This document shows positions 1 to 64,000 of a stretch of DNA of 64,000 nt, one piece after another. The notes below the pieces were generated by a model, which worked only from the letters and a program-made list of their open reading frames with translations, made no database searches and was not told where the DNA came from. The stretch is from Halorubrum salinarum (GTDB lineage: Archaea; Halobacteriota; Halobacteria; Halobacteriales; Haloferacaceae): assembly GCF_013267195.1 (NCBI RefSeq), contig NZ_CP053941.1, positions 744,001-808,000 on the forward strand, in the 5' to 3' direction. How positions within the stretch are numbered: the first letter of the stretch is position 1; each line of letters starts with the position of its first letter. Made by a program: the position numbers and the translations under genes.

Positions 1-909
1 GGCCACGCTGTCCTCCAGGCTGAATCGGCTGTCGACGGTCCGTTCGTTGTGCTCAACGGCGACCGCATCATTGAGCCGGAAATCATCGAGCGTGTTGCGG
101 CTGCGGTCAAGGATGGAACCCACCCGGTCGTGACGACAACAACCGTCGAAACACCACGTGAATACGGCGTCATCACTACTGATGGCGAGACCGTGACAAA
201 CATCAACGAGAAACCTGATGGACCGATCGAAACGAACCAGATCAACGCTGGCATCTACGGCCTTGCGCCGGAGTTCTTTGAGACAATTCGAACCACACAC
301 ACTACCGGTGAGCTAACGCTGACTGCCGCGCTCAACGAGTACGCACGTGAGGCTGGCGGCATTGAGCGTCTCACCTACACGGGACAGTGGCTCGACGTCT
401 CGAATTTGTGGGATCTACTACGGGTCAACGCAGGCCTGATTGAGACGACAACCACAGGCAACAGCGAAACGGGGAGGACACACGACCGAGCGAGTGTTGC
501 TAATGATGTCGTGCTCGCAGACAGCGCTCGCATCGGGTCGAACGTGACGATTGGGGGGAACACGGCCATCGGCCGGAATGTGACGATTGAATCGAACGCC
601 GTTGTGGAGAATGCGATCGTGTTCCCAGACACCGTCATTGGGGCGGGGACCGTGATTCGGGATGCGGTGATTGCGAGTAATGTTCGTCTTGGCCCGAACG
701 TGACCATTACGGGCCCACCAGACACGATGGTCATCGAAGATACTGTCCATCACGATATTGAATTGGGTGGCGTCGTCGGCGATAACACCACAATCGGGCC
801 GAGTGCGACGCTGACAACCGGCGCGGTTGTCGGCGACGATGTCGAGACGGATGCGGCCGTCACGATTGACAGTCGAATTGCGGCGGGCACGACGGTGCGG
901 CGAGGATAA
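1..909 (+). CDS. Sugar-1-phosphate nucleotidyltransferase with left-handed beta-helix domain (GlmU-like), 5' end outside window
   Basis: The frame is open from base 1, so the N-terminal signature of the nucleotidyltransferase fold lies upstream. Visible are the FVVLNGD metal/nucleotide-binding strand near the left edge, then the rest of the Rossmann-like domain (EKP motif, NAGIYG, GELTLT, GQWLDV, LWDLL). From about base 480 hexapeptide repeats follow (IGSNVTIGG, IGRNVTIES, VIGAGTVI), as in acyl- or nucleotide-binding beta-helices of GlmU and archaeal bifunctional sugar nucleotidylyltransferases. The likely reaction is UTP (or dTTP) plus hexose- or GlcNAc-1-phosphate to the nucleotide sugar. 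It stops 2 bp before glmS and surely forms an operon with it, which favours UDP-GlcNAc synthesis. A decayed relative lies at 43154-44230. Substrate is inferred, not shown. Confidence 0.85.
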   Translation, partial: GHAVLQAESAVDGPFVVLNGDRIIEPEIIERVAAAVKDGTHPVVTTTTVETPREYGVITTDGETVTNINEKPDGPIETNQINAGIYGLAPEFFETIRTTHTTGELTLTAALNEYAREAGGIERLTYTGQWLDVSNLWDLLRVNAGLIETTTTGNSETGRTHDRASVANDVVLADSARIGSNVTIGGNTAIGRNVTIESNAVVENAIVFPDTVIGAGTVIRDAVIASNVRLGPNVTITGPPDTMVIEDTVHHDIELGGVVGDNTTIGPSATLTTGAVVGDDVETDAAVTIDSRIAAGTTVRRG

Positions 910-911
910 TC

Positions 912-2774
912 ATGTGTGGAATCATCGGATACGTTCAAGCGGCCGGCGAACAGGCGTCAGCAACCGCGGCAGCGAGCGACGGTGGGCTCAAACAGGCGAC
1001 CGGCGCGATCATCCACGAGGGACTCCAGAATCTGGAGTACCGCGGGTACGATTCCGTCGGGGTCGCACTTGTGGGGGGGTCCAGTGGGCTCACCGTTAGG
1101 AAACAGTCGGGGAAGGTTGATGGGCTCGACATCCCTGAGATTAGTGACGCAACACACGGGATTGGCCACACCCGCTGGAGTACGCACGGTCCGCCCACTG
1201 ATACAAATGCGCATCCGCACACCGATTGCGTCGGTGATGTCGCGGTCGTCCACAACGGGATCGTCGAAAACTACGAGACGCTCAAAGAGGAGTTGGCTGA
1301 GCACGAATTTACGAGTGACACCGACACCGAAGTCATCCCACACCTAATTGAGGAGGAACTCGCTGCGGATGCCGAGGCTGATCTGTTGGCCGCAGTCCGG
1401 CGTGTTGAAACACGGCTGGAGGGGAGTTACGCGATCTGTACAGTTCGCGAGGATGATGATCGGATCATTGTGGCGCGCCGTGGGAGTCCGCTTGTGGTGG
1501 GCCATGGCGACACCACTGCCTTCGTTGCGAGCGATGTGACCGCCTTCTTAGAGCATACCCGCGACGTGACCTATCTTGAGGATGGAGACGTCGCGGCGCT
1601 TGAGGGTGGGGATGTGTCCGTGTTCCACGATGGTGAAGCCGTTGACCGTGACATCGAGACTGTCACGTGGGAGGCTGATGCCGCTGAAAAAGGTGGCTAT
1701 GAACACTATATGCGCAAAGAGATCCATGAGCAACCTGAGGCGCTCCGTCAGACGCTTGCGGGTCGACTTGATGTCGATGCGGGGAATGTGGATCTCGATG
1801 TATCGTTCCCGCCGGGCTTCCTCGCCGATCTTGAGGAGATTCGGATTGTCGCCTGTGGCACGTCGTATTATGCCGGGCGGTACGCCACACAGCTGTTCGA
1901 AGAGCTCTCAGGTGTGCGTGCCAGCGTCGAGATTGCGAGTGAGTATGAGTTCGGAGCAGGTCGGACTCCCGACCGAACGCTCGTCGTTGCGGTTACACAG
2001 AGCGGTGAGACCGCTGACACGCTTGGGGCAATCCGGCGTGCGAAAGAAGCTGGTGCCCGAACGTTTGCGGTGACGAATACATTGGGGAGTACGGTCACCC
2101 GAGAAGTTGATGAGACTGCCTTCATCCGCGCTGGGCCGGAGATTGGGGTGGCAGCGACGAAGACGTTCGCTTCACAAGTGGCGACGCTTGCGATGCTTGC
2201 GGTGGCGATTGGTCGTGAGAGGGGTGCGTTGGCAGCCTCTGATGCGCGCTCGGTGCTGGAGGATTTACAGGGGCTTCCTGGAGCGGTCCAGCAGGTCCTT
2301 GATTCGGAACCCCAAGTACGGGAGGCCGCACAGGCGTACCAAGACAGTGAGGCGTTCTTCTTTGTCGGACGTGCGCTTGGCGTGCCCGTCGCGTTAGAGG
2401 GGGCACTAAAACTCAAAGAGATTTCGTATGACCACGCTGAGGGCTTTGCGGCGGGTGAACTGAAGCATGGGCCGCTCGCGTTGGTGACACCTGAGACACC
2501 CGTGTTAGCGGTGTTGACCGATGGATCGCGGGCACGTGAGACGATGAACAACGTGACTGAAGCACAGACGCGTGGTGCGCCGGCGTTGGGGTGTGTCTCA
2601 GCAGGGGATGCGTACGACACACTCGATGTCTCGTTCAACGTGCCCGACGTGGGAATTGTCGAGCCGCTGGTGGCGAATGTGTATCTCCAGTTGTTCGCGT
2701 ATCACGTGGCAAACGAGAAGGGACGGTCGATCGACAAGCCGCGGAATCTGGCGAAAAGCGTGACGGTGGAGTGA
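912..2774 (+). CDS. glmS: Glutamine--fructose-6-phosphate aminotransferase (isomerizing)
   Basis: 620 residues, the usual length for GlmS. It begins MCGIIGYV, giving the processed N-terminal Cys nucleophile of class II glutamine amidotransferases; HTRWSTHG and HNGIVENY follow as in the glutaminase domain. Two SIS sugar-isomerase domains occupy roughly residues 300-440 and 470-610 (CGTSYYAG, TQSGETADT, LKLKEISY, GELKHGPLAL), and the C-terminus LAKSVTVE is typical. It makes glucosamine-6-phosphate, first committed step to UDP-GlcNAc. The start codon lies 2 bp after the upstream nucleotidyltransferase stop, so the two are co-transcribed. A haloarchaeal-type linker inside the glutaminase domain (about residues 10-25, Ala-rich) is the only unusual feature. 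Confidence 0.97.
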   Translation: MCGIIGYVQAAGEQASATAAASDGGLKQATGAIIHEGLQNLEYRGYDSVGVALVGGSSGLTVRKQSGKVDGLDIPEISDATHGIGHTRWSTHGPPTDTNAHPHTDCVGDVAVVHNGIVENYETLKEELAEHEFTSDTDTEVIPHLIEEELAADAEADLLAAVRRVETRLEGSYAICTVREDDDRIIVARRGSPLVVGHGDTTAFVASDVTAFLEHTRDVTYLEDGDVAALEGGDVSVFHDGEAVDRDIETVTWEADAAEKGGYEHYMRKEIHEQPEALRQTLAGRLDVDAGNVDLDVSFPPGFLADLEEIRIVACGTSYYAGRYATQLFEELSGVRASVEIASEYEFGAGRTPDRTLVVAVTQSGETADTLGAIRRAKEAGARTFAVTNTLGSTVTREVDETAFIRAGPEIGVAATKTFASQVATLAMLAVAIGRERGALAASDARSVLEDLQGLPGAVQQVLDSEPQVREAAQAYQDSEAFFFVGRALGVPVALEGALKLKEISYDHAEGFAAGELKHGPLALVTPETPVLAVLTDGSRARETMNNVTEAQTRGAPALGCVSAGDAYDTLDVSFNVPDVGIVEPLVANVYLQLFAYHVANEKGRSIDKPRNLAKSVTVE

Positions 2775-2817
2775 GAAACAGTTGACGAGGAGTACACGGA
2801 AGTCAAACAGGTCGGGT

Positions 2818-2862
2818 TCCCTCCCATGGCTGAAGCCGTGAACTTCCCCCTTGTTCCTCTGT
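2818..2862. repeat. Solo hairpin repeat, IS200/IS605-like end (copy 1)
   Basis: The segment contains CATGGCT-GA-AGCCGTG, an imperfect 7-bp hairpin, followed by ACTTCC and, after a short C-rich stretch, TCCTCTG. Nearly the same sequence occurs at 45901-45942. Such subterminal hairpins are typical of IS200/IS605 (TnpB/IS1341-type) ends in haloarchaea. No tnpA or tnpB is next to it, so it would be a solo end or remnant. Confidence 0.45.
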
Positions 2863-2883
2863 GAAGCGATATGGGTGTACGTA

Positions 2884-3390
2884 TCACCTGTTAGGATGAT
2901 CGGGGCGCACCCAACGTCGATCCATGATCCAAAGAAGACCAGCAAGCGCCGCAGCAACCACGACGGGCAAGCGGTCGCTACTCAGGTAAAACCCATCGAT
3001 AGCGATGCCATGCGTGACGAACGGCCATAGTAGTGGGCCCGAAATTCCCGATGGCTTATACAACAGAAAATCCAGCGCGTAGTGCGAACTCGCACCGATA
3101 GCCAAGAGCGTGAACACGACACGTCGATACGTATTCGCGACAAGGAGCGCGCCGAGACACACAATGAGGAGAGTTCCACCAACCCGGTGGAGTGGACTCC
3201 ATGTGAACGGAATTCCCAAGAGAGCTGTGATGGTCTCTTCGGGGATCACAAGATCGATCCGGTTTAGATCTGGGAGCGTCGACCCGATCATGACCACTGT
3301 GAGTAGTGGATAGGAAATCCACTCATATCGCCACGAGAGCACGATCCCGAGAGAGTATCCAAACAAAATATGGGTGAAGAGATCAGCCAT
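2884..3390 (-). CDS. Membrane-bound metal-dependent hydrolase, YdjM/DUF457 family
   Basis: 168 residues with about four hydrophobic segments. The N-terminus MADLFTHILFGYSLG, the STLPDLNRI stretch, SPLHR and SHYALDFLLY give the spaced His/Asp pattern of the YdjM (DUF457) inner-membrane family, annotated as metal-dependent hydrolases from conserved His and Asp residues; the reaction is unknown. Haloarchaeal versions often occur near envelope genes. It overlaps the 3' end of the upstream gene (3383-3895) by 8 bp on the same strand, so the two form a small operon. Family assignment is fairly safe, function is not. Confidence 0.75.
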   Translation of the reverse strand: MADLFTHILFGYSLGIVLSWRYEWISYPLLTVVMIGSTLPDLNRIDLVIPEETITALLGIPFTWSPLHRVGGTLLIVCLGALLVANTYRRVVFTLLAIGASSHYALDFLLYKPSGISGPLLWPFVTHGIAIDGFYLSSDRLPVVVAAALAGLLWIMDRRWVRPDHPNR

Positions 3391-3895
3391 CCGTTTCGTC
3401 CTCCGACAGAGAGTGGTGAAGCGGCACGTCTCTAGGTGAGAAGCTGATCGTCTTCAGGTCGAACTGCCACCCATCGGCGATACGAAGGGCAACAAACAGT
3501 GCTCCAAGTACCGAGATTGCGTACATGTATGTTGCCTCCCATGGCTCACGGACGACGGCACGATCGCGATTCACTCTGAGTGTCCCGTCTGCTGTGATGG
3601 TCCCATCAACAATCACTTCCTGACCAACATCGACGTCCGGCGCATTTTCGATGGGGAGTGTTTGTGTCGCGGTGTCCCCGTCAATCTCGATGATGACGGG
3701 ATCAGTCTCGATGACTATACCACCAGTCTCAACCTGATCGCCGGCGAGATCGCTTGGGTCCACGTCAGGGTCAGCGAGATCAGGACCCGGGCTTGGTGGT
3801 GTTGGGTATCCCGCGCCAGCAAGCACAAAGAGTCCAACAAGGAGTATACCACAGACCCCGAGTGCGAACATTCGGTACCCGACAGCAGTCGCCAT
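3383..3895 (-). CDS. Membrane-anchored protein with central OB-like beta domain
   Basis: 170 residues. An N-terminal hydrophobic helix (about residues 8-28) is followed by an Asp/Pro-rich linker (PGPDLADPDVDPSD) and a beta-rich domain (about 55-115) containing GQEVIVDGTITADGTLRV, which reads like an OB-fold strand pattern as in NfeD or CcmE-type domains. A second hydrophobic helix (about 120-140) and a short charged C-terminal tail follow. It probably sits in the membrane with the beta domain outside. It is translationally coupled to the YdjM-like gene by an 8-bp overlap. I do not recognise a named family. Confidence 0.7.
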   Translation of the reverse strand: MATAVGYRMFALGVCGILLVGLFVLAGAGYPTPPSPGPDLADPDVDPSDLAGDQVETGGIVIETDPVIIEIDGDTATQTLPIENAPDVDVGQEVIVDGTITADGTLRVNRDRAVVREPWEATYMYAISVLGALFVALRIADGWQFDLKTISFSPRDVPLHHSLSEDETDG

Positions 3896-4092
3896 TGAAG
3901 TAGTGGCCTGTTGGTGTCGGATAAAGATCCATCGGTGGTAGTGTGTGAACTATCTGGCATCGACAGCACCGGGGCACGGTGACTCCGGCGAGCTCCCTGT
4001 CGCTGTATTCGAGCACTCGTAGGCAGAGAGACGTACAATCGACGTCACCCTGTATTTCTGGGCCTGTGCGCGAACCCATTGTTGACACACCT

Positions 4093-4112
4093 ACCCCACT
4101 GCTTCCGCTGTT
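4093..4112 (+). repeat. ORB-like box 1
   Basis: Sequence ACCCCACTGCTTCCGCTGTT. Identical over 20 bp to box 2, same direction. Confidence 0.75.
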
Positions 4113-4151
4113 GACCCAGAAGACGATATTCCCCAATCCGAGAGGACCCCC

Positions 4152-4171
4152 ACCCCACTGCTTCCGCTGTT
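4152..4171 (+). repeat. ORB-like box 2
   Basis: Identical to box 1, 59 bp downstream, same orientation. Confidence 0.75.
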
Positions 4172-4203
4172 AGAACCTATCCTTCGGGGAGGTGAACTCG
4201 CTT

Positions 4204-4223
4204 ACCCCATTGGTTCCGCTGTT
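4204..4223 (+). repeat. ORB-like box 3
   Basis: ACCCCATTGGTTCCGCTGTT, two differences from boxes 1 and 2, same orientation, 52 bp after box 2. Confidence 0.7.
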
Positions 4224-4302
4224 AGCAGAGGTCACCAGACCTGTCGACAGACTGCTGGTGAGCGAAATTAAGCCACAGTGACGTCCAAGAGATAGCCACA
4301 TA

Positions 4303-4322
4303 AACAGCGGAATCGGTGGTGT
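4303..4322 (-). repeat. ORB-like box 4, inverted
   Basis: Reads AACAGCGGAATCGGTGGTGT on the plus strand, the reverse orientation of boxes 1-3. It borders the AT-rich segment in front of the initiator, the expected place for a converging box. Confidence 0.65.
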
Positions 4323-4370
4323 TCGATGGTATATAAACGACACACAACAGCAGAAACAACAGAAGTGGTG

Positions 4371-4388
4371 GTTTTATACTTAATTAGG
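4371..4388 (+). promoter_or_regulatory. TATA-like promoter element of orc1/cdc6
   Basis: TTTTATACTTAATTA ends 13-20 bp before the ATG at 4402, and its TTTATA core lies about 27-30 bp upstream. That spacing fits a near-leaderless archaeal transcript. It sits inside the AT-rich part of the origin, so initiator synthesis and unwinding may interfere with each other. Confidence 0.5.
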
Positions 4389-4401
4389 CTAGGTTGTCAG
4401 T

Positions 4402-5586
4402 ATGGGCGACTTCTCGTTCACGCCAAACGACGCCATCTTCGAGAATCGTGAGGCACTTCTCGAAGAGTGGACGCCGGACAGTCTCGTCGGGCGCGACAAA
4501 GAACTCACCCGCTACCACGCCGCTCTCCAGCCAGTAATCAACAACGAGACTCCCTCGAATGTCTTTCTCTACGGAAAGAGCGGCGTTGGCAAGACTGCGG
4601 CCACGCGCTATCTCCTTCGTACGCTTGAGCGGGACGCAACCGATGTGCCAGAATTGGAACTCACGACGATTGAGGTCAACTGCGACGGACTGAATACCTC
4701 CTACCAGGTCGCCGTGAAGCTGGTCAACGAACTCCGTGAACCGGGCCGACAGATATCCAATAAGGGATACCCGCAAGCGAGCGTGTACGAGTTCCTCTTT
4801 GACGAACTCGATGCGTATGGGGGGACAGTACTCATCGTGCTCGACGAAGTCGATCACATCGGCGACGATTCCCTGCTCTACAAGCTGTCGCGGGCTCGCT
4901 CGAACGGTGACATTAGCGAGGCGAAGCTCGGCGTCATCGGCATCTCCAACGACTTAGATTTCCGGACGCAACTCTTCTCAAAGGTCCAGTCGTCGCTCTG
5001 TGAAAAGGAAGTTTCCTTCAGCGCTTACGATGCCGACGAGCTCCGACTCGTCCTCGAACAGCGCGAACGGGTCGCTTTCCAAGATACCGTTCTCGAAGAT
5101 GGGGTGATCGCGATGTGTGCTGCGTATGGAGCGAAGGACTCAGGTGACGCACGGAAGGCCTTGGATCTCCTCTTAGAGGCTGGCGACGTCGCACGTGAGG
5201 GCGGGTCCGACGTCGTGACCGAGACCCACGTCCAAGAAGCCCGTGAGCGCGTTCAAACAGATCAGGTTGTCGAGGGGATACAGAATTACTCGCAGCACGG
5301 CAAGCTTGTGTTGTACGCACTGACACGCCTCCACGAGCGCGGCGACACGCCGGTTCGGACGCGCGAAGTCGTCGAGACGTACCGGTCCGTCGCGCACTCG
5401 GAAGGGGTGAGCCCGGTCTCGGAGCGGTCTGTCCGTGACTACTTGGGCGAGTTGGCACAGCTGGGGATTACGGGCGTGACGGAGCACAACCGAGGGAAAG
5501 ACGGGGGCAAGTACAACGAGCATCAACTCGAACAGTCCGTCTCGGCGGTTCGAAGTGGGTTATCGACGCTTTTGGAGTCGGCGTAA
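4402..5586 (+). CDS. orc1: Orc1/Cdc6 family replication initiator
   Basis: 394 residues, normal for archaeal Orc1/Cdc6. The AAA+ ATPase core shows Walker A GKSGVGKT (residues 58-65), Walker B LIVLDEVD (144-151, catalytic Asp148/Glu149) and sensor-1 GISND (Asn183). The C-terminal ~100 residues (VVEGIQNYSQHGKLVLYAL onward) have the winged-helix pattern that reads origin boxes. It binds ORB sites and loads MCM. The gene lies between four ORB-like boxes upstream and one downstream, so it most likely serves this origin. Many haloarchaea carry several orc1 paralogues on chromosomes and megaplasmids; this one is next to accessory DNA, so it could belong to a secondary origin. Confidence 0.95.
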   Translation: MGDFSFTPNDAIFENREALLEEWTPDSLVGRDKELTRYHAALQPVINNETPSNVFLYGKSGVGKTAATRYLLRTLERDATDVPELELTTIEVNCDGLNTSYQVAVKLVNELREPGRQISNKGYPQASVYEFLFDELDAYGGTVLIVLDEVDHIGDDSLLYKLSRARSNGDISEAKLGVIGISNDLDFRTQLFSKVQSSLCEKEVSFSAYDADELRLVLEQRERVAFQDTVLEDGVIAMCAAYGAKDSGDARKALDLLLEAGDVAREGGSDVVTETHVQEARERVQTDQVVEGIQNYSQHGKLVLYALTRLHERGDTPVRTREVVETYRSVAHSEGVSPVSERSVRDYLGELAQLGITGVTEHNRGKDGGKYNEHQLEQSVSAVRSGLSTLLESA

Positions 5587-5633
5587 GTGAGGATTCGCTC
5601 GCGGTACTGAGATAGCGGCGTCCGCCCTGTGCT

Positions 5634-5653
5634 AACAGCGGAACCGGTGGGGT
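5634..5653 (-). repeat. ORB-like box 5, inverted, downstream of orc1
   Basis: AACAGCGGAACCGGTGGGGT on the plus strand is the reverse complement form of the upstream boxes. It starts 47 bp after the initiator stop codon, so boxes flank the gene on both sides. Confidence 0.7.
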
Positions 5654-5754
5654 GGGTGTGTCGCGTCGAGATCGAAGATCCACATGGATAGGAGAAATTC
5701 TGAAAGTACAATCACCTCGCGATCACGGTTGCCAGCCGCATCGCCGAGAGAAGT

Positions 5755-5795
5755 TTAACCAACAACGGGTGTCAGAGCCCACCAGTGTTGGTTAA
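5755..5795. repeat. Spaced palindrome TTAACCAACA/TGTTGGTTAA, copy 1
   Basis: Perfect 10-bp arms at 5755-5764 and 5786-5795 with a 21-bp spacer. The same arms with a 19-bp spacer occur at 60429-60467. The site lies 122 bp before the vapB start. It could be an operator, a replication or transfer site; see findings. Confidence 0.75.
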
Positions 5796-5872
5796 CTACT
5801 GTGGAGCTGATTTTCCGATCTCTGAGTGTTCGCAGTTGGTGATCAAGGCCTACTCGTTTCTCTTTCCTGTTC

Positions 5873-5890
5873 ACATGTGGCGCAACATGT
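5873..5890. promoter_or_regulatory. Candidate vapBC operator, two ACATGT palindromes
   Basis: ACATGT at 5873-5878 and again at 5885-5890, exactly 12 bp apart (about one helical turn), 27-45 bp before the antitoxin ATG. VapB/AbrB-type antitoxins usually repress their own operon through short palindromes at this place. No binding is shown. Confidence 0.35.
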
Positions 5891-5917
5891 ATCTTCTGGG
5901 AGCGTGTACCATGACGC

Positions 5918-6187
5918 ATGGCAACCGGCGAACCCCCAGAAGAGACGACGGTCAACGATAGTGGGATGGTAACAATTCCGGCCAACCTCCGCCGGCGTCT
6001 TGACATCGAACCCGGTGACAAGCTCCGGTGGACCACTGACAACGAGGGAAACCTCTCTGTCGAGGTTGTCAAGCAGCACTATGGCGCGTTCGACGACTTT
6101 GAACCAGTCCAGATGGGGGGTGGTGGCTCTAACACCCACGACCTCGCAGGCTACGAGGACGATCCCGCGTTCTCAGAGTCCAACTGA
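5918..6187 (+). CDS. vapB: AbrB/MazE-like (SpoVT-AbrB fold) antitoxin, VapB type
   Basis: 89 residues. The N-terminal half has the swapped-hairpin DNA-binding pattern of AbrB proteins: VNDSGMVTIPANLRRRLDIE followed by PGDKLRW. The C-terminal half is acidic and Gly-rich and would be the toxin-binding tail. The stop overlaps the toxin start (ATGA at 6184-6187), the standard translational coupling of toxin-antitoxin pairs. Upstream are two ACATGT palindromes and, further out, the spaced palindrome at 5755-5795. It probably neutralises the PIN toxin and represses the operon. Location beside a replication origin suggests a role in maintaining the replicon or island. Confidence 0.85.
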   Translation: MATGEPPEETTVNDSGMVTIPANLRRRLDIEPGDKLRWTTDNEGNLSVEVVKQHYGAFDDFEPVQMGGGGSNTHDLAGYEDDPAFSESN

Positions 6188-6615
6188 TGGCAGTCGCCGT
6201 GATCGATACGGGTGTGCTAATTGGGATGGCCGACATTGACGACGAACACCACGACGTCGCGATGGAGATTGTCCGTGGAATTGACCACGGTGAGCTTCCG
6301 ACAGCCCGGGTGACGAATTACATCATTCTCGAAACGCTCAATTGGATACATACTCGGAAGCGACACGAGACGGCCATCGAAACGTATGAGCGATTGAATC
6401 AGTCTGCTGGGTTTGAGGTACTCCACGCCGCACAGAAAGACTTCACCACCGCTGTTGATCTCTTCCAGACGCATGAGAGCCTATCCTTCGGTGACGCAAC
6501 TATTGCTGCGTACATGGAACGTGAGGGCATTGAGTACCTCTATTCGTTTGATGGCGACTTCGACGCGATTCAGGGAATCACCCGGCTAGAGACGCCAGAC
6601 AACCTCTTCTCGTGA
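6187..6615 (+). CDS. vapC: PIN-domain ribonuclease toxin, VapC type
   Basis: 142 residues, typical VapC size. The acidic PIN active-site residues are in place: Asp7 (AVIDTGVL), Glu49 (YIILETLN), Asp103 (LSFGDATIAA) and Asp122/Asp124 (SFDGDFD). Such toxins cleave tRNA or rRNA with Mg2+. It begins on the last base of the antitoxin stop codon. The gene appears intact, so the pair is likely functional. Next to orc1 it would act as an addiction module for this origin-bearing segment. Confidence 0.87.
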   Translation: MAVAVIDTGVLIGMADIDDEHHDVAMEIVRGIDHGELPTARVTNYIILETLNWIHTRKRHETAIETYERLNQSAGFEVLHAAQKDFTTAVDLFQTHESLSFGDATIAAYMEREGIEYLYSFDGDFDAIQGITRLETPDNLFS

Positions 6616-6659
6616 CAGCCACCTCCGCATGCGAAATGAGGTGGTTACGGAAGTCAGAC

Positions 6660-6838
6660 GTCGCCGCGGTGGAACGCGAGTTGATCCGTTGTCCCGAGGT
6701 TGAGGCACATGAGATTCCGCGGCGTCCCGGCGGTAAGACTGTCGAGAAAGGTGACGTGCTCGACGCGGTCGCCGTCCAGTAATTGTGGTAGGAGCGCGCT
6801 CCCGATGTAGCCACAACTGCCCGTCACAAGGAGTCACA
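6660..6838 (-). pseudogene. N-terminal remnant of NAD-dependent epimerase/dehydratase
   Basis: Read on the minus strand from 6838 the frame gives ATG, then a TGA where a CGA (Arg) would restore a start like MRLLVTG, then the Rossmann NAD-binding signature LLVTGSCGYIGSALLPQLL. About 35 further plausible SDR residues follow (FLDSLTAGTPRNL) before a stop near 6660. Only the first ~58 codons remain and the second codon is a stop, so this is dead. It is probably the trimmed edge of a former nucleotide-sugar epimerase gene broken by the IS6 insertion whose remnant follows. Confidence 0.6.
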
Positions 6839-6889
6839 TACGAATGAGAGGGAGTAGGCCAAACGTAAATTGTTCGACATGTGGGTCGG

Positions 6890-7094
6890 TTGTGGTCAGT
6901 CCTCGCTGAAGGCGGCTATTGATTTCAAGTCATTCAACATGGAAATCGGAATGCTGTCTAACGTGTCTTTTGGGAAATAGAACAACGAACATCATCGTTT
7001 GCGAATAGTTTCAGCAATATCGTGCTCAGAACAGCTCAAAATTGGTTCGAAGTTGTCGCCGTCTACCACAATTCATGTCAAACTTAATGCGACC
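6890..7094 (+). mobile_element. IS6-family transposase 3'-end remnant (copy 1)
   Basis: The plus strand here matches the 3' part of the intact IS6 transposase at 27691-28335, e.g. ATTTCAAGTCATTCAACATG, GTCTTTTGGGAAATAGAAC and CGTCTACCACAATTCATG. It ends in AACTTAATGCGACC, the counterpart of the GGTCGCGTTAAGTT end at 27684. The N-terminal two thirds are missing and the frame carries stops. Confidence 0.75.
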
Positions 7095-7122
7095 AGTCTC
7101 CCCCCATCCCAGGTCGGCTCAA

Positions 7123-8016
7123 CTAAGTATTTTTTAAAGATTGGATGCCACTTATGATGGGTAGGCGTTTCAAGTGACCTACGAGGATTGTAGAGCGAGA
7201 CTCCAAATAGTTTTTAAACGCTATATCTGCGCTATCCAACTGCGGTATAAGGAAAGTAGCATATATTGCCAACATTGTATTTATGATTGTTGAATAAACC
7301 CTAAATAAGGTATATCTGTAATTATAATTTTTTCCATACATTGCCTGAATTTGATTTCCTTCCATTCTCACTGCTTCTGAGTCTTCATTAGATTTTGTTT
7401 CTGAATGTACTCTCAAGGCCCATAGACAACTACCAATATGTTTAAATTTATACCCTTTAGAGGATAATCTTAGCGCATATTCGTAGTCGAGGGCGTAGTA
7501 TAAATTCGAGTCCAACTTATTATTTTTTATTACAGATCTGCGGTAGAATATACACGATGCAAAATACCGACGTACTAACCACTTTTCACTGAATATCGGG
7601 AGGCTATAACGAATCTTATAAATATTTGAATTTTCGTTGATATAAGCATTATTACTATAGCCTATATCAACATTAGGGTTGGCATTAAAAAATGCGACGA
7701 CTTTACTGATTGTTTCTTTATAGAAAAGAACATCATCCGCATTCATCCAAATCACAACTTCCCCTTCTGAAAGTTCAAAACCATCATTTACTGCCCTAGC
7801 TTGACCTTCATTATCTTTACTTATTAGACGAATGTGTTCTTGTTCAGCATATCTTTGTATGATGTCCGAGGTTTTATCTGTTGACCCATCATCAATAATA
7901 ATGTGTTCAATATTATCGTACGTTTGATTAATAACACTAAGAATATTCTCTTCGATATATTTTTCTTCATTATAAGCAGGAGTCACGATTGAGACTGTTG
8001 TTACGGATTCCGACAT
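7123..8016 (-). CDS. Glycosyltransferase family 2
   Basis: 297 residues. The GT-A core is clear: VSIVTPAYNEEKYIEENI at residues 8-25, IIDDGSTDKT (about 40-49), DNEGQARAVNDG and the DXD-type metal site WMNADD (about 90-95). A variable C-terminal acceptor domain follows. It transfers a sugar from a nucleotide-sugar donor, presumably to a lipid-linked glycan at the cytoplasmic membrane face. Base composition is far more AT-rich than the chromosome-like genes here, pointing to recent transfer. It is isolated between IS remnants with no operon partner left. Donor and acceptor cannot be named. Confidence 0.85.
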   Translation of the reverse strand: MSESVTTVSIVTPAYNEEKYIEENILSVINQTYDNIEHIIIDDGSTDKTSDIIQRYAEQEHIRLISKDNEGQARAVNDGFELSEGEVVIWMNADDVLFYKETISKVVAFFNANPNVDIGYSNNAYINENSNIYKIRYSLPIFSEKWLVRRYFASCIFYRRSVIKNNKLDSNLYYALDYEYALRLSSKGYKFKHIGSCLWALRVHSETKSNEDSEAVRMEGNQIQAMYGKNYNYRYTLFRVYSTIINTMLAIYATFLIPQLDSADIAFKNYLESRSTILVGHLKRLPIISGIQSLKNT

Positions 8017-8224
8017 ACACGTACACTCCTTGGATACATACTAAAACTTTGGCACAGACTAAATATAAATCCCCTTGAATATACAAATGGTCGCGTAGAT
8101 CTTGACGATGAGGCGTTCGACTTCAGACTGCTTATGATCGAAATTGCTCTGTTGAATCCGCAGATTGCGGCGGGATAGCGTCGCTCTGAAGGTGGAAGTG
8201 AAGCGGAAGAGCCGAATGTGCTTA

Positions 8225-8580
8225 TTATTCCTGTACGAGCGCCGGCGTCCACGTCGGCGCGTCAACACCACTCTCTTGGGGCGATCCGTGGACTGTGTGT
8301 TCAGACTCCTGCTGCTATTTTTCTGATAACTTTCGCTTTCGGCCAGATCGATAAGCATCAGTAACGGCCTGTTCAAGCGGCTCGTCAGTATCGAGTCGGT
8401 TGAGGCAGCTGTAGATTGTTCGTCAGCCAGTGTCGTGCCAGTCGGCAAGTTCAGTCTGCGTGACGCCGTTTCTGTACGCAATCGCAGCTAACAACCGTTG
8501 AGTCGGCTTGTTTCCATTGACGTTGTCAAGCGCGTCTTGGAGTTATTCGAGGGAGATCTCGTCGAGATGATCTATTAAAT
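8225..8580 (-). pseudogene. IS630-family transposase N-terminal (helix-turn-helix) part, decayed
   Basis: On the minus strand, frames from about 8580 read DHLDEISLE, LQDALDNVNGNKPTQRLLAA, NGVTQTELADWHDTG and LNRLDTDEPLEQAVTDAYRS, the well-known N-terminal HTH region of haloarchaeal IS630-type proteins. Several in-frame stops interrupt it and the catalytic part is missing. What follows to about 8050 (minus strand) is also open in places but I could not assign it. Confidence 0.65.
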
Positions 8581-8619
8581 CCCGTACAATACTCTGTGCG
8601 CAAAGTTCTAACGGCTACT

Positions 8620-9440
8620 ATAAACTACTCTTCCGCTTCGTAAAGCAAGCCACGTCGCTGGCTCAAAAGCGCTGTGCCGCCAGTCCAACGGCAGTGAGTG
8701 ATCCGACTGGCAACGGATTTCCCGGGTGGAAGCATGTCACGCTCCACTTTTTGCGGGTTCACATGGATGCGACGTACCGCGAGATCGTGGATTGGGCGAG
8801 TGAAATGGATCTGGTTCGTGGGCTGTTACAGCTCGCTCGAACGGCATTTCCAACACCCTCAACGCTGTACCGGTTGTTTGAAAGGGTGCCCATGTCGGTG
8901 TGCCGCGGCTTCCTTAATGAGTCAGGACCATCTGCCATCCGGGCTCGCATGGAGCTATCGATGCCACGTTCTTCGACCGGAAAACGGTATCAAGGCACTA
9001 CCAACACCGCTCGGATTGCCACATACGCACTCTTAAAACGACCGCACTCGTCGATACAGACTCGTGTGCCAACCTCGATGTTCACTGCTCGGCACACTGG
9101 CCTCACAACCCCCAGACTGGTTGTCGAGTCGCCCTTCGTAACACCGAGAAAATTGAAAGTCTCGCCGGCGACAAAGGCTATGACGACCAATCGCTTCGGG
9201 ATGCCCTCCGATCAGAGGGTGTCCGGCCCCTGTTGCGTCATCGGTTTTTCGCTGCGTACCATCACGCGCACAACGCACGGACAGCGGGCTATACGGCAAG
9301 GGCTGGATGGCCGAGACCACCTTTTCGGCCATCAAGCGTCGGTTCGGCCCCGTGTCCACTCTCGCGCGTGGTACCGCGAGTTCCGCGAGCTCGTGTTGAC
9401 CGCCACAGTCTACAGCCTCGGACAGGCTCTCAAACAGTGA
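8620..9440 (+). pseudogene. IS5-family transposase, frameshifted
   Basis: The reading frame upstream of 8694 gives LFRFVKQATSLAQKRC and then GWKHVTLHFLRVHMDATYRE, a typical haloarchaeal IS5 N-terminus; no start codon remains. After about residue 90 the sense continues in other frames (ATFFDR, SRHYQHRSDCHIRTLK, TEKIESLAGDKGYD, WMAETTFSAIKRRFGP) and ends in YREFRELVLTATVYSLGQAL at 9440. At least two frameshifts make it non-functional. Confidence 0.8.
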
Positions 9441-9502
9441 TCCCCACACCGTCATCGGATTCAACAAAGCATTTGTCCGGAGACACTCCATATTATAGCA
9501 GC

Positions 9503-9562
9503 CGACGGGTACGCAGTATGGCCGGGTCAGATCGACGGGTACGCAGTATGACCGGGTCAGAT
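9503..9562. repeat. Tandem 30-bp direct repeat
   Basis: Two adjacent 30-bp units starting CGACGGGTACGCAGTATG, at 9503-9532 and 9533-9562, differing at one base (G versus A after ATG). They lie 60 bp downstream of the IS5 pseudogene. The rest of 9441-9787 has no credible gene; an AT-rich promoter-like stretch (GGTATAATTATAGATTA) occupies about 9761-9780. Confidence 0.8.
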
Positions 9563-9787
9563 AGTAGAATCGGAGAGTATAGCAATTAGAAAACTACAAA
9601 AACCTGGAAACTAAACTACTGTGTTGTTAGTATCTAAGTTCAAGACTCCGGTGTAAACGCCTTTATCATCAACAGAACTATAAGCTTGGTAATGAACTTC
9701 CTAAGCATGATTCTCAGTCGATGTGTGTGCGAAATTGTCTGATGGAATGGCGTGTATAATCTCAGGTATAATTATAGATTAATATCA

Positions 9788-11623
9788 ATGCGACCAACTA
9801 TAGATTCTATGGTCATCATGAATCGTTCTCAGATCATTAGATGTATGATTATATTCACGGGTCTCGTGGTCGTAATTGAATTATTAACCATCCGGGTGTA
9901 TGCTACTGGCTCCTATAGTGTTTCAATGTACCAACAAATACCGACTTGGATGATTGGATTTGGGTTTTTTATAACATTTCTATCGATATTTTCATCTTTT
10001 TGGTTTCTAACAGGAAAGTATGAAACGTTGTCTTTAATATCTCTGTTCCCGCTAATAATACAATTATTTATAATCCCGATGGTGCCGTTCCTGTTGGGAT
10101 ACAAGATACCAGCCGGGGATCTACTTACACACGCTGGTGATATTCGCACGATCCAGTTTCATGGCGAGATAATCGAAGCACCGCGCGCAAGATTTAGTAG
10201 TCAGCACCGGCCAGCGTTTCATATATTATCAGTAATCCTGGACTCTGTAACAGATGGTATTTTTGAACATAGGAGTAATTACATAGTATTTGGGGTACTC
10301 ACTTCGGTGGGAAATTTCCTATATATTCTGATAATAGGTTTGATCTTCAGGAGAAAAGGGTGGCCCGTTGTATATTCTATTTTTGGTGCACTTCTTGCGA
10401 TGAGTGTTTCTGCTAAGCCTGCTACCTTCGCGTTCCAGACTGTGTTTATGCTTGGATTATATCTTTTGTTAAATATAAGTGAATTTGAAAGCCAGTACAA
10501 AAAGTATTCACTAATGTTTCTCGTGGTTTCCGCTGGGATTTGGCCATTTCATCAAATTCCACCAATAGCATTGACTGTTGTAACAATTATCGTATTTATT
10601 ATTGGCTTGACAAATTTATACATGAAATCGGGATCATCGAGTTTACCCAATGTAGTCTTTTTATTCTCATTAACGACTGTTGTCGGGCTATTTGGTTATC
10701 TTTGGTTCACATTTACCCCTTATTTTAGACAAGCGATTTTCAAACTTGTTGGCAGTGGTTCTGAAACGCTTTCCGCGGTTGGCCAATCTGCGACCCTCAC
10801 CGAAAAGTTTGGATTTTCTTATCTTGAAGTAGGTGTTTTAGTGTTGAAAGTTTATGGACCACTACTAATTTTACTCGGATTAGGGGGACTCGGAATTATA
10901 TTGTATATACTTCCAAATATCGACAGTTATTATAAGAAAACCACACCATTATTGACTATATTAATAGCAGTCTCGTTTGCTTGGACTCCGATTGAATTCT
11001 TCGGCGGAAACCTGATAGCAAGCTGGGGAAGAGCACTCCGCCTCGGTCAGATGTTGTCGCCGATATTTGCAGGTATATTTCTGATGTACCTTTTCAATAG
11101 TATCGAAACCAATGTAACTGGTAAAACATTCCGTACTATCTTGATTTTTTTGTCTATTTCAGCATTACTAACTACTGGATTAGTGGTTCATCAGGGAGCG
11201 ATGTATGATTCTCCCTGGGTCGAACAAAGCAATACTTATATTACAGAAAGTGAAATAACTGGGTGGCAGTGGTACTTCGACAGTAAGTCTACGATGAGAG
11301 GAACGGTTACACTTAATAGAAGAAGTCATAGGTTTATGCAGCTCCTAATGACCCCAAATGAACGTATAGAGAGGCGAAATGACATATCGTATCGCGATCC
11401 AAATATGAAGGCAACAGCTCCGCCACATTTTGGAGGAACAACCCCCTTGGGTGATATGTTCCGTGATACATACTATATTGATACTAAACCGGTCAGATTA
11501 AACAGGATTGTTGTTCATCCAAGTTGGCAATTTACTGAAAATGATTTTGAACTACTTGAAAGTGATCGCTCTGTGAACCGGATTTATGATAATGAGAATT
11601 TCAGAGCACACACTATAAACTAA
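9788..11623 (+). CDS. Large polytopic membrane protein in glycan cluster, polymerase/transferase-like
   Basis: About 611 residues from the ATG at 9788; ATGs at 9809 and 9818 are alternatives and fit the TATA-like box near 9766 better. Roughly 11-13 hydrophobic segments cover the first ~480 residues, followed by a ~130-residue soluble C-terminal domain. A loop of about 50 residues after the third or fourth helix (GDLLTHAGDIRTIQFHGEII) contains charged residues, as in Wzy-type polymerases and GT-C glycosyltransferases. The DNA is very AT-rich. I do not recognise a named family. The setting beside wecB/wecC and neuCAB suggests a polymerase, ligase or GT-C enzyme of surface-glycan assembly. Confidence 0.7.
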   Translation: MRPTIDSMVIMNRSQIIRCMIIFTGLVVVIELLTIRVYATGSYSVSMYQQIPTWMIGFGFFITFLSIFSSFWFLTGKYETLSLISLFPLIIQLFIIPMVPFLLGYKIPAGDLLTHAGDIRTIQFHGEIIEAPRARFSSQHRPAFHILSVILDSVTDGIFEHRSNYIVFGVLTSVGNFLYILIIGLIFRRKGWPVVYSIFGALLAMSVSAKPATFAFQTVFMLGLYLLLNISEFESQYKKYSLMFLVVSAGIWPFHQIPPIALTVVTIIVFIIGLTNLYMKSGSSSLPNVVFLFSLTTVVGLFGYLWFTFTPYFRQAIFKLVGSGSETLSAVGQSATLTEKFGFSYLEVGVLVLKVYGPLLILLGLGGLGIILYILPNIDSYYKKTTPLLTILIAVSFAWTPIEFFGGNLIASWGRALRLGQMLSPIFAGIFLMYLFNSIETNVTGKTFRTILIFLSISALLTTGLVVHQGAMYDSPWVEQSNTYITESEITGWQWYFDSKSTMRGTVTLNRRSHRFMQLLMTPNERIERRNDISYRDPNMKATAPPHFGGTTPLGDMFRDTYYIDTKPVRLNRIVVHPSWQFTENDFELLESDRSVNRIYDNENFRAHTIN

Positions 11624-11813
11624 GAACATATAGTTTACCTAATATTTATGTACTTTGAAATTTCCCATACTAACTTAACGCGACGAAGTTTGAGCAGAAA
11701 ACTGTATACGTCGTTTCTTGTAGGTTGTCATCTTTCCGCTATTCGTCCGGACGAATTAGACACCACCGAGACCGACAGGATTTAATTTGTGGTAACGAGA
11801 TTATGATTCATAC

Positions 11814-12911
11814 GTGTCGACCGAACCAGAGATCGTCTTCGTAGTGGGCACCCGACCCGAGATCATCAAGACTGCACCGGTGCTCAGGGCAGTTCGAGAC
11901 TCGGATGCCTTGGACGTACACGTCGTCCACACGGATCAGCATTACGATGACAACATGAGCGCGGCGTTCTTCGAGGTGTTGAACCTCGGGATGCCGGACG
12001 AGCATCTCGGCGTGGGTAGTGGGACACAGGGCGAACAGACGGCCAAGGGATTAATGAAGATCGAACGGCTGCTGGGGGACCGGTCGCCGGCGGCGGTGCT
12101 GGCCCAAGGGGATACGAATGCGGTGCTGTCGACGGCACTCTCTGCGAGCAAGCTCCCAGTGGACTTCGGGCATATCGAATCAGGGATCCGAAGCTACGAC
12201 CGGTCGATGCCAGAAGAGACAAATCGCGTCCTCGCCGACCACGTCGCCGAGTTGAACTTCGCCCCGACTGATGTCGCCGTCGAGAACTTGGCCGACGAGG
12301 GAATCGAGGATGGCGTCCACGCTACTGGAAACACGGTGGTCGACGCGTGCCTACAGCACCGCTCGTTCGCGGAGTCCGAGTCAACCATCCTTGACGACTT
12401 TGGTCTCACGGCTGGGAAGTTCGTCGCTGTGACTATTCACCGGCCGGTGAACACCGACGACCCGGACCGACTGACAACCATTCTTGAAGCCTTCGACGGT
12501 CAGGCGTTCCCGGTCGTATTCCCCTGCCATCCGCGGACGCGTACCGCTATCGACGACTTGGGTTTCGAACCGACTGGGAGCTTGCGGCTGGTGGAGCCGC
12601 TTGACTACATTGACTTCCTAAACCTCCAGGCGAACGCACGGCTGGTCGTGACCGACTCCGGCGGCATACAGGAGGAGGCGTCCATCCTCCAGGTTCCCTG
12701 TTTGACGGTCCGCCCGAACACGGAGCGGCCAGAAACGGTCGACGCCGGTGTGAACAAGCTTATACCCCCGGCGGCTCTGAACGCAGAGATACGGAAGCTG
12801 TTCGGCGACAGCGAGGCGCATGAGGCGATGCGCGGGGCCCCAGACCTATACGGTGAGGGAAACAGCGGCGCGCGCATTGCCGACATCCTCGAGCGTCGCT
12901 ACGGGGCGTAA
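11814..12911 (+). CDS. wecB: UDP-N-acetylglucosamine 2-epimerase (non-hydrolysing)
   Basis: 365 residues, normal for the family, starting with GTG. It shows the N-terminal VVGTRPEIIK motif, HTDQHYDDNM, AQGDTN, HIESGIRSYD (HxEAGxRS region), the HRPVN variant of the HRREN motif, and the C-terminal VTDSGGIQEEA and NTERPET nucleotide-binding segments. The enzyme interconverts UDP-GlcNAc and UDP-ManNAc in the cytoplasm. The gene for the next enzyme (WecC type) lies 52 bp away, convergent on the other strand. GC content is much higher than in the preceding membrane-protein gene, so the two have different histories. Confidence 0.93.
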   Translation: MSTEPEIVFVVGTRPEIIKTAPVLRAVRDSDALDVHVVHTDQHYDDNMSAAFFEVLNLGMPDEHLGVGSGTQGEQTAKGLMKIERLLGDRSPAAVLAQGDTNAVLSTALSASKLPVDFGHIESGIRSYDRSMPEETNRVLADHVAELNFAPTDVAVENLADEGIEDGVHATGNTVVDACLQHRSFAESESTILDDFGLTAGKFVAVTIHRPVNTDDPDRLTTILEAFDGQAFPVVFPCHPRTRTAIDDLGFEPTGSLRLVEPLDYIDFLNLQANARLVVTDSGGIQEEASILQVPCLTVRPNTERPETVDAGVNKLIPPAALNAEIRKLFGDSEAHEAMRGAPDLYGEGNSGARIADILERRYGA

Positions 12912-12963
12912 ATCGAATTGAAATAAAATGTCTCCTCCGTGAGATCGGCGGGGCAAGAGTATC

Positions 12964-14214
12964 TTAGAACTGTAGGAGGTCGACGTCGTTTGAGGACAAC
13001 CAGGAGTCCAGTTCGTCGAGTTCCTCGACAGTCTCGTCGTGGGGAACGAGTTGGACTACGACGTCTGCAGATTCCGACGCGATCGTTGCTTGGAGATCAT
13101 CGTAGCCCATCCCATCGATATGGCGATCATAGTGTGTAACCCGGTAGCCGTCGAGGCAGAGTTCCTCAACAACCTCGTTTGCGGGGCTGTTACGCTGGTC
13201 GTAGTTGTTCGGCTTATACGCCGCTCCCAGCGCGATGATTTTGGGGTCGACATGGTCTGCGACTGCCCGTCGGATTTTCTTCGCAGTGATCTCCGGCATC
13301 ATGTCATTGATGCGGCGGGCGGTGGTGATGAGGTTTGTGTGCTCGGGGTCAACCTCGTTGAGGAACCACGGGTCGACTGGCAGGCAGTGACCACCGACTC
13401 CGATGCCGGGCCGGAGCAGGTCAACCCGCGGGTGCTTGTTCGCGAGTTCGATGATGTCGTCGGGATTGACATCCATCTGGTCACCGATGAGTGCGAACTC
13501 GTTGGCGAGCGCCACGTTGACATCCCGGTACGTGTTTTCCATTAGCTTACACAGCTCCGCCGACACGAGATCAGTGTAGTAGATTTCCGCCTCAAGGAAC
13601 GGCTCGTACAGCTTCGCAGCGCGCTCGGCGCTGGCGCGGTCAATTCCGCCAATAATGCGGTCGTTGGTGACTATCTCCTCGAACACGTTCCCGGGCAGGA
13701 TCCGTTCGGGTGAGTGCGCGAGTTGGATGTCGTCACCGGGATCGTACCCCGCTCTCTCGAGTTGGGGGACAATGTGGTTACCGCAGGTCAGTGGCGGGAT
13801 CGTCGATTCGACGTTGACGAGGTCACCCTCCTCTAGATAGGGTAAGATCGAATCGACAGCGGCTTCCACGTGGGACATGTCGGGGCTCTTATTCGGTTCG
13901 GTGAGTGGCGTCGGTACGGAGATAACAAAAGCGTCACCGCTGGTCGGTTCTGTCTGGCCGACTAGGTTCTCTTGGACGGTGTCCTCTTTGAGTCGGCTGT
14001 TCAGTTCCTTCTCATTGACGTTCAGTGTCCCGTCGTTGATCGCCTTCACCACGTTCTTGTCGATATCTATCCCGTGGACGGTCTTCCCCTTGGAGGCGAG
14101 CATAATCGCCAGCGGGAGACCGACGAACCCGGTCCCGATGATCACCACCTCCTCGACGGCCTGCTGGTCGGTCGTGTCGGTCGAGGCAGTGCTTCTAGAT
14201 GTCATAGTAATCAA
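12964..14214 (-). CDS. wecC: UDP-N-acetyl-D-mannosamine dehydrogenase (UDP-ManNAcA forming)
   Basis: 416 residues. N-terminal NAD-binding fold with VVIIGTGFVGLPLA (about residues 23-36) and GIDIDKN; middle domain; then GVGGHCLPVDPWFL with the catalytic Cys of UDP-sugar dehydrogenases, and the C-terminal UDP-binding domain (LGAAYKPNNYDQRNSPA). It oxidises UDP-ManNAc to UDP-ManNAcA using two NAD+, directly after WecB. The start overlaps the 3' end of the SDR gene by 20 bp, so both are translated from one minus-strand message. Discrimination between ManNAc and other UDP-HexNAc substrates rests on the pairing with WecB. Confidence 0.92.
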   Translation of the reverse strand: MITMTSRSTASTDTTDQQAVEEVVIIGTGFVGLPLAIMLASKGKTVHGIDIDKNVVKAINDGTLNVNEKELNSRLKEDTVQENLVGQTEPTSGDAFVISVPTPLTEPNKSPDMSHVEAAVDSILPYLEEGDLVNVESTIPPLTCGNHIVPQLERAGYDPGDDIQLAHSPERILPGNVFEEIVTNDRIIGGIDRASAERAAKLYEPFLEAEIYYTDLVSAELCKLMENTYRDVNVALANEFALIGDQMDVNPDDIIELANKHPRVDLLRPGIGVGGHCLPVDPWFLNEVDPEHTNLITTARRINDMMPEITAKKIRRAVADHVDPKIIALGAAYKPNNYDQRNSPANEVVEELCLDGYRVTHYDRHIDGMGYDDLQATIASESADVVVQLVPHDETVEELDELDSWLSSNDVDLLQF

Positions 14215-15109
14215 TCATCCACTCAATAGTCTCTGGGATGCCCTCCTCAAGGGTCGTGCTCGGGTCGTGGTGGAGATCGCGTTTAGCGTTCTCGATACTG
14301 GCTTTCTTATTCAATGTGTTGTGTGGTTCGGTTCCTCGGTACTCTACCTTGTCGTCGGTCATATCGAGGTAGTCTAGGACAATGTCGGAGAGCTCTTTGA
14401 TGTCCCGGTAGTCGGTGCTGGAGATGTTGTACACATTCCCGGGCTGGAAGTTGTCGACAATATTCGCCAATGTTTGGACGGTGTCGCCAACGTAGGTGAA
14501 CGACCGGTGGTGGTCCTCGTACACGTGATATGGTATGTCGTGCAACGCGTGGTAGCAGAATTTACAGACGACACTGCGGTACTCGCTGTACGTCTCACCA
14601 GGGCCGTAGGTGTTGAAGAGTCGTACTCTGACTGTTTCGGTGTCGTGGCGGTCCGTCGCATTGAGTATCTGTTGTTCGTTGACCCACTTCGAGATTGCAT
14701 AGTCGTTCAGCTGTCGGATGTTACCTTCTTCGAGTGGGACGGGCTCATCCATGACGCCGTCGTAGTCCCCATACACTTCGCTCGACGACGAGAAAATCAT
14801 CCGGAAGTCGTGCTGCTGCTGGAGCCGGAGCATATTCTTGGTACCGATCGCGTTGGACTTCCACATCGTCTCATAGAAGTCCTCACCGTTCTTCCGACCG
14901 AACTCAGCCGCGAGGTGGTAGACGTAATCGAAGTCCTGATCATCGAAGATGCGGGCAAGTTGGCGATACTTACTCACGTCCACGCGATAGTATTTGTCTC
15001 GTTCCGACCACGGGAGGTCGGCGACCCAGACGTCGTGGCCGCGGGATTCGAGTTCTTCAACTAATGGACTTCCGACAGCACCCAGACCTCCAGTCACCAA
15101 TACCTTCAT
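14195..15109 (-). CDS. NAD-dependent nucleotide-sugar epimerase/dehydratase (extended SDR)
   Basis: 304 residues. Glycine-rich VLVTGGLGAVGSPL at the N-terminus, DLPWSERDKYYRVD, the catalytic YAISK (Tyr-x3-Lys) preceded by the SSSSEVYGD serine loop, and RLFNTYGPGE, all signatures of UDP-glucose 4-epimerase/dTDP-glucose dehydratase relatives. It probably acts on a UDP-sugar of the same glycan pathway. It is the first gene of the minus-strand pair with wecC (20-bp overlap); an AT-rich TATTTAAATA stretch lies just upstream of its ATG. The exact reaction cannot be decided from sequence. Confidence 0.88.
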   Translation of the reverse strand: MKVLVTGGLGAVGSPLVEELESRGHDVWVADLPWSERDKYYRVDVSKYRQLARIFDDQDFDYVYHLAAEFGRKNGEDFYETMWKSNAIGTKNMLRLQQQHDFRMIFSSSSEVYGDYDGVMDEPVPLEEGNIRQLNDYAISKWVNEQQILNATDRHDTETVRVRLFNTYGPGETYSEYRSVVCKFCYHALHDIPYHVYEDHHRSFTYVGDTVQTLANIVDNFQPGNVYNISSTDYRDIKELSDIVLDYLDMTDDKVEYRGTEPHNTLNKKASIENAKRDLHHDPSTTLEEGIPETIEWMIDYYDI

Positions 15110-15287
15110 GATGATATTTAAATACAGGACGTGTATTAATGGTTGCTTTTTTGATGCTGTGGAAACGTCAGTAGTCGAGATCCTGAACGGTTAGACACAA
15201 TAAAAAGCAACGACAGCTGGTAAAAGGGCTACGACGGCCAGGCGATGGTGGTTTGTGGCCCCTAGGTGAACATCGCCCAAGCCGTCA

Positions 15288-16490
15288 TGACCGACGCCAA
15301 CGACACACAACAGCTTGAACCGATGGTTGAGGATTGTGATGATGGGCTCTGGTGAATCGCTGTAAGACAACGAGATAGGTCGTCAAATCAAAGGAAGTGA
15401 AGCGGGAAATCGGCGATGCCTATGTCGAAGATCTCCCGCTTCACGAGCAAGGCGGTCACGTTAGCTAAAATGCTGTTGGTGGCCGAGGCGAAGCCCCCGA
15501 CTCGTCGAGGAGATTTCTGATCCGCAGCCTCCAGAAATCATCCGGTACAACCGCCACTACCATCAGTGCGATTCCTGTGGAACAGAGAAAGTTACGGCTC
15601 ACCCCGACTGCCCCGATGAGGGACAGTTCGGGGTGAACGTCATCGCTCAATCAGCTCTGTCACGGTACGATCACCGCCTTCCTTACCGGAAGATTGCTGA
15701 TCGCTTCGAGCAACTACACGGACTCAAACTCCCGGGTGTATCCGCGTGGCACGCGACCGAGCGCGCTGCGCGCGCCGGTCGCTGTGAGCACGAGCAGATC
15801 CGTCAAGATATTCAGGATGCTGACATGGTTCACATCGACGAGATAGGCATCAAACGCGACGGTGGGGGAGTGTGGATTTGGACATTTCAGACCGTTCAAC
15901 ATACGTTGTACGCACTCGTGGAGAGTCGTGAAAGTGATGTCCCTGCGGAAGTCCTCGGGGAGGACTTCGCGGGAACGGTCGTCTGTGATGGATGGACGGC
16001 GTACCTAGCTTTCAGCAGCAACCTCCAGCGGTGTCGGGCGCATATTCTTCGAGAGGCTGAAGATGCCGCCGAAAAGCAGGCAGAAGGTGAACCAATCTAC
16101 CAGGCTCTCAGACAGGTGTACGTCGCTCTCCAGGCCCGGCTGGAGAGCGACTTGACAGTCCGTGAGCGAGCAGACCTCAAGCGTGTGGGGCGAAGAAAGC
16201 TTGAATCGCTGATTGACCGGTCAGTACTCGACGGAACAGTGGCAACACTGCTCGGAAAGATCGAAGGGGGTCTCGACCACTAGCTCACCTTCGTCGGTGA
16301 GCCAGCGGTCTCTTCGACGAACAATACTGCAGAGAACGCGCTTCGTGAGCCAGTAGTGCTCCGGAGAATCGTCGGAACCTTCCGTAATGATCGAGGAATA
16401 TTTGTTCACGAGACGGTCTTGTCCCTGCTGGCGACGTGGCGCCAGTGAGGACGCAATCCATACGAAGCGCTTCGTCGAGTCGTCAGGAAT
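15288..16490 (+). pseudogene. IS66-family transposase, decayed
   Basis: MTDANDTQQLEPMVEDCDDG at 15288 matches the start of haloarchaeal IS66 transposases but a TGA follows. The zinc-finger part (YHQCDSCGTEKVTAHPDCP) and a long open stretch from 15633 to 16283 (LPYRKIADRF, MVHIDEIGIKRDGG with the catalytic Asp, VCDGWTAY, RCRAHILRE) are preserved. At 16282 a TAG replaces the expected Trp codon, and the last catalytic block (STNNTAENALREPVVLRRI) continues after it before another TGA. Not functional. Confidence 0.8.
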
Positions 16491-16843
16491 AATAAAATGA
16501 TCTCACGGGCTCACGCTGTGCCGGCTGTCGAAACCTCGGGGTAAACAAGTACCATCCTCGAAACTGTGCTGTGGCTCATCAACAATGTACCAGAATAGCG
16601 TTCTAGTTTTAATATAGAATCTCGAGATATCTGTAGTCAGGATTTCATGAAGAGTCTCAATCTCTACCGCAATATGACTACGATAAATTTCCATATGGGG
16701 ATGTACCTGGAGTGATTGAATAGAGTGTTTGGTTGGTAGTTCTTCTACTCGAAATTCAAGAGATCTTTTATGTAGAAGTCGGGAACACCGGAATGATCTC
16801 ACGAAGATCGCAATAATCATTACGCGTCAAGAAAATAAAATTG

Positions 16844-18031
16844 TCATAATACCCCATTTTTATACAGATGTCGTTGGATAACTTCGTGAAATGAGTCAAT
16901 TTCGCTTCGAAGATCACATTTTGTTTCGTGATATTTTTTCTCTACTTGTTCTTTATTTTCTACTGTGGATACGATTTTATCGTATAGTCGTGACTCAAAG
17001 CCTTGACGAGTGATTTTAATGGACTGTTCTGGGCGTCCAATTTCGTTGTACATATGTTCTACTTTTGGATGTTCTGCAGTTAGACCAATTGAGGGTGTAC
17101 CGAGACCGATCGGGCAGACGTTTGAGTGAAATCGCATCCCCATCGTAACGTCGCACTGCCGGTAGCCATCGAAAAAGTATTTTTCTGATCCTTCACCATG
17201 TAAATACGTCGAGGTAGTCATTCTATTACGGCGGTGTAATACATCCATCTTTTCTAGCACGTCTGAGATAGCGTCGAAATCGCTGTAGATGTGTGGGAAG
17301 AATACGATGTCATACCCGGGGTATTCCACAAGAAATTTATCTATTGTCTCAGCAAAGAGTTCGATAAATTCGCCGTATGAGATTGTATCGTGCTTTTCAG
17401 GGAATCGAATTTCTGCCATGTCTTTCGCTACATTGACCCCTACCACCCCTCTTTCTCTCGGAATCTCGGGGTGATTACTTTCTTCGACATTCACAAAAAA
17501 ACCACCGTCGGGGACCGTGTGTACCTGGTCTGCAAGGGCGGCGTTGTACTCTTCTGTTATATTTCGGATTGACCCGTCATTTCGAACCGAAACAAGACAG
17601 TGGTCTGACTCAAGGATGTGTGTGAGGAATGATTTGAATTTCTCGTGATTCGATCCAGGAACACCTTTGTGTATGTCGCAACCGAGTCCATAAAAGATAA
17701 TTGGAGAGTCTATTCTGTCGATGAGTTCCGGTGGTAGGTCTATTGTCGTCCCCGTTCGAGATTCTGCGATCCAGAGATCAAAAAAGTTCCCACTGCCAAT
17801 TATCACCAAATCATGTCTATTGGCCCGGGAAATAAAAGACTCGTCGAACGCTAGTGCGTCAGGCCGGTTATAGTTAACATAATATTTTCGGATTTCACTT
17901 TCGGTGTACGAGAGATTTGTGTCAAGATTTTTTTCAAGCAATCGTCGCATGCCGTTGTGGTTTGCGTTGTCTCCGATATTCCCAACAAAACTCGCAACTT
18001 GGAGAACATCAAGTGACTTTGGTGTAACCAT
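16844..18031 (-). CDS. Polysaccharide pyruvyl transferase family protein
   Basis: 395 residues. The N-terminus (VASFVGNIGDNANHNGMRRL) carries the GNxGDxA motif of the WcaK/CsaB polysaccharide pyruvyl transferase family, and the C-terminal half has MGMRFHSNVCPIGLGTPSIGL, the conserved HS-and-GLGTP nucleotide-binding part of its GT-B-like fold. Members move pyruvate from PEP to a sugar as a ketal, or act as glycosyltransferase-like proteins. It follows neuB by 66 bp on the same strand, so it probably belongs to the neuCAB transcript. The DNA is AT-rich. Whether it pyruvylates or transfers a sugar is open. Confidence 0.8.
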   Translation of the reverse strand: MVTPKSLDVLQVASFVGNIGDNANHNGMRRLLEKNLDTNLSYTESEIRKYYVNYNRPDALAFDESFISRANRHDLVIIGSGNFFDLWIAESRTGTTIDLPPELIDRIDSPIIFYGLGCDIHKGVPGSNHEKFKSFLTHILESDHCLVSVRNDGSIRNITEEYNAALADQVHTVPDGGFFVNVEESNHPEIPRERGVVGVNVAKDMAEIRFPEKHDTISYGEFIELFAETIDKFLVEYPGYDIVFFPHIYSDFDAISDVLEKMDVLHRRNRMTTSTYLHGEGSEKYFFDGYRQCDVTMGMRFHSNVCPIGLGTPSIGLTAEHPKVEHMYNEIGRPEQSIKITRQGFESRLYDKIVSTVENKEQVEKKYHETKCDLRSEIDSFHEVIQRHLYKNGVL

Positions 18032-18097
18032 TTTATTTACTACTATTGTTACACAGGTGTTATTTAATTTTTTCGAACTAAAATAGCATCGGTCTTA

Positions 18098-19120
18098 TTA
18101 ATCAGAATCTATATGCTTCGGTTTTAATATAGTATCTTGATTGATTGATGTTGTCACGCGTTGTCCTATAAATTCAAAGTACCGATCAGCAGAAAGTCCT
18201 GTACCAGGACGCTTCGTGGTGGTATTCTTTTTAGTCAATTCCTCACCTTTGTCAATAGTCTCAGTTGTAACGACGCTATGCTGAGCCCACTGTTTGATCT
18301 CAACTTCCTCGTCAGCTAATCCATCTTTTTTATTAGAAGTATCATTATAAAGTGTGGCAAATTCACAGATGTCCCTCAGTTCATCAGGCTCAATTGACAC
18401 TTCTTGATCAGGTCCCGGAAGCCGTCGGTCAATCGTAAAGTGCTTTTCAATGAGTGCTGCACCGTTCCCGATAGCTACTTTTGCTGCCTCAACCCCTGTT
18501 GAGTGATCCGAAAACCCAACAGGTGTATTCGCAATTTTTTCCAACACTTCGATAGTTTTGAAATCAAAGTCAGCAGCTGTGGTCGGGTACGCTGAAACAC
18601 AGTAGAAGAGCGCATATTCGATTGCTACATCGTCCAGAAACGCACAAGTGGCTTCAATCTCATCAATCGTATTCATTCCCGTTGAGACCAACAATGGCTT
18701 TCCCGTACTAGCAGCATATTCAAGCAAATGCCGGTTGTTCATCTCACCGGAGCCAACCTTAATCGCTGGAACATCTATCTCATCTAAAATGTCAATAGCA
18801 TCTGCCGAAAACGGCGTTGAGAGGAACGTTACGTCATGTCTATCTGCATGAGACTGGAGCTCTCGATGTTCTTGGATTGACCACTCACAGTCTGCTATTG
18901 TATCGTATACCTCGCCCGCTCCAATCGATCTCATTTCAGACTCAACCATCTCTGTATCCGCAATATGCGTCTGGAATTTAACCGCATCTGCTCCAGCATC
19001 CGCAGCCTCCTCAATAAACCGCTTAGCGAGTGTCAAATCATTCTGAGCATTAATTCCGACTTCTGCGATGATGTATGGCCGATGATCTGGACCGATCTGA
19101 GTGCTGTCAATCTCAATCAT
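18098..19120 (-). CDS. neuB: N-acetylneuraminate synthase family protein (nonulosonic acid synthase)
   Basis: 340 residues, the standard NeuB length. The TIM barrel shows IIAEVGINAQNDLTLAK, GADAVKFQTHIAD, LSTPFSADAIDILDE, AIKVGSGEMNNRHLLE, STGMNTIDEIE, LFYCVSAYPT, GFSDHSTG and IEKHFTIDRRLPGPD, all NeuB landmarks; the C-terminal ~60 residues form the SAF antifreeze-like lid (TKRPGTGLSADRY). It condenses PEP with ManNAc (giving Neu5Ac) or a related 2,4-diacetamido hexose (legionaminic acid). It overlaps neuA by 8 bp. The missing legionaminic dehydratase/aminotransferase genes nearby favour plain ManNAc, but they could lie elsewhere. Confidence 0.93.
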   Translation of the reverse strand: MIEIDSTQIGPDHRPYIIAEVGINAQNDLTLAKRFIEEAADAGADAVKFQTHIADTEMVESEMRSIGAGEVYDTIADCEWSIQEHRELQSHADRHDVTFLSTPFSADAIDILDEIDVPAIKVGSGEMNNRHLLEYAASTGKPLLVSTGMNTIDEIEATCAFLDDVAIEYALFYCVSAYPTTAADFDFKTIEVLEKIANTPVGFSDHSTGVEAAKVAIGNGAALIEKHFTIDRRLPGPDQEVSIEPDELRDICEFATLYNDTSNKKDGLADEEVEIKQWAQHSVVTTETIDKGEELTKKNTTTKRPGTGLSADRYFEFIGQRVTTSINQDTILKPKHIDSD

Positions 19121-19805
19121 CTGTCTCCCACTCTGTTAGGATTTGTTTCGCTAACCATAATTCAAAGGGTGTATCAATATCTATCGACTCCCGTTCAGTC
19201 ATCTCATATATTTCAGTCATGCCAGTAATCGTTTCTCCGGTCTGTAGGAACTGTTCAACGTCCACCACGTAAACTGCTCCATTCACCACATATTCCGGCT
19301 CACGATCTTGTCTGCGTTTGCTGGCGTCCGTATAATTTAATTTCTGAGCACCCTCAGGACTCGGTTTCCAGCGTGTCTCATACGTCGGATAGGCTGAGAC
19401 CACTGACTCTACTCCGGACCCCTTATAAATCGAATACGCCTCTTCAATGTGGGTGGATGTCCGAAGAGGCGATGTTGGCTGAAGCAAAACAAAGGTATCG
19501 TACTCCTCACCCTCGCTGTGTAGCGTTTCTAAAGCATGAGAGATTACTGGCGCTGTCGGGGCCTCATCTGTTGCCAATTCTGGCGGACGCATGAAAGGGA
19601 CTCGTCCCCCGTGGGTTTCCGCGACTTGAGCAATCTCATCATCATCAGTAGACACGACAACTGAATCAATTGCGGTGGCATCAAGCCCAGCTTGAATTGA
19701 GTGGGCAATGAGTGGGAGCCCATCTAATTCTCGGATATTCTTACGTGGAAGTCCTTTTGACCCACCGCGAGCAGGAATTAACCCAAGTACACCAGTGTCT
19801 GTCAT
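19113..19805 (-). CDS. neuA: CMP-nonulosonic acid synthetase (acylneuraminate cytidylyltransferase)
   Basis: 230 residues. The N-terminal LGLIPARGGSKGLPRKNIR is the diagnostic CTP-binding loop of CMP-sialate/CMP-legionaminate synthetases; VVVSTDDDEIA, LQPTSPLRTSTHIEEA and FVLLQ follow. It activates the nonulosonic acid made by NeuB with CTP. It overlaps neuC by 4 bp upstream and neuB by 8 bp downstream, so the three genes are one translationally coupled operon. Choice between sialic and legionaminic acid specificity cannot be made by eye. Confidence 0.93.
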   Translation of the reverse strand: MTDTGVLGLIPARGGSKGLPRKNIRELDGLPLIAHSIQAGLDATAIDSVVVSTDDDEIAQVAETHGGRVPFMRPPELATDEAPTAPVISHALETLHSEGEEYDTFVLLQPTSPLRTSTHIEEAYSIYKGSGVESVVSAYPTYETRWKPSPEGAQKLNYTDASKRRQDREPEYVVNGAVYVVDVEQFLQTGETITGMTEIYEMTERESIDIDTPFELWLAKQILTEWETDD

Positions 19806-20989
19806 TGATCTATCTTTTCCTGGTATCCCACTAAATCTGGCGTCATTGGGGGTTTCAGTTCGGGATCCAGTTCTACAATTGTATCCGTTATTTTCTGTGC
19901 AGCATTCCCATTGCCATAAATCATTGATTGAGGGTATGATCCATGCTGTAGTTGGGATCGAACTCCTTCAGCAATCTTATCAGCGTCACAATCAACATCA
20001 AGAACGTTCGGCCCCTGTTCACGCGACTGCTGTCTTTCACCGATATTGACGGCCGGGGTACCGAAGTATGAACATTCTCGGATACCGACGCTCGAATTCC
20101 CGAGCATACACGCAGCATTCTTTACGAGAGTCAAATAATCATGTGGGTCCAGGCTAATAAAAAATCGAACACCGTCAGCATCTTGCTGTTCACGGTACTC
20201 TCGGATTGCTTTCGAAACCTGATCAGTCCCGGCATCCATATTAGGCCAGAACCAGAATGCCTGTATATCTAGTTGCTCATAGGCCGTAATCAACTCTTGT
20301 GTTTTATCGTAATTAGATTTGTACTCCGTTGGTAATGGGTGATACTGGATAACGATATAATCTTGAGAGACATCCACGGTATCACCCACTCCACCGTACT
20401 CTGTTTGCGGATCATACTCGGTTCTTTCTTCCTGAACAACCTGTTCGGCCAATTCTATTGAAGGACATCCAGTTCGATAAATCCGATCAGCAGGCTCACC
20501 AAGCTGACTCACAATCTCTTTACTCCGTTTGGTCGATACAAAATGATAGTCAGCCATTTTTGTGGTAGCATGACGGACTTTATCGTCAATCGATCCGGTA
20601 ATTTCACCGCCTTCTAAGTGAACGACCGGAATGTTCAGGTACGAGGCAGCGAGAGAGCTTGCTATTGTTTCGTGCCGATCCCCGCTGGTCAACATCATAT
20701 CAGGGTCAAGCTCCTCAAATGCCGTTGCGTACTCAACAAGACCCATCCCCGTCGTTTTTGCTTGAGCAACTGGCTCACCAGCTTCTAGCAGTGTGTGTAT
20801 TTTTTTATCAATTTCCATCCCTGCTTCTGAAATAATATCAGACAGGTCACCGAAACGGTGGACCAGCGCTCCACCGGAGACAATCAAATAAAAATCTACT
20901 CGATCATCTTCGGTTAGCGCCTGTAATGCAGTCTTCACTCTGGCGTATTGTGACCGTGAAGTAACGACAGATACAACGGTAGTAGTCAT
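19802..20989 (-). CDS. neuC: Hydrolysing UDP-GlcNAc 2-epimerase (NeuC/LegG type)
   Basis: 395 residues. It carries the hydrolysing-epimerase pattern: VVSVVTSRSQYARVK, GDRHETIASSLAASYLNIPV, HLEGGEITGSIDDKVRHA, KMADYHF, YRTGCPSIE and, in the second Rossmann domain, NSSVGIRECSYFGTPAVNIG and RQQSREQGPNV. These enzymes release ManNAc (or a diacetamido analogue) and UDP from the UDP-sugar. As first gene of neuC-neuA-neuB it provides the substrate of NeuB. The upstream 180 bp contain no other gene. Codon usage and GC are intermediate, between the AT-rich GT genes and the GC-rich core. Confidence 0.92.
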   Translation of the reverse strand: MTTTVVSVVTSRSQYARVKTALQALTEDDRVDFYLIVSGGALVHRFGDLSDIISEAGMEIDKKIHTLLEAGEPVAQAKTTGMGLVEYATAFEELDPDMMLTSGDRHETIASSLAASYLNIPVVHLEGGEITGSIDDKVRHATTKMADYHFVSTKRSKEIVSQLGEPADRIYRTGCPSIELAEQVVQEERTEYDPQTEYGGVGDTVDVSQDYIVIQYHPLPTEYKSNYDKTQELITAYEQLDIQAFWFWPNMDAGTDQVSKAIREYREQQDADGVRFFISLDPHDYLTLVKNAACMLGNSSVGIRECSYFGTPAVNIGERQQSREQGPNVLDVDCDADKIAEGVRSQLQHGSYPQSMIYGNGNAAQKITDTIVELDPELKPPMTPDLVGYQEKIDQ

Positions 20990-21169
20990 TGTCCAAAACA
21001 GTGCGATAGGGAATACTAAATCTTATCATAGCACACTGAGGCGAGTACCCATGGACAAAAATGTTATTTCGAATTCAAGAACCGAACTCAAACCGCTCCT
21101 TTTACACTCTATAGTACCATATCTGCTGAATGTGGAAATATTAGTGTTCGCTTAGGTCTTAGTGAACTG

Positions 21170-22467
21170 ACTGAGACAGCACCCTGAGAATTACAGCATC
21201 CCGTCGTAAGCCAGTTGTTATACACAATCGGACAGCCTTCGGCGGGATGCTACAGGATATTGTGGAGCTCATCTCAATAGGGTTGCGTCCAGAGCTGCTC
21301 AATGCGGAGATCAAGCGGTGTCTCAAAACAGTCTGGGAAGAACGCGCTTGTCCACACTGCGGCGTAGATAGCCTCCATGCCCTCAACGGCTCCGACCGTA
21401 TCTAGTGTGGCCGCTGTGGCTGAAAACCACGTACAGACGAGAGAAGCGCTTCTACGATTTGGAACTCACCCCGGTGAGTTCCTCATCGCTTTCACGTTTT
21501 ACGCTGACACACAGCTCTACACTACTCAAATTTTTGGTCTCCTCTTACCGTGTTACACGACGCTTCACGACCATCTCAAAGAGTTTGAAACTGCGTTCAG
21601 TCGGGGATTTTTGACTGTCTGGGAACTCATTTCTCAGACAGTAAATGGGCCAACAAAGGTCGATCAAACACAGCAGGTGTGTTCGGGCTTCAGAAGCCAA
21701 TACCCGCCGGGGGAGAGACTCGACCGTGGCGGGTCGCTCTAAGGCGGCCGTACCCGCTGGACAGGAGATCAAGGAGACGAACTGACTCTAGTCGCGGCCT
21801 GCCGTGACGTGCTTCGCGTGGTGTCAGCCTGAGAGGGAAGCGATTATGAGGAGGATCTCGCGCCGGTGATTGCGGAGGCAGGCGACTTCTCCCAGCCGTT
21901 AGAAGAGGTCTGGAGCGACAGACTACCAGCCGACCGGGGTATGGAGTACGATCACCGGTATTTCGTCCACGACGACAGATACGCTTCCGATGAGGGTGTC
22001 CACACGAACCAAGTAGAGTGTCTCTGGTCACTACTCCAGCCGTGGTTGGCGAAGTTCTGCGGCCTGTCCAAGCAGTAGTGACAGTCGAAAGTATTGAAGA
22101 ACTGGCTGTGAGCGGGAGAATATTGTCATCATCACCCGATTGTGACACGGCGTGTCTTCGAAGTAGTCGTTTGTATGTGGTCCCTACAAGACGATGTTTT
22201 AGAGCCTCTAGTGGGTGAGTAGAGATCTTATCAGCTAGGTTGAATCCCATCCGAAAGATCTACTAAAACGGTATCTAGTATGTTTAAACGACCTATTCTA
22301 GATTTTAATCTCATTACTTAACACAGATCTATCCTTTCAATCCCTGAGACGACCACCAGGGCTTGGAACAGGCCGCTCGTACCTACGGCTTCCTCCGATC
22401 ACTGAATCTTACTGGGGCACCGATCCATGGTCTCGTGGATTGTATCGCAGTCAACGTATTCCGCTAG
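21170..22467 (+). pseudogene. IS1595-family (ISH4-like) transposase, degenerate and split
   Basis: Fragments in sequence order are MLQDIVELISIGLRPELL, CPHCGVDSLHALNG (zinc finger), ELTPGEFLIAFT, HDHLKEFETAFSRGF, WELISQTVNGPTKVD, VVHDDRY-like FVHDDRYASDEGVHTNQVEC and LWSLLQPWLAKFCGLSKQ, ending at 22075. The remaining C-terminus (GLEQAARTYGFLRSLNLTGA to AVNVFR, stop at 22465-22467) resumes only at 22360. Frameshifts, an in-frame stop after the zinc finger and the internal 284-bp gap make it dead. Confidence 0.8.
22076..22359. other. 284-bp non-coding insert inside the IS1595 pseudogene
   Basis: This segment separates codons that are adjacent in relatives (GLSKQ and GLEQAARTYG). CAG stands directly at both junctions, a possible 3-bp target duplication. 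The second half is AT-rich. I see no convincing terminal inverted repeats and no gene. Confidence 0.55.
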
Positions 22468-22523
22468 TTCCGTCAGTTTGCCGAAGGGCGCTTCGGATAG
22501 ATTTTTATTCAAGTGTGTCATTC

Positions 22524-23945
22524 ATGTCTATAATGACGAATCTTGTATTGTTGACAATCGATTGCTTCCGCTATGACCGCTGTGGATTCAATGGCCATAA
22601 CCGGCCGACTACACCGACGTTGGATTCTCTCGCCGCTGAATCGATTGTATTCGATCACGCGTATGCTACAGGCCCGTACACAACGGAATCGTTCCCCGGG
22701 ATTATCGCCGGCCAGCACTCATTTAATGGAGCATATTATGGGGCCGATTACGCATGGAAGGCACTAGAGCCGGATTCGGAAACGATCGCTACTTTCCTTC
22801 AGGCTCGTGGCTACGAAACCGTTGCGACGCTATCAAACCCGCATTTGACGAGGAGTCGGAATTTCAACCGTGGGTTCGATTCATTTCGAAACCTCCGGAC
22901 CACTGGTGATGACCGCGCAGATCCTGACGACGAGGACAACGGCGGTTGGGGACTTGGGGCAACCCTTCCGAATATTCGCGGCCTGATGGAGTCTCACTCC
23001 TCACTCGTCAACCCATACATCATTCCATATCTTGGGTACCGATACTACCAATTACAGACAGAGTGGCCATCGATCAATGCGCGGTCCGTATTAGACGCCT
23101 TCGTGGATAACCTTCGAGACACCGACGCACCGTTTTTCGGCTGGACCCATCTCATGGACCTACACGCTCCACTCCATCCCAACACTGTACAACAAGGGGG
23201 CCTAGCTGCCAACGATACGTTCCTCCGTCAATCACTTTTTGATGCGGCCCGGATATTCGAACTCCACGAGCCCCGGTACGACACCATGTATGATAGCGCC
23301 CTCCGATATGTCGATGACCTGATTGGCGAGTTCATTTCGTTCCTGAAAGACGCCGATATCTGGGATGAAACTGCCCTGATTATTACTGGAGACCACGGTG
23401 AAGTACTGTTTGACCGGGCTGGAATCTACGGCCATCCACGCCACCATCTCTTCGACGAATCACTCCGCGTCCCCCTACTGATACGGCTCCCAGCCGCATC
23501 CCACGATAGAATCGATTCCGTATTCTCCCTCGCTTGGATCCACGAACTCATTTCAGAGATTGTCGGAGCGGAGCCAGGTACGTTCCCAGCGCAGAGTGAA
23601 GTGGAGTGGTTGTCGGGGCAGGAGCCAAGTGAGCCTCCCGTGGTGACTTCAGATGCACTTGACGGAGCCGGCCACTCAGTGGCAATACGAGATGCCGACA
23701 CGAAGACAATCCACCACCGCGCGGCCGACGGGGTCGCTGATGTCGACCACGACTATCTCGATCAGCCCGTCCAGTTTGCCTACCGGTCCGACCCGGGCGA
23801 ACGAGTTCCATCACAGGACGTTGGCACTGATTTCCGCGATCTTGCTGAGACGCGCCTCAGGTCCCCAAACGAATTACCATCTATTGGCGAGGGAATCTCC
23901 ACAGAAACATCGAAACAATTACAGGATCTTGGATATCAAATGTAA
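22524..23945 (+). CDS. Sulfatase-like protein of the alkaline phosphatase superfamily (Thr at nucleophile position)
   Basis: 473 residues from the ATG at 22524 (22533 is an alternative); an earlier in-frame start at 22440 lies inside transposase DNA and is rejected. It has the N-terminal metal-binding LLTIDCFRYD (Asp13), the nucleophile segment TGPYTTESFPGIIAG and the ITGDHGE metal site (Asp290-His291). Where sulfatases have the formylglycine Cys, Thr53 stands, so it is more likely a phospho- or phosphoethanolamine/glycerol-type transferase or hydrolase than a sulfatase. The C-terminus ends QLQDLGYQM, a tail shared with three other proteins here. It is isolated between IS remnants. Confidence 0.85.
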   Translation: MSIMTNLVLLTIDCFRYDRCGFNGHNRPTTPTLDSLAAESIVFDHAYATGPYTTESFPGIIAGQHSFNGAYYGADYAWKALEPDSETIATFLQARGYETVATLSNPHLTRSRNFNRGFDSFRNLRTTGDDRADPDDEDNGGWGLGATLPNIRGLMESHSSLVNPYIIPYLGYRYYQLQTEWPSINARSVLDAFVDNLRDTDAPFFGWTHLMDLHAPLHPNTVQQGGLAANDTFLRQSLFDAARIFELHEPRYDTMYDSALRYVDDLIGEFISFLKDADIWDETALIITGDHGEVLFDRAGIYGHPRHHLFDESLRVPLLIRLPAASHDRIDSVFSLAWIHELISEIVGAEPGTFPAQSEVEWLSGQEPSEPPVVTSDALDGAGHSVAIRDADTKTIHHRAADGVADVDHDYLDQPVQFAYRSDPGERVPSQDVGTDFRDLAETRLRSPNELPSIGEGISTETSKQLQDLGYQM

Positions 23946-24044
23946 TGACTTTCCAAGATACTATGTGAATAGGAGCGCCATCCCCATTGTTTGTCTAACG
24001 GATCCGCAAGTAACACATGATCCATACTCAGGCGCCGTAGAGAT

Positions 24045-24084
24045 CGCGTTAAGTTTGACTTGAATTGTGGTAGACGGCGAAGTT
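24045..24084 (-). mobile_element. IS6-family end remnant (copy 2)
   Basis: CGCGTTAAGTTTGACTTGAA and TTGTGGTAGACGGCGAAG match the terminus of the intact IS6 at 27687 nearly base for base, then similarity stops. Only about 40 bp remain. It directly precedes an IS5 remnant. Confidence 0.65.
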
Positions 24085-24101
24085 CCCTGTTTTGCCGCTG
24101 A

Positions 24102-24798
24102 TTGACTGGAGTCTCAGACGCTTTCATAAGAAGATTCCGTCAAGCTACCCGGAAATGGACACAGTCTGGCAATATGGCATCGCTCAGACGGCTCGCTCGA
24201 ATGTGTCGTGATCTTGCTAAACAGCACGATGACACTCTGGACGTACCAGCCGCGCCGGACAGCGCGAACGGGTACGCCAAGTGGGTACAGATCGCGTTGA
24301 TTCTGTACCGCGTCGAACTCGAAGAGAATCTCTGTGAGACCGTAGACTACCTCAACGAGATGCCCGACATCCTCGCCGTGTTTGATCTCGACGACGCACC
24401 GCACTACAGCTCGTTTTGTCGGTGGGAAACGAGTACCGAATGCGTGAACTCCGCCGCCTGTTCCGCCGAAGTGCGGAGCAGGCGGGCTGGAGTGGTGAAG
24501 CTACAATTGACGTAAGCGGCTTTCAACGCGATCAAACCAGCTCTACCGCGACCGCGCAAATTCCTCATTCCAGTCGATGAAGGCGACAATCTTGATCGAC
24601 GTGAATTCGCTAGCGATCAAGGTCGTTCATTTTACGACACGAAACGCGTGGGACGACCACATCGGGATACAGGTCTTCCGCCAGAACGCGGAAGACCTGC
24701 GTGTGTTGTCTGCTGACGCGAACTACTCGTGGGGCGAGTTCCGTGAGAAGTGTCGCACCAACTCAACGCGACCCACCTTCAGCAGGCAAACGTTCTAA
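24102..24798 (+). pseudogene. IS5-family transposase, frameshifted and 3'-truncated
   Basis: The first frame reads AFIRRFRQATRKWT, LARMCRDLAKQHDD, YAKWVQIALILYRVELEE and YLNEMPDILAVFDLDDAPHY. At about 24430 one base is lost and the sense moves to ENEYRMRELRRLFRRSAEQA and then to SMKATILIDVNSLAIKVVHF and QVFRQNAEDLRVLSADANYS in another frame. The last catalytic part after KCRTNSTRP is missing. Not functional. Confidence 0.75.
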
Positions 24799-24957
24799 CT
24801 AAGCGGCTTTGTTAAGTGCTGACTATAGACCAGCTTTATCAGATTGGGACCAAAGAAAAGCCAATAACTGAATTAACCACTGGCGACCGGTAATTGTGGA
24901 TATTATTTTACTATACAATACATAATGAATAATCACTATTATTAGTAATCTTCAAAT

Positions 24958-26367
24958 TCATAACTTGTCCTCTAAAAATACACGTATTCTCTTGTTGGCA
25001 CCTTCTGGTTGAAAGAACAGTTGAGAACTGAATTTATTTTGTGATTCCATTATTCTTTTTTTATATTTCTTATTACCCCTTAGATTATCTATTATTTCCT
25101 TCAGAGCCGTCGGCCCTGAAGCAGTCAACATTCCATAGTCCCCCCAATCAGTTTTTGATAGAGACGGGAACAATTGAATTACCGGTGTACTGAATGCTGT
25201 TGATTCCATCAATGCTGTTGATGTGGTTCCTATTACAAGATCCGATTCGGCTATTAGATCGTATATGTCCCGTTCCTTAGCGATAGTGCTCTTAGGTATA
25301 TCATACTTTTCGAGTAAATCCTTATACTGATTAATGTTCTCTCTGGGATGAAGCTTACAAATTGTATTTACATTATCTAGCTCCGAAATCACTTGAAAGA
25401 AGAGTTCTAGAGATCTATAGCCATAATTATTCTCAATTAAAGGTGTTGAAATATAAAGTATCTTGTAGTTTCTTGTTTGAGAATTACCCACTTTCTGACC
25501 CCTATTTTTTAACATGTATTCCAGCTTTGGGTTCCCAAGGATTTCTGTTGATAAGTTGTCGTATTTATAATACCTCTCAATTGTGTCTTCAAAATATTTT
25601 CCCCAAAGTATCGCTGTATCCGCGCCATGAAAATGGGGTTTTGTATGTCCCTTACCCAGCGCACCATGTTGAATTATAATACTTTCAATAGATTCTTTAT
25701 TGTTATTATTATACTCTTTGATTGCAGGAATATATCCAGGATGAGTGTGATAATGTTTCGCCAGTATAACACTTGGTTGTGTATATGTTAAGAGTGTCCT
25801 GAATATTTTACTATCGGTAAAATACTTTTTAAAAAATATCTCGGTCTCTCTCATTTGTTCTTTATTCAGGTTAAATTCCTGACCAAATCTCTGTATCTGT
25901 AGATGAAAATCATCATAATTATTTTTAGCATTTTTAATTATTTGCCTCGTTATTATGTCATCTTCTAATATAAAGTCCACGTCTGGATAGTCTGATTTGT
26001 AAATACTATTTCCTAAGTTTTCTTTCCTTGTAAATATCGCAGTATTTATTTTATTATCAAAATTGTTGATTATACCAGTAAAAAATGGCTGATCGCCTTC
26101 ACGTGTATTGGTGAGAGTTAGGAGTAGATCAATTTTCTCATATTCAATGTTACTCGATCTTACGCCAATACTTTTAATATATTGATAATCCTGGTAATAA
26201 TGTCTTAGAAATTGTCGTACTACTTTATTTTTAAAACTGGATTCGGTATAGCTAACATCATTCCAAACATATGATTTTAATAAGCTAATGTTATTAGAAA
26301 GGGGACCAGAATATTTCGACTCGCAATACTCACGAAGGTAGTCAAAATCTATCTTTTCGATGTTCAT
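24958..26367 (-). CDS. GT-B-like surface polysaccharide protein, unassigned transferase
   Basis: 469 residues encoded by strikingly AT-rich DNA with many Asn, Ile, Lys and Tyr codons, clearly foreign to the GC-rich surroundings. The N-terminal ~200 residues are not recognisable. From about 225 a two-Rossmann pattern appears: SIIIQHGALGKGHTKPH, then in the C-terminal domain KLHPRENINQY (an HP motif) and DLVIGTTSTALMESTAFSTP, the nucleotide-binding signature of capsule-type GT-B enzymes, including poly- and sialyltransferases and glycerophosphotransferases. It probably transfers a sugar or sugar phosphate to a surface glycan. With neuCAB in the same island, a nonulosonic acid transferase is a testable possibility, not a conclusion. 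Confidence 0.75.
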   Translation of the reverse strand: MNIEKIDFDYLREYCESKYSGPLSNNISLLKSYVWNDVSYTESSFKNKVVRQFLRHYYQDYQYIKSIGVRSSNIEYEKIDLLLTLTNTREGDQPFFTGIINNFDNKINTAIFTRKENLGNSIYKSDYPDVDFILEDDIITRQIIKNAKNNYDDFHLQIQRFGQEFNLNKEQMRETEIFFKKYFTDSKIFRTLLTYTQPSVILAKHYHTHPGYIPAIKEYNNNNKESIESIIIQHGALGKGHTKPHFHGADTAILWGKYFEDTIERYYKYDNLSTEILGNPKLEYMLKNRGQKVGNSQTRNYKILYISTPLIENNYGYRSLELFFQVISELDNVNTICKLHPRENINQYKDLLEKYDIPKSTIAKERDIYDLIAESDLVIGTTSTALMESTAFSTPVIQLFPSLSKTDWGDYGMLTASGPTALKEIIDNLRGNKKYKKRIMESQNKFSSQLFFQPEGANKRIRVFLEDKL

Positions 26368-26583
26368 TTTATTTACCTATGCTCACCATAATTATAAATC
26401 TACCTGAGTTTCAGTACCTCAGAAATCAGCGTCAGCTAACCCGACCCGAGCTAGCTATTCCGCCGTGGTGAGTCGTCGATAGCAGTTGAACAACGCTGAA
26501 TGATGATGGGCTGTCGCTTTCGGCAGAGCTCAGTTGCCGACGCGACAGAGTTGCCGCTTGTAAAACGCTTGCTTGGTCGGAGA

Positions 26584-27600
26584 CTATCGGTGGAACCGGT
26601 CGTCTGGTGGGCGATTCGCGGGGATGGCCCGACGCACCGCGAAGGCCGTCCACGCAGCCCGTCGAACCATATTCAAGAACTCTTTGTATAGCCACCATCA
26701 GGGGCGACGCCCGTCACGGCAGGGCGTCGCCACATATTCGTAGTGGAGATACCGCCAGACGTTCTGTAACAGCAGACTCACCACGACGTACAGCAGTCTC
26801 ACTGTCGCATCTCGTGTCGTTGTCGTCGCTATCACTTGCTCGGACAAGCGATGGCTTGACTCAATACCGAACTGTTTCGCGTAGTGGTATCGAGCGTCGC
26901 GTGGTGTCTCGGTGAACGGCGCGTCAGCGGCGTAGCCGTGGAGCGCCACACCGTGGTCGTCATACCATCCGTTCATATACGTACAGTTGACGTAGACAGG
27001 AAACTCGACGGTCACAGCTAGACCGTCAAGTTTCTCTGTCAGATCATGCTAAATGACACGACTCCACCCTTCCGAGAGCTCTTGCTGAATCGTCTTCCCC
27101 CACCAGATGATCGGGATTACGTACGCGTAGTTATGGGCTTGAACCAGCGTGAGGCACTTGCTGTCGTAGAATCCGCGATCAAGATCGACGGCCTTGACAC
27201 CGAGGTCAAGGCCGTCGAGGACACCGAAGAACTCAGCGAGGACGCTGCCGGCGGTGTCGCCGTCTTCGAGACGGTGTACCGCCAGCGTGTAGCGTTTGTT
27301 CTTCACACGCGCACAGAGTGTGGCGTAGGCGCAGAATGCGGTGGTTCCACGCTTGGCTTCCGCATGACAGAAGTTCACCGTGTCGTCTTCATCATCTTAG
27401 TAAGGCCCCAGGAAGATGTCCGCGCAGACCTCCACCTGCTCAAGAAGCAGTTCGACGCTATCTCGTCGAAGAAGCGTGTTAGTGACTCGATCGAGCCGTT
27501 ACGGCTCAAACTTCGTCCGGAGATGGTAGAGGATCGTGTTGGCAGCGAGGTTGTTCTGACTCGACGCACAGAGCGTAGGGACAAAGGTCCTCAGTAGTGA
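26584..27600 (-). pseudogene. ISH3-family transposase, decayed
   Basis: Minus-strand frames give, in order, NTILYHLRTKFEPERLDRV and EQVEVCADIFLGPY, HAEAKRGTTAFCAYATLCAR, LAVHRLEDGDTAGSVLAEF, LDRGFYDSKCLTLVQAHNYA, LSEGWSRVI, FPVYVNCTYMNGWYDDHG, YGY-like ALHGYAADAPFTETPRDARY, ESSHRLSEQVIATTTTRDA, LQNVWRYLHYEY and KEFLNMVRRAAWTAFAVRRA ending at 26584. This is the ISH3 order and spacing. Frame changes (around 27380 and 27050) and an in-frame TGA before WWLYKEF show it is inactive. Confidence 0.85.
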
Positions 27601-27686
27601 TTTTAGCATTATTGGCTAAAGAAAGTGGAACTTCCTGGTCGAGGCTGTTAACGAGAAACTTAATTAGCTGGTCCTCGTAAACCGGT

Positions 27687-28371
27687 CGCGTTAAGTTTGG
27701 CGTGAATTGTGGTAGACGGCGAAGGCTTCGAGCCAGTTTTGAGCTGTCTCTAACGCGACATTGCTGAAACTATTCGCAAACGATGATGTTCGGCGTTCTA
27801 TTTCCCAAAAGACACGTTCGATAGCATTCCGATTTCCATGTTGAATGACTTGAAATCGATAGCCGTCTTCAGCGAGAACTGATCCGAGATAGTCTGCGTC
27901 ATCGACGAGAAATTTCACGCTATCGAGCTGATAGCGGCGGTGGAGCTCGGTGAGAAACCATTGCGTCGTCTGTTTATTTGCGGTCGGATAGAGACTCACG
28001 TGAAGGATCTCGTTCGTCTGCGGATCAACCGCGCCGTACAGCCAGAACTTCTGTCCGTGGCGGCGGATCATCTTTTCGTTAACCGCGAGTTGATCCTCTG
28101 AGACGGTCGAGATCGGCTGTAAATCGGCTTTATGAACCCAATTATGGATCGCAACATGACTCCGCTTGATCCCAAATAGTTCAAGATGTTTACTTACCTC
28201 ACGTAGTGACATACCGACCAAGTGACAGCGAATCCCTATTTCAATCGCCCAGCGTGGAGTTCGATCTCGCTCCACAAACGACAAGTCGATCCACGCGATA
28301 CGTCCACTGAGGCGGTCGAATTCTGTCATAAACACTCAGAACTCGTCCGCCTCATCCTCTGACTTAACGCG
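27687..28371 (-). mobile_element. Apparently complete IS6-family element
   Basis: About 685 bp with 10-bp perfect inverted ends, CGCGTTAAGT at 27687-27696 and its complement at 28362-28371, enclosing one intact transposase gene. True ends may extend a few bases (GGTCGCGTTAAG on the left). No clear 8-bp target duplication is visible. Two partial copies of its 3' end lie at 6890-7094 and 24045-24084. Confidence 0.75.
27691..28335 (-). CDS. IS6-family transposase
   Basis: 214 residues, normal for haloarchaeal IS6 (ISH14/15-like) transposases. An N-terminal HTH-like part (MSLREVSKHLELFGIKRSHV) is followed by the DDE catalytic core: Asp in YGAVDPQTNE, Asp in KFLVDDADYL and Glu in NAIERVFWEIERR. 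The reading frame is complete, so this is probably the active source of the two remnants elsewhere in the window. It would mobilise by replicative transposition. The stop codon falls inside the element's terminal repeat. Confidence 0.92.
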   Translation of the reverse strand: MFMTEFDRLSGRIAWIDLSFVERDRTPRWAIEIGIRCHLVGMSLREVSKHLELFGIKRSHVAIHNWVHKADLQPISTVSEDQLAVNEKMIRRHGQKFWLYGAVDPQTNEILHVSLYPTANKQTTQWFLTELHRRYQLDSVKFLVDDADYLGSVLAEDGYRFQVIQHGNRNAIERVFWEIERRTSSFANSFSNVALETAQNWLEAFAVYHNSRQT

Positions 28372-28661
28372 TCGCGTAAATCATACCGTCTGCTTACTTG
28401 TTGGAGTGTACATTCTCAGCAAGCGGACGTTCCTTTTTCGACTGAATTATGAGCGACTGTAAGAAGCTGATCCTTCCAAGGAATTAGCGGTCAATTATGC
28501 TAAGTGTGCTAACTATTTTTATTCCACTCTGTAGCGGGAAGTTAAGATTCCAACCGTATAGCAAGCGAAGTTCTTCACGGTGTCCTAACTTACTCTGCCC
28601 ACTGGCGGCTGAACGCTACAATCGAAACCAAGGTCGGAGCCCTTTTATGAACAGTGAGGTA

Positions 28662-28671
28662 TATACATAGA
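28662..28671 (+). promoter_or_regulatory. TATA-like element ahead of the ABC exporter gene
   Basis: TATATACATA about 21-30 bp before the ATG at 28692 fits a haloarchaeal promoter with a very short leader. The rest of 28372-28661 contains no gene I can support. Confidence 0.45.
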
Positions 28672-28691
28672 TATAGGCCAATCACATAAAT

Positions 28692-30497
28692 ATGTCTGAA
28701 TCTGAGCAATCCGATGTTTCACGCAAAGAAAAAATTGATGCGCTACTTGATGTCGCGCGTTTCAATCCGAAGTTCACGAGTCTAATTATCGGCTTGGGAC
28801 TCGTTTCGGCGATACTGGAGAGTGTTGGGCTGAGCTTTATTCTCCCGGTTATCGAGATTGTACAGTTGGATGATCCAGTCGCCGAAGCAGACGGGTTGCT
28901 AGCTGTCTTCGTGGCCGTGTATCAGATGCTCGGGATCCCATTCACGCTCGGGTTCGTTATTGCCGGTGTCGCGGGCGTGATGACGCTCCGGTACACGTCC
29001 AGTTTCGTTGTAGCGTGGCTCCGTGCTGCACTCCGAACATATTATGTACGAGATTTACAAATGCGAGCCTTCAGAAATGTACTAGATGCTCGGGTTAAAT
29101 ATTTCGACAAGGAAGGTTCAGATGACATGCTCAACGCAATCGTCACCCAAACTAACTTCGCTGGCAGATCAATAATGCGTGCTGTACAGCTCTCGCAGAC
29201 ATTCTTTATATCCGCTGCGTATCTATTCATTGCGGTTGTGATCGCGCCGTGGCTCACTTTGTTTGCGCTTGTCGTACTTGGTGGCTTGACTGTTTTCCTG
29301 CGGTTTGTCGTTGAACCTGGGTATGAAATCGGCGATCGGGTTGCTGAAGCAAACGAACGGCGGCAAGAAGCGGCACAGGCCGGAGCCCAGGGAATCAGGG
29401 ACATCCGAATCTTTGGATTGACTGAGGAATTATACGAGGACTTCACTGACGCAATCGATCAGTACACTCGCTCCCGTATCACGCTCCGGCGCAATGAGGC
29501 CGCGATCAATAATTTTTACCAACTTGGCGTTGCTGTGTCTGTGTTCGTGCTGATTTACTTGGCACTGACCTTTGCCGACCTCTCAATTGGTGCTCTCGGG
29601 CTGTTCCTGTTCGCGATGTTCCGCCTTGGTCCAAGGATAAGTAATCTCAACCAGAAATTTTATAACTTGGAGAATGATTTGCCACATCTGGTTCGAACAC
29701 AAAGATTCATCGAGGAACTTGAAGGGCAGGAAGAGCCAAATGATCCTGTACATGAGGTCCCACCCGAGATCACAGATATCGAGTTCGATGATGTCTGGTT
29801 CTCCTACGACGAACAAGAACCGGTCTTGGAAGGCGTCGACTTTGAGGTCAAGAAGGGCGAGTACATTGCATTCGTCGGTCATTCTGGAGCAGGCAAATCA
29901 ACCATCGTGTCCTTATTAGCGCGCCTGTATCGATTTGAGAACGGCGACATCCGAGCGAACGGCATACCGATCGACAAGATGGACATCACCGAGTGGCGTG
30001 ACAGGCTGTCGGTCGTACGCCAAAGTCCGTTTATATTCAACGACACCCTCCGGTACAACCTTACGGTTGGGAACCGGGAAGTAACAAAAAAAGAGTTGGA
30101 TCGTGTTAGTGAGATCGCTCAAGTTGACGAGTTCTTCGACGAACTCCCTGACGGATACGACACAATGCTGGGTGACGACGGTGTTCGGCTCTCTGGCGGC
30201 CAGAAACAGCGCGTTGCCCTGGCACGGGCCTTGTTAGAGGATGCGGATTTATTGATTCTTGATGAAGCGACGAGCGATCTCGATTCGAATCTCGAACAGG
30301 AAGTCCAAGCCGCGATAGAACAGATGGATCAAGACTACGCAATGATCACCATTGCCCATCGCCTCTCGACCGTCCAGAATGCGGACCGAATATACACAAT
30401 GGAAGATGGAGAAGTGACCGAAGTCGGGACACACACAGAGTTGATGGACAACGGCGGACCGTATGAAAAGCTGTATAAGATTCAATCTGGCGGGTAA
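28692..30497 (+). CDS. ABC transporter, fused permease-ATPase (lipid-linked glycan flippase candidate)
   Basis: 601 residues. Six-helix exporter-type membrane domain (about residues 28-320) followed by one nucleotide-binding domain with Walker A GHSGAGKST (about 396-404), Q-loop VVRQSPFIF, signature LSGGQKQR (about 500), Walker B LLILDEATSD (about 515-524) and the H-loop IAHRLSTV. The half-transporter would act as a homodimer. MsbA/PglK-type exporters flip lipid-linked oligosaccharides or lipids, and the glycosyltransferase neighbourhood makes this the likely export or flipping step of the island. It lies in its own transcription unit with a TATA-like box upstream. Substrate is inferred. Confidence 0.9.
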   Translation: MSESEQSDVSRKEKIDALLDVARFNPKFTSLIIGLGLVSAILESVGLSFILPVIEIVQLDDPVAEADGLLAVFVAVYQMLGIPFTLGFVIAGVAGVMTLRYTSSFVVAWLRAALRTYYVRDLQMRAFRNVLDARVKYFDKEGSDDMLNAIVTQTNFAGRSIMRAVQLSQTFFISAAYLFIAVVIAPWLTLFALVVLGGLTVFLRFVVEPGYEIGDRVAEANERRQEAAQAGAQGIRDIRIFGLTEELYEDFTDAIDQYTRSRITLRRNEAAINNFYQLGVAVSVFVLIYLALTFADLSIGALGLFLFAMFRLGPRISNLNQKFYNLENDLPHLVRTQRFIEELEGQEEPNDPVHEVPPEITDIEFDDVWFSYDEQEPVLEGVDFEVKKGEYIAFVGHSGAGKSTIVSLLARLYRFENGDIRANGIPIDKMDITEWRDRLSVVRQSPFIFNDTLRYNLTVGNREVTKKELDRVSEIAQVDEFFDELPDGYDTMLGDDGVRLSGGQKQRVALARALLEDADLLILDEATSDLDSNLEQEVQAAIEQMDQDYAMITIAHRLSTVQNADRIYTMEDGEVTEVGTHTELMDNGGPYEKLYKIQSGG

Positions 30498-30566
30498 ACC
30501 GTTGATTGCCCGGGATATGGCGCGGAGATTTTGTGACTTAGCTTGATAATATACGCCCTTGATAGG

Positions 30567-30580
30567 ATGAAAGCCTGCTA
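30567..30580 (+). repeat. Left 14-bp inverted repeat around the IS110 unit
   Basis: ATGAAAGCCTGCTA; the exact reverse complement occurs at 31969-31982, enclosing the IS110 transposase gene and its leader. Confidence 0.6.
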
Positions 30581-30590
30581 AGTCCCCAGC

Positions 30591-30754
30591 GCATGGAGTA
30601 AGAATGGGGTGGTAAAGGCCGATGCTACACAGGCGTCTTCGAACGCGTGCTCTTGATTGGTCTACGTGCCAAGGAAGCCACACATGGGACGCCGCCCGTC
30701 TGTCTGTCCGACAGACGGGCGGCAAGCCCGAATAGGTGTGTCTCTACTCCATGC
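30591..30754 (+). ncRNA. Candidate bridge RNA of the IS110 element
   Basis: The ~164-nt segment before the transposase can be closed by a 10-bp perfect stem, GCATGGAGTA (30591-30600) with TACTCCATGC (30745-30754). It contains a 14-bp perfect hairpin, GCCGCCCGTCTGTC (30691-30704), loop TGTCC, GACAGACGGGCGGC (30710-30723). IS110-group elements are known to encode a structured bridge RNA of ~150-200 nt in the left non-coding end, next to the recombinase gene. Position, size and pairing fit; transcription and the two targeting loops are not shown. Confidence 0.5.
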
Positions 30755-30775
30755 ACTCCCACTCCAGAGGTCACC

Positions 30776-31778
30776 ATGTACTACCTCGGAATCGACCTTC
30801 ACAAGGACGAATCACACGTCGCTGTTCTGGACAACGATGCCGAGGTTGTCGAAGAGATTCGCGTCACAAACGCGAATCTCGACGAAGTTGCCGAAGAATA
30901 CGCCGGAGCCAAAGCGGTGACCGAAGCAACCAGCAACTACTACACGGTCTACGACACCCTCAACGAACACCTCGACGTGGTTGTCGCAGATCCGAGCCAA
31001 ACCAAGGCGATCGGCTATGCTGAGGTGAAAAACGACCGGCTCGACGCGAAGTTGCTCGCGCAACTTCGCCGAGCCGGTATGATCGCTGAGAGTTATGTCC
31101 CGTCCGAAGAGCTCCGACAGCGCCGCACACTTGTGCGCGGCCGGAAGCGATTAGTTGAGAAACGTACGGACTTCAAAAACGAAGTCCACGCTCTCCTCGA
31201 CAAACACGGGATCACCTACGACTGGGATCCGTTCAGCGTGAACGGGCGAGAAATCCTCGCCGGCGAGGATTTCTCGCTCGGTGTGGTCGGCGATCAGCTG
31301 ATAGAGTCGTTCCTCTCGATCATCGACGGGTTAACCGCTCAAATCGAGGAACTCGAAACGCTGATCGAGGAAACCGCTGCGTCTCTCGAGGAGACGCAGC
31401 TGTTGATGACGATTCCGGGCGTGAGTTTCTACTCGCCGCTGCTAATCACCTCAGAGATCGGTGAGATCGACCGGTTCGACGAGGCGAAGCAGGTCGTGAG
31501 TTACGCGGGATTGGACCCGGTCGTCCGCGAGTCTGGTGACTCGCGGACGGAAGGGTCAATCTCGAAGCGCGGAGGTGGAGACTTACACTGGATCCTCGTG
31601 TGTTCAAACAGCAGTTCACCGGTGTAACGATCCATATATTGGACGGTTCTACGCTCGATTGAAACAACGGAAGAACCACCAGATAGCGATCGTCGCAACG
31701 GCGCGAAAGCTGCTCGTGTCGATCTTACATATGCTGGAGCGTGAGGAGGTGTACGATCCACCAGAGGTGAGTGCCTAA
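30776..31778 (+). pseudogene. IS110-family transposase/recombinase with late frameshift
   Basis: From the ATG at 30776 the DEDD RuvC-like domain is intact: Asp7 (YLGIDLHKDE), Glu50 (AVTEATSNYY), and Asp87/Asp90 (KNDRLDAKLLAQL), then a coiled-coil linker and the Tnp20 domain (TIPGVSFYSPLLITSEIG, SYAGLDPVVRESGDS, ISKRGG). At about 31591 four extra bases (TGTT after CTCGTG) shift the frame, and the natural C-terminus (QTAVHRCNDPYIGRFYARLK to PPEVSA, ending 31778) continues in the next frame. The frame ends at 31627 instead. It is recent decay, since the rest is clean. The leader may still make RNA. Confidence 0.85.
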
Positions 31779-31968
31779 GAGCCGTCGAGCCGGCGGCCCT
31801 CATCGGCCGGTCGCAGCGGATGTGAGCCACAGCTAGCGCGTTCACGTTCTGACCGCCTGCCGGTTGGTTCCTGAGCTATCACCGTGCCTGCTTGTAGTTT
31901 TCTCTCGTGACCAAGCTCGGCATCGATCCCGGGGAAAAATATAGTATCGCAGACGTGGTTTGTTGTGC

Positions 31969-31982
31969 TAGCAGGCTTTCAT
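31969..31982 (-). repeat. Right 14-bp inverted repeat around the IS110 unit
   Basis: TAGCAGGCTTTCAT, complement of 30567-30580. The segment 31779-31968 between gene and repeat has no open frame of note. Confidence 0.6.
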
Positions 31983-31984
31983 AG

Positions 31985-32640
31985 GTGTGTAGCACATTGT
32001 TGATTCCAGAGAATAACTCTGACAGTGTGTTTGAGCGCTTCTCTTCCGGGTTTGCGGTAGAGTTCTCGTCTGAGTTGGAACGCGCGGAAATACTGTGTGA
32101 GACGATCTTTTGAGATGCCTTAATACGGCGAGAGCCACACGTCGCTGGCGCGACGGTGGCTCTCGCCCGTGTTCACGTGAGCCGTATCATCGGCGTACTT
32201 ACCGTCTCCGTGAACGACGTATTCGCGGTCGAATGTTCCGTCTTCTACAAGTGGATCGTACGCGCAAAATCCACCGGTATAGCAGATGAGAGGCTCTTGC
32301 TTGCGGTTAGCCAGCAGGAGCCGAGTCGTCGATTCATCTGCGGATTTCGCTGGCACGATGTATCGGTGCTCGGTGCCACGATCTACGAGAACGAACACGG
32401 GTGGTTTGTCTTGGTCATACGTTCCGTGTCCGCGTGGAGAGAGGCCGCGAGAGCGCGACCATCGGTCGCGCCTACAACCTTTGAGAGCAGTAGAGACGTA
32501 GAAATCGTCAATTCGACCGGGCCAACGAGATCGAGTGACGGCGCGTCGAGCGCTTCGGTGAAGCGCTCGACACGCCTATGAATCGTTTTGTGGTGACTTC
32601 GATTTCGCACTGTAACTACCTAAAGCTCGTATTAAACCGG
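31985..32640 (-). pseudogene. IS1595-like transposase remnant
   Basis: The open stretch 32398-32120 (minus strand) reads VFVLVDRGTEHRYIVPAKSA, GGFCAYDPLVEDGTFDREYV, VHGDGKYADDTAHVNTGESH, the catalytic region of an IS1595/ISXO2-type DDE transposase with its late HVNxxES motif. It continues after a stop as GISKDRLTQYFRAFQLRREL. Upstream (to about 32640) only short pieces such as GRIDDFYVSTALKG are legible in shifted frames. Inactive. Confidence 0.65.
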
Positions 32641-32764
32641 AGAAGGGCGTAGACCGAAAACAGCCACTTGCGGAGCGCGATCTTCGAATGAGCGAAGATT
32701 GTGCCAGTTTTAGGTTAAATGTGCGGCCGCAATCCTTACACAGGTACCGCTAAAATTGTCCATA

Positions 32765-32799
32765 GCTGCCGTTTCTGACTGTTCGGTCAGAACGGCAGC
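32765..32799. repeat. Strong isolated hairpin
   Basis: GCTGCCGTTTCTGAC, loop TGTTCG, GTCAGAACGGCAGC: 14 paired bases with a single bulged T. It stands in the gene-free stretch 32641-32915 between two transposase remnants. It may be a terminator or the end of a small mobile element. Confidence 0.5.
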
Positions 32800-32915
32800 G
32801 GGGACAAGTCACACCGTCACGCCAGCGAACCTGTTGTAGCTGCTATGTTGAATAGCGATCGTATCTACGGATACCACCGGTTTAGAACGGTGAAGCCGAA
32901 GATATCGAACCTGCC

Positions 32916-33723
32916 ATGGAAATCGACATCCTCAATTTCATCGAACAGCGTCGTCACCTAGCTAAACAAGCGTTGGGAAAGCACGCGGGCGAGCCCGCCA
33001 ACAGCGGGTTCGCCCGCTGGATTCATATCGTCCTCCACTGTTTTCGAGTCGAAGACGGCCACGGCTACCACGAAACGCCGAATCGGCTGAAGTTCGTGAC
33101 ACTCACGGGTTAGATTGGTACGATCTCCGCGATCACACCACGCTCTACAGGTCGTTTGATCGGCTGAAAATATGGGTGTAGCGGGCGCTGCTGCGCGGAA
33201 ACGCCCAGCAGCACCCGCACGGTCACGCTGCGCTCGACAGCACATTCTTCGATCGGTGACGCGCGTCCTCCTACTTCCGCCAGCGAGCAGGACGGACATT
33301 ACAGACGCTAAAAGTGACAATATTAACTTATATGGAATCGCGGACTGTTCTCGACGCTCACATCGCAGTGCGGTGGAAGCACGATACGAAAATGGGACGC
33401 AGGTCGTCCGCCGAAACGCGGACGACCTGTAGTCCGTCGCCGTCGACAACGTCTTCCAAGACTGGCACACCGAGTACGAAATCGTCGCACATGACGTTGA
33501 ATATCTCGTTCATTATCTTGACTCGTCAGACAACGCAGCCGCAAACAACGCGCTCAACGGAGCAAACGGCTACTCTCGGCGGTGGATGGCCGAAACATCG
33601 TACTTGACAGCATAGCGCTCGCTCGGCGATACCGTGCGAGCGCTGGGCTGGTATCGGCAGTTCCGTGAAATCGTCTTGATGTTCGCCATCAAAAACACAG
33701 AACCGCTGTATGAACCGCTGTAA
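32916..33723 (+). pseudogene. IS5-family transposase (second subgroup), decayed
   Basis: MEIDILNFIEQRRHLAKQAL starts the frame at 32916, with GFARWIHIVLHCFRVEDGHG and NRLKFVTLT. After a stop at 33111 the sense continues in other frames: DLRDHTTLYRSFDRLKIWV, HAALDSTFFDR, RWKHDTKMG, VVRRNADDL, YEIVAHDVEYLVHY, NGYSRRWMAETS and YRQFREIVLMFAIKN, ending near 33723. Several frameshifts and lost segments. Confidence 0.75.
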
Positions 33724-33987
33724 CCGTGTCTTAACATCTATTCAACACAGCAGGTGTAGCAGGTCCGTTGCGACCGGCTCCGACCCAAACACATCCAGCG
33801 GAATCATTCGTGTCGGACACCGCTGACGCGGTGCCTTTGTCCTCTTTGACTCCACAGCGACAGCTTGCCAATATCAACAATCTCCTACAGAAGCGCGTAA
33901 CAAGAATTTGAGCAGGACGTACCACATACCATATATTACGGCAGTGTCAAATACATATGGCTTGCTAAGTGTACTAACACATATGTA

Positions 33988-35031
33988 TTAAATGTCTTTA
34001 AAAAGGTCTACATACATATCACCTATTTTATTATTATTAAATGGATACACTTTTCTTCCAAGCAATTGTTCAAATGTGATTACTATCTCAACAAATTCAG
34101 ACTCAGTTTGGAACGTATTCTTCGTAGCATAGGGGATATCCCCGACGTCCCGGGCAATAGGCGGAGTCCCACTGGCGATTGCTTCAAGAATCACACGAGG
34201 AAGTCCTTCTGTGAGAGATGGATGAATGAGAAAATCTGCCGCACGGTAGTACTGTGGTACATCATCGGGAGGAACGGATCCAACGACCGTAATATGATCC
34301 TTGTACTGACTTGGAATCGCTAATGATTCAGTCTGTTCTCCGATAAATACGAATTCAAGATCGCTTCGCCTGCGCAGAATCTTTGGAATAGTCCGTTCTA
34401 GCGTTTTTTTTCCTTTTCTTCGAGATATACGCCCAGCAAACAATCCAATATATCGATCAGTATCAAGATCAGCTGTTGGACCATCAGGTGAAAATTTCTC
34501 AGTATCTACGATTGGGGGAATTATCGAAATATCGTTTTCATCTACTCCTCGATTTTTGAGTCGTGTTCGTCCACTCGGCCCAAGCGCGATACAGTGATCG
34601 GCTAAATACAATGGAAACCTTCCGAGGAGATTATTTAATCCGAAATGCTGGAGTTTCTCTATTCCCGATGAAATCTTGTACTCGTAAAACCGATCTCCGC
34701 TGTATCGATATACGAAAGGAATAGAGTAGCGTCTAGCGAGGCTTCCAACGATTGTACCGTGGATCGGAGGACGCGTAATCTGAAAAAGTACATCTGGATT
34801 ACGATTATGTATATAGGAACTTAGGGCCGATATTTCACCTCGAATAGAGGGTTTCTCAGTAGTTCCGTGGATTCCGTCGTACACCCCCCTGACTTCAGCT
34901 ACAACCTCAGGTTCCGTTGTTACCAGATCAGGTGTGAGATTTTGAGAAAGGGCTTCACCGATATGCGAGGCGGCACGGACGATATTGAATGATGAAGCAG
35001 ACCCAATGAAAACTCCAATAGTATCTCCCAT
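33988..35031 (-). CDS. Glycosyltransferase family 4-like (GT-B)
   Basis: 347 residues. The C-terminal donor domain is typical of GT4: IGLFAGRISRRKGKKTL, FVFIGEQ, HITVVGSVPPDDVPQYYRAA, and DFLIHPSLTEGLPRVILEAIASGTPPIARDVG with the E-x7-E type motif (EGLPRVILE). The N-terminal acceptor domain starts GVFIGSASSFNIVRAASHIG. It is a retaining transferase using a nucleotide sugar at the cytoplasmic face. It is divergent from the AlkP-family gene at 35178, with a 146-bp shared promoter region. The DNA is AT-rich. Sugar specificity unknown. Confidence 0.88.
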   Translation of the reverse strand: MGDTIGVFIGSASSFNIVRAASHIGEALSQNLTPDLVTTEPEVVAEVRGVYDGIHGTTEKPSIRGEISALSSYIHNRNPDVLFQITRPPIHGTIVGSLARRYSIPFVYRYSGDRFYEYKISSGIEKLQHFGLNNLLGRFPLYLADHCIALGPSGRTRLKNRGVDENDISIIPPIVDTEKFSPDGPTADLDTDRYIGLFAGRISRRKGKKTLERTIPKILRRRSDLEFVFIGEQTESLAIPSQYKDHITVVGSVPPDDVPQYYRAADFLIHPSLTEGLPRVILEAIASGTPPIARDVGDIPYATKNTFQTESEFVEIVITFEQLLGRKVYPFNNNKIGDMYVDLFKDI

Positions 35032-35177
35032 CTTGTTCTTGAGATGATTACTCCCTTGTTACCTATAATCTTCTATTTACCGAACTAGTAATCAAGTCAT
35101 TATAATAGGCATATCACGGTCTCTACAAAAGCGTCGTTCCAAAGCGCTTAAATTGTTAACTCAACCTATTGGATACA

Positions 35178-36710
35178 ATGACAAACCCGAAGACGGTCGT
35201 CTTCGGTCTCGACGGCGCACATTTTGAACTGATCGAGCCTTGGCTAGAGGCCGGCCATCTCCCGAACATCAATAGTGTCATATCCACCGGTGTCACAGCA
35301 GATCTTCAGTCTGTACTTCCACCGGTGACGTCTCCCAACTGGAAAGCCTACCTGACTGGGAAAAATCCCGGTAAAATTGGTATCTACTGGTGGGAAAACA
35401 TTGACACAAACGGGCAGAGAGTCTACTATCCGTCAGAACGAAAAAACGCGAACACCGAGTTCTGGGAGCTAATCGCCGAAAAAAAGCAAGCAGGTATCAT
35501 CGGAACGCCAACGACGTATCCGCCGAGATCGGGAAACGGATTCGTCGTGGCAGGCGCACCCGACGGCAAAAACAATAATTACACATCGCCATCTGAACTC
35601 GAAAAACAGCTAGCGAACCAGTTCAATTACCAAGTGACGAAGAGTCACCGAATCAACGTAGATAGCGATAGCGCTGTCGATGAGATTCTCGACCTCATTG
35701 ATCAGCGGTTCAAAGCGGCTAACTACCTGCTTTCCGAGTATGACGCTGATTTTCTCCAAGTAACGACCTTCTATCTGAATTCGCTCCATCACTTCCTGTG
35801 GGACAGCGAGCACACTCTTACTGGATGGCAGACCATCGACAAACATCTCGGAAACTATCTCGACGAGGGCCACAACATCGTATTGATGAGTGACCACGGG
35901 TCGACGCAGATTGAAACCGCTTTCAATGTGAACTCGTGGCTCGAATCTGAAGGCTATCTCACGCTTGATACGACCACGTCGGATCTATTACACCGCTTAG
36001 GCATCACTACTGACCGTCTCATCACCCTTGCGAGTACCTTCGGTGTTCAAAACGTTGCAGAACGCTTAGTACCCGAATGGATACTCAATTATGTTCCAGA
36101 TGATTCTGGAGAGTTAACTCGCGAGAGCAAAACGGAGAATGTGGATTGGGAGGCAACGACTGTGATCGCGAGTGGGCAAGGTCCGGTATACCTGACTGTA
36201 GACCCATCAGAACCCAGATACATACAGTTACAGACTGAATTGAAAGAAAAGCTCGAATCGGTGACGGACCCGGCGGGCAGTTCCATCGCAAACGCAGTGT
36301 ATCGAGGTAAAGAGATCTACGACGGTGCCTACATCGAGGAAGCGCCTGATCTAATCATCGACCAGCGGCCGGGTGTTCATATCACAGGTGGTATCGGGCG
36401 TGAGGAGATATTCACTGATCCGTCAGATGATGGTTGGCTCGCAGAAAACAAGCGGTCCGGTTTGTTTGCTGCGACCGGCCCAGATTTTTCAACTGGTGAA
36501 ATAAAAGATCTATCTATTCTTGACCTCGCTCCGTCCTTTCTACATCTTCACAACTGTGAGGTCCCCAAAGATATGGATGGAGAGGTAAAACGGTCGATAT
36601 TCGATTCGAACAGCGAAGCACGGAATCGACAGATCAGATATCGCGGGTCAGAGGGACAAGAAGCAGAACGAAAACGAATTAGGGAGGCTACTCAGACAAT
36701 CGATTTATAG
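35178..36710 (+). CDS. Type I phosphodiesterase/nucleotide pyrophosphatase-like protein (AlkP superfamily)
   Basis: 510 residues from the ATG at 35178 (a TTG three codons earlier is possible). VVFGLDGAHFELIEPWL gives the first metal ligand (Asp12), PPVTSPNWKAYLTG the nucleophile Thr51 in the PPxTxPxWxxxxTG pattern of phosphodiesterases, and LMSDHGSTQIE the second metal site (Asp239-His240). This places it with archaeal AlkP-fold phosphodiesterases, a group frequent in glycan clusters and suspected of phosphoglycosyl or phospholipid chemistry. The closest relative in the window is 46197-47540. There is no signal peptide, so it acts inside the cell. Confidence 0.87.
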   Translation: MTNPKTVVFGLDGAHFELIEPWLEAGHLPNINSVISTGVTADLQSVLPPVTSPNWKAYLTGKNPGKIGIYWWENIDTNGQRVYYPSERKNANTEFWELIAEKKQAGIIGTPTTYPPRSGNGFVVAGAPDGKNNNYTSPSELEKQLANQFNYQVTKSHRINVDSDSAVDEILDLIDQRFKAANYLLSEYDADFLQVTTFYLNSLHHFLWDSEHTLTGWQTIDKHLGNYLDEGHNIVLMSDHGSTQIETAFNVNSWLESEGYLTLDTTTSDLLHRLGITTDRLITLASTFGVQNVAERLVPEWILNYVPDDSGELTRESKTENVDWEATTVIASGQGPVYLTVDPSEPRYIQLQTELKEKLESVTDPAGSSIANAVYRGKEIYDGAYIEEAPDLIIDQRPGVHITGGIGREEIFTDPSDDGWLAENKRSGLFAATGPDFSTGEIKDLSILDLAPSFLHLHNCEVPKDMDGEVKRSIFDSNSEARNRQIRYRGSEGQEAERKRIREATQTIDL

Positions 36711-36841
36711 TTCTAATGTGAGTTGCGTCATAATATCGACTCTAGAAAACTCTCCACCGACTGGCTATCATCAGCGTTACTCAATCATCGGACTCTGATG
36801 TTGAGAATTCTACTTTACAACGGGACCAATCGTTATATTAG

Positions 36842-37051
36842 CTATTCGAGATAGCCTAAGTCCTCAAGTCTGTTGGTCACCGATTCGTCGTCGCTAACGT
36901 TTGTATCCGGTCGTTGTTTGGTCTGGGATTCTAATTCTTGAACGACAGTTTCGAGGATCTCTTTGCTATATTCCTCGGCCGATGTATACCCGTTGTCCGC
37001 TGCACGGCGAGAAAGTACCTCGTAGAGTTCCCGGTCGATGTCTAATTTCAT
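36842..37051 (-). CDS. Small helical protein with LxxLGY C-terminal tail
   Basis: 69 residues from the ATG at 37051 (MKLDIDRELYEVLSRRAADN); an ATG nine codons earlier is less likely. The first half resembles a ribbon-helix-helix/CopG-like antitoxin or short coiled dimerisation unit (LYEVLSRRAADNGYTSAEEY, LETVVQEL). The last residues, VTNRLEDLGYLE, repeat the C-terminal motif found on two AlkP-superfamily proteins and the PAPS-reductase-like protein. It stands alone between the phosphodiesterase and the deacetylase genes. It could be a regulator or an adaptor that shares a docking tail with these enzymes. Function unknown. Confidence 0.6.
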   Translation of the reverse strand: MKLDIDRELYEVLSRRAADNGYTSAEEYSKEILETVVQELESQTKQRPDTNVSDDESVTNRLEDLGYLE

Positions 37052-37090
37052 ACCACAAGTATTACCACGACAAGACAAATAGGTTGCTTT

Positions 37091-38020
37091 TCAGTTAGTG
37101 GTGGTATCTACGAGGTCAGTCATTCTTGAAATCTCAATTTCGCCCTGTTGTTGTCTCTCTTCAAGTTCCGTCAAGAATTCAGCCACGAGAGGAAATTGGA
37201 TGTTATTCGAAATGTTGAACAGGTGACTCCATAAATGAGCGTAAGAATCCTTCTCGACAGCGCGTTCGAGCGTTTGAGAAAGATAACGACGGTGAATCCG
37301 TTTCCGGACACGACGTGGGATCATACGGAAAGCGGGGTGGGGAGATTTTTGACCGTTCTGGAGGTACGGCGCAGTTAGTGAGGTATTCATACTCGTATAC
37401 GTTTCGAGGACGTTGTTCACCACCCCTGGCTTCTGAATTGGATGACTACGGGTCAAATAATAAGCAAAAGAAGAGATATTGGACTCTGGTGACTCCACCG
37501 CCGCGACACGTACACAATCGATTCCATTTTGATCCAGTATGGCTCGACTGGGGGGACTATGACGTGGAGGTACGATTGATGTCGGCGGTTGAAGGCTATG
37601 CTCCTGATGAATCTCGCTTGCCCGTTCGAGTTCCCAGTTGAGTATTTCGTCGGAAAAGTCCGCACACGGGATATGAGTATACGTATGGGTACAGATTTCG
37701 TGATCGACCGATGCGCTTCGAATACGATCCACTAAGCTCGGTGCATAATAGAGCGGATCCTCACTTGTTTCACCAATCTCTGAGGGCCACCAATCATCCG
37801 AATGAGGTGAGGGTTCGGCTCCATGTCCTGGAGAATTTAGTAGAAATCCAACAATATCAAAAGTTATTGGGATTCCAGTTCGGTCGCACAAATCCAAGAG
37901 ACGGTCAAGTGTCCGAGATTCCACGGTACATTGCTCGGAGAACAGTTCTGATCCATATGCCTTGTCATGGAATCCCCACCCTAATTCGATCTCCAAACTG
38001 AGGGTTATCGTCGCTGTCAT
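37091..38020 (-). CDS. Polysaccharide deacetylase-like (NodB-fold) protein
   Basis: 309 residues. A NodB-type barrel is suggested by LSLEIELGWGF at the N-terminus (position of the usual catalytic/metal Asp), DRTGIPITFDIVGFLL, SVDHEICTHTYTHIPCADF with the paired metal His (HxxxH), and VPPRHSPPSRAIL in the place of the family's RxPxG-like loop. The normal TFDDG-type first motif is LEIE (Glu10/Glu12), so catalysis is uncertain. It would remove acetyl groups from GlcNAc-type sugars of the glycan. It starts on the last base of the upstream GT4 stop, so 39186-37091 is an overlapping operon of AlkP enzyme, GT4 and this gene. Confidence 0.78.
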   Translation of the reverse strand: MTATITLSLEIELGWGFHDKAYGSELFSEQCTVESRTLDRLLDLCDRTGIPITFDIVGFLLNSPGHGAEPSPHSDDWWPSEIGETSEDPLYYAPSLVDRIRSASVDHEICTHTYTHIPCADFSDEILNWELERASEIHQEHSLQPPTSIVPPRHSPPSRAILDQNGIDCVRVAAVESPESNISSFAYYLTRSHPIQKPGVVNNVLETYTSMNTSLTAPYLQNGQKSPHPAFRMIPRRVRKRIHRRYLSQTLERAVEKDSYAHLWSHLFNISNNIQFPLVAEFLTELEERQQQGEIEISRMTDLVDTTTN

Positions 38021-39189
38021 TAGGAATTCACTCTCCCTGTCGCGATTGCTATCACATCAAGAACACTCTCAGTGAACCGCTCGATCGAAAATTGATACGC
38101 GGTTTCCTCGTCTAGTTTATACTCACTACTCTCACCGATATCGAGAACTGTTTGCGGCATCGAAGAAAGATCGGTTAATTTCAATTTTGGATGATCAATC
38201 TCTGGGAGAATCCCAACGGGCGTTGAAACAACAGGTGTGTTGAGCGATAAAGCCTCGAACACAACGGTTGGATAGGCTTCTACAAGGGATGTAACAATTA
38301 GTACATCAGCAGCAAAAATGGTTCTGAGCGTTTCATCGTGAGGACGACGCCCGAGAAGTTCAACTCTGTCGTCAATATCGAACTCCAACACAGTTTCCTC
38401 AACGACCGATCGATACTCACCGTCACCAAGTACTACTAATTGATAGGATTCAGGGAGTTTTGAAAGGGTTTTGACTGCCTCGTCCGGTCTTTTCACGGGA
38501 ACAAGTCGACATACTGAGACTACCAATAATTCTTGTGGAGAAATACCCAGTTCACGTCGGATTGACTCATTATTTGCCTCAGTAGCCTCTTTAACAACTG
38601 GCTCTTCAATAATTCCGTGGACGAGTTTAACAGTAGATCGCGACCATTTATCAACACGAGTACGGATACGGGGAGTTCGGCAAAGAACAACACTACCCAT
38701 AAAAAACGAAAAAATCACAAACTCAAAGATATTACGGAAGTTAAGTGGGTGTAACTCGGTTCGCTCACTCGGTGAATATGCGACTAAATTCACAACCGGT
38801 ATCCTATGGAGTAGTCCTACTATCTTAGCAGTAGGATGGAGTAAATGATTTGTTGAGTAGATCACGTCGTAGTCCGTCTTGGTGACCTCATATGCCAACC
38901 GAACTGTGATAAATAACAGGAACAATAACCGTCGAAATATTCCAATGATTGAATTTGGATGTCGGTGATCCGATGATGCTTGATAAAACCGACAAATTTT
39001 GACACCTTGGACAGTTTCTATTTTAGGTTCTCCAGAAGTTCGTGTCGTATGAACTGTGACTTGATGACCACGCTGAACACTCGATTTCGAAAAACTCCAA
39101 TCCTCAAACGCACCTCCTGAGGTCTGTGGGTAGAAATCTTCAGCTAACAATAAGATATTCAGAGGTTCAAAAGAGTTTGACTCATTCAT
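38020..39189 (-). CDS. Glycosyltransferase family 4
   Basis: 389 residues. The N-terminus ILLLAEDFYPQTSGGAFEDW is the usual GT4 acceptor-domain start (Gly-Gly loop), and the donor domain shows VVSVCRLVPVKRPDEAV, LVVLGDGEYRSVVEE, VELLGRRPHDETL and DVLIVTSLVEAYPTVVFEAL followed by NTPVVSTPVG. It adds a sugar to the lipid-linked glycan. It overlaps the AlkP-type gene upstream by 4 bp and the deacetylase-like gene downstream by 1 bp, so these are one translationally coupled unit. Donor unknown. Confidence 0.9.
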   Translation of the reverse strand: MNESNSFEPLNILLLAEDFYPQTSGGAFEDWSFSKSSVQRGHQVTVHTTRTSGEPKIETVQGVKICRFYQASSDHRHPNSIIGIFRRLLFLLFITVRLAYEVTKTDYDVIYSTNHLLHPTAKIVGLLHRIPVVNLVAYSPSERTELHPLNFRNIFEFVIFSFFMGSVVLCRTPRIRTRVDKWSRSTVKLVHGIIEEPVVKEATEANNESIRRELGISPQELLVVSVCRLVPVKRPDEAVKTLSKLPESYQLVVLGDGEYRSVVEETVLEFDIDDRVELLGRRPHDETLRTIFAADVLIVTSLVEAYPTVVFEALSLNTPVVSTPVGILPEIDHPKLKLTDLSSMPQTVLDIGESSEYKLDEETAYQFSIERFTESVLDVIAIATGRVNS

Positions 39190-40523
39190 TTGTATCCAAG
39201 GGCTTCTAACCGTTCATCAACCTCAATGGCCTGTTCCATATTGTTCTCCTCTCGTGTTGTAGCTTCAACTGTAGACAGTCGAGATACACTGAAGTCTTTT
39301 AGTTGCTGTATAATTGCCCTAGACTCAGCTTCCTTCACACTCAGCAATTCTGCCTCGTATGGATCCGCCACGAGATCATACACCCCTTCGGAAACGATCT
39401 CCCCCGAATCGATCTCCCGCTCCAGTACCGCCTTCCATCGCTCGCCGCGAGCGGCAAAGCGCCTGATTCCCTCGTTTTCGTCTTCGCCGGTCGCACTTGC
39501 GAAGACGACACCCTCATCGTACACTAACTCCCCGTCTCTATTCACGAGTGGCTCCCTCGGCAACTCCGTCTCGGGCTCACCTGCGTATTCCAGTATCGTC
39601 GGAACGATATTCAGCGTGCTCACCGGGGTCGTCACCGTTTCACTCTCACGCTCACCCGGCAACGAAACGATCAGCGGAACGTGTAGCAACGACTCGTGAA
39701 GGTATCGAGGGTGCGTGTAGTAGCCGTGTTCGCCGAACGCATCCCCGTGGTCGGCTGTCACGACGATCAGACTCTCTTCGAGCAGCCCACGGTCGTCGAG
39801 CGCATCGAAAAGCGCGCGAAGCTGATCGTCTAGATATCGGATCTCCCCATCGTAGGCGTCGATCAACGACTGCCGCTCCTCGTCCGTGATCTCGTCGGAG
39901 CGATCGATCGTCTTCTGATAGAGCGTCTGCGCCTCGGCGTTCGACAGTTCACGGTCGGCGTACGTGTAGCCCGCGGGCGAATTGTACGGCCCGTGAGGAT
40001 CCATGTAGTGGTTCCAGAGGAAGAAAGGCCGATCGTCGTCGAGCGAATCTAACCAGGAGAGCGACCGGTCGTTGATCTCCGCTGCTCGGGCGTGGTACTC
40101 TCCTTTGTTCAAGACGAACTTGTTCAGCGCTCGCTGAGCGAGCGCGACGAACCGATTCTGCCCGAGGACGAGATCGTCGTCGAAGGTATCGAATCCATTA
40201 TCGTAGCCGTACGCACGGGAGACGTAGGGATTCGAGTGGAAGCCGGCGGTTCGGAACCCTGCCTCCGAAAGTCGGTCAGCGACCGTCTTCGGCACGTATC
40301 GGTACCCGTTCGCGGCGAACACGTCGGGATAGCGCCCGCTCAACAGCGCCGGGACAGCCTCCCGCGTGTGTGAACTCGCGGAGATCGCCGTTGTGAATTC
40401 GAGTTCTCGGTCCGCGAGTTCGTCGAGGAACGGACTCGTCTCTCGATCGTAGCCATGCGCTCCGAGGTGATCCGCACGGAGCGCGTCGATCGAGAGGAGA
40501 ATGGTGTTCGGCCGATTAGTCAT
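39186..40523 (-). CDS. Sulfatase-like protein of the alkaline phosphatase superfamily (Thr at nucleophile position)
   Basis: 445 residues. NTILLSIDALRADHLGAHGY (Asp13), ASSHTREAVPALLSGRYP (Thr53 where sulfatases have Cys), the middle LWNHYMDPHGPY, and VTADHGDAFGEHG (Asp258-His259) are all present. The missing Cys/Ser of the formylglycine motif argues against a classical sulfatase and for a Thr-using phosphotransferase or phosphodiesterase like LTA synthase or PEtN transferases, but with no membrane domain. The C-terminus is VDERLEALGYK. It is the first gene of an overlapping operon with GT4 and deacetylase-like genes, so it likely modifies the same glycan. It is related to the protein at 22524. 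Confidence 0.87.
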   Translation of the reverse strand: MTNRPNTILLSIDALRADHLGAHGYDRETSPFLDELADRELEFTTAISASSHTREAVPALLSGRYPDVFAANGYRYVPKTVADRLSEAGFRTAGFHSNPYVSRAYGYDNGFDTFDDDLVLGQNRFVALAQRALNKFVLNKGEYHARAAEINDRSLSWLDSLDDDRPFFLWNHYMDPHGPYNSPAGYTYADRELSNAEAQTLYQKTIDRSDEITDEERQSLIDAYDGEIRYLDDQLRALFDALDDRGLLEESLIVVTADHGDAFGEHGYYTHPRYLHESLLHVPLIVSLPGERESETVTTPVSTLNIVPTILEYAGEPETELPREPLVNRDGELVYDEGVVFASATGEDENEGIRRFAARGERWKAVLEREIDSGEIVSEGVYDLVADPYEAELLSVKEAESRAIIQQLKDFSVSRLSTVEATTREENNMEQAIEVDERLEALGYK

Positions 40524-40579
40524 AGTGGAAACCCAGTCGATTCGTCCTACGTTCTCTCATCGTATTAGTTACTGTCATA

Positions 40580-41746
40580 TCAGGTGTGTACACGCACTTG
40601 ATCGTATACTGATGTCGCCTGTTCGCCGACACGGTCGAGACTGTACCGTTCGGCTTCCCCCTGATTTTCGTGCGCCAAAACCCTCTCGCCGTCTCGTTGC
40701 TCGTTCACTACGTCCATCATTGCCGTCGCAAACACCTCCGGATCGCTGGCATCGGCGAGTCGGTTCGGCTCCTCCGGTACCAGACGTCGAATGATGTCCA
40801 AGTCGTTCGCCACGACCGGTGTCCCTGTCGCCATCGCCTCCAACACGGCGATGCCGAACCCCTCCTGCCGCGAGGGCAACACGAAGACCGACGACTCGTG
40901 AAGCAGTGCCCGCTTCCGCTCTTCTGAGACAAAGCCCAGAAACGTCACGTGCTCCGAGATACCCAATTCGGCTGCCTGTCGCTCTAGTCGATCTCGTTCC
41001 GCTCCCGAACCAGCGATTCCCAATTGGACTGACGGGTCTGCCGCGGTGACGAGCGCCATCGCCTCCAGCAGTTGGTCGATGCCCTTTCGGTGAACGAGTC
41101 GCGAAACGACCACGAAGTCGAACGACTCCGCGCTCACGGTCGTGGGCGGCTCCAAGTACGTGTCGACGTCTAGCCCGTTCGGCACGACGTGTACCGGAAT
41201 CGATGTTCCATACTCGCGTAGCGCTTCCTTCGTCTGCTCTCGCGGAACGATCACAGCCGCGTACAACCTGATACGCAAGAAGTTCTGGACGAGAAGCTGA
41301 ATGACACCGACCGGGAGCGGGTACTTTTCGATCGCACTCCGGTCGTGATACTCGTGGACAAGCGCGACCACCGGCACGGTGAATAGTGGCCCGAGGAACG
41401 CGACGAGGCTCGGATGCGGCGTGTGGTTGTCGACGATGACATCAATATTGTCGCGGAACAATGTCGCGAGCAGGATCGGGAGCGACACGAGCGGAAACAG
41501 TGATCGAGCGAGGTAGAAGTGGAGGGTCGGGGCGCGTTGAAGGAAGTCCGGGACACACTTGACCGTCCGAATCCGGACTCCGTTGGAGACGCGCCGTTGC
41601 GGGAGTTCGGGATCAGTGCGACTGGCCACGACCTGGACATCCGCTCCCTTCTCGTGAAGGGTTGCTGCCTCCTCAAACAGCCGGCGATCGCCGCCACCGC
41701 CGTCCTCCGGGTCGGTGTTGTTTACGTACAACAGTGTCTGACTCAT
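40580..41746 (-). CDS. Glycosyltransferase family 4
   Basis: 388 residues. The N-terminus LLYVNNTDPEDGGGGDRRLF has an unusually Gly-rich donor/acceptor loop; the C-terminal domain reads FVVVSRLVHRKGIDQLLEAM, LGIAGSGAERDRLE, VTFLGFVSEERKRALLHES and FVLPSRQEGFGIAVLEAM-ATGTPVVANDLD, textbook GT4 with the E-x7-E (EGFGIAVLE). It sits 56 bp after the AlkP gene start region and 19 bp before the DUF2304-GT2 gene stop, on the same strand, and is probably co-transcribed with that gene. Confidence 0.92.
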   Translation of the reverse strand: MSQTLLYVNNTDPEDGGGGDRRLFEEAATLHEKGADVQVVASRTDPELPQRRVSNGVRIRTVKCVPDFLQRAPTLHFYLARSLFPLVSLPILLATLFRDNIDVIVDNHTPHPSLVAFLGPLFTVPVVALVHEYHDRSAIEKYPLPVGVIQLLVQNFLRIRLYAAVIVPREQTKEALREYGTSIPVHVVPNGLDVDTYLEPPTTVSAESFDFVVVSRLVHRKGIDQLLEAMALVTAADPSVQLGIAGSGAERDRLERQAAELGISEHVTFLGFVSEERKRALLHESSVFVLPSRQEGFGIAVLEAMATGTPVVANDLDIIRRLVPEEPNRLADASDPEVFATAMMDVVNEQRDGERVLAHENQGEAERYSLDRVGEQATSVYDQVRVHT

Positions 41747-41765
41747 TCGTGACTGCTCCGGTCAG

Positions 41766-42797
41766 TTACCGAATCCATGTCGTAAGTACTGTCCGCGTCA
41801 GTCCGAGCGCGTACCCGAGCTGCGGTTTTTTTGTTTCACCGGCCTCGCGCTCCTGAATGACGATCGGAATCTCTTCGATTTGCATCCCGTTCTTCCGCGC
41901 TTCGATGATCAGCTCGGGCGCGCTGAATCGCTCTTCGGTGAGCGTTAGCTTCCCGATCTCTGACCCACGAATCGCACGGTAACCGTTCGTACAGTCGGTG
42001 ATATCGGATTTCGTGAGACGGTTGATAAGCCACGTGAAGAATTTGATCCCCGACTTCCGGACGACACCGTTCCCGGACTGATCGATTCCGCGATACCGAG
42101 AGCCCATGACGTAATCGGCCTCGCCGTCGAGGACGGGTGCGACGAGGTTTTCGAGCTCGTCGACGGGATGTTGTCCGTCGGCGTCCATAGTGACAACGAC
42201 TTCCGCGTTCTTCTCTTCGGCGACGAGAAAGCCCGTTCGGAGCGCCCCACCCTGGCCCTGATTGATAGGGTGTTCGGCGACGGTCGCGCCAGCCTCCGCG
42301 GCACGGGTCGCGGTGTCGTCGTCGGAACCGTCCGAGACGACGATCGCCTCAATGGGATAGCCACGAATGTGGTCCGGAAGCGCGTCGAGGACTGATTCAA
42401 TACTGGCGGCCTCGTTGTATGCGGGTATCACGATCGCGATCGGATGATTGCCCCCATCTGTTCGTGGCTCGGTCATCGTCTCCGTAACGGACAAACTCCG
42501 CGAGAGATCCGAAATATCGCGCTGGGTGTCACGGAGCGTCGTGTACAGGTAAAGCACCATCACGATCAAAAAGAGGTTTCCAAACAGCGAGGTGGTGACG
42601 AAGCGGCTGTCGAGACTGAGGAGTGCCCCGACCGCGTCGTAAAACGCCGGTGCGATAGCGAACAAGAGGAAGCCGGTTCCGACGCCGACGCCGATAATAA
42701 GGTCTCGTTTCGCGAAGTGAGAGCGGTATCGTTCTCCCCCCCACATGATCGCGGCGAGCCCGCCGAATACGAACAATCCAGTCAGCGGTGCGTTCAT
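41766..42797 (-). CDS. DUF2304 membrane domain fused to a family 2 glycosyltransferase (DPM1-like)
   Basis: 343 residues. Residues 1-100 form three hydrophobic helices (LTGLFVFGGLAAIMWGG, GVGVGTGFLLFAIAPAF, LFGNLFLIVMVLYLYTTL) ending in RDTQRDISDLSRSL, the pattern of DUF2304. From about 118 a GT-A domain follows: IAIVIPAYNEAASIESVL, IEAIVVSDGSDDDT, HPINQGQGGALRTGF and the DXD site VTMDADGQHPVDEL, as in dolichol-phosphate mannosyl- or glucosyltransferases (AglJ/AglD relatives). In most genomes these two parts are separate neighbouring genes. It likely charges a dolichol or archaeol carrier phosphate. A hairpin lies directly upstream of its ATG. Confidence 0.9.
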   Translation of the reverse strand: MNAPLTGLFVFGGLAAIMWGGERYRSHFAKRDLIIGVGVGTGFLLFAIAPAFYDAVGALLSLDSRFVTTSLFGNLFLIVMVLYLYTTLRDTQRDISDLSRSLSVTETMTEPRTDGGNHPIAIVIPAYNEAASIESVLDALPDHIRGYPIEAIVVSDGSDDDTATRAAEAGATVAEHPINQGQGGALRTGFLVAEEKNAEVVVTMDADGQHPVDELENLVAPVLDGEADYVMGSRYRGIDQSGNGVVRKSGIKFFTWLINRLTKSDITDCTNGYRAIRGSEIGKLTLTEERFSAPELIIEARKNGMQIEEIPIVIQEREAGETKKPQLGYALGLTRTVLTTWIR

Positions 42798-42802
42798 AAT
42801 CC

Positions 42803-42819
42803 CACCCCGAGACGGGGTG
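42803..42819 (-). promoter_or_regulatory. Hairpin just upstream of the DUF2304-GT2 start codon
   Basis: CACCCCG-AGA-CGGGGTG, a perfect 7-bp stem with 3-nt loop, ends 5 bp before the ATG at 42797. In the mRNA it would sit on the ribosome approach. The remaining 42820-43153 holds no gene I can support; it is AT-richer from about 42900 and may contain promoters for both directions. Confidence 0.4.
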
Positions 42820-43153
42820 ACCCGTGGAGCGCTTCTCCCCGTAGCACCGACTGAGTGTGAATTTCTGAGTTCATAAGTCTCCCCCCCGGTTGCTACCAGA
42901 TGCCATTTGTTGGGTTAAGAACGCATTACGATGGTACCAACATAATTGTTTCCAAACCTAGTAGTCTATCGAGCCGAAATGTATTCCAACCCGTCATACA
43001 CCTACAAACCCCATTTGTAACCCATTTTATGTCCGGATTATGCTGTTACAACTTCAGAGAGACGGCTCCGAGCCAACATTAGCAACAACCAGATAAGTGC
43101 TGTGCTGTCGGTTTACTGCCAAAGTCTAAGACTGAGACTGACAGAGCACAATA

Positions 43154-44230
43154 ATGAAAGCCATCAGTCTCGCTGCCCGAAAAGGGCAGCGTCTCTGGCC
43201 CCCACGGAGAACCGCCCTAAGCCGATATCACCCATCGAGAACCGGACGGTTCTCGATTACTCGTCGACGCGGTTGAGGCGACGAACACGGAATCCACTCT
43301 TGTCGTCGGCTCGAACCGCCAACGCGTCCAGACCTACTTCGCGGACGGTTGCGACCGAAAACTCGACAGCACATACATCACCCACAAGCCGCAGCTCGGA
43401 ACCGGCCACACTCTCCGCCGAGCCGAATCGCACGTCGGGGACTCGTTTGTCGTCCGCAACGGCGACCACATTATCAACCGCGCCACGACTGACGCCGTTT
43501 GGGAGCGCCACCGCCAAACTGGTGATCCGACCGTCGCAATCACCTACGCCGACCACCCGGACAAGTCCCGCGTCATCAACTTCGCCGCCGACGACCTCGG
43601 GGGGTCAAAAAATCCACTTCAGCCCGAGTGGGTCGCTACCGAGTACATCGACGTGAGCGTCTGCGCGTTTCCACCCGAGGTCGTCGCCGCACTCCGCGGG
43701 GCCGACTCACCACGATGAGTACGCTCACCGCCACGCTCTCCGAGTTACTCGCGGCCCGCCCAGTCCGCGTCGTCCGGTATCGCGACCAGTGGTTCGATGT
43801 CGCAGAACTGTGGGCCCCCGTCGGGATTAACCGCATGATCCTCACGAATACTCGGACCGACTCCCGCGACACGAGCACGGTCGCGCCATCGATCAGAGTT
43901 GCCGATACCGCCCTGCTCACTGCGCCCACCATTCACCCGAACGCGCCGATCCGGAGCGGCGTCACGAGCAGCGAAAGCGCTCAGATCGGGTCGATCGTCG
44001 TTATAAACAACCCACTCATCCTCGTGGGTAGGACCCTCAACCTCGGTGCTGTCGGGCGTCGTCGCCAATACGATCGTTACTGGCGGCACGAACACCGGAA
44101 CGCTGGAAGACACAGTGATCACGATGTTCTCCTCGGTGGGCTCATCGGCGATAATGTGACGGTCAGGACTTACACTACGGTTCGACCTGGGCGATCATCG
44201 GCAACGAACCTATTAGTCGATCCCGTAGGT
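43154..44230 (+). pseudogene. Decayed GlmU-like sugar nucleotidyltransferase
   Basis: The start MKAISLAARKGQRLWP is the nucleotidyltransferase signature with substitutions (expected LAAGxGxRLxP). After a frameshift near 43205 the frame reads ENRTVLDY, VVGSNRQRVQTYFADGCDRK, RAESHVGDSFVVRNGDHIIN, DPTVAITYADHPDKSRVINF, then (another frame from about 43714) TLTATLSELLAARPVRVVRY, RDQWFDVAELW and IGDNVTV-type hexapeptides. It is a relative of the gene at 1-909. Several indels and codon losses; it ends where it meets the 3' end of the PAPS-reductase-like gene. Confidence 0.8.
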
Positions 44231-44231
44231 T

Positions 44232-45215
44232 TCACATATACCCGAGGTCGCGCAGGCGCTCCATCAGGTCTTCTTTGTCCTGGGCGCGGCCGGCGCGTTC
44301 GGTCGTGTCCTCGAGATTCTGGAGCCACGCTGGCTCCTCGGTCGTCTTCTCGGTCGAGACCTCGCTGCCGAGCGAGCGGAACCCGGCGAAGTACTTCGGC
44401 GAGATCGGGATGTCCTCCTGGGTAACCCCCTCGGGGAGGTCGTCGTCGGTCTGCGGGATGTACCCCTCGTCGGGGAACGCCTCCACCGTGTCCGGCACCA
44501 CGAAGTTCCAGAACGCATTCCACACATCCTTTTCAGCGAACTGGAGGATGGGCTGGATGCGGTCGTGCGGCGGGAACAGGTCGGGGTCGTGGCGCGGCGA
44601 GAAGAACGTCTCGTCGGCGCGGGCCTCCTGCTCGTCCCAGCGGACGCCGGAGATGACGCCGTCGATGTCGTGCTCCTCCAAGGCGTCGTTGAGCGCGACC
44701 GTCTTCAGCAGGTGGTTGCCGACGTACGTGTCGAGCAGGAACGGGAACGTGTCCTCCTCGAACTCCAGGATCTCCCGGATGTGGTGCTGGTTGTGCTCCG
44801 AGAGCGCGTCGACGGGGATGTCGTCGCCCGGTTCGAGGCCGTGTTCCTCGACGTAAGCGCCCACGTCCTCGTTGCGGGCGTACACGAGGTCGATGTCCCA
44901 CTCGTCGGCCCAGTGCTCGACGAAGTCGGTGATCGAATCGAAGTGCTGGAAGTGGTCGATGAACACGGCGGTCGGCTTCTCGTAGCCGTACTCCTCGGCG
45001 ACCTGGTTGATGAAGTACAGCGTCAGCGTGGAGTCCTTCCCGCCGGTCCACATCACCGCGGGGTTGTCGTACTGTTCGAGCCCGCGGCGGGTGACCTCGA
45101 CCGCCTTCTCGATCTTGTGCTGGATCGACGGGTAGTCGTCCGGAGTTTCCCCCTCGCCGTCGGTGTAATCGACGTCGACGCTCGCCGGGAAGTCGTCGGG
45201 CATATAAATTGACAT
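44232..45215 (-). CDS. PAPS-reductase/CysD-family ATP-pyrophosphatase
   Basis: About 328 residues from the ATG at 45215 (45203 is possible; a start at 45257 lies upstream of the likely TATA). The adenine-binding P-loop MWTGGKDSTLTL is the SGGKDS motif of ATP-PPases; VFIDHFQHFDSITDFVEHW, ISGVRWDEQEARADETFF and HPRDRIQPILQFAE-like HDRIQPILQFAEKDVWNAFW follow as in CysD and PAPS reductase. Such enzymes activate sulfate or handle adenylylated sulfur. Here among AlkP/sulfatase-like and glycan genes it may supply sulfate for glycan sulfation. The C-terminus LMERLRDLGYM carries the LxxLGY tail. GC content is very high and clearly distinct from the GT genes. Confidence 0.85.
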   Translation of the reverse strand: MSIYMPDDFPASVDVDYTDGEGETPDDYPSIQHKIEKAVEVTRRGLEQYDNPAVMWTGGKDSTLTLYFINQVAEEYGYEKPTAVFIDHFQHFDSITDFVEHWADEWDIDLVYARNEDVGAYVEEHGLEPGDDIPVDALSEHNQHHIREILEFEEDTFPFLLDTYVGNHLLKTVALNDALEEHDIDGVISGVRWDEQEARADETFFSPRHDPDLFPPHDRIQPILQFAEKDVWNAFWNFVVPDTVEAFPDEGYIPQTDDDLPEGVTQEDIPISPKYFAGFRSLGSEVSTEKTTEEPAWLQNLEDTTERAGRAQDKEDLMERLRDLGYM

Positions 45216-45348
45216 GTAGTTGTTGTTAAAAGGATATTTCGGTTCGAACTCGGGCAACAGAGATCGTAGATTCCGCTCCGAGACGCAACTCGCATCAGAA
45301 CACGTGCCGGCCCATAGATTTATTGTTAATTAAACATCAGTTGCGGCA

Positions 45349-45786
45349 ATGACCGACGAACTGCTCCGCGCGACGGTGAGTGTTCGCGGCGTCATCCTCG
45401 ACCCCCGTGGGCAGAATCTCATCCTCCAGCGCGCGACCGACGGGGAGTGGGAGCTACCTGGGGGACGGCTCGCCCCCGGAGAGCCAGTCCGTCGCGGCCT
45501 CCGCCGAGAGATAACCGAAGAGACGGGGATCTCCGTCGAGATTCACACGCCCGTAGCGACAAATGCGTGGGTTAATGACGACGAAGAGGGCCGGTTTGCC
45601 GTCCACTACAAGTGTTACACCTCTCAGCGAACCATCGATATTAGCGACGAGCACGTCGACTCGGCGTGGATGCTTCCCGAGCGTGCGCGTCGCGTCCTGA
45701 ACGAGCCGCAGACCGCGGCCGTCCAAGCGGTCTCGAACCGACCGGCGACTGGCCAGCCCGCCGACCAGTCACTGTCGCAGGACTGA
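45349..45786 (+). CDS. Nudix hydrolase
   Basis: 145 residues. It has a full Nudix box beginning GGRLAPGE and running through RREITEETGI (about residues 41-66), with the catalytic REITEE, and the upstream strand GVILDPRGQNLILQR. Nudix enzymes hydrolyse nucleoside diphosphates linked to another group; in this setting a nucleotide-sugar or mutagenic nucleotide is possible. It is divergent from the PAPS-reductase-like gene with 133 bp between the starts, containing an AT-rich TTTATTGTTAATTAA stretch about 20-30 bp before the ATG that fits a TATA box. The Ala/Gln-rich C-terminal tail is probably disordered. Confidence 0.9.
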   Translation: MTDELLRATVSVRGVILDPRGQNLILQRATDGEWELPGGRLAPGEPVRRGLRREITEETGISVEIHTPVATNAWVNDDEEGRFAVHYKCYTSQRTIDISDEHVDSAWMLPERARRVLNEPQTAAVQAVSNRPATGQPADQSLSQD

Positions 45787-45900
45787 CGCTCGGCGACCTC
45801 ACGGACGCGCGGTGGGTTCGGGGTCCGTCGTACCGCCGTTCCGGTCAGGGGGCGATGTCGCCGGAACACGCGTTGCCGTGAGCCAGCAGCGCCGTCAGTG

Positions 45901-45942
45901 ACCCACGACTGAAGCCGTGGACTTCCTCTCTGGTCCTCTGAG
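45901..45942. repeat. Solo hairpin repeat, IS200/IS605-like end (copy 2)
   Basis: CCACGACT-GA-AGCCGTGG hairpin followed by ACTTCC and GTCCTCTG, almost the same order as at 2818-2862. No transposase gene is adjacent. Apart from this, 45787-46169 contains nothing I can call a gene. Confidence 0.5.
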
Positions 45943-46196
45943 AGATGGGATCTCCACGAGAAACACATCACCGGGTTCTCAGTAGAGATCTGTACCGCTA
46001 CTGTGGTGCCGGCACCGTCTATCGATTCAGGCCATCATTTTGTCGATCGTCTCGCGATATTCGATTTCGGCAACCGCTTACTATCGTATGCGAAGGGGCC
46101 ATCACGATATCTGCTCCAACTGGAACTAGTACTCGGTAGCGACCCTAGCCACCCAAGAGCGTAAGGAGTATGTTAGATCGTCTACACGCCGTGTAC

Positions 46197-47540
46197 ATGG
46201 GTCTGTTTGACCGACTGCGTGACGACGATGACGAGCGCGTCGTCTTCCTCGGCATTGATGGCGTCCCACTCGACCTCGTCGAGGACCACCCCGACGTCTT
46301 CGAGAACCTGACCGACATCGCCGAGACCGGTTCCGGGGGGCGCTTGGAGAGCATCGTCCCGCCCGAGTCGAGCGCGTGCTGGCCGAGCCTCACGACCGGA
46401 CAGAACCCCGGCGCGACGGGCGTGTACGGCTTCCAGGACCGCGAGGTCGACTCCTACGAGACGTACGTCCCGCTCGGGCGCCACGTGAAGGCGACCCGCC
46501 TGTGGGACCGCGTCACCGACGCCGGGCGCGACGCGACCGTCCTCAACGTCCCCGTCACCTTCCCGCCCTCGTCGCGGATCCAGCGGATGGCCTCCGGGTT
46601 CCTCTCGCCCGACCTGGAGTCGGCCGCGAGCGACGAAGAGCTCCGCGAGACGCTCGACGGCTTCGACTACCGGATCGACGTGAACGCCAAGCTCGGCCAC
46701 GACGACGACAAGACGGAGTTCATCGAGAACGCGCACGCGACGCTGGACGCCCGCTACGACGCCTTCTCCCACTACCTCGACCAGGACGACTGGGACCTCT
46801 TCTTCGGCGTGTTCATGAGCACCGACCGGGTGAACCACTTCCTCTTCGGCGACTACGCGACCGACGGCGAGTACAAAGAGGAGTTCCTGGCGTTCTACCG
46901 CAAGCTCGACGGCTACATCGGGGAGATCCGCGACTCGCTCGACGACGACACCACCCTGATCGTCGCCTCCGACCACGGGTTCACCCGGCTGGAGTGGGAG
47001 GTGAACTGTAACCAATTCCTCGCCGACGAGGGGTGGCTCTCCTACGCGGACGACGACCACGACGCGCTCACCGACATCGACGACGAGACGCGCGCGTACT
47101 CGCTCATCCCCGGCCGCTTCTACCTCAACGTAGAGGGCCGCGAGCCGAACGGCGTCGTCCCCGAGTCCGAGTACGAGGCGACCCGCGAGGCGCTCATCGA
47201 CGACCTCGAATCGCTCACCGGCCCCGACGGCCGACAGGTGTGCCGCCGGATCGTGAAAGGCGAGACCGTCTTCGACGGCGACCACGACGGCATCGCGCCC
47301 GACCTCGTCGTCATCCCCGCGGACGGGTTCGACCTCAAGTCCGGCTTCTCCGGCAAGGAGGCCGTCTTCACCGAGGGCCCGCGCAACGGGATGCACAAGT
47401 TCGAGAACTCGCTGTTGTACGCGACGCATCCCGACCTCGACCTGTCCGACGCGAACCTCTTCGACGTGACGCCCACCGTCCTCGACCTGCTGGACGTCGA
47501 GTATAACGCACAGCAGTTTGATGGGAACAGCCTCGCCTAA
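46197..47540 (+). CDS. Type I phosphodiesterase/nucleotide pyrophosphatase-like protein (AlkP superfamily)
   Basis: 447 residues from the ATG at 46197; an ATG at 46170, 3 bp after AAGGAG, would add nine residues and cannot be excluded. VVFLGIDGVPLDLVED (Asp21), VPPESSACWPSLTTG with Ser58 in the nucleophile position, and IVASDHGFTRLE (Asp259-His260) define an AlkP-fold phosphodiesterase closely similar in order to 35178-36710. No signal peptide. GC is around two thirds, much higher than in the AT-rich GT genes and typical of the host core. It probably works in the same envelope or glycan pathway as its paralogue. Confidence 0.9.
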   Translation: MGLFDRLRDDDDERVVFLGIDGVPLDLVEDHPDVFENLTDIAETGSGGRLESIVPPESSACWPSLTTGQNPGATGVYGFQDREVDSYETYVPLGRHVKATRLWDRVTDAGRDATVLNVPVTFPPSSRIQRMASGFLSPDLESAASDEELRETLDGFDYRIDVNAKLGHDDDKTEFIENAHATLDARYDAFSHYLDQDDWDLFFGVFMSTDRVNHFLFGDYATDGEYKEEFLAFYRKLDGYIGEIRDSLDDDTTLIVASDHGFTRLEWEVNCNQFLADEGWLSYADDDHDALTDIDDETRAYSLIPGRFYLNVEGREPNGVVPESEYEATREALIDDLESLTGPDGRQVCRRIVKGETVFDGDHDGIAPDLVVIPADGFDLKSGFSGKEAVFTEGPRNGMHKFENSLLYATHPDLDLSDANLFDVTPTVLDLLDVEYNAQQFDGNSLA

Positions 47541-47994
47541 TTGGCCTTGCTCGTAGTATAACCAGCATCATTTGACTGGCGATGGGAGTGTGAAGCACCC
47601 GTCAGTGCCTCTTCGGATCAGTACCGCCAGAACAAGAGATTATTACACACCGGTTAGCTTCTTGGGGGTCCAGGCAGAATCGGAGGATAGCAGCTCCAGC
47701 AACAATCCGTCAGTCAACGATAATAACATCTTGACTGGCAGAGCTTGGTAGACTGAATAACACAGATGCTGAGGCACGTAGCAGGTGTGTGAGTCTGCCG
47801 AGTGCGACGAGCATGAGCTCAATCGTCAGGGTGTCTGAGAGTTGATGCGGAGTGCGTGGCCTGGGACACAGATTACGATTGAACACTGTCACAAGTGCCA
47901 CAGACGACCCTAATAGATGACGCTGCGCCGTCGCAGAGACCCTACTGCGACAGGCCGCACAACGACAATCCGCGTTTGCGTATCTCGGTGGCCG
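47541..47994. other. Gene-poor stretch after the AlkP gene
   Basis: A minus-strand frame at 47710-47901 (63 codons, with NRNLCPRPRTPHQLSDTLTI) looks like transposase debris but I cannot place it. The plus strand has no usable frame. I see no RNA gene or clear repeat. Confidence 0.4.
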
Positions 47995-48177
47995 CTAGCG
48001 TTCGTCTACAGGACTATGCCAGAACAGGCCGTCGACCATGAGCAGGTAACAAATGCCAACTGCGGCCACGACGGCAGCGAGACGCGTGCCAAGAACAGTC
48101 CCAACCCCGTAAGCAGCAGACAACGTCACCGGGATGAATACTAGTACGAAATCCGGGTACGTGCCGCTGTCAATCAT
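47995..48177 (-). CDS. Small two-helix membrane protein
   Basis: 60 residues with two hydrophobic helices (FVLVFIPVTLSAAYGVGTVL and TRLAAVVAAVGICYLLMVDG) and short polar ends. Length and topology match the many small uncharacterised haloarchaeal membrane proteins, and third-position GC bias supports coding. It stands alone. Function unknown. Confidence 0.55.
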   Translation of the reverse strand: MIDSGTYPDFVLVFIPVTLSAAYGVGTVLGTRLAAVVAAVGICYLLMVDGLFWHSPVDER

Positions 48178-48592
48178 GCGAGTTCGCCTCTCAGATCAGT
48201 TACTCCGTGATGCCCGCATCGCAAAGTGACTGTGTGAAAAGGCGAGCTCTCAGCGCTAAATCTGTTGAGGGCGCGTACCCCTCGCACAGCAGCGTGGCTG
48301 GTGACCGTTTTGCTAGAACTGGTCACACCACGCTCAACATCTACAACGGGGCCTATCCGGGGAGAGGTGGCTTCCCACCGACTCATAACAAAATGTATCT
48401 AATCCAACCTAATAAAACTAATTAGATGTAATTAGAGCTGTTCGCAGCCGCCTCGGAAGTCCGCGCCTGCTTGATGCCGCGCAACCACTGAAACCTCGAG
48501 CATGCCTCTACCCTGAGCGAACGTGACGGGACTACGCACGAGGTGTTTCTGTCGGGGACAAAACTAAGCCGGATGTACCGCACGACCTGACC
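48178..48592. other. Intergenic region ahead of the membrane protein at 48593
   Basis: A short plus-strand frame (48207-48425) has no family match I can see. At about 48395-48435 the DNA turns AT-rich (CCTAATAAAACTAATTAGATG, with a CTAATTAG/ATTAG symmetry). Probably regulatory or decayed DNA. Confidence 0.35.
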
Positions 48593-49642
48593 ATGCCAAG
48601 CAATTTTGATGCGAAACATGAGCGAAATCTCATCGAGTATATCGCAACACTGTGTGGCTTTTCGCGTCTCTCATCGGCTCTCCCTGGGCAAAATATGTAT
48701 CCGCCGTATCTGTTTGTTGGTGCGTTCAGTGTTCTCGATCTCGCAGTGCTCCAAGTGTACGTACATCTGACTGGTGGGACCCACATCCTCCTTGACACCC
48801 CAAACACCGCAGCCGGGTATGCAGCACTCATCCTGGGGGTGTATGGGGTCCGGTACATGTCGAATGGGTACGAAGAGGCGCTTGCCACACTCCGAGCTCA
48901 AGACCGTGTAGATGCGGCCGAGATCAGCCAGTTTCACCAGATATTCAGCTGGCGAACGAAGGTCGTCGTCTACGTTCTTGCTGTTGTCGTTCTCTATGCG
49001 AATACGATTCTGAACGTCGGCGTGCCGAACCGAGTGACAGCATTCAATCTGCTCTTCACGTGGGAGTTTGTGTTCCTCCCAGTCATGGTTGAATTTGCCT
49101 TCACCTACTACGGGATCCACTTTCTGTTACCACGGCGGATCAAGAAGACCGAGTTCAACTTGTTCTTCTATGATCCGCGCAACATGGGCGGCTTTGCTGC
49201 GGTCGGCCGCCTCCTGAAGCGGTCGTACTATATTTACACGGCTGGGCTGCTCTTGTTTTTCCTGCTCGTCTATGGGCCCGTCCTGCTTTCGGTAGATGGC
49301 TACGTGCCTGGTCTGTTTGAGCTGGTCTTCTTTTCGGCTGCGTGGTTCGTTGGGCTGCTCTCAATTGCGTATTCGATGTACACCATCCACCAGCTCATGT
49401 CGGCACAGAAGGAGCGACGAATCCGGGAACTAGAGGCTGAACTCCATCAAGCAATCGAAAATCCGTACGATATTAATAACTCAAAAGTTGTCGATCAAGA
49501 CAAGTTAGACGATGCGCGGCGCCGGCTCAAAGAAGTTCGAGACACACGTGTTTATCCAGCAACGTTCACAATGTGGAGCCAAATTGCGATCAGCGTATTG
49601 CTTCCACAACTGCTCCAGCTCACGGTTCAGACAGCGATATAA
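48593..49642 (+). CDS. Multi-pass membrane protein with cytoplasmic coiled coil
   Basis: 349 residues. Hydrophobic segments lie at about residues 39-60, 72-90, 123-145, 152-175, 217-240 and 243-265, then a charged coiled-coil stretch (SAQKERRIRELEAELHQAIE, LDDARRRLKEVRD) and a final hydrophobic helix at the C-terminus (MWSQIAISVLLPQLLQL). The architecture suggests a membrane sensor, scaffold or transfer-associated protein, but I recognise no family. It is followed by the PCNA-like gene 281 bp downstream in the same direction, not obviously in one operon. Confidence 0.75.
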   Translation: MPSNFDAKHERNLIEYIATLCGFSRLSSALPGQNMYPPYLFVGAFSVLDLAVLQVYVHLTGGTHILLDTPNTAAGYAALILGVYGVRYMSNGYEEALATLRAQDRVDAAEISQFHQIFSWRTKVVVYVLAVVVLYANTILNVGVPNRVTAFNLLFTWEFVFLPVMVEFAFTYYGIHFLLPRRIKKTEFNLFFYDPRNMGGFAAVGRLLKRSYYIYTAGLLLFFLLVYGPVLLSVDGYVPGLFELVFFSAAWFVGLLSIAYSMYTIHQLMSAQKERRIRELEAELHQAIENPYDINNSKVVDQDKLDDARRRLKEVRDTRVYPATFTMWSQIAISVLLPQLLQLTVQTAI

Positions 49643-49923
49643 GACGGTTGTGTCTCACCGATGGCATCCGACGTGACATCCTACGAGGTCGTCCGTAGTT
49701 CAGGGAGAATGCGACCGTAGCAACCCCAATAACAGTCAACAAGACGCGGATAGTGCCACCTCGACCGTCACAGGGTAGACGTTTGGCCAGATCCTCCCTC
49801 AATCTGGCACAGCCATTAGTTTGCGGTAGAGACCCTCATTTCGCTGCGAGGGTCGCAGGTGGCTCTGGGCAAATACCACGCTGAATCTCAAAGTATATGT
49901 GTGATAACTAACTTTTTGTAGTA

Positions 49924-50760
49924 ATGCGCTCGTGGCTCCCGACGTCATCACCGAGCCCACCACACCTTGAGGTGGACGTACCACGGGCACATCTCCGGCA
50001 ATTGCTCGAACCAGTCGTCGCCGTTGACGGCCAAACAACACTCACCATCGGCGGTGATGCGCTTGTGGCGACCAGTGTGGACGACCCGCAAGTCACTGCT
50101 GTCGAGGCAACCCTCCACAAAAGCGACTGTCGGTACTTCGAAGCGACACCGGGGAGCATGACAGTTGATCCAAAGAAATTGTTGGATGTTCTTGCTGCCG
50201 AGCGTGACGGCGGCGAACTCGCACAGCTTCGTTACGATCCCGAAGCGTCAACGCTGCGACTCACCCTCTCTTCTTTTGTCCATAGGCAAACAGTTTCGAT
50301 CGACATCGCGGTAGAGAAACCAGACATCGATGGGACGCCGGACAGTGTGACAATGTACCATGTGCGTGACGACCTCGCACATGGGCTCCAATACTTCACA
50401 GAGCATGCGGCTGTCGTGGCATTCGGATACGATGCTACAGAAACAGAGTGTTACCTCGAGGAGATCACAACGGGAGAGGCTCCCTCAGAAGCGACGACCC
50501 GGTATCGCTGCCCGCGCGAACAGCAAGCGAGCTCAGTCCCATCTGAGTCAGTGCGCACGGCGGTTCCGACTGCCAACCTTCGCGCGCTCGTCGAGGCGGT
50601 CCCGGCAGAGACGCTCATCCGCGCTGATTACGCGGACACATTTCCCCTTCGACTCGCCTGGGATCTCACCGGTGGCGACGGAATTGCACAGGGAGCACTC
50701 ACCGAAGTCACAGCGCACCTCGCCCCCTACGAGGTTCCCGACACACCGACGACGGAGTGA
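49924..50760 (+). CDS. Divergent PCNA-like sliding clamp
   Basis: 278 residues. After a short basic/Pro-rich leader (about 15 residues) the order of elements follows archaeal PCNA: an N-terminal helix DVPRAHLRQLLEPVVAV, strands TTLTIGGDALVATSVDDPQV (compare the GLRIRAVDPANV region), SMTVDPKKLLDVLAAERDGG, YDPEASTLRLTLSSFVHRQT, the interdomain segment EKPDIDG, then in domain 2 DLAHGLQYFTEHAAVVAFGY and, at the end, VPAETLIRADYADTFPLRL and LTEVTAHLAPYEVP (compare the final strand and APRI tail). I infer a ring-forming replication clamp paralogue that may serve an element-encoded polymerase. Primary sequence is far from cellular PCNA, so structure prediction should decide. Confidence 0.65.
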   Translation: MRSWLPTSSPSPPHLEVDVPRAHLRQLLEPVVAVDGQTTLTIGGDALVATSVDDPQVTAVEATLHKSDCRYFEATPGSMTVDPKKLLDVLAAERDGGELAQLRYDPEASTLRLTLSSFVHRQTVSIDIAVEKPDIDGTPDSVTMYHVRDDLAHGLQYFTEHAAVVAFGYDATETECYLEEITTGEAPSEATTRYRCPREQQASSVPSESVRTAVPTANLRALVEAVPAETLIRADYADTFPLRLAWDLTGGDGIAQGALTEVTAHLAPYEVPDTPTTE

Positions 50761-50793
50761 TCCTAGTCAACGGCTACGCCACGCACAAACGTC

Positions 50794-51633
50794 TCAGTTC
50801 GATTCGTGAGAGGGGCGTCTCACAGTAGAGCCAGGCCGGACCGGCGCCCGCGGACTGAACGCACCACGCACAAGCGCGTAAACAGTTCCACAAACGACAC
50901 CGTAACCGGCCACCGCAGCCAGACTCCCGAAATGAAGGAGTGGGACATTTCTCCCGGTAATGACGGCAAGCGGCACGGGGACGGCGAGGAGCCAGACACC
51001 AACACCGAAGGCGAGCCCGACACCCGCAGTTGAGGCAGGGTTAATCCGTAGTGGTTCAGACAGGCTAAACTCGAGCAGTCCCGCACAGAGTACACCGAGC
51101 GTTCCCCCAGCAAGCAACGTCAACAGCCCACCCACGAGCACACTAGAGCTGCCGACAAGACTGGCTGCGAGAGGAAAGCCATCCTGGACACTGACACCGA
51201 TCCAGAGGGCGAGCGTTGCGAGGCCGCTGGCAAGCCCGGTTGCGAGCAAGATCGCGACGGCGTGTTCACGCGGGCGACGGGCAACAGGGCCGACACGCCG
51301 AATGCGACCCGCAGCCCAGAACCCAGCAATAGCAATCAAAAAGACGGTGATGGCGCCAAACACACTTGCCTCGTACTGCGCCCGCACAGCTGGTCGATCG
51401 AGCGTATAATGAAAGCCAAACAACTCGACCCAGAGAGAGCTGTGGAACGCGTACAACGGCTCAACGAAGACGGGCGCAATATGATGGGCGTCGGGGATGA
51501 GGCCCCAGACGCCACCAAGTGGGATTAACCACAGTGCGTGCTCACGGTCGAACTCGTATCGGAGGACAACTGGCACCGCTGCGGTGAGCACGCAGGCGGC
51601 GCCAAGCAAGAAGTGCGCGATTGCGGGGGCCAT
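50794..51633 (-). CDS. Polytopic membrane protein
   Basis: 279 residues with about seven hydrophobic helices. The N-terminus MAPAIAHFLLGAACVLTAAV and the WLIPLGGVWGLIPDAHHIAP stretch, with an Asp-His-His in the first loop, remotely resemble YdjM/DUF457-like membrane hydrolases, but the rest does not. It is on the strand opposite to the PCNA-like gene and tail-to-tail with it (33 bp apart). The GC is high and codon use is host-like. No function can be given. Confidence 0.72.
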   Translation of the reverse strand: MAPAIAHFLLGAACVLTAAVPVVLRYEFDREHALWLIPLGGVWGLIPDAHHIAPVFVEPLYAFHSSLWVELFGFHYTLDRPAVRAQYEASVFGAITVFLIAIAGFWAAGRIRRVGPVARRPREHAVAILLATGLASGLATLALWIGVSVQDGFPLAASLVGSSSVLVGGLLTLLAGGTLGVLCAGLLEFSLSEPLRINPASTAGVGLAFGVGVWLLAVPVPLAVITGRNVPLLHFGSLAAVAGYGVVCGTVYALVRGAFSPRAPVRPGSTVRRPSHESN

Positions 51634-51731
51634 ACAGACGATGTGAGAGAGAAGAGAGAAAAATCCGCGGGTAACTGTGGTGTCAAAACAGGTTCACAAC
51701 ATAAAGAACAGGCCACAGACGAGTAAACCAC

Positions 51732-52814
51732 TCAGGAAAACAGCCGCCGCAACTGTGCCCGCGAGAAGAGCGTGGTCGGCCGGTCCATATGAACACCAAT
51801 TTCGCCATCGAGCGCGCGCAAGCCGAGACGTTGGATCGGTTCGGGCAGCGAGTAACACCGCCGCAGCAGCGATCCAAGCCGGATCTCTGTCGCAAGCGTA
51901 TCGCGCCACGCGTGCTCATACGCGTCGAGTGTGGACGGCACCGACGGATCAATCGTGGACGCAGCAATATCGGCAGCTGTCATACTGTACAAAATCCCCC
52001 CACCGGTGAACGGCTTTGTCTGGGCGGCCGCGTCCCCAATAAGGAAAACCCGGTCAGTCGTGACCGAGTCGGGTGGTCCGATTGGGATCGCACCGGAACA
52101 CCGTCGCGAGGGCTCGACACCATACGCCTCTGTCAACTCATCGAACAACGACTTCACCGCAGCGCCCGGTGGCGCCGCAAGCCCGTATTCGACGCCAGCC
52201 GCCCCACGGGGAATCCGCCAGGAGAAAAAGGTTGGCGCAGTCAGGTGAACATCAACACGATCGCCAGCATCAGGCGCGTCAGTAAACGCCAAGACCCCGT
52301 GAAGAAGCTCTTCAGGGGCGTCGATCCCAACACGGTCACGAACCCGCGAGGTCGGCCCGTCACAGCCAGCCACCATCTGCGCCTCCATCGTTGTGTGCGT
52401 GCCATCCGGCCTCGCGACCGTCACGACGACGCGGTCTCTTTGTTCGTCGAGATCGACGACCGTATGCTGCTCACGAAGGTCTGTGCCGGCGTCGGCAGCG
52501 CGGCGTGCGAGTGTTTTGTCCAACTCGACACGGTCGATCACATGCGAGATACTCTCCGATTTATAGAACGGATACGCCTTCGAATCTGGTCCCCCAACGT
52601 GAAAGCGGGCGCCCGAAATTCGATTCTGAAGCAGCTCATCGCCAGCTCCCGCAGGGAGATACTCCCAAAGATCCGTTGAGACATGCCCGGAACACGCGAG
52701 CGGTTGTCCAACTTCGCCTTTTTCGAGGAGTGCGACGTCGTATCCCTTGGTCGCTGCGTGGTACGCAAACCGGGATCCCGGTGGGCCGGCACCAACAACG
52801 ATGAAATCGTACAT
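51732..52814 (-). CDS. Geranylgeranyl-reductase family FAD oxidoreductase
   Basis: About 360 residues from the ATG at 52814 (MYDFIVVGAGPPGSRFAYHA); an upstream start at 52862 would disrupt the FAD-binding N-terminus and is less likely. GxGxxG dinucleotide fold at residues 8-13, ALLEKGEVGQPLACSG with the conserved Cys typical of geranylgeranyl reductases, and GDAAAQTKPFTGGGILYSM near residue 265, the second FAD motif. Family members saturate isoprenoid chains of archaeal lipids or of quinones and carrier lipids. A dedicated copy in an accessory region might act on the lipid carrier or membrane of this element; this is inference. Confidence 0.87.
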   Translation of the reverse strand: MYDFIVVGAGPPGSRFAYHAATKGYDVALLEKGEVGQPLACSGHVSTDLWEYLPAGAGDELLQNRISGARFHVGGPDSKAYPFYKSESISHVIDRVELDKTLARRAADAGTDLREQHTVVDLDEQRDRVVVTVARPDGTHTTMEAQMVAGCDGPTSRVRDRVGIDAPEELLHGVLAFTDAPDAGDRVDVHLTAPTFFSWRIPRGAAGVEYGLAAPPGAAVKSLFDELTEAYGVEPSRRCSGAIPIGPPDSVTTDRVFLIGDAAAQTKPFTGGGILYSMTAADIAASTIDPSVPSTLDAYEHAWRDTLATEIRLGSLLRRCYSLPEPIQRLGLRALDGEIGVHMDRPTTLFSRAQLRRLFS

Positions 52815-52980
52815 GGACACAGGTACACTCTGGGACTCAAATAGCTGTATTGGTGGGTCCACAGAAGACGCAGATCGGGTTGTACAGTATGTGCTTCAGA
52901 AGCCGTGCCCAGGCGTTCTCCCCGAGGCGCTCGGCCCTCCAAGCTGATAGTATAGAAGCGACAGGCACCGCCAATACACG

Positions 52981-53130
52981 TTAACGAACAGCTTGGTCTC
53001 GCGGCTGGGGGCCAGCAGTGGCTCGCTGAACGGCCCACGCGATCGTCACGCCAAGGCTGAGAGCACTCACCACAGCGAGGACTGTTAGTAGTGAGGTGTC
53101 CACAAGGACGGCCAGCAGCAGCACGGACAT
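52981..53130 (-). CDS. Very small single-helix membrane protein
   Basis: 49 residues from the ATG at 53130: MSVLLLAVLVDTSLLTVLAV continues as one long hydrophobic stretch and ends in a polar RATAGPQPRDQAVR tail. It was found by reading the region between the GGR gene and the T4SS operon, which otherwise holds nothing. TTAAATATC about 14-22 bp upstream may be its TATA box. A real but unknown small protein is plausible; a chance frame cannot be ruled out. Confidence 0.45.
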   Translation of the reverse strand: MSVLLLAVLVDTSLLTVLAVVSALSLGVTIAWAVQRATAGPQPRDQAVR

Positions 53131-53242
53131 ACTGGTACGTATCCAACATGATATTTAAGAGAAACTATTGTGGGTGGTCCCGGCGTTCGAACCGTCGCTT
53201 GAACGCCGAGTGTGCGGTTGCCCACCCTAGATTGACCGCCGC

Positions 53243-55255
53243 CTACATGGTGTCGCCCTCAATGACCTGCCGTTCGGCATCCAGTGCGCGCACTTCGATG
53301 CCGCGCCACTCGCCATCGACACCCACCAGCGCCTCCGCGTATCCCAACGCTTCGTTGCCCGGCACCGCCTCTTGGACGAACCGCTTTTGAGCGTCGTTCA
53401 GCCCGAACTCTGCCGCCCAGTGGTCATCCATCCCATCAAGCCGGTGGAACTGCTTGATCGCACACTGATCGAGGATCATCTCCGCTTCCGCCCGCTCGAA
53501 GAACTCATCGACAGTCTGGGTGACCAGCTGAATCGAGAGATCGTGGTGCCGGTGGTGCCGAAAGATCGTCTCGAGAAAGGTCAGATTCGCGGCATCACGC
53601 AACACGTAGCGAGCCTCATCAATCACAAAGACCACCTCCTTGTCCGTCTGTTTGGCGCGTTCGTACACCAACGAGATGAGCAGCTGCATCACGAGTGTCG
53701 TCCGCCCGCCGACACGCCCCTCCTGTTGGGCTAAATCCAGATAGATGCGATCCGCAGCCGCGAAATCAACCTCGCTCTGTCGGCCGAGATGCGCGAACTG
53801 CCCATCCGGCCCGAATGGCCGCAACTGATCAATCAGCCACGTAGCGTCCGCCTGAAGCTTCTCGGCTTCTGCCGCCGTCCGCAGCGTGAACGCGTCCGGG
53901 TCGTCGACCACCGCCTCGAGGACATCGATCACGTCTCGCAGCGTAGGACTCTCACGGTCGTGGGTGGTCACGTCCTCGGTAATGCCGGCATTTCGGTAGG
54001 CCACCTCAATGGCCACCTCAAGCGTCGTCCGCCGGTCACCTAAGGAGATCCCGCGCTGCGCAAAGAAGTTCGCGAGGAAGCTGCTGACGCGCTCTTGTTT
54101 TTCGGTGAGTGGGCTGGCATCAGTACCCAACTGCTCGCGGGCCTGGTCGGTGGGCGGTGTGATCTCAAGCGGGTTAATGCCGAGCGTCCCACCCACCGTG
54201 ATCCGCTGGGCGTCCAACGCTTCAGCCACGCCGGCCCAATCGTTGAGCGGCTCGAGGATAACGCCGATCCGGTCCTCGTGGTGGGCCACCGACCGAATGA
54301 ACCGCTGTTTCGCGCTGAAACTCTTCCCGGAACCCGGATCCCCCACGGTAAACGTCGCATACCCGTTTTCGCGAGCAAACGGATCGACGACGACCGGTGT
54401 GTCCGTGTGGCGGTGAACTCCAAGTTCGACCCCGTCCGGCTCTAACAATGTCGGGCGATGTGGCGACGCCAACAGCGCGCCCACCGCGCCGCTCAACCCG
54501 ATCGTATCCCGATCAAGTGGCGCCCCGCCAAACGGCGCCGCACTCCGCAGGGCGCGCTGTTGGGCGCAGATCGCGGTCTTCGGTGCGAGCTGGGCCGGCT
54601 GTTCGCGCAACACGCGTTTCACCCGGCGGGTGGCCGTCCGGAGCTCCTCCCGGGTGTCCGCCCGCACGGTGACGTACACGCCCTGTGCGAACACCTGGGT
54701 GCCGGCCTCGACCGCGCGATACGTCGCGGCGGCCTCATCGGCCCGATCGTGGAGATACGTGCTCCGCACGCTCGACTCCAGATCAGCGTCCACCTTCAGG
54801 TCGTCCGCGGCGGTTTGGAGCTGATCGAGCGCCCGCTCGTAGTCACGCGGAGTGAGCCGGGCAGTGAGGTGAAACCGGACGTCAGTCAGCGTGAAGAGCT
54901 CGCTGAGATAGCCGTCGCTCGGGTGGTCCGGCCAGTCGGCGATGTACAACGTTCTGGTCCACTCGTTACCCACGCGCGCACACCGACTCTCCCACTCGAC
55001 GGCTGCTGGCGCGACGGCGTCTTGGTGGCGCTCCGGTGGGGTGGCTACCTCTGGATCCGGCGTTGGCGGGTCGTCTGGCGGCTTGATGAAGGCAGACAGA
55101 TCCACCTCGGGATCCCGCTGGGGTCGCCGCGCCTGAAGCCACACGCCAACAAGGAGCCCGACCACGAGTGTTCCGCCGCCGACGGCCAACCCAATCACGA
55201 GTGTCGACGGGGTCACCGACTCAACGCCAGCCAGCACGGCTACGAGGTTACCCAT
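53243..55255 (-). CDS. virB4: VirB4/TraC-like conjugation ATPase
   Basis: 670 residues. An N-terminal hydrophobic helix (about 20-42) is followed by a ~200-residue N-domain and a HerA/FtsK-type ATPase domain with Walker A GDPGSGKSF (about 304-312), TDASPLTEKQERVSSFL, and Walker B EVVFVIDEARYVL (about 535-547, catalytic Glu after Asp). LIQLVTQTVDEF is the Gln/sensor motif. It powers pilus assembly and substrate transfer at the membrane base of the conjugation machine. It is the last gene of the overlapping minus-strand operon (8-bp overlap with the upstream gene). The N-terminal helix is a common addition in archaeal VirB4. Confidence 0.92.
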   Translation of the reverse strand: MGNLVAVLAGVESVTPSTLVIGLAVGGGTLVVGLLVGVWLQARRPQRDPEVDLSAFIKPPDDPPTPDPEVATPPERHQDAVAPAAVEWESRCARVGNEWTRTLYIADWPDHPSDGYLSELFTLTDVRFHLTARLTPRDYERALDQLQTAADDLKVDADLESSVRSTYLHDRADEAAATYRAVEAGTQVFAQGVYVTVRADTREELRTATRRVKRVLREQPAQLAPKTAICAQQRALRSAAPFGGAPLDRDTIGLSGAVGALLASPHRPTLLEPDGVELGVHRHTDTPVVVDPFARENGYATFTVGDPGSGKSFSAKQRFIRSVAHHEDRIGVILEPLNDWAGVAEALDAQRITVGGTLGINPLEITPPTDQAREQLGTDASPLTEKQERVSSFLANFFAQRGISLGDRRTTLEVAIEVAYRNAGITEDVTTHDRESPTLRDVIDVLEAVVDDPDAFTLRTAAEAEKLQADATWLIDQLRPFGPDGQFAHLGRQSEVDFAAADRIYLDLAQQEGRVGGRTTLVMQLLISLVYERAKQTDKEVVFVIDEARYVLRDAANLTFLETIFRHHRHHDLSIQLVTQTVDEFFERAEAEMILDQCAIKQFHRLDGMDDHWAAEFGLNDAQKRFVQEAVPGNEALGYAEALVGVDGEWRGIEVRALDAERQVIEGDTM

Positions 55256-56327
55256 CCGCCTCCTCCCGGCGTTGGTGATTGACGCCGGCCTGTGTGGCGA
55301 CCGGTGGCGTCGCCGTGTCAGTGCCGTTCCAAAACTGGGTGGCCAGCCCCAGCAGCTCCGCCGTTGAGAGCCGCCGTGCCGTACAGTCGCTCAGCTTCCC
55401 CACGAACTCGGTTTCGACGGTTCGGACCCGCTCACGCAGCTTCTCGAGTTGAGCGCCGCGCAGCTCCGCGTCCGTGAGCCGATCGCGTCGCGTGACGAAC
55501 GGCGTCGCCAACACGCCGACCACGGGGAGCGTCGAGAGCCGCTCCGCGGGCGTCCGCTCGTCCGGGTGGCGTTCGTACACCTCGATCGGCGCCACCTCGA
55601 CGCCAAGGAAGTAGCGCACCCGGTGGGTGTCCGCCAGCTCCGCGGGTCGTTGGTCACGGTAGGCAGCGATGAGCGCGCGCAACGACTCGTGTGCGGTCAC
55701 GTCGGGATCCGCGAGCCGGGCGTCCAGCTGATCGACGAGCGTCGCAGCCGGGTACGGATCTGTTGTCGTGTACAGCGTGAGCCGGAAGGTGAGATCCTGG
55801 TCGGCGAACGCTTCCCCGACCGCTTGGCGGGCCGCCCAGTCGTCGGCCATCGCAAAATCCATGTTGCCAGGGGTGAGCTCGACGTACGCTTCCATTGTTC
55901 CGTCTGTGCGCTCGATCGCACCGTGGCGGGGCCACGCCCGTTTGAGCGCGGTCAGCTCCTGCGTTGTTTCATCGAGAACGAACGGCCGGGGAACGCCGTC
56001 CTCGTCGGCCCCGTCCGCTGTGACGGCCGCGTGGAGCGTCGTTTCGGGTCGGCGCAGATAGAAGTGGGCAACATCTACCAGCCACGTACTCGCGGGGAGC
56101 TGCTGGGGCGCGGCGTACACAATTGCCACCCCGACCGCGAGCCCGATACAGACGAGTGGGAGGACGAGCGCCTCCACGCCGAGCGCCGACCCACCAACGA
56201 GCCCGGCAATCGGAAAACTCACCACCACGTACAGATCGCGCTCGTCGATGCCGATGATCGGCAGCTGGCGGTCGGCGCCGAGGGTGTCCAACACCCGCCG
56301 GCTTGCTGGAGTGTCTCTGTCGCTCAT
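55248..56327 (-). CDS. T4SS membrane protein preceding VirB4 (PrgI/VirB3-like N-terminus)
   Basis: 359 residues. Two hydrophobic helices at about 32-75 (DLYVVVSFPIAGLVGGSALG, LVLPLVCIGLAVGVAIVYAA) are followed by FYLRRPET, the VirB3/PrgI layout, and then a soluble ~280-residue domain (TPGNMDFAMADDWAARQAVG, HESLRALIAAYRDQRPAELA) resembling the N-terminal domain of VirB4/TraC proteins. In some systems VirB3 and VirB4 are fused; here the split lies differently, with the extra domain on the VirB3 side. It overlaps the genes on both sides by 4 and 8 bp. It is probably an inner-membrane anchor for VirB4. Confidence 0.78.
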   Translation of the reverse strand: MSDRDTPASRRVLDTLGADRQLPIIGIDERDLYVVVSFPIAGLVGGSALGVEALVLPLVCIGLAVGVAIVYAAPQQLPASTWLVDVAHFYLRRPETTLHAAVTADGADEDGVPRPFVLDETTQELTALKRAWPRHGAIERTDGTMEAYVELTPGNMDFAMADDWAARQAVGEAFADQDLTFRLTLYTTTDPYPAATLVDQLDARLADPDVTAHESLRALIAAYRDQRPAELADTHRVRYFLGVEVAPIEVYERHPDERTPAERLSTLPVVGVLATPFVTRRDRLTDAELRGAQLEKLRERVRTVETEFVGKLSDCTARRLSTAELLGLATQFWNGTDTATPPVATQAGVNHQRREEADG

Positions 56328-57427
56328 GGGTTACGTTCGTTCCCGGTACGGCGGTACGACGGCATACCGTGCTTGCTGGTCGTGCCCGCTGTGCGTGAGG
56401 TCCACGAGCGGCCGTTCCCACCTTGCTTGCGCCCAAACCGCTGGGCTACCGTGTGGCCTACTGCGGCTTTCGGTCCCCACCGCGCAGCCGTCGCGCCGGC
56501 CCACGGCCCGGCCACCGCCGCAGCCCCGGCGACGGCGCCCGCTGTAACAGTGAGACCGGCCACCCGGCCGACCGTCCGCACCAGCCGAGGTGTCGTGTAC
56601 GCGAACAGCTTCCAGATGATCCACACGCTCACTACCGGCAGCGACACGGCGATAAGATAGCCGAAGAACGGATTTTCCGGAGCGATGGCTCCCGGCGCGC
56701 CCCCGACCAACAGCTCGTAGCCGCGGAAGATCAGCGCCACCGGTAGCGGCATCACTGCGAGCGGAATGAATTTGACAGCCACCCGGGTAGCGATCCCCGA
56801 GATAACGGGGAGGCCACCGTACGCGACCGCAATCACGATCGGCATCACGTAAATGAAGACATATAACAGCAGTTCACGCAGGAATAACAGCGCCTGAAGC
56901 GTCCACATTGCTATCCCTCCAATAAAAGCGAGAAGCATTCCCAAAGCAGGATTTGAGAGGGTGACATCGAGAAAATCCACTAATGGATCGACAATGGAAC
57001 CAACTGGCGGGACAAGTGCGATTGCGAACCCATCGACGAGGTATAGTGTTGCTACAGCGACCCAGTACCAAGTGGCGATCAGAATCCCTCCGGTCCATGC
57101 TGATCTCCGCACCCGCCGATCGCGAATGGGATCTGTGAAATTGAAAATTCGGAGAACATGTCGTCCTTGGACACACACGACGAGTATCAGGAACGCTATC
57201 AGTGTGATCTCGCCGGCAACAAGGGCATCATACAGCTGTATCCACGGCTCATTCTGTGGATCCCCAACTGGCAGACCATTGTTACTCTCGGGGAGTGGCG
57301 TCCCAAAAATAGCCTCTGTCAGCTCTCGGTATCCGTTTTTAATTCCGTCATCGAACCACTCAACAACCTGCTTAAAAGTGTCTAAGAACCACTGAATCCC
57401 CACATCTGTGAGTGAGACCCCACTCAT
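56324..57427 (-). CDS. VirB6/TrbL-like polytopic channel protein
   Basis: 367 residues. N-terminal amphipathic/soluble ~70 residues, then about six hydrophobic helices (LIAFLILVVCVQGRHVL, LFLRELLLYVFIYVMPIVIA and so on) and a basic, Gly/Arg-rich tail (RFGRKQGGNGRSW). The long central membrane part with a downstream Ala-rich segment (GAVAGAAAVAGPWAGATAAR) resembles VirB6/TrbL/TraL-type transfer-channel proteins. It overlaps the downstream PrgI-like gene and the upstream lipoprotein gene by 4 bp each. Placement in the operon supports the role; sequence families are too divergent for certainty. Confidence 0.78.
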   Translation of the reverse strand: MSGVSLTDVGIQWFLDTFKQVVEWFDDGIKNGYRELTEAIFGTPLPESNNGLPVGDPQNEPWIQLYDALVAGEITLIAFLILVVCVQGRHVLRIFNFTDPIRDRRVRRSAWTGGILIATWYWVAVATLYLVDGFAIALVPPVGSIVDPLVDFLDVTLSNPALGMLLAFIGGIAMWTLQALLFLRELLLYVFIYVMPIVIAVAYGGLPVISGIATRVAVKFIPLAVMPLPVALIFRGYELLVGGAPGAIAPENPFFGYLIAVSLPVVSVWIIWKLFAYTTPRLVRTVGRVAGLTVTAGAVAGAAAVAGPWAGATAARWGPKAAVGHTVAQRFGRKQGGNGRSWTSRTAGTTSKHGMPSYRRTGNERNP

Positions 57428-58239
57428 GCTTCGCCCTCTCCAATTGAGATGTCACATGTGAGTAGATCGTTCCCAGTGTAAGTGGCCCTATACGTACGTT
57501 GGACGTTTTCCTTACTGGCTGTTCCAACGATGGTAACTGTGAATTGTCCGCTATTACCATCTGGCTCACAACTTACTTCTTGACTACTGGATGAGAATGG
57601 GAAAACTCGTGAGTACAGCTTAAGCGTGGAACCAGGGTTAACAACTGGTTCGGCATGAAATTCCGGCTGTTCATCAACGACTACGATCCCACTATCATGT
57701 GACTGCTCCGGTGTAGTACGGGGCACGTATCCCTCAAAACGCAACTGGACAAGCTTCTCCGGACCACTTCCCCTGTTCTCAATGCGGAGTATCGTCTCTG
57801 TGCGAACGACTTGATCTGCTGCTCCCTCGTACATCTCTTCTGGATGATTCCGTCCGAGCTTCAACTCCCGAATAACCACATTCGGGCGCAACGACTGCTC
57901 AACAGCGGCCACAACACTCTGTCCATCGACAAGCTGGACGGTGTAGGTTCCTGGTGGGTACGCCGTCCCAATCGGGATCGTTTCACGACTGGCGCCCGGC
58001 GTGAGCTCGCGTTCGGCGAACGCCTCACCCGAGGGGGCGATCAGAGCCAGCCCGGTGGCGCTCGTTTCGGGATCGTACTCGACGACGAGGCTGGTACCAT
58101 CCACGGTGACGTTCGAGAGGGCTCCAGCATCGGGCGCTTCGGAGCCGGTGTCGGTACAGCCGGCGACCGTGCCGAGACCGCCGGCCGCGATGGTTGCGAG
58201 GACGGTGCGTCTCGTCGTGGCGGGTGTTTGGTGACTCAT
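57424..58239 (-). CDS. Tat-exported lipoprotein of the T4SS operon
   Basis: 271 residues. The N-terminus has twin Arg (TTRRTVLATIA) and a lipobox GTVAGC (Cys28), the usual haloarchaeal Tat-lipoprotein signal; acidic/Ser-rich linker DTGSEAPDAGAL follows and the rest is a beta-rich domain (LVVEYDPETSATGLALIAP, LKLYSRVFPFSSSSQEVSCE). It would be lipid-anchored outside the membrane. It overlaps both neighbours by 4 bp, so it is an integral part of the conjugation operon. VirB7-like stabiliser or adhesion function is possible. No named family seen. Confidence 0.82.
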   Translation of the reverse strand: MSHQTPATTRRTVLATIAAGGLGTVAGCTDTGSEAPDAGALSNVTVDGTSLVVEYDPETSATGLALIAPSGEAFAERELTPGASRETIPIGTAYPPGTYTVQLVDGQSVVAAVEQSLRPNVVIRELKLGRNHPEEMYEGAADQVVRTETILRIENRGSGPEKLVQLRFEGYVPRTTPEQSHDSGIVVVDEQPEFHAEPVVNPGSTLKLYSRVFPFSSSSQEVSCEPDGNSGQFTVTIVGTASKENVQRTYRATYTGNDLLTCDISIGEGEA

Positions 58240-59894
58240 TGGCGGGGTTCAGTGCGGAGGTACTGTCCAATGCGGCGGCCGGCAACCCACGCGACGACGA
58301 CCGGAATACTACCCCAGATCGCCGTCTCGAGCAGGTGGACCCAGCCGCCGACGGTGCCCAACGGATGCCAGCGCACGCTCTCGCTGGCGGCCACGTACGC
58401 GGGCGTGGTGGTGCGCCAGGACGCGGGCTCGAACGTGACCGTGTACAACCCCGGATCGCTGACGGTGACCGTGGTCACCCCGGAGTAGTTGAGCGCCACC
58501 GGCTCGTCGTTGAGCCGGAGCGTCCCGGCCGGGCCGTCGTCACCGACCGGCGACGGCGGCTGTGACCCAGTGAGATCGATCGGGTCGCCCGTCTGGGGGT
58601 CGTGTAGCGCGATCCGGATCGTGGCTGTCGACGGCGACGTCGCGACCACCTGTACCGAGAGGTTTGGCCGCCGAATCGCGCGCTCGCTCCGGGGTGCCGC
58701 CGACAGCGGTGCCGACACGCCACGCACAATCCCGTGAACACGAGCGGTTTCCGGCGTGACCGTTTCGTTCCGAAGCGCCAACCCATACGTGCGGGTGTAC
58801 GCCTCCCTGACAAGCCCGACGGAGACGTTGGAGCCGAGCCGGGATGCGGGTGGCGACCGTGAGACGCCCCACACGGCCGTCAGCTGCGGCCCTTCACGAA
58901 CCGGGTCCGCCCGAGGGCCGATCCGCGCCGGAAACGCCACGACACCTATCGGCTGGCCGGCCGGAGCGCGTTGGGTCGTCCCTGACGCCCGGCGCACCTC
59001 CACGCGATCCCACCGTGGCGCCCGTGTCGTGTAGTAGCGCCACACGCCACGAACCCGCTGGCTCCCGTTACGCGTCAGCGTCACGCCGTGCCACGGGGTC
59101 CCCTGATACACCGCCAGCCCCGTGTCGCCGTCGGGATACGTCGCGGTGTAGGCGGTCGGCCGCAGCCGGTAGATCCACACCGAGTGCGTGTCGCTGACGG
59201 CAACCGTCTGGGTCGTCACGTTCCCAGCCGTCCCGTTCGGCGCGACCGTCACCGTGATCTCAGCCGTGACCGTCAGCGGCTGGTGTCGCGCTTGCGTCGT
59301 CGAGTACCTGATGGTCGGCGTCTGTGAGCCGGATGCCGAGCCAACCTGCTCGTCGCCGATCGACACGCGAACCTCGCGGACCCGATAACGGATCACCGAG
59401 CGGTTGCCGGTCGGCGCCCGCACCCGATAATCGATCAACGCCCGTACCGTGCCGTTCGGCGCGATGTACTGCCGGCTCTCGGTGGGTGACAGGTGAATCT
59501 GCGTGGCCGGGTGGACTGCGAACAGCGTGGCGTGTGCGTCGGCAATCAGGCCGCGCGTCGTGCGGGTCGCCCCCGGCGGCGCCACGGCCGTCGTGGCGTT
59601 GCCCGGCGTCAGCGCCGCAAACGCGTCGGCCGTCAGCGCCGCCGCATGGGCGGGCGGCGCCGCATACGTGAGATCCGTACACGTTGCGAGCTGCTGGGTG
59701 GGGGTCGGTGGGGCGCCATATGTGGCGTTGTACGCGGCCGGCGTGAGACACGGGTCCGGGTCACGGGCATCGACGGTTCGCGTCTCGTTTGCGGGCGGTG
59801 GTGTCGGCTGGGCGGCGGTCTGGCCGACCGCGACCAGCGTCACCCCAACGAGCAGGCTCACAAAGAGGCGCCGCGTGTGACGAGGCCAGCGCAT
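58236..59894 (-). CDS. Large secreted, Asn-glycosylation-rich surface protein of the T4SS operon
   Basis: 552 residues. A Sec-type signal (RLFVSLLVGVTLVAVGQTAA, cleavage after about residue 27-28) and a C-terminal membrane helix (WGSIPVVVAWVAGRRIG) with short basic tail make it a type I surface protein. The ectodomain is beta-rich, low in Lys, and has about a dozen NxS/T sequons (NET, NAT, NGT, NRS, NVT, NGS, NVS, NLS, NYS). The four-base overlap with the lipoprotein gene ties it to the conjugation machine. It could be the outer adhesin or the channel piece passing the S-layer. No homologous family is recognised. Confidence 0.8.
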   Translation of the reverse strand: MRWPRHTRRLFVSLLVGVTLVAVGQTAAQPTPPPANETRTVDARDPDPCLTPAAYNATYGAPPTPTQQLATCTDLTYAAPPAHAAALTADAFAALTPGNATTAVAPPGATRTTRGLIADAHATLFAVHPATQIHLSPTESRQYIAPNGTVRALIDYRVRAPTGNRSVIRYRVREVRVSIGDEQVGSASGSQTPTIRYSTTQARHQPLTVTAEITVTVAPNGTAGNVTTQTVAVSDTHSVWIYRLRPTAYTATYPDGDTGLAVYQGTPWHGVTLTRNGSQRVRGVWRYYTTRAPRWDRVEVRRASGTTQRAPAGQPIGVVAFPARIGPRADPVREGPQLTAVWGVSRSPPASRLGSNVSVGLVREAYTRTYGLALRNETVTPETARVHGIVRGVSAPLSAAPRSERAIRRPNLSVQVVATSPSTATIRIALHDPQTGDPIDLTGSQPPSPVGDDGPAGTLRLNDEPVALNYSGVTTVTVSDPGLYTVTFEPASWRTTTPAYVAASESVRWHPLGTVGGWVHLLETAIWGSIPVVVAWVAGRRIGQYLRTEPRQ

Positions 59895-59900
59895 TGCGGG

Positions 59901-60302
59901 TCACCACGGCGTAAGATCGACACACTCAGCTAGCGGGAGGTTCATGACGCTGCCCGCGACGGTGTACAGTGGTCCGAGGACGACCAGGATGACCGTCGAC
60001 CGCAGCGCCGTCCGCTTGTGGCGCTTCAACCCTTCTCGCTGCTCCGGCCGGAGCGTAAACAGTTCGATCAGCGAGTCGGCCTGCCAGACGACGACCAGCC
60101 CCATCAGCCCGATAGCGGTGGTGAACTGGAAAAACCCGGAGATCATCTCCGGGAGCCGCTCGGCCTCACACACGGCGCTCTCTTGAGCCGCAACTGGCTC
60201 GACAGCCAGCACGCTGAGGACGAGACAGGGCAGGACAACGCGGCGCCACGCCGCGCGAGTTGGCACACGGTCCGCCAGGGGTGGAGGGCTTGGCGTTCGC
60301 AT
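59901..60302 (-). CDS. VirB2/TrbC-like pilin candidate
   Basis: About 133 residues from the ATG at 60302; a GTG at 60350 would add 16 residues. Signal-peptide-like segment VVLPCLVLSVLAVEPVAAQE, then FFQFTTAIGLMGLVVVWQAD and STVILVVLGPLYTVAGSVMN, two membrane helices separated by a short basic loop (RPEQREGLKRHKR), ending with a Cys-containing tail. Signal plus two helices is the standard form of conjugative pilins (VirB2, TrbC). It is first in the operon, with 6 bp to the next gene. Two extra Cys (before the first helix and near the end) could form a disulfide. Confidence 0.78.
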   Translation of the reverse strand: MRTPSPPPLADRVPTRAAWRRVVLPCLVLSVLAVEPVAAQESAVCEAERLPEMISGFFQFTTAIGLMGLVVVWQADSLIELFTLRPEQREGLKRHKRTALRSTVILVVLGPLYTVAGSVMNLPLAECVDLTPW

Positions 60303-60365
60303 TGCTGGGTGGAGTGATGTGTGTATTGGTATCTCGTAGCACACAAACAATCCACAGGATGCGAC

Positions 60366-60376
60366 ATAAATTTTGG
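60366..60376 (-). promoter_or_regulatory. Candidate TATA box of the T4SS operon
   Basis: On the minus strand AAATTTATGTC precedes the pilin gene by about 65-75 bp. It lies between the gene and the spaced palindrome at 60429-60467, so the palindrome would stand just upstream of the core promoter. Confidence 0.35.
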
Positions 60377-60428
60377 GCTTAGGCTGGCGAGTGAATCCGG
60401 TGTGTGAGAGTGTGTTTCGCCCGGGAAC

Positions 60429-60467
60429 TTAACCAACACTGGCAAAATCGCCGTAAATGTTGGTTAA
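60429..60467. repeat. Spaced palindrome TTAACCAACA/TGTTGGTTAA, copy 2
   Basis: Arms at 60429-60438 and 60458-60467 are identical to those at 5755-5795; spacer 19 bp. The inner flank CTGG after the left arm also matches the complement of the right flank of copy 1. It stands 126 bp before the pilin-like start. Candidate operator or transfer-origin repeat. Confidence 0.75.
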
Positions 60468-61272
60468 TCAGTTCCTGCCTCGGTGGGCGATCGTTGACGT
60501 TGCTGGTGTGGGGTCTCCCGTGGCGGTCGGCGGCGATGATGGAGGGCTATTCTCGCGACGATCTGGGGTGGTGCGGAGTGTCCGTGTGTCAGTGGTTGCT
60601 CCGGCCGCAGTACACCCGTGATTGGCTGGGTGACACACCACCGTTTCACCTCGACTGCCCAAGAGTTGCTGATGGGTGGCTACCCGCTCTGGGAACTGAT
60701 CTGGACGCGTCAGCCACCTACTGCCGGAGTGTGGCGTGACTCCGGTGTCGCCGCCGCACGCGGCTGGCGCGCATCAATATCTTCGCACGCCGAGGTGTTC
60801 TATCCGTACTCCGGAATCACCCCGGAACTACCGGGGGTGGTACGGCCGATCTCGGATTTCGACGTCGTGAAAAGTTGGTGGCTACTGCCGCTCGCATGCC
60901 GGCGCACCGTCTGTGACGGGGGCGCCGCCCCCTCGCTGCGGGCTGGCGATTCTGGTCGCGCCGATGGGTGCCGCCAGCAGCGGCGTCCTGTAGACGATCG
61001 ATCGGCGGCTGCTGGTGACACGACGGCCGCGCGTTTCACCCATTGTTTCGGGGTGTTGTTGCGGCCGGCGAAGGGGGTGGTATTCGCCGAAATCTGCCGG
61101 TGAAAGCCAATCTCACGGGATAACTCGCTGCTCTCCCTGTGACACGCACGGTGTGGACGGCGCGCTGGTTGCGTCCGGACTCGACCTCTAGAGTGGCGTC
61201 TGGAGGACCAGTCGGCAAGCTACTGGCGCGTTTCACTCATTATCACCCTGACCCAGCCACCCCCTGGCGACA
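60468..61272. other. Long non-coding region between the T4SS operon and the primase
   Basis: About 800 bp without a credible gene: the few long frames have no domain and poor codon use. A 16-bp unit GCGCGTTTCAC(C/T)CATT recurs at 61029-61044 and 61226-61241. CCGTTTCACCTC at 60642-60653 shares its core. Regions of this kind between mpf and replication genes often contain oriT or a replication start. Confidence 0.5.
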
Positions 61273-61281
61273 GCTATATTT
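61273..61281 (+). promoter_or_regulatory. TATA-like element ahead of the primase gene
   Basis: CTATATTTT lies 32-40 bp before the ATG at 61313 and 11-19 bp before the GTG at 61292. It supports a start in this area and not the far upstream one at 61139. Confidence 0.45.
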
Positions 61282-61312
61282 TGTGGACTGTGTGATCACT
61301 ACGCACGAACCG

Positions 61313-62605
61313 ATGGTCACCCCGCCGACGGCCGACGCCCTCCCGGCGGCGATCGTCGACCACGAGCAGTGGGTCTGCTGGCGAACCCAGGAGCGCGACG
61401 GCAAGCCAACGAAGGTGCCGATCATCCCCGGAACGACCCAGTTTGCGTCGACCACGGATCCGGACACGTGGACCGACTTCGCGACGGCCCGCGAGGGGGT
61501 GCTTGCGACGCCGGTTGACGGGCTCGGCTTCGTGTTTACGGCCGACGATCCGTTCGTCGGGATCGACTTAGACGACTGCCGAGACCCGGACGCGGCAGCG
61601 CCGACTGCCTGGGCTGCCGACCTCATCGACACGCTCGACTCGTACACCGAAGTGAGCCCCTCGGGAACTGGGTTTCACGTGTTGGTGACCGGCTCCCTGC
61701 CGGCGGGTCGGAACCGCGCCGGCGACCTCGAGCTGTACGACCGTGCCCGCTTTTTCACCGTGACCGGCGACCACGTCGCAGCGACCCCGGCCACGATCGA
61801 ATCCCGTACTGAGGCAGTCGCGACGGTCGTCGAGCAGGAACTCGCCGCCGACGCGGACGAGCCAGCAACGACCGAGGCAGACGACATGTGGGGGACGTCA
61901 GAGCCCACGACGCGCACCGAGTCGGCTACTACTGACGCCGGGACCGCCGCCGTGCCCCTCTCGGATACGGAACTGCTCGACCGGGCGAAACACGCCGCCA
62001 ACGGCGAGAAGTTCACCCGCCTGTGGAACGGCACCACGAGCGGCTACGAGAGTCACTCGGAGGCCGACATGGCGCTGTGCCGGCAGCTCGCGTTCTGGAC
62101 CGGCGGTGACTCAGCGCGGGTCGACCGGCTGTTTCGTCGGTCAGGGTTGTACCGCGAGAAGTGGGACACCGTCCACTACGCTGACGGCAGCACCTACGGC
62201 GAGAAGACAGTCGAGCGCGCCGTCGCGGCCACCGATGACGCGTACACGCCGCCCGAGGCGACCGATTCGGCCGCGGCCGATGCGACCCAGGCGACGGCCG
62301 GCCCAGCCGGCAGGTCCGCACCCGAGCAGCCGGCTTCCAGCAACGGCAGCGACGATCCGTCGCCACCGCCCGCGACCGATGAGACACTGCCACCGGACGA
62401 GCGTGCTGCCGAGCACACCCCTTACTCACAGCGGGCGGCGGAACGCCGCAAACGAATCGCGGAGCTCACCGACCGCATCGAAGCCCTGATCGAGGAAAAC
62501 GACCGCCTGCGGACAGAGTTGGAGGCGGAACGACAGCGCCGACACGAGCTTGAGGCCGCACGCGAGGAATCGTCGGGCGGCTGGTGGCCATTCGCGAGCG
62601 AGTAG
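61313..62605 (+). CDS. NrS-1-like primase-polymerase (AEP PrimPol) with C-terminal coiled coil
   Basis: 430 residues from the ATG at 61313 (61292 GTG possible). The N-terminal domain shows VDHEQWVCWRTQERDGKPTK, VPIIPGTTQFASTTDPDTW, GLGFVFTADDPFVGIDLDDC with the Asp85/Asp87 metal site, and YTEVSPSGTGFHVLVTG with the SGTGxH motif (about residues 117-122), and LYDRARFFTVTGDHV, the archaeo-eukaryotic primase pattern of phage NrS-1 and plasmid PrimPols. A second domain (LDRAKHAANGEKFTRLWNGT, HSEADMALCRQLAFWTGGD) is the NrS-1-type helix bundle. A Pro/Ala-rich linker and coiled coil (IAELTDRIEALIEENDRLRT) end it. No SF3 helicase is fused. It may prime transferred single-stranded DNA. Confidence 0.85.
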   Translation: MVTPPTADALPAAIVDHEQWVCWRTQERDGKPTKVPIIPGTTQFASTTDPDTWTDFATAREGVLATPVDGLGFVFTADDPFVGIDLDDCRDPDAAAPTAWAADLIDTLDSYTEVSPSGTGFHVLVTGSLPAGRNRAGDLELYDRARFFTVTGDHVAATPATIESRTEAVATVVEQELAADADEPATTEADDMWGTSEPTTRTESATTDAGTAAVPLSDTELLDRAKHAANGEKFTRLWNGTTSGYESHSEADMALCRQLAFWTGGDSARVDRLFRRSGLYREKWDTVHYADGSTYGEKTVERAVAATDDAYTPPEATDSAAADATQATAGPAGRSAPEQPASSNGSDDPSPPPATDETLPPDERAAEHTPYSQRAAERRKRIAELTDRIEALIEENDRLRTELEAERQRRHELEAAREESSGGWWPFASE

Positions 62606-62628
62606 CATGATCCGGGTGGTTTGTGAGC

Positions 62629-63999
62629 TTAGCCGTCCTCAGACGGGGTAACGTAGCGGTCCCGCACCGACTGAAACGTGTGGACATCGGTGAGCCCGGG
62701 CTGGTCGATTGTAAACAGCGCCGGCCGGGTCTGCTCGCCGTACGTTTTCTCGACCCGGGACTGGCCGTCTGGCGGCGTGTTCAGTGCCGTGAGCACTTCG
62801 TGGGCAGCCTCGCGGTTTTTGACGATCCAGATCGCCGCGGCCGGATCTTGGGCCGCCAGCTTGTCGTAATCCTCAGGCACCGCCTGTGCGAGGTCGTTGT
62901 TCATCCGCTCGGCCTCGAGGCCGGCCACGACTCCACCCGTCTCGTCAACGGCGGCCGCGTCGAGTCGCCCCTCGGGCACCTCGTAGTACTGCTCGACGGT
63001 GACGGCCGGCGAGTCGGGGTCGGCGACATACTCGGCCGCAAGCAGCGCACAGCCGGCCTCGACCATCGCCACGTGAAGACTCGACTCCCCGAGGTCGCCG
63101 GCGCCGGCGCCGTGGGCGACGCCCTCGCGGTGGCGGACGCCGATCGCGTCACGCCCCTCCGCAGTCACCGTGTACAGGATGTGTGGGTACCGACAGTCCC
63201 TGCCGATGAGCCCGGCCTCACGGAGCTCATCGAGCTCCGCGTCGCCGATGCCGACGTACTCCTGGAGCCGGCGCATGCTGTCGCGGGTGATGTCGTACTC
63301 CAACTCAGGGTCGTACTGGCCTTGGTGGGCGGAGTACACCGCCTGAAGAAAGCGCAGGCCGGCGTCGCTGATCGGACTCTCTTGGCGCTCCGTATAGGTG
63401 AGCTTCAACGGCAGCTCACAGATGGGACAGTCGTCGCGGTCGACGTCGGCAGGGTCGTGACAGCAGCTGATCGCCGCCCGCAGCCCGTCCGGCGAGGGGT
63501 CGTAGGGACTCTCACACTCCACACAGACGAGTGCGTGCCGCTCGTCGTCGTACACGACTGGGTCGGGCAGCCGCTCGGTGTACGGCAGCGCCGAGTCGAC
63601 GCGTGCGGCCGCCGCCTCCGCGGGGGGTGTGGCCTCATCAGCGCCCGTGTCGTCGCCGGTGGTCGGCTGCGTGGCCCGGACATCCAACCCGGCGGTGAGC
63701 CGCGTCCGGTCGCGACACGTGTCGATACGGGCGGTGACCGCCGTTTCTCTGGCCGGGCGGAATCCCTCGCTGTCTGGATGCCCCGGTGGGAGCGGCGCGC
63801 TTTCGACCAGAAACGGCGGTGGGGCGGCGGCCTTGAACGGGGCGGGCAGCCGCACCAGCCACTCGCCGCGGCTCAGTGCTCGCAGGCGATTCGCGACGGC
63901 CGCCGGCTCTTGGTCGGCTGTGGCGAGCCGCTTGGTGAGCGCGTCGTCGACCGGGACACTGCCCGTGACAATCGTGGAGACGTTGTTGAGCAACTCCAC
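62629..63999 (-). CDS. HerA/VirD4-like conjugation ATPase, C-terminal part (N-terminus outside window)
   Basis: The frame runs to the window edge, so at least 456 residues and the Walker region lie partly outside. The first visible residues (LLNNVSTIVTGSVPVDDALT, NRLRALSRGEWLVRLPAPF) match the post-Walker-B region of HerA/TraG-type DNA pumps, and LPPGHPDSEGF is their usual exit. A ~330-residue tail follows with zinc-finger-like Cys pairs (VCVECESP, CCHDPADVDRDDCPIC), an HTH-like stretch (LQEYVGIGDAELDELREAGL) and an acidic nuclease-like region (TVEQYYEVPEGRLDAAAVDE, GVVAGLEAE). This would be the coupling protein that docks the transferred DNA. The tail looks like an added DNA-binding or nuclease module. 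Confidence 0.75.
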   Translation of the reverse strand: MELLNNVSTIVTGSVPVDDALTKRLATADQEPAAVANRLRALSRGEWLVRLPAPFKAAAPPPFLVESAPLPPGHPDSEGFRPARETAVTARIDTCRDRTRLTAGLDVRATQPTTGDDTGADEATPPAEAAAARVDSALPYTERLPDPVVYDDERHALVCVECESPYDPSPDGLRAAISCCHDPADVDRDDCPICELPLKLTYTERQESPISDAGLRFLQAVYSAHQGQYDPELEYDITRDSMRRLQEYVGIGDAELDELREAGLIGRDCRYPHILYTVTAEGRDAIGVRHREGVAHGAGAGDLGESSLHVAMVEAGCALLAAEYVADPDSPAVTVEQYYEVPEGRLDAAAVDETGGVVAGLEAERMNNDLAQAVPEDYDKLAAQDPAAAIWIVKNREAAHEVLTALNTPPDGQSRVEKTYGEQTRPALFTIDQPGLTDVHTFQSVRDRYVTPSEDG

Positions 64000-64000
64000 G

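Follow-up and report, generated by a model that had tools for sequence, protein, structure and literature searches.

The minus-strand gene cluster at the right end of a 64,000-nucleotide stretch of the Halorubrum salinarum genome (the window) probably encodes a widespread, TrbL_3-class haloarchaeal conjugation-type type IV secretion system (T4SS), carried on a plasmid-like element that now lies in a 118-kb variable island of the chromosome. The original prediction of a conjugation operon is borne out for VirB4, VirB6 and the VirD4-type ATPase, with a probable PrgI/VirB3-like protein and a putative pilin beside them. The six ORFs lie where it had placed them (Table 1), the last five overlapping by 4–8 bp upon recomputation (8 bp between the VirB4 and PrgI-type genes; 4 bp each for PrgI/VirB6, VirB6/lipoprotein and lipoprotein/glycoprotein), with a 6-bp gap between the glycoprotein gene and the pilin ORF (called as 59901-60350). 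A PrimPol and a HerA/VirD4-type ATPase are likewise present across a non-coding gap, with corrections to a start and at the window edge. By profile and gene order, the resemblance to a T4SS is beyond chance, since VirB6 matches PF19590 (TrbL_3) at E 3e-138 (461 bits, cut-off 23) and VirB4 matches NF045971 at E 6.4e-39, and the order is kept in other loci at 34–92% protein identity.

Judging from homologs, the pilin most likely starts at the ATG at 60302 rather than at the TTG at 60350. The PrimPol start is probably later than the called one, as its homologs align only from residue 24–49 on, and the non-coding gap between pilin and PrimPol would then be approximately 1 kb. The coupling ATPase ORF is cut at the window edge, with the C-terminal 456 of its 1186 aa inside.

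Table 1. Features of the transfer locus and its flanks (window coordinates).
Feature	Coordinates	Strand	Support or remark
Extra PCNA-like sliding clamp	49924..50760	+	NF002222, E 1.2e-9; partly present, same place in L039
Membrane protein, downstream of virB4	50794..51633	-	Adjoins virB4 in L039 too, same order, 86% identity
VirB4 ATPase, 670 aa	53243..55255	-	NF045971, PDB 4ag5, Walker motifs
PrgI/VirB3-like two-TM segment + VirB4 N-terminal domain, 359 aa	55248..56327	-	hhalign vs. fused VirB4
VirB6-like polytopic channel, 367 aa	56324..57427	-	PF19590 TrbL_3
Tat-type lipoprotein, 271 aa	57424..58239	-	RR signal, lipobox
Surface glycoprotein, 552 aa	58236..59894	-	Signal peptide, Ig-like domains, C-terminal TM helix
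VirB2-like pilin, 133 aa	59901..60302	-	Alignment of 13 homologs
TATA-like box of operon, CCCAAAATTTATG	60365..60377	-	Similar boxes upstream in L040, L041, L042
Spaced palindrome, TTAACCAAC-N21-GTTGGTTAA	60429..60467		Chance expectation 0
GC-rich inverted repeat, CCGTACCACCCCCGG...CCGGGGTGATTCCGGAGTACGG	60804..60845		In 5/5 aligned Halorubrum-type gaps
PrimPol, NrS-1 type	61139..62605 (probable start ATG 61313)	+	PF22763 and AEP-like motifs
VirD4/TraD-type coupling ATPase, C-terminal part	62629..64000 (whole gene to 66189)	-	TIGR03743, Walker motifs

Profile failure for VirB4, VirB6 or the pilin had been named as evidence that would speak against the operon; both VirB4 and VirB6 match, the pilin weakly only (PF04956 TrbC, E 0.13). 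The NF045971 match of VirB4 spans residues 75–646 and does not reach the CD1110 equivalog's own cut-off. This protein also matches VirB4 of PDB 4ag5 (E 4.6e-7) and, weakly only, the CedB profile of the Ced system (E 0.0097), carries Walker A (GDPGSGKS, residue 305) and Walker B (VVFVIDEARY) motifs and has an N-terminal hydrophobic segment of its own. By homology, the ATPase cut by the window edge is a VirD4/TraD-type coupling protein: it matches TIGR03743 TraD (E 2.1e-8, under the curated cut-off) over a region beyond the window, its Walker A motif (GKTGSGKST, 64903-64929) lies outside the window as well, a Walker B motif is found, and PF01935 and PF10412 stay below cut-off.

The PrgI/VirB4-N protein has no direct profile match, and a search of PDB sequences with the PrgI and glycoprotein profiles gave nothing useful. 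Nevertheless, fused relatives suggest its identity: by hhalign it matches residues 10–344 of fused 1028-aa VirB4 proteins (99.9%, E 2.6e-37, 326 of 359 residues aligned), and in distant haloarchaea its homologs make up the N-terminal third of continuous ORFs (~1030–1220 aa) ending in VirB4. Such a fusion of the PrgI half to VirB4, found in seven sampled loci, indicates that the split halves belong together. Because two fused proteins (L110 and L112) match NF045975, the mycoplasma-ICE VirB4 model, from near its first residues, the N-terminal part appears to consist of a two-TM PrgI/VirB3-like segment followed by a genuine VirB4 N-domain; for the two-TM segment, PF12666 (PrgI) gives a weak match on one fused relative (E 0.077). 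The predicted structure of the protein (pLDDT 44.6) is too poor for a fold search. The split, which the original prediction took to be unusual, turned out to be the usual state among sampled haloarchaeal loci (24 of 31 rows), with three changes of the character on a long-branched, unrooted tree of 31 VirB4 domains. The extra N-terminal hydrophobic segment of VirB4 occurs in split forms near that of the window and is absent from fused forms except L108.

The gene order had been proposed for comparison across haloarchaea and proved conserved in Halorubrum, Haloparvum, Halobacterium and Halolamina. Across 30 loci of the order, VirB4 and PrgI are present in all, VirB6 in 29, the glycoprotein in 27, the lipoprotein in 23, the pilin in at least 15 and VirD4 in 12 (within the flanks covered); no other family around these loci occurs in one-third or more of them, and none is relaxase-like. 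Given their presence in 27 and 23 loci, the glycoprotein and lipoprotein are core parts of the machine, not cargo, and the glycoprotein, thought unusual at the outset, is the rule in haloarchaeal members. Surface proteins in the core, together with the missing relaxase, a lack shared with protein-exporting bacterial T4SSs (PMC3158045), could also fit a T4SS that secretes proteins or effectors for contact-dependent cell interaction. We regard this as very unlikely, given the DNA-replication partners (PrimPol, PCNA and an OB-fold protein), the plasmid location of relatives and the lack of any further conserved family alongside the 30 loci, hence of an effector candidate. It is highly improbable, too, that the cassette is a plasmid-vesicle system of the pR1SE (apHPV) kind, with the ATPase packing plasmid DNA into vesicles: pR1SE-like elements do combine a VirB4/HerA-like ORF25 with S-layer-like proteins and chromosomal integration (PMC10818511), but their vesicle proteins are reported to have no similarity to conjugation proteins, whereas homologs of VirB6, of a PrgI/VirB3-like protein and of full VirB4 are all encoded here, and the neighbouring genes showed no S8 protease.

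Among the surface components of the conjugation-type machine, the pilin, aligned with 13 homologs, shows a signal peptide ending in AQ, two TM helices flanking a K/R-rich loop and a conserved Cys pair. The lipoprotein carries an RR signal and a lipobox (VAGC) that is found in relatives too. The glycoprotein combines a signal peptide, beta-sandwich domains, 12 N-glycosylation sequons and a C-terminal TM helix; its AF2 model (pLDDT 52), with Ig-like domains at ~117–241 and ~410–510 and a helix at 515–546, supports only Ig-like beta-sandwiches and the C-terminal TM helix. The protein may act as an adhesin or in mating-pair formation. In Foldseek this model has Fsx1 as its best PDB match (7P4L, E 1.8e-3, prob 0.72); the top rows also include class II viral fusogens, and Fsx1 genes sit in haloarchaeal elements with VirB4/VirD4 (PMC9259645), which might suggest transfer via membrane fusion by a distant Fsx1-like fusexin. 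We rejected this reading as exceedingly improbable: the TM-score is 0.10 on a low-confidence model, structural re-alignment yields generic Ig/macroglobulin domains with none over Z 7.4, sequence searches lend no support, and the 0–3 cysteines are not conserved throughout. The fusexin profile PF10699, which may miss Fsx1, has no match in the genome.

The cassette lies in a variable region of the chromosome. Four congeners are collinear with the H. salinarum chromosome up to ~704.6 kb and resume collinearity at ~822.9 kb (one of them at 824.9 kb), with ~10 kb between these points vs. 118 kb here, and the whole window falls inside this island. Of 293 genomes of the order, 141 carry the VirB6 family (PF19590), as do 9 of the 19 genomes sampled from the genus, and in PLSDB it turns up on 85 plasmids; this makes the TrbL_3-class cassette, as defined by this profile, a common haloarchaeal machine. 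A fixed core locus in genomes without mobility signs had been named as a result that would count against the prediction; this locus is not core, being patchy within the genus and differing in site from four congeners, and its distribution, plasmid copies and variable island also depart from a domesticated Ced/Ted-like locus devoid of mobile context. As related locus L039 retains the PCNA and membrane protein genes downstream of virB4, the sequence suggests a left limit of the transfer element near 49.9 kb.

The original observation that no relaxase is visible in the window holds for the Pfam scans, none being found among the ORFs scanned within 48.6–77.8 kb; all 85 plasmids with the VirB6 family are likewise called non-mobilizable. 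The proposed search for an integrase and att site near the operon came out negative for tyrosine integrases and flanking tRNAs: PF00589 (tyrosine integrase) has no match on contig C1 between 377.8 kb and 2.26 Mb, the nearest being at C1:377 kb, several hundred kb away, and the right flank holds no tRNA. The tRNA-Arg at 43413-43492 was considered as an att site and rejected, as the right flank offers no second tRNA and the collinear left flank is a long way further left. The nickase Rep-Arvir (PF25227), of a recently described group of archaeal endonucleases (PMC13107129), was rejected as the relaxase of this element, its single gene in the genome (C1:393.6 kb) lying 0.4 Mb from the operon; it is found ~14–40 kb from the T4SS in distant relatives G027, G087 and G169 and may serve other branches of T4SS. 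Since both relaxase and tyrosine integrase were tested and neither was found, we call the locus a conjugation-type T4SS, potentially transmissible, and not an ICE.

The same results bear on whether the chromosomal copy, although part of a real machine, is immobile, i.e., a stranded or domesticated plasmid fragment that serves other elements in trans, mediates chromosome transfer or imports DNA as Ced/Ted do. Not finding integrase, att site and relaxase with the operon would agree with this, as would the mosaic nature of the island, which includes surface-glycan-type genes, and the precedent of Ced and Ted as domesticated T4SS derivatives (PMC9905601). We consider it unlikely, however, as all six operon genes and VirD4 are intact open reading frames, a VirD4-type coupling protein is retained, and close relatives occur on plasmids with a patchy distribution.

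The likeness of the island to plasmids extends to the region between pilin and PrimPol, where a spaced palindrome lies 52–90 bp upstream of the TATA-like box and recurs ahead of the pilin gene, in the corresponding gap, in L043 and in three of the four Halorubrum relatives that were aligned. The genome holds 20 copies, nine each on small contigs C2 and C3 (binomial p 4e-15 for enrichment) and two on the 2.94-Mb chromosome, both within the 118-kb island; the palindrome thus marks a signature that the island shares with plasmids. Among 286 genomes of the order, 176 contain it (the reversed control pattern gave 0 matches), as do 60 viral-contig stretches, and a literature search found no description of it. 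A pure promoter operator was rejected as its function, 15 of 95 sites lying between convergent genes and 12 inside called ORFs. The PrimPol itself matches the NrS-1 HBD domain PF22763 (E 2.2e-29) and carries AEP-like motifs GIDLDD, SPSGTGFH and RFFTVTGDH by our own reading. A relaxase-free route, in which the divergent PrimPol and the GC-rich inverted repeat would form the initiation point, a primed rather than nicked-and-tethered strand would be fed to VirD4/VirB4, and the Ig-domain glycoprotein would act as mating adhesin, is a conjecture that we hold to be quite unlikely.

In the conjugation-type machine as we picture it, homology makes VirB4 the motor, VirB6 the channel and the VirD4-type ATPase the coupling protein, with the PrgI/VirB3 and VirB4-N protein supplying the missing N-terminal part of VirB4. 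The signal-peptide pilin may build a VirB2-like pilus, and the Ig-domain glycoprotein and Tat lipoprotein may replace the missing VirB5/7–10 parts and contact the mating partner through the S-layer. Transfer would be started by a nicking enzyme that is encoded elsewhere or belongs to an unrecognised family; VirD4 would pass single-stranded DNA to VirB4/VirB6, and PrimPol, together with the PCNA and OB-fold protein of the element, could synthesise the second strand.

The statement that haloarchaeal transfer systems are poorly described is fair in general, except that reports of relaxase-less archaeal VirB4/VirD4 pairs go back to 2010–2011 (PMC2841640, PMC3158045). Guglielmini et al. (2011, PMC3158045) described MOB-less archaeal loci with VirB4, placed in the MPF_FATA group, and a coupling protein; they resemble ours in occurring on chromosomes and plasmids with no recognised relaxase, but here the full cassette (VirB6, PrgI/VirB4-N, pilin, glycoprotein and lipoprotein) is resolved. 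A 53-kb VirB4/VirD4 region of Haloferax volcanii, named a "possible DNA secretion system" in 2010 (PMC2841640), is comparable as a proposed chromosomal DNA secretion system of a haloarchaeal host; it has XerC/D, however, and Hfx. volcanii gave no PF19590 match in a control search. The large integrated haloarchaeal elements bearing fsx1, reported in 2022 with VirB4 and VirD4/HerA-type ATPases (PMC9259645), carry XerC/D recombinases and Fsx1, neither of which was found here. Ced/Ted of Thermoproteota share a VirB2-like pilin, VirB6-like channel and VirB4-like ATPase but are described as domesticated, with no glycoprotein/lipoprotein cassette seen in the accessible part of that source (PMC9905601). 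Conjugation was shown in 2023 for the Thermococcus plasmid pT33-3, which is cited in a 2025 review (PMC12857230) and is likened to our locus by description only: euryarchaeal, with VirB4- and VirD4-like proteins and no relaxase recognised, it is reported, in the portion available, with homologs of these two alone. The available text of the review also offers a Gram-positive parallel in PrgI-PrgJ (VirB3-VirB4) of pCF10, with a two-TM VirB3-like protein whose gene adjoins and overlaps that of VirB4, whereas in our locus the VirB4 N-domain, too, belongs to the VirB3-like protein, and an N-terminal hydrophobic segment is present in VirB4 itself; no haloarchaeal system is named in that text (PMC12857230). 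An archaeal VirB4 with a coupling protein and no relaxase is already known; what appears new is the resolved cassette.

Gene exchange among haloarchaea is rampant. In the literature outside subscription papers and preprints, we found no paper assigning it to a defined T4SS. Overall, the present analysis defines one compact, widespread cassette, with its VirB6 in approximately half of the sampled genomes, identifies surface proteins as part of its core and narrows the remaining question to the nicking step. As a second complete operon (L125) lies on the 155-kb contig C3 of the same genome, the two copies, one chromosomal and one on this contig, make a direct knock-out test possible.

The non-coding gap between the pilin and PrimPol genes, beside the T4SS operon, is only ~53% identical across the five aligned Halorubrum-type loci, yet every one of them has a GC-rich inverted repeat there; this repeat is a candidate oriT, ori or operator. 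A spaced palindrome, TTAACCAAC-N19-25-GTTGGTTAA (41–42 bp in most copies), occurs twice in the window and 18 more times outside it, on two small contigs of the same genome (C2 and C3), with a maximum of 33 copies in one haloarchaeal genome and 0 matches of the reversed control pattern in haloarchaeal genomes. The copies cluster on small contigs, are also present on viral contigs and are in most cases intergenic, with every orientation of flanking genes represented.

Features of the T4SS loci and their surroundings
Feature	Coordinates	Location
GC-rich inverted repeat	60804-60845	window, PrimPol/pilin gap
Spaced palindrome	5755-5795; 60429-60467	window
PIN/MazE-type toxin-antitoxin pair	L006:15292-16017 (66291-67016 in extended window coordinates)	beyond window edge
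ArdC-like protein (ArdC-N + IrrE-type peptidase)	L006:16151-17092 (67150-68091 in extended window coordinates)	beyond window edge
VirB4 joined in frame to its PrgI part	13170-16379	L108
Stand-alone second virB4, after fused gene	17513-19561	L108

Past the right edge, the toxin-antitoxin pair lies immediately upstream of the VirD4 gene, and the ArdC-like protein, whose two domain matches both fall slightly below cut-off, lies a short way from this T4SS. Six further T4SS loci have such a protein nearby as well, and it possibly represents an anti-restriction gene. The left part of the island (window 1-47500) has a reduced GC content of ~51%; its right-hand stretch, at 35-47.5 kb, has by-eye annotations of glycosyltransferase-, phosphodiesterase/sulfatase- and PAPS-reductase-like ORFs and is probably a surface-glycan region.

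Among distant T4SS loci, five (L111, L112, L119, L120 and L122) have, close to virB4, a protein family of ~400-520 aa that has no Pfam match and no member seen in the window's element. In a relative, L108, the fused VirB4 sits within a clade of split forms, and its arrangement with an extra virB4 is an apparent recent fusion or duplication.
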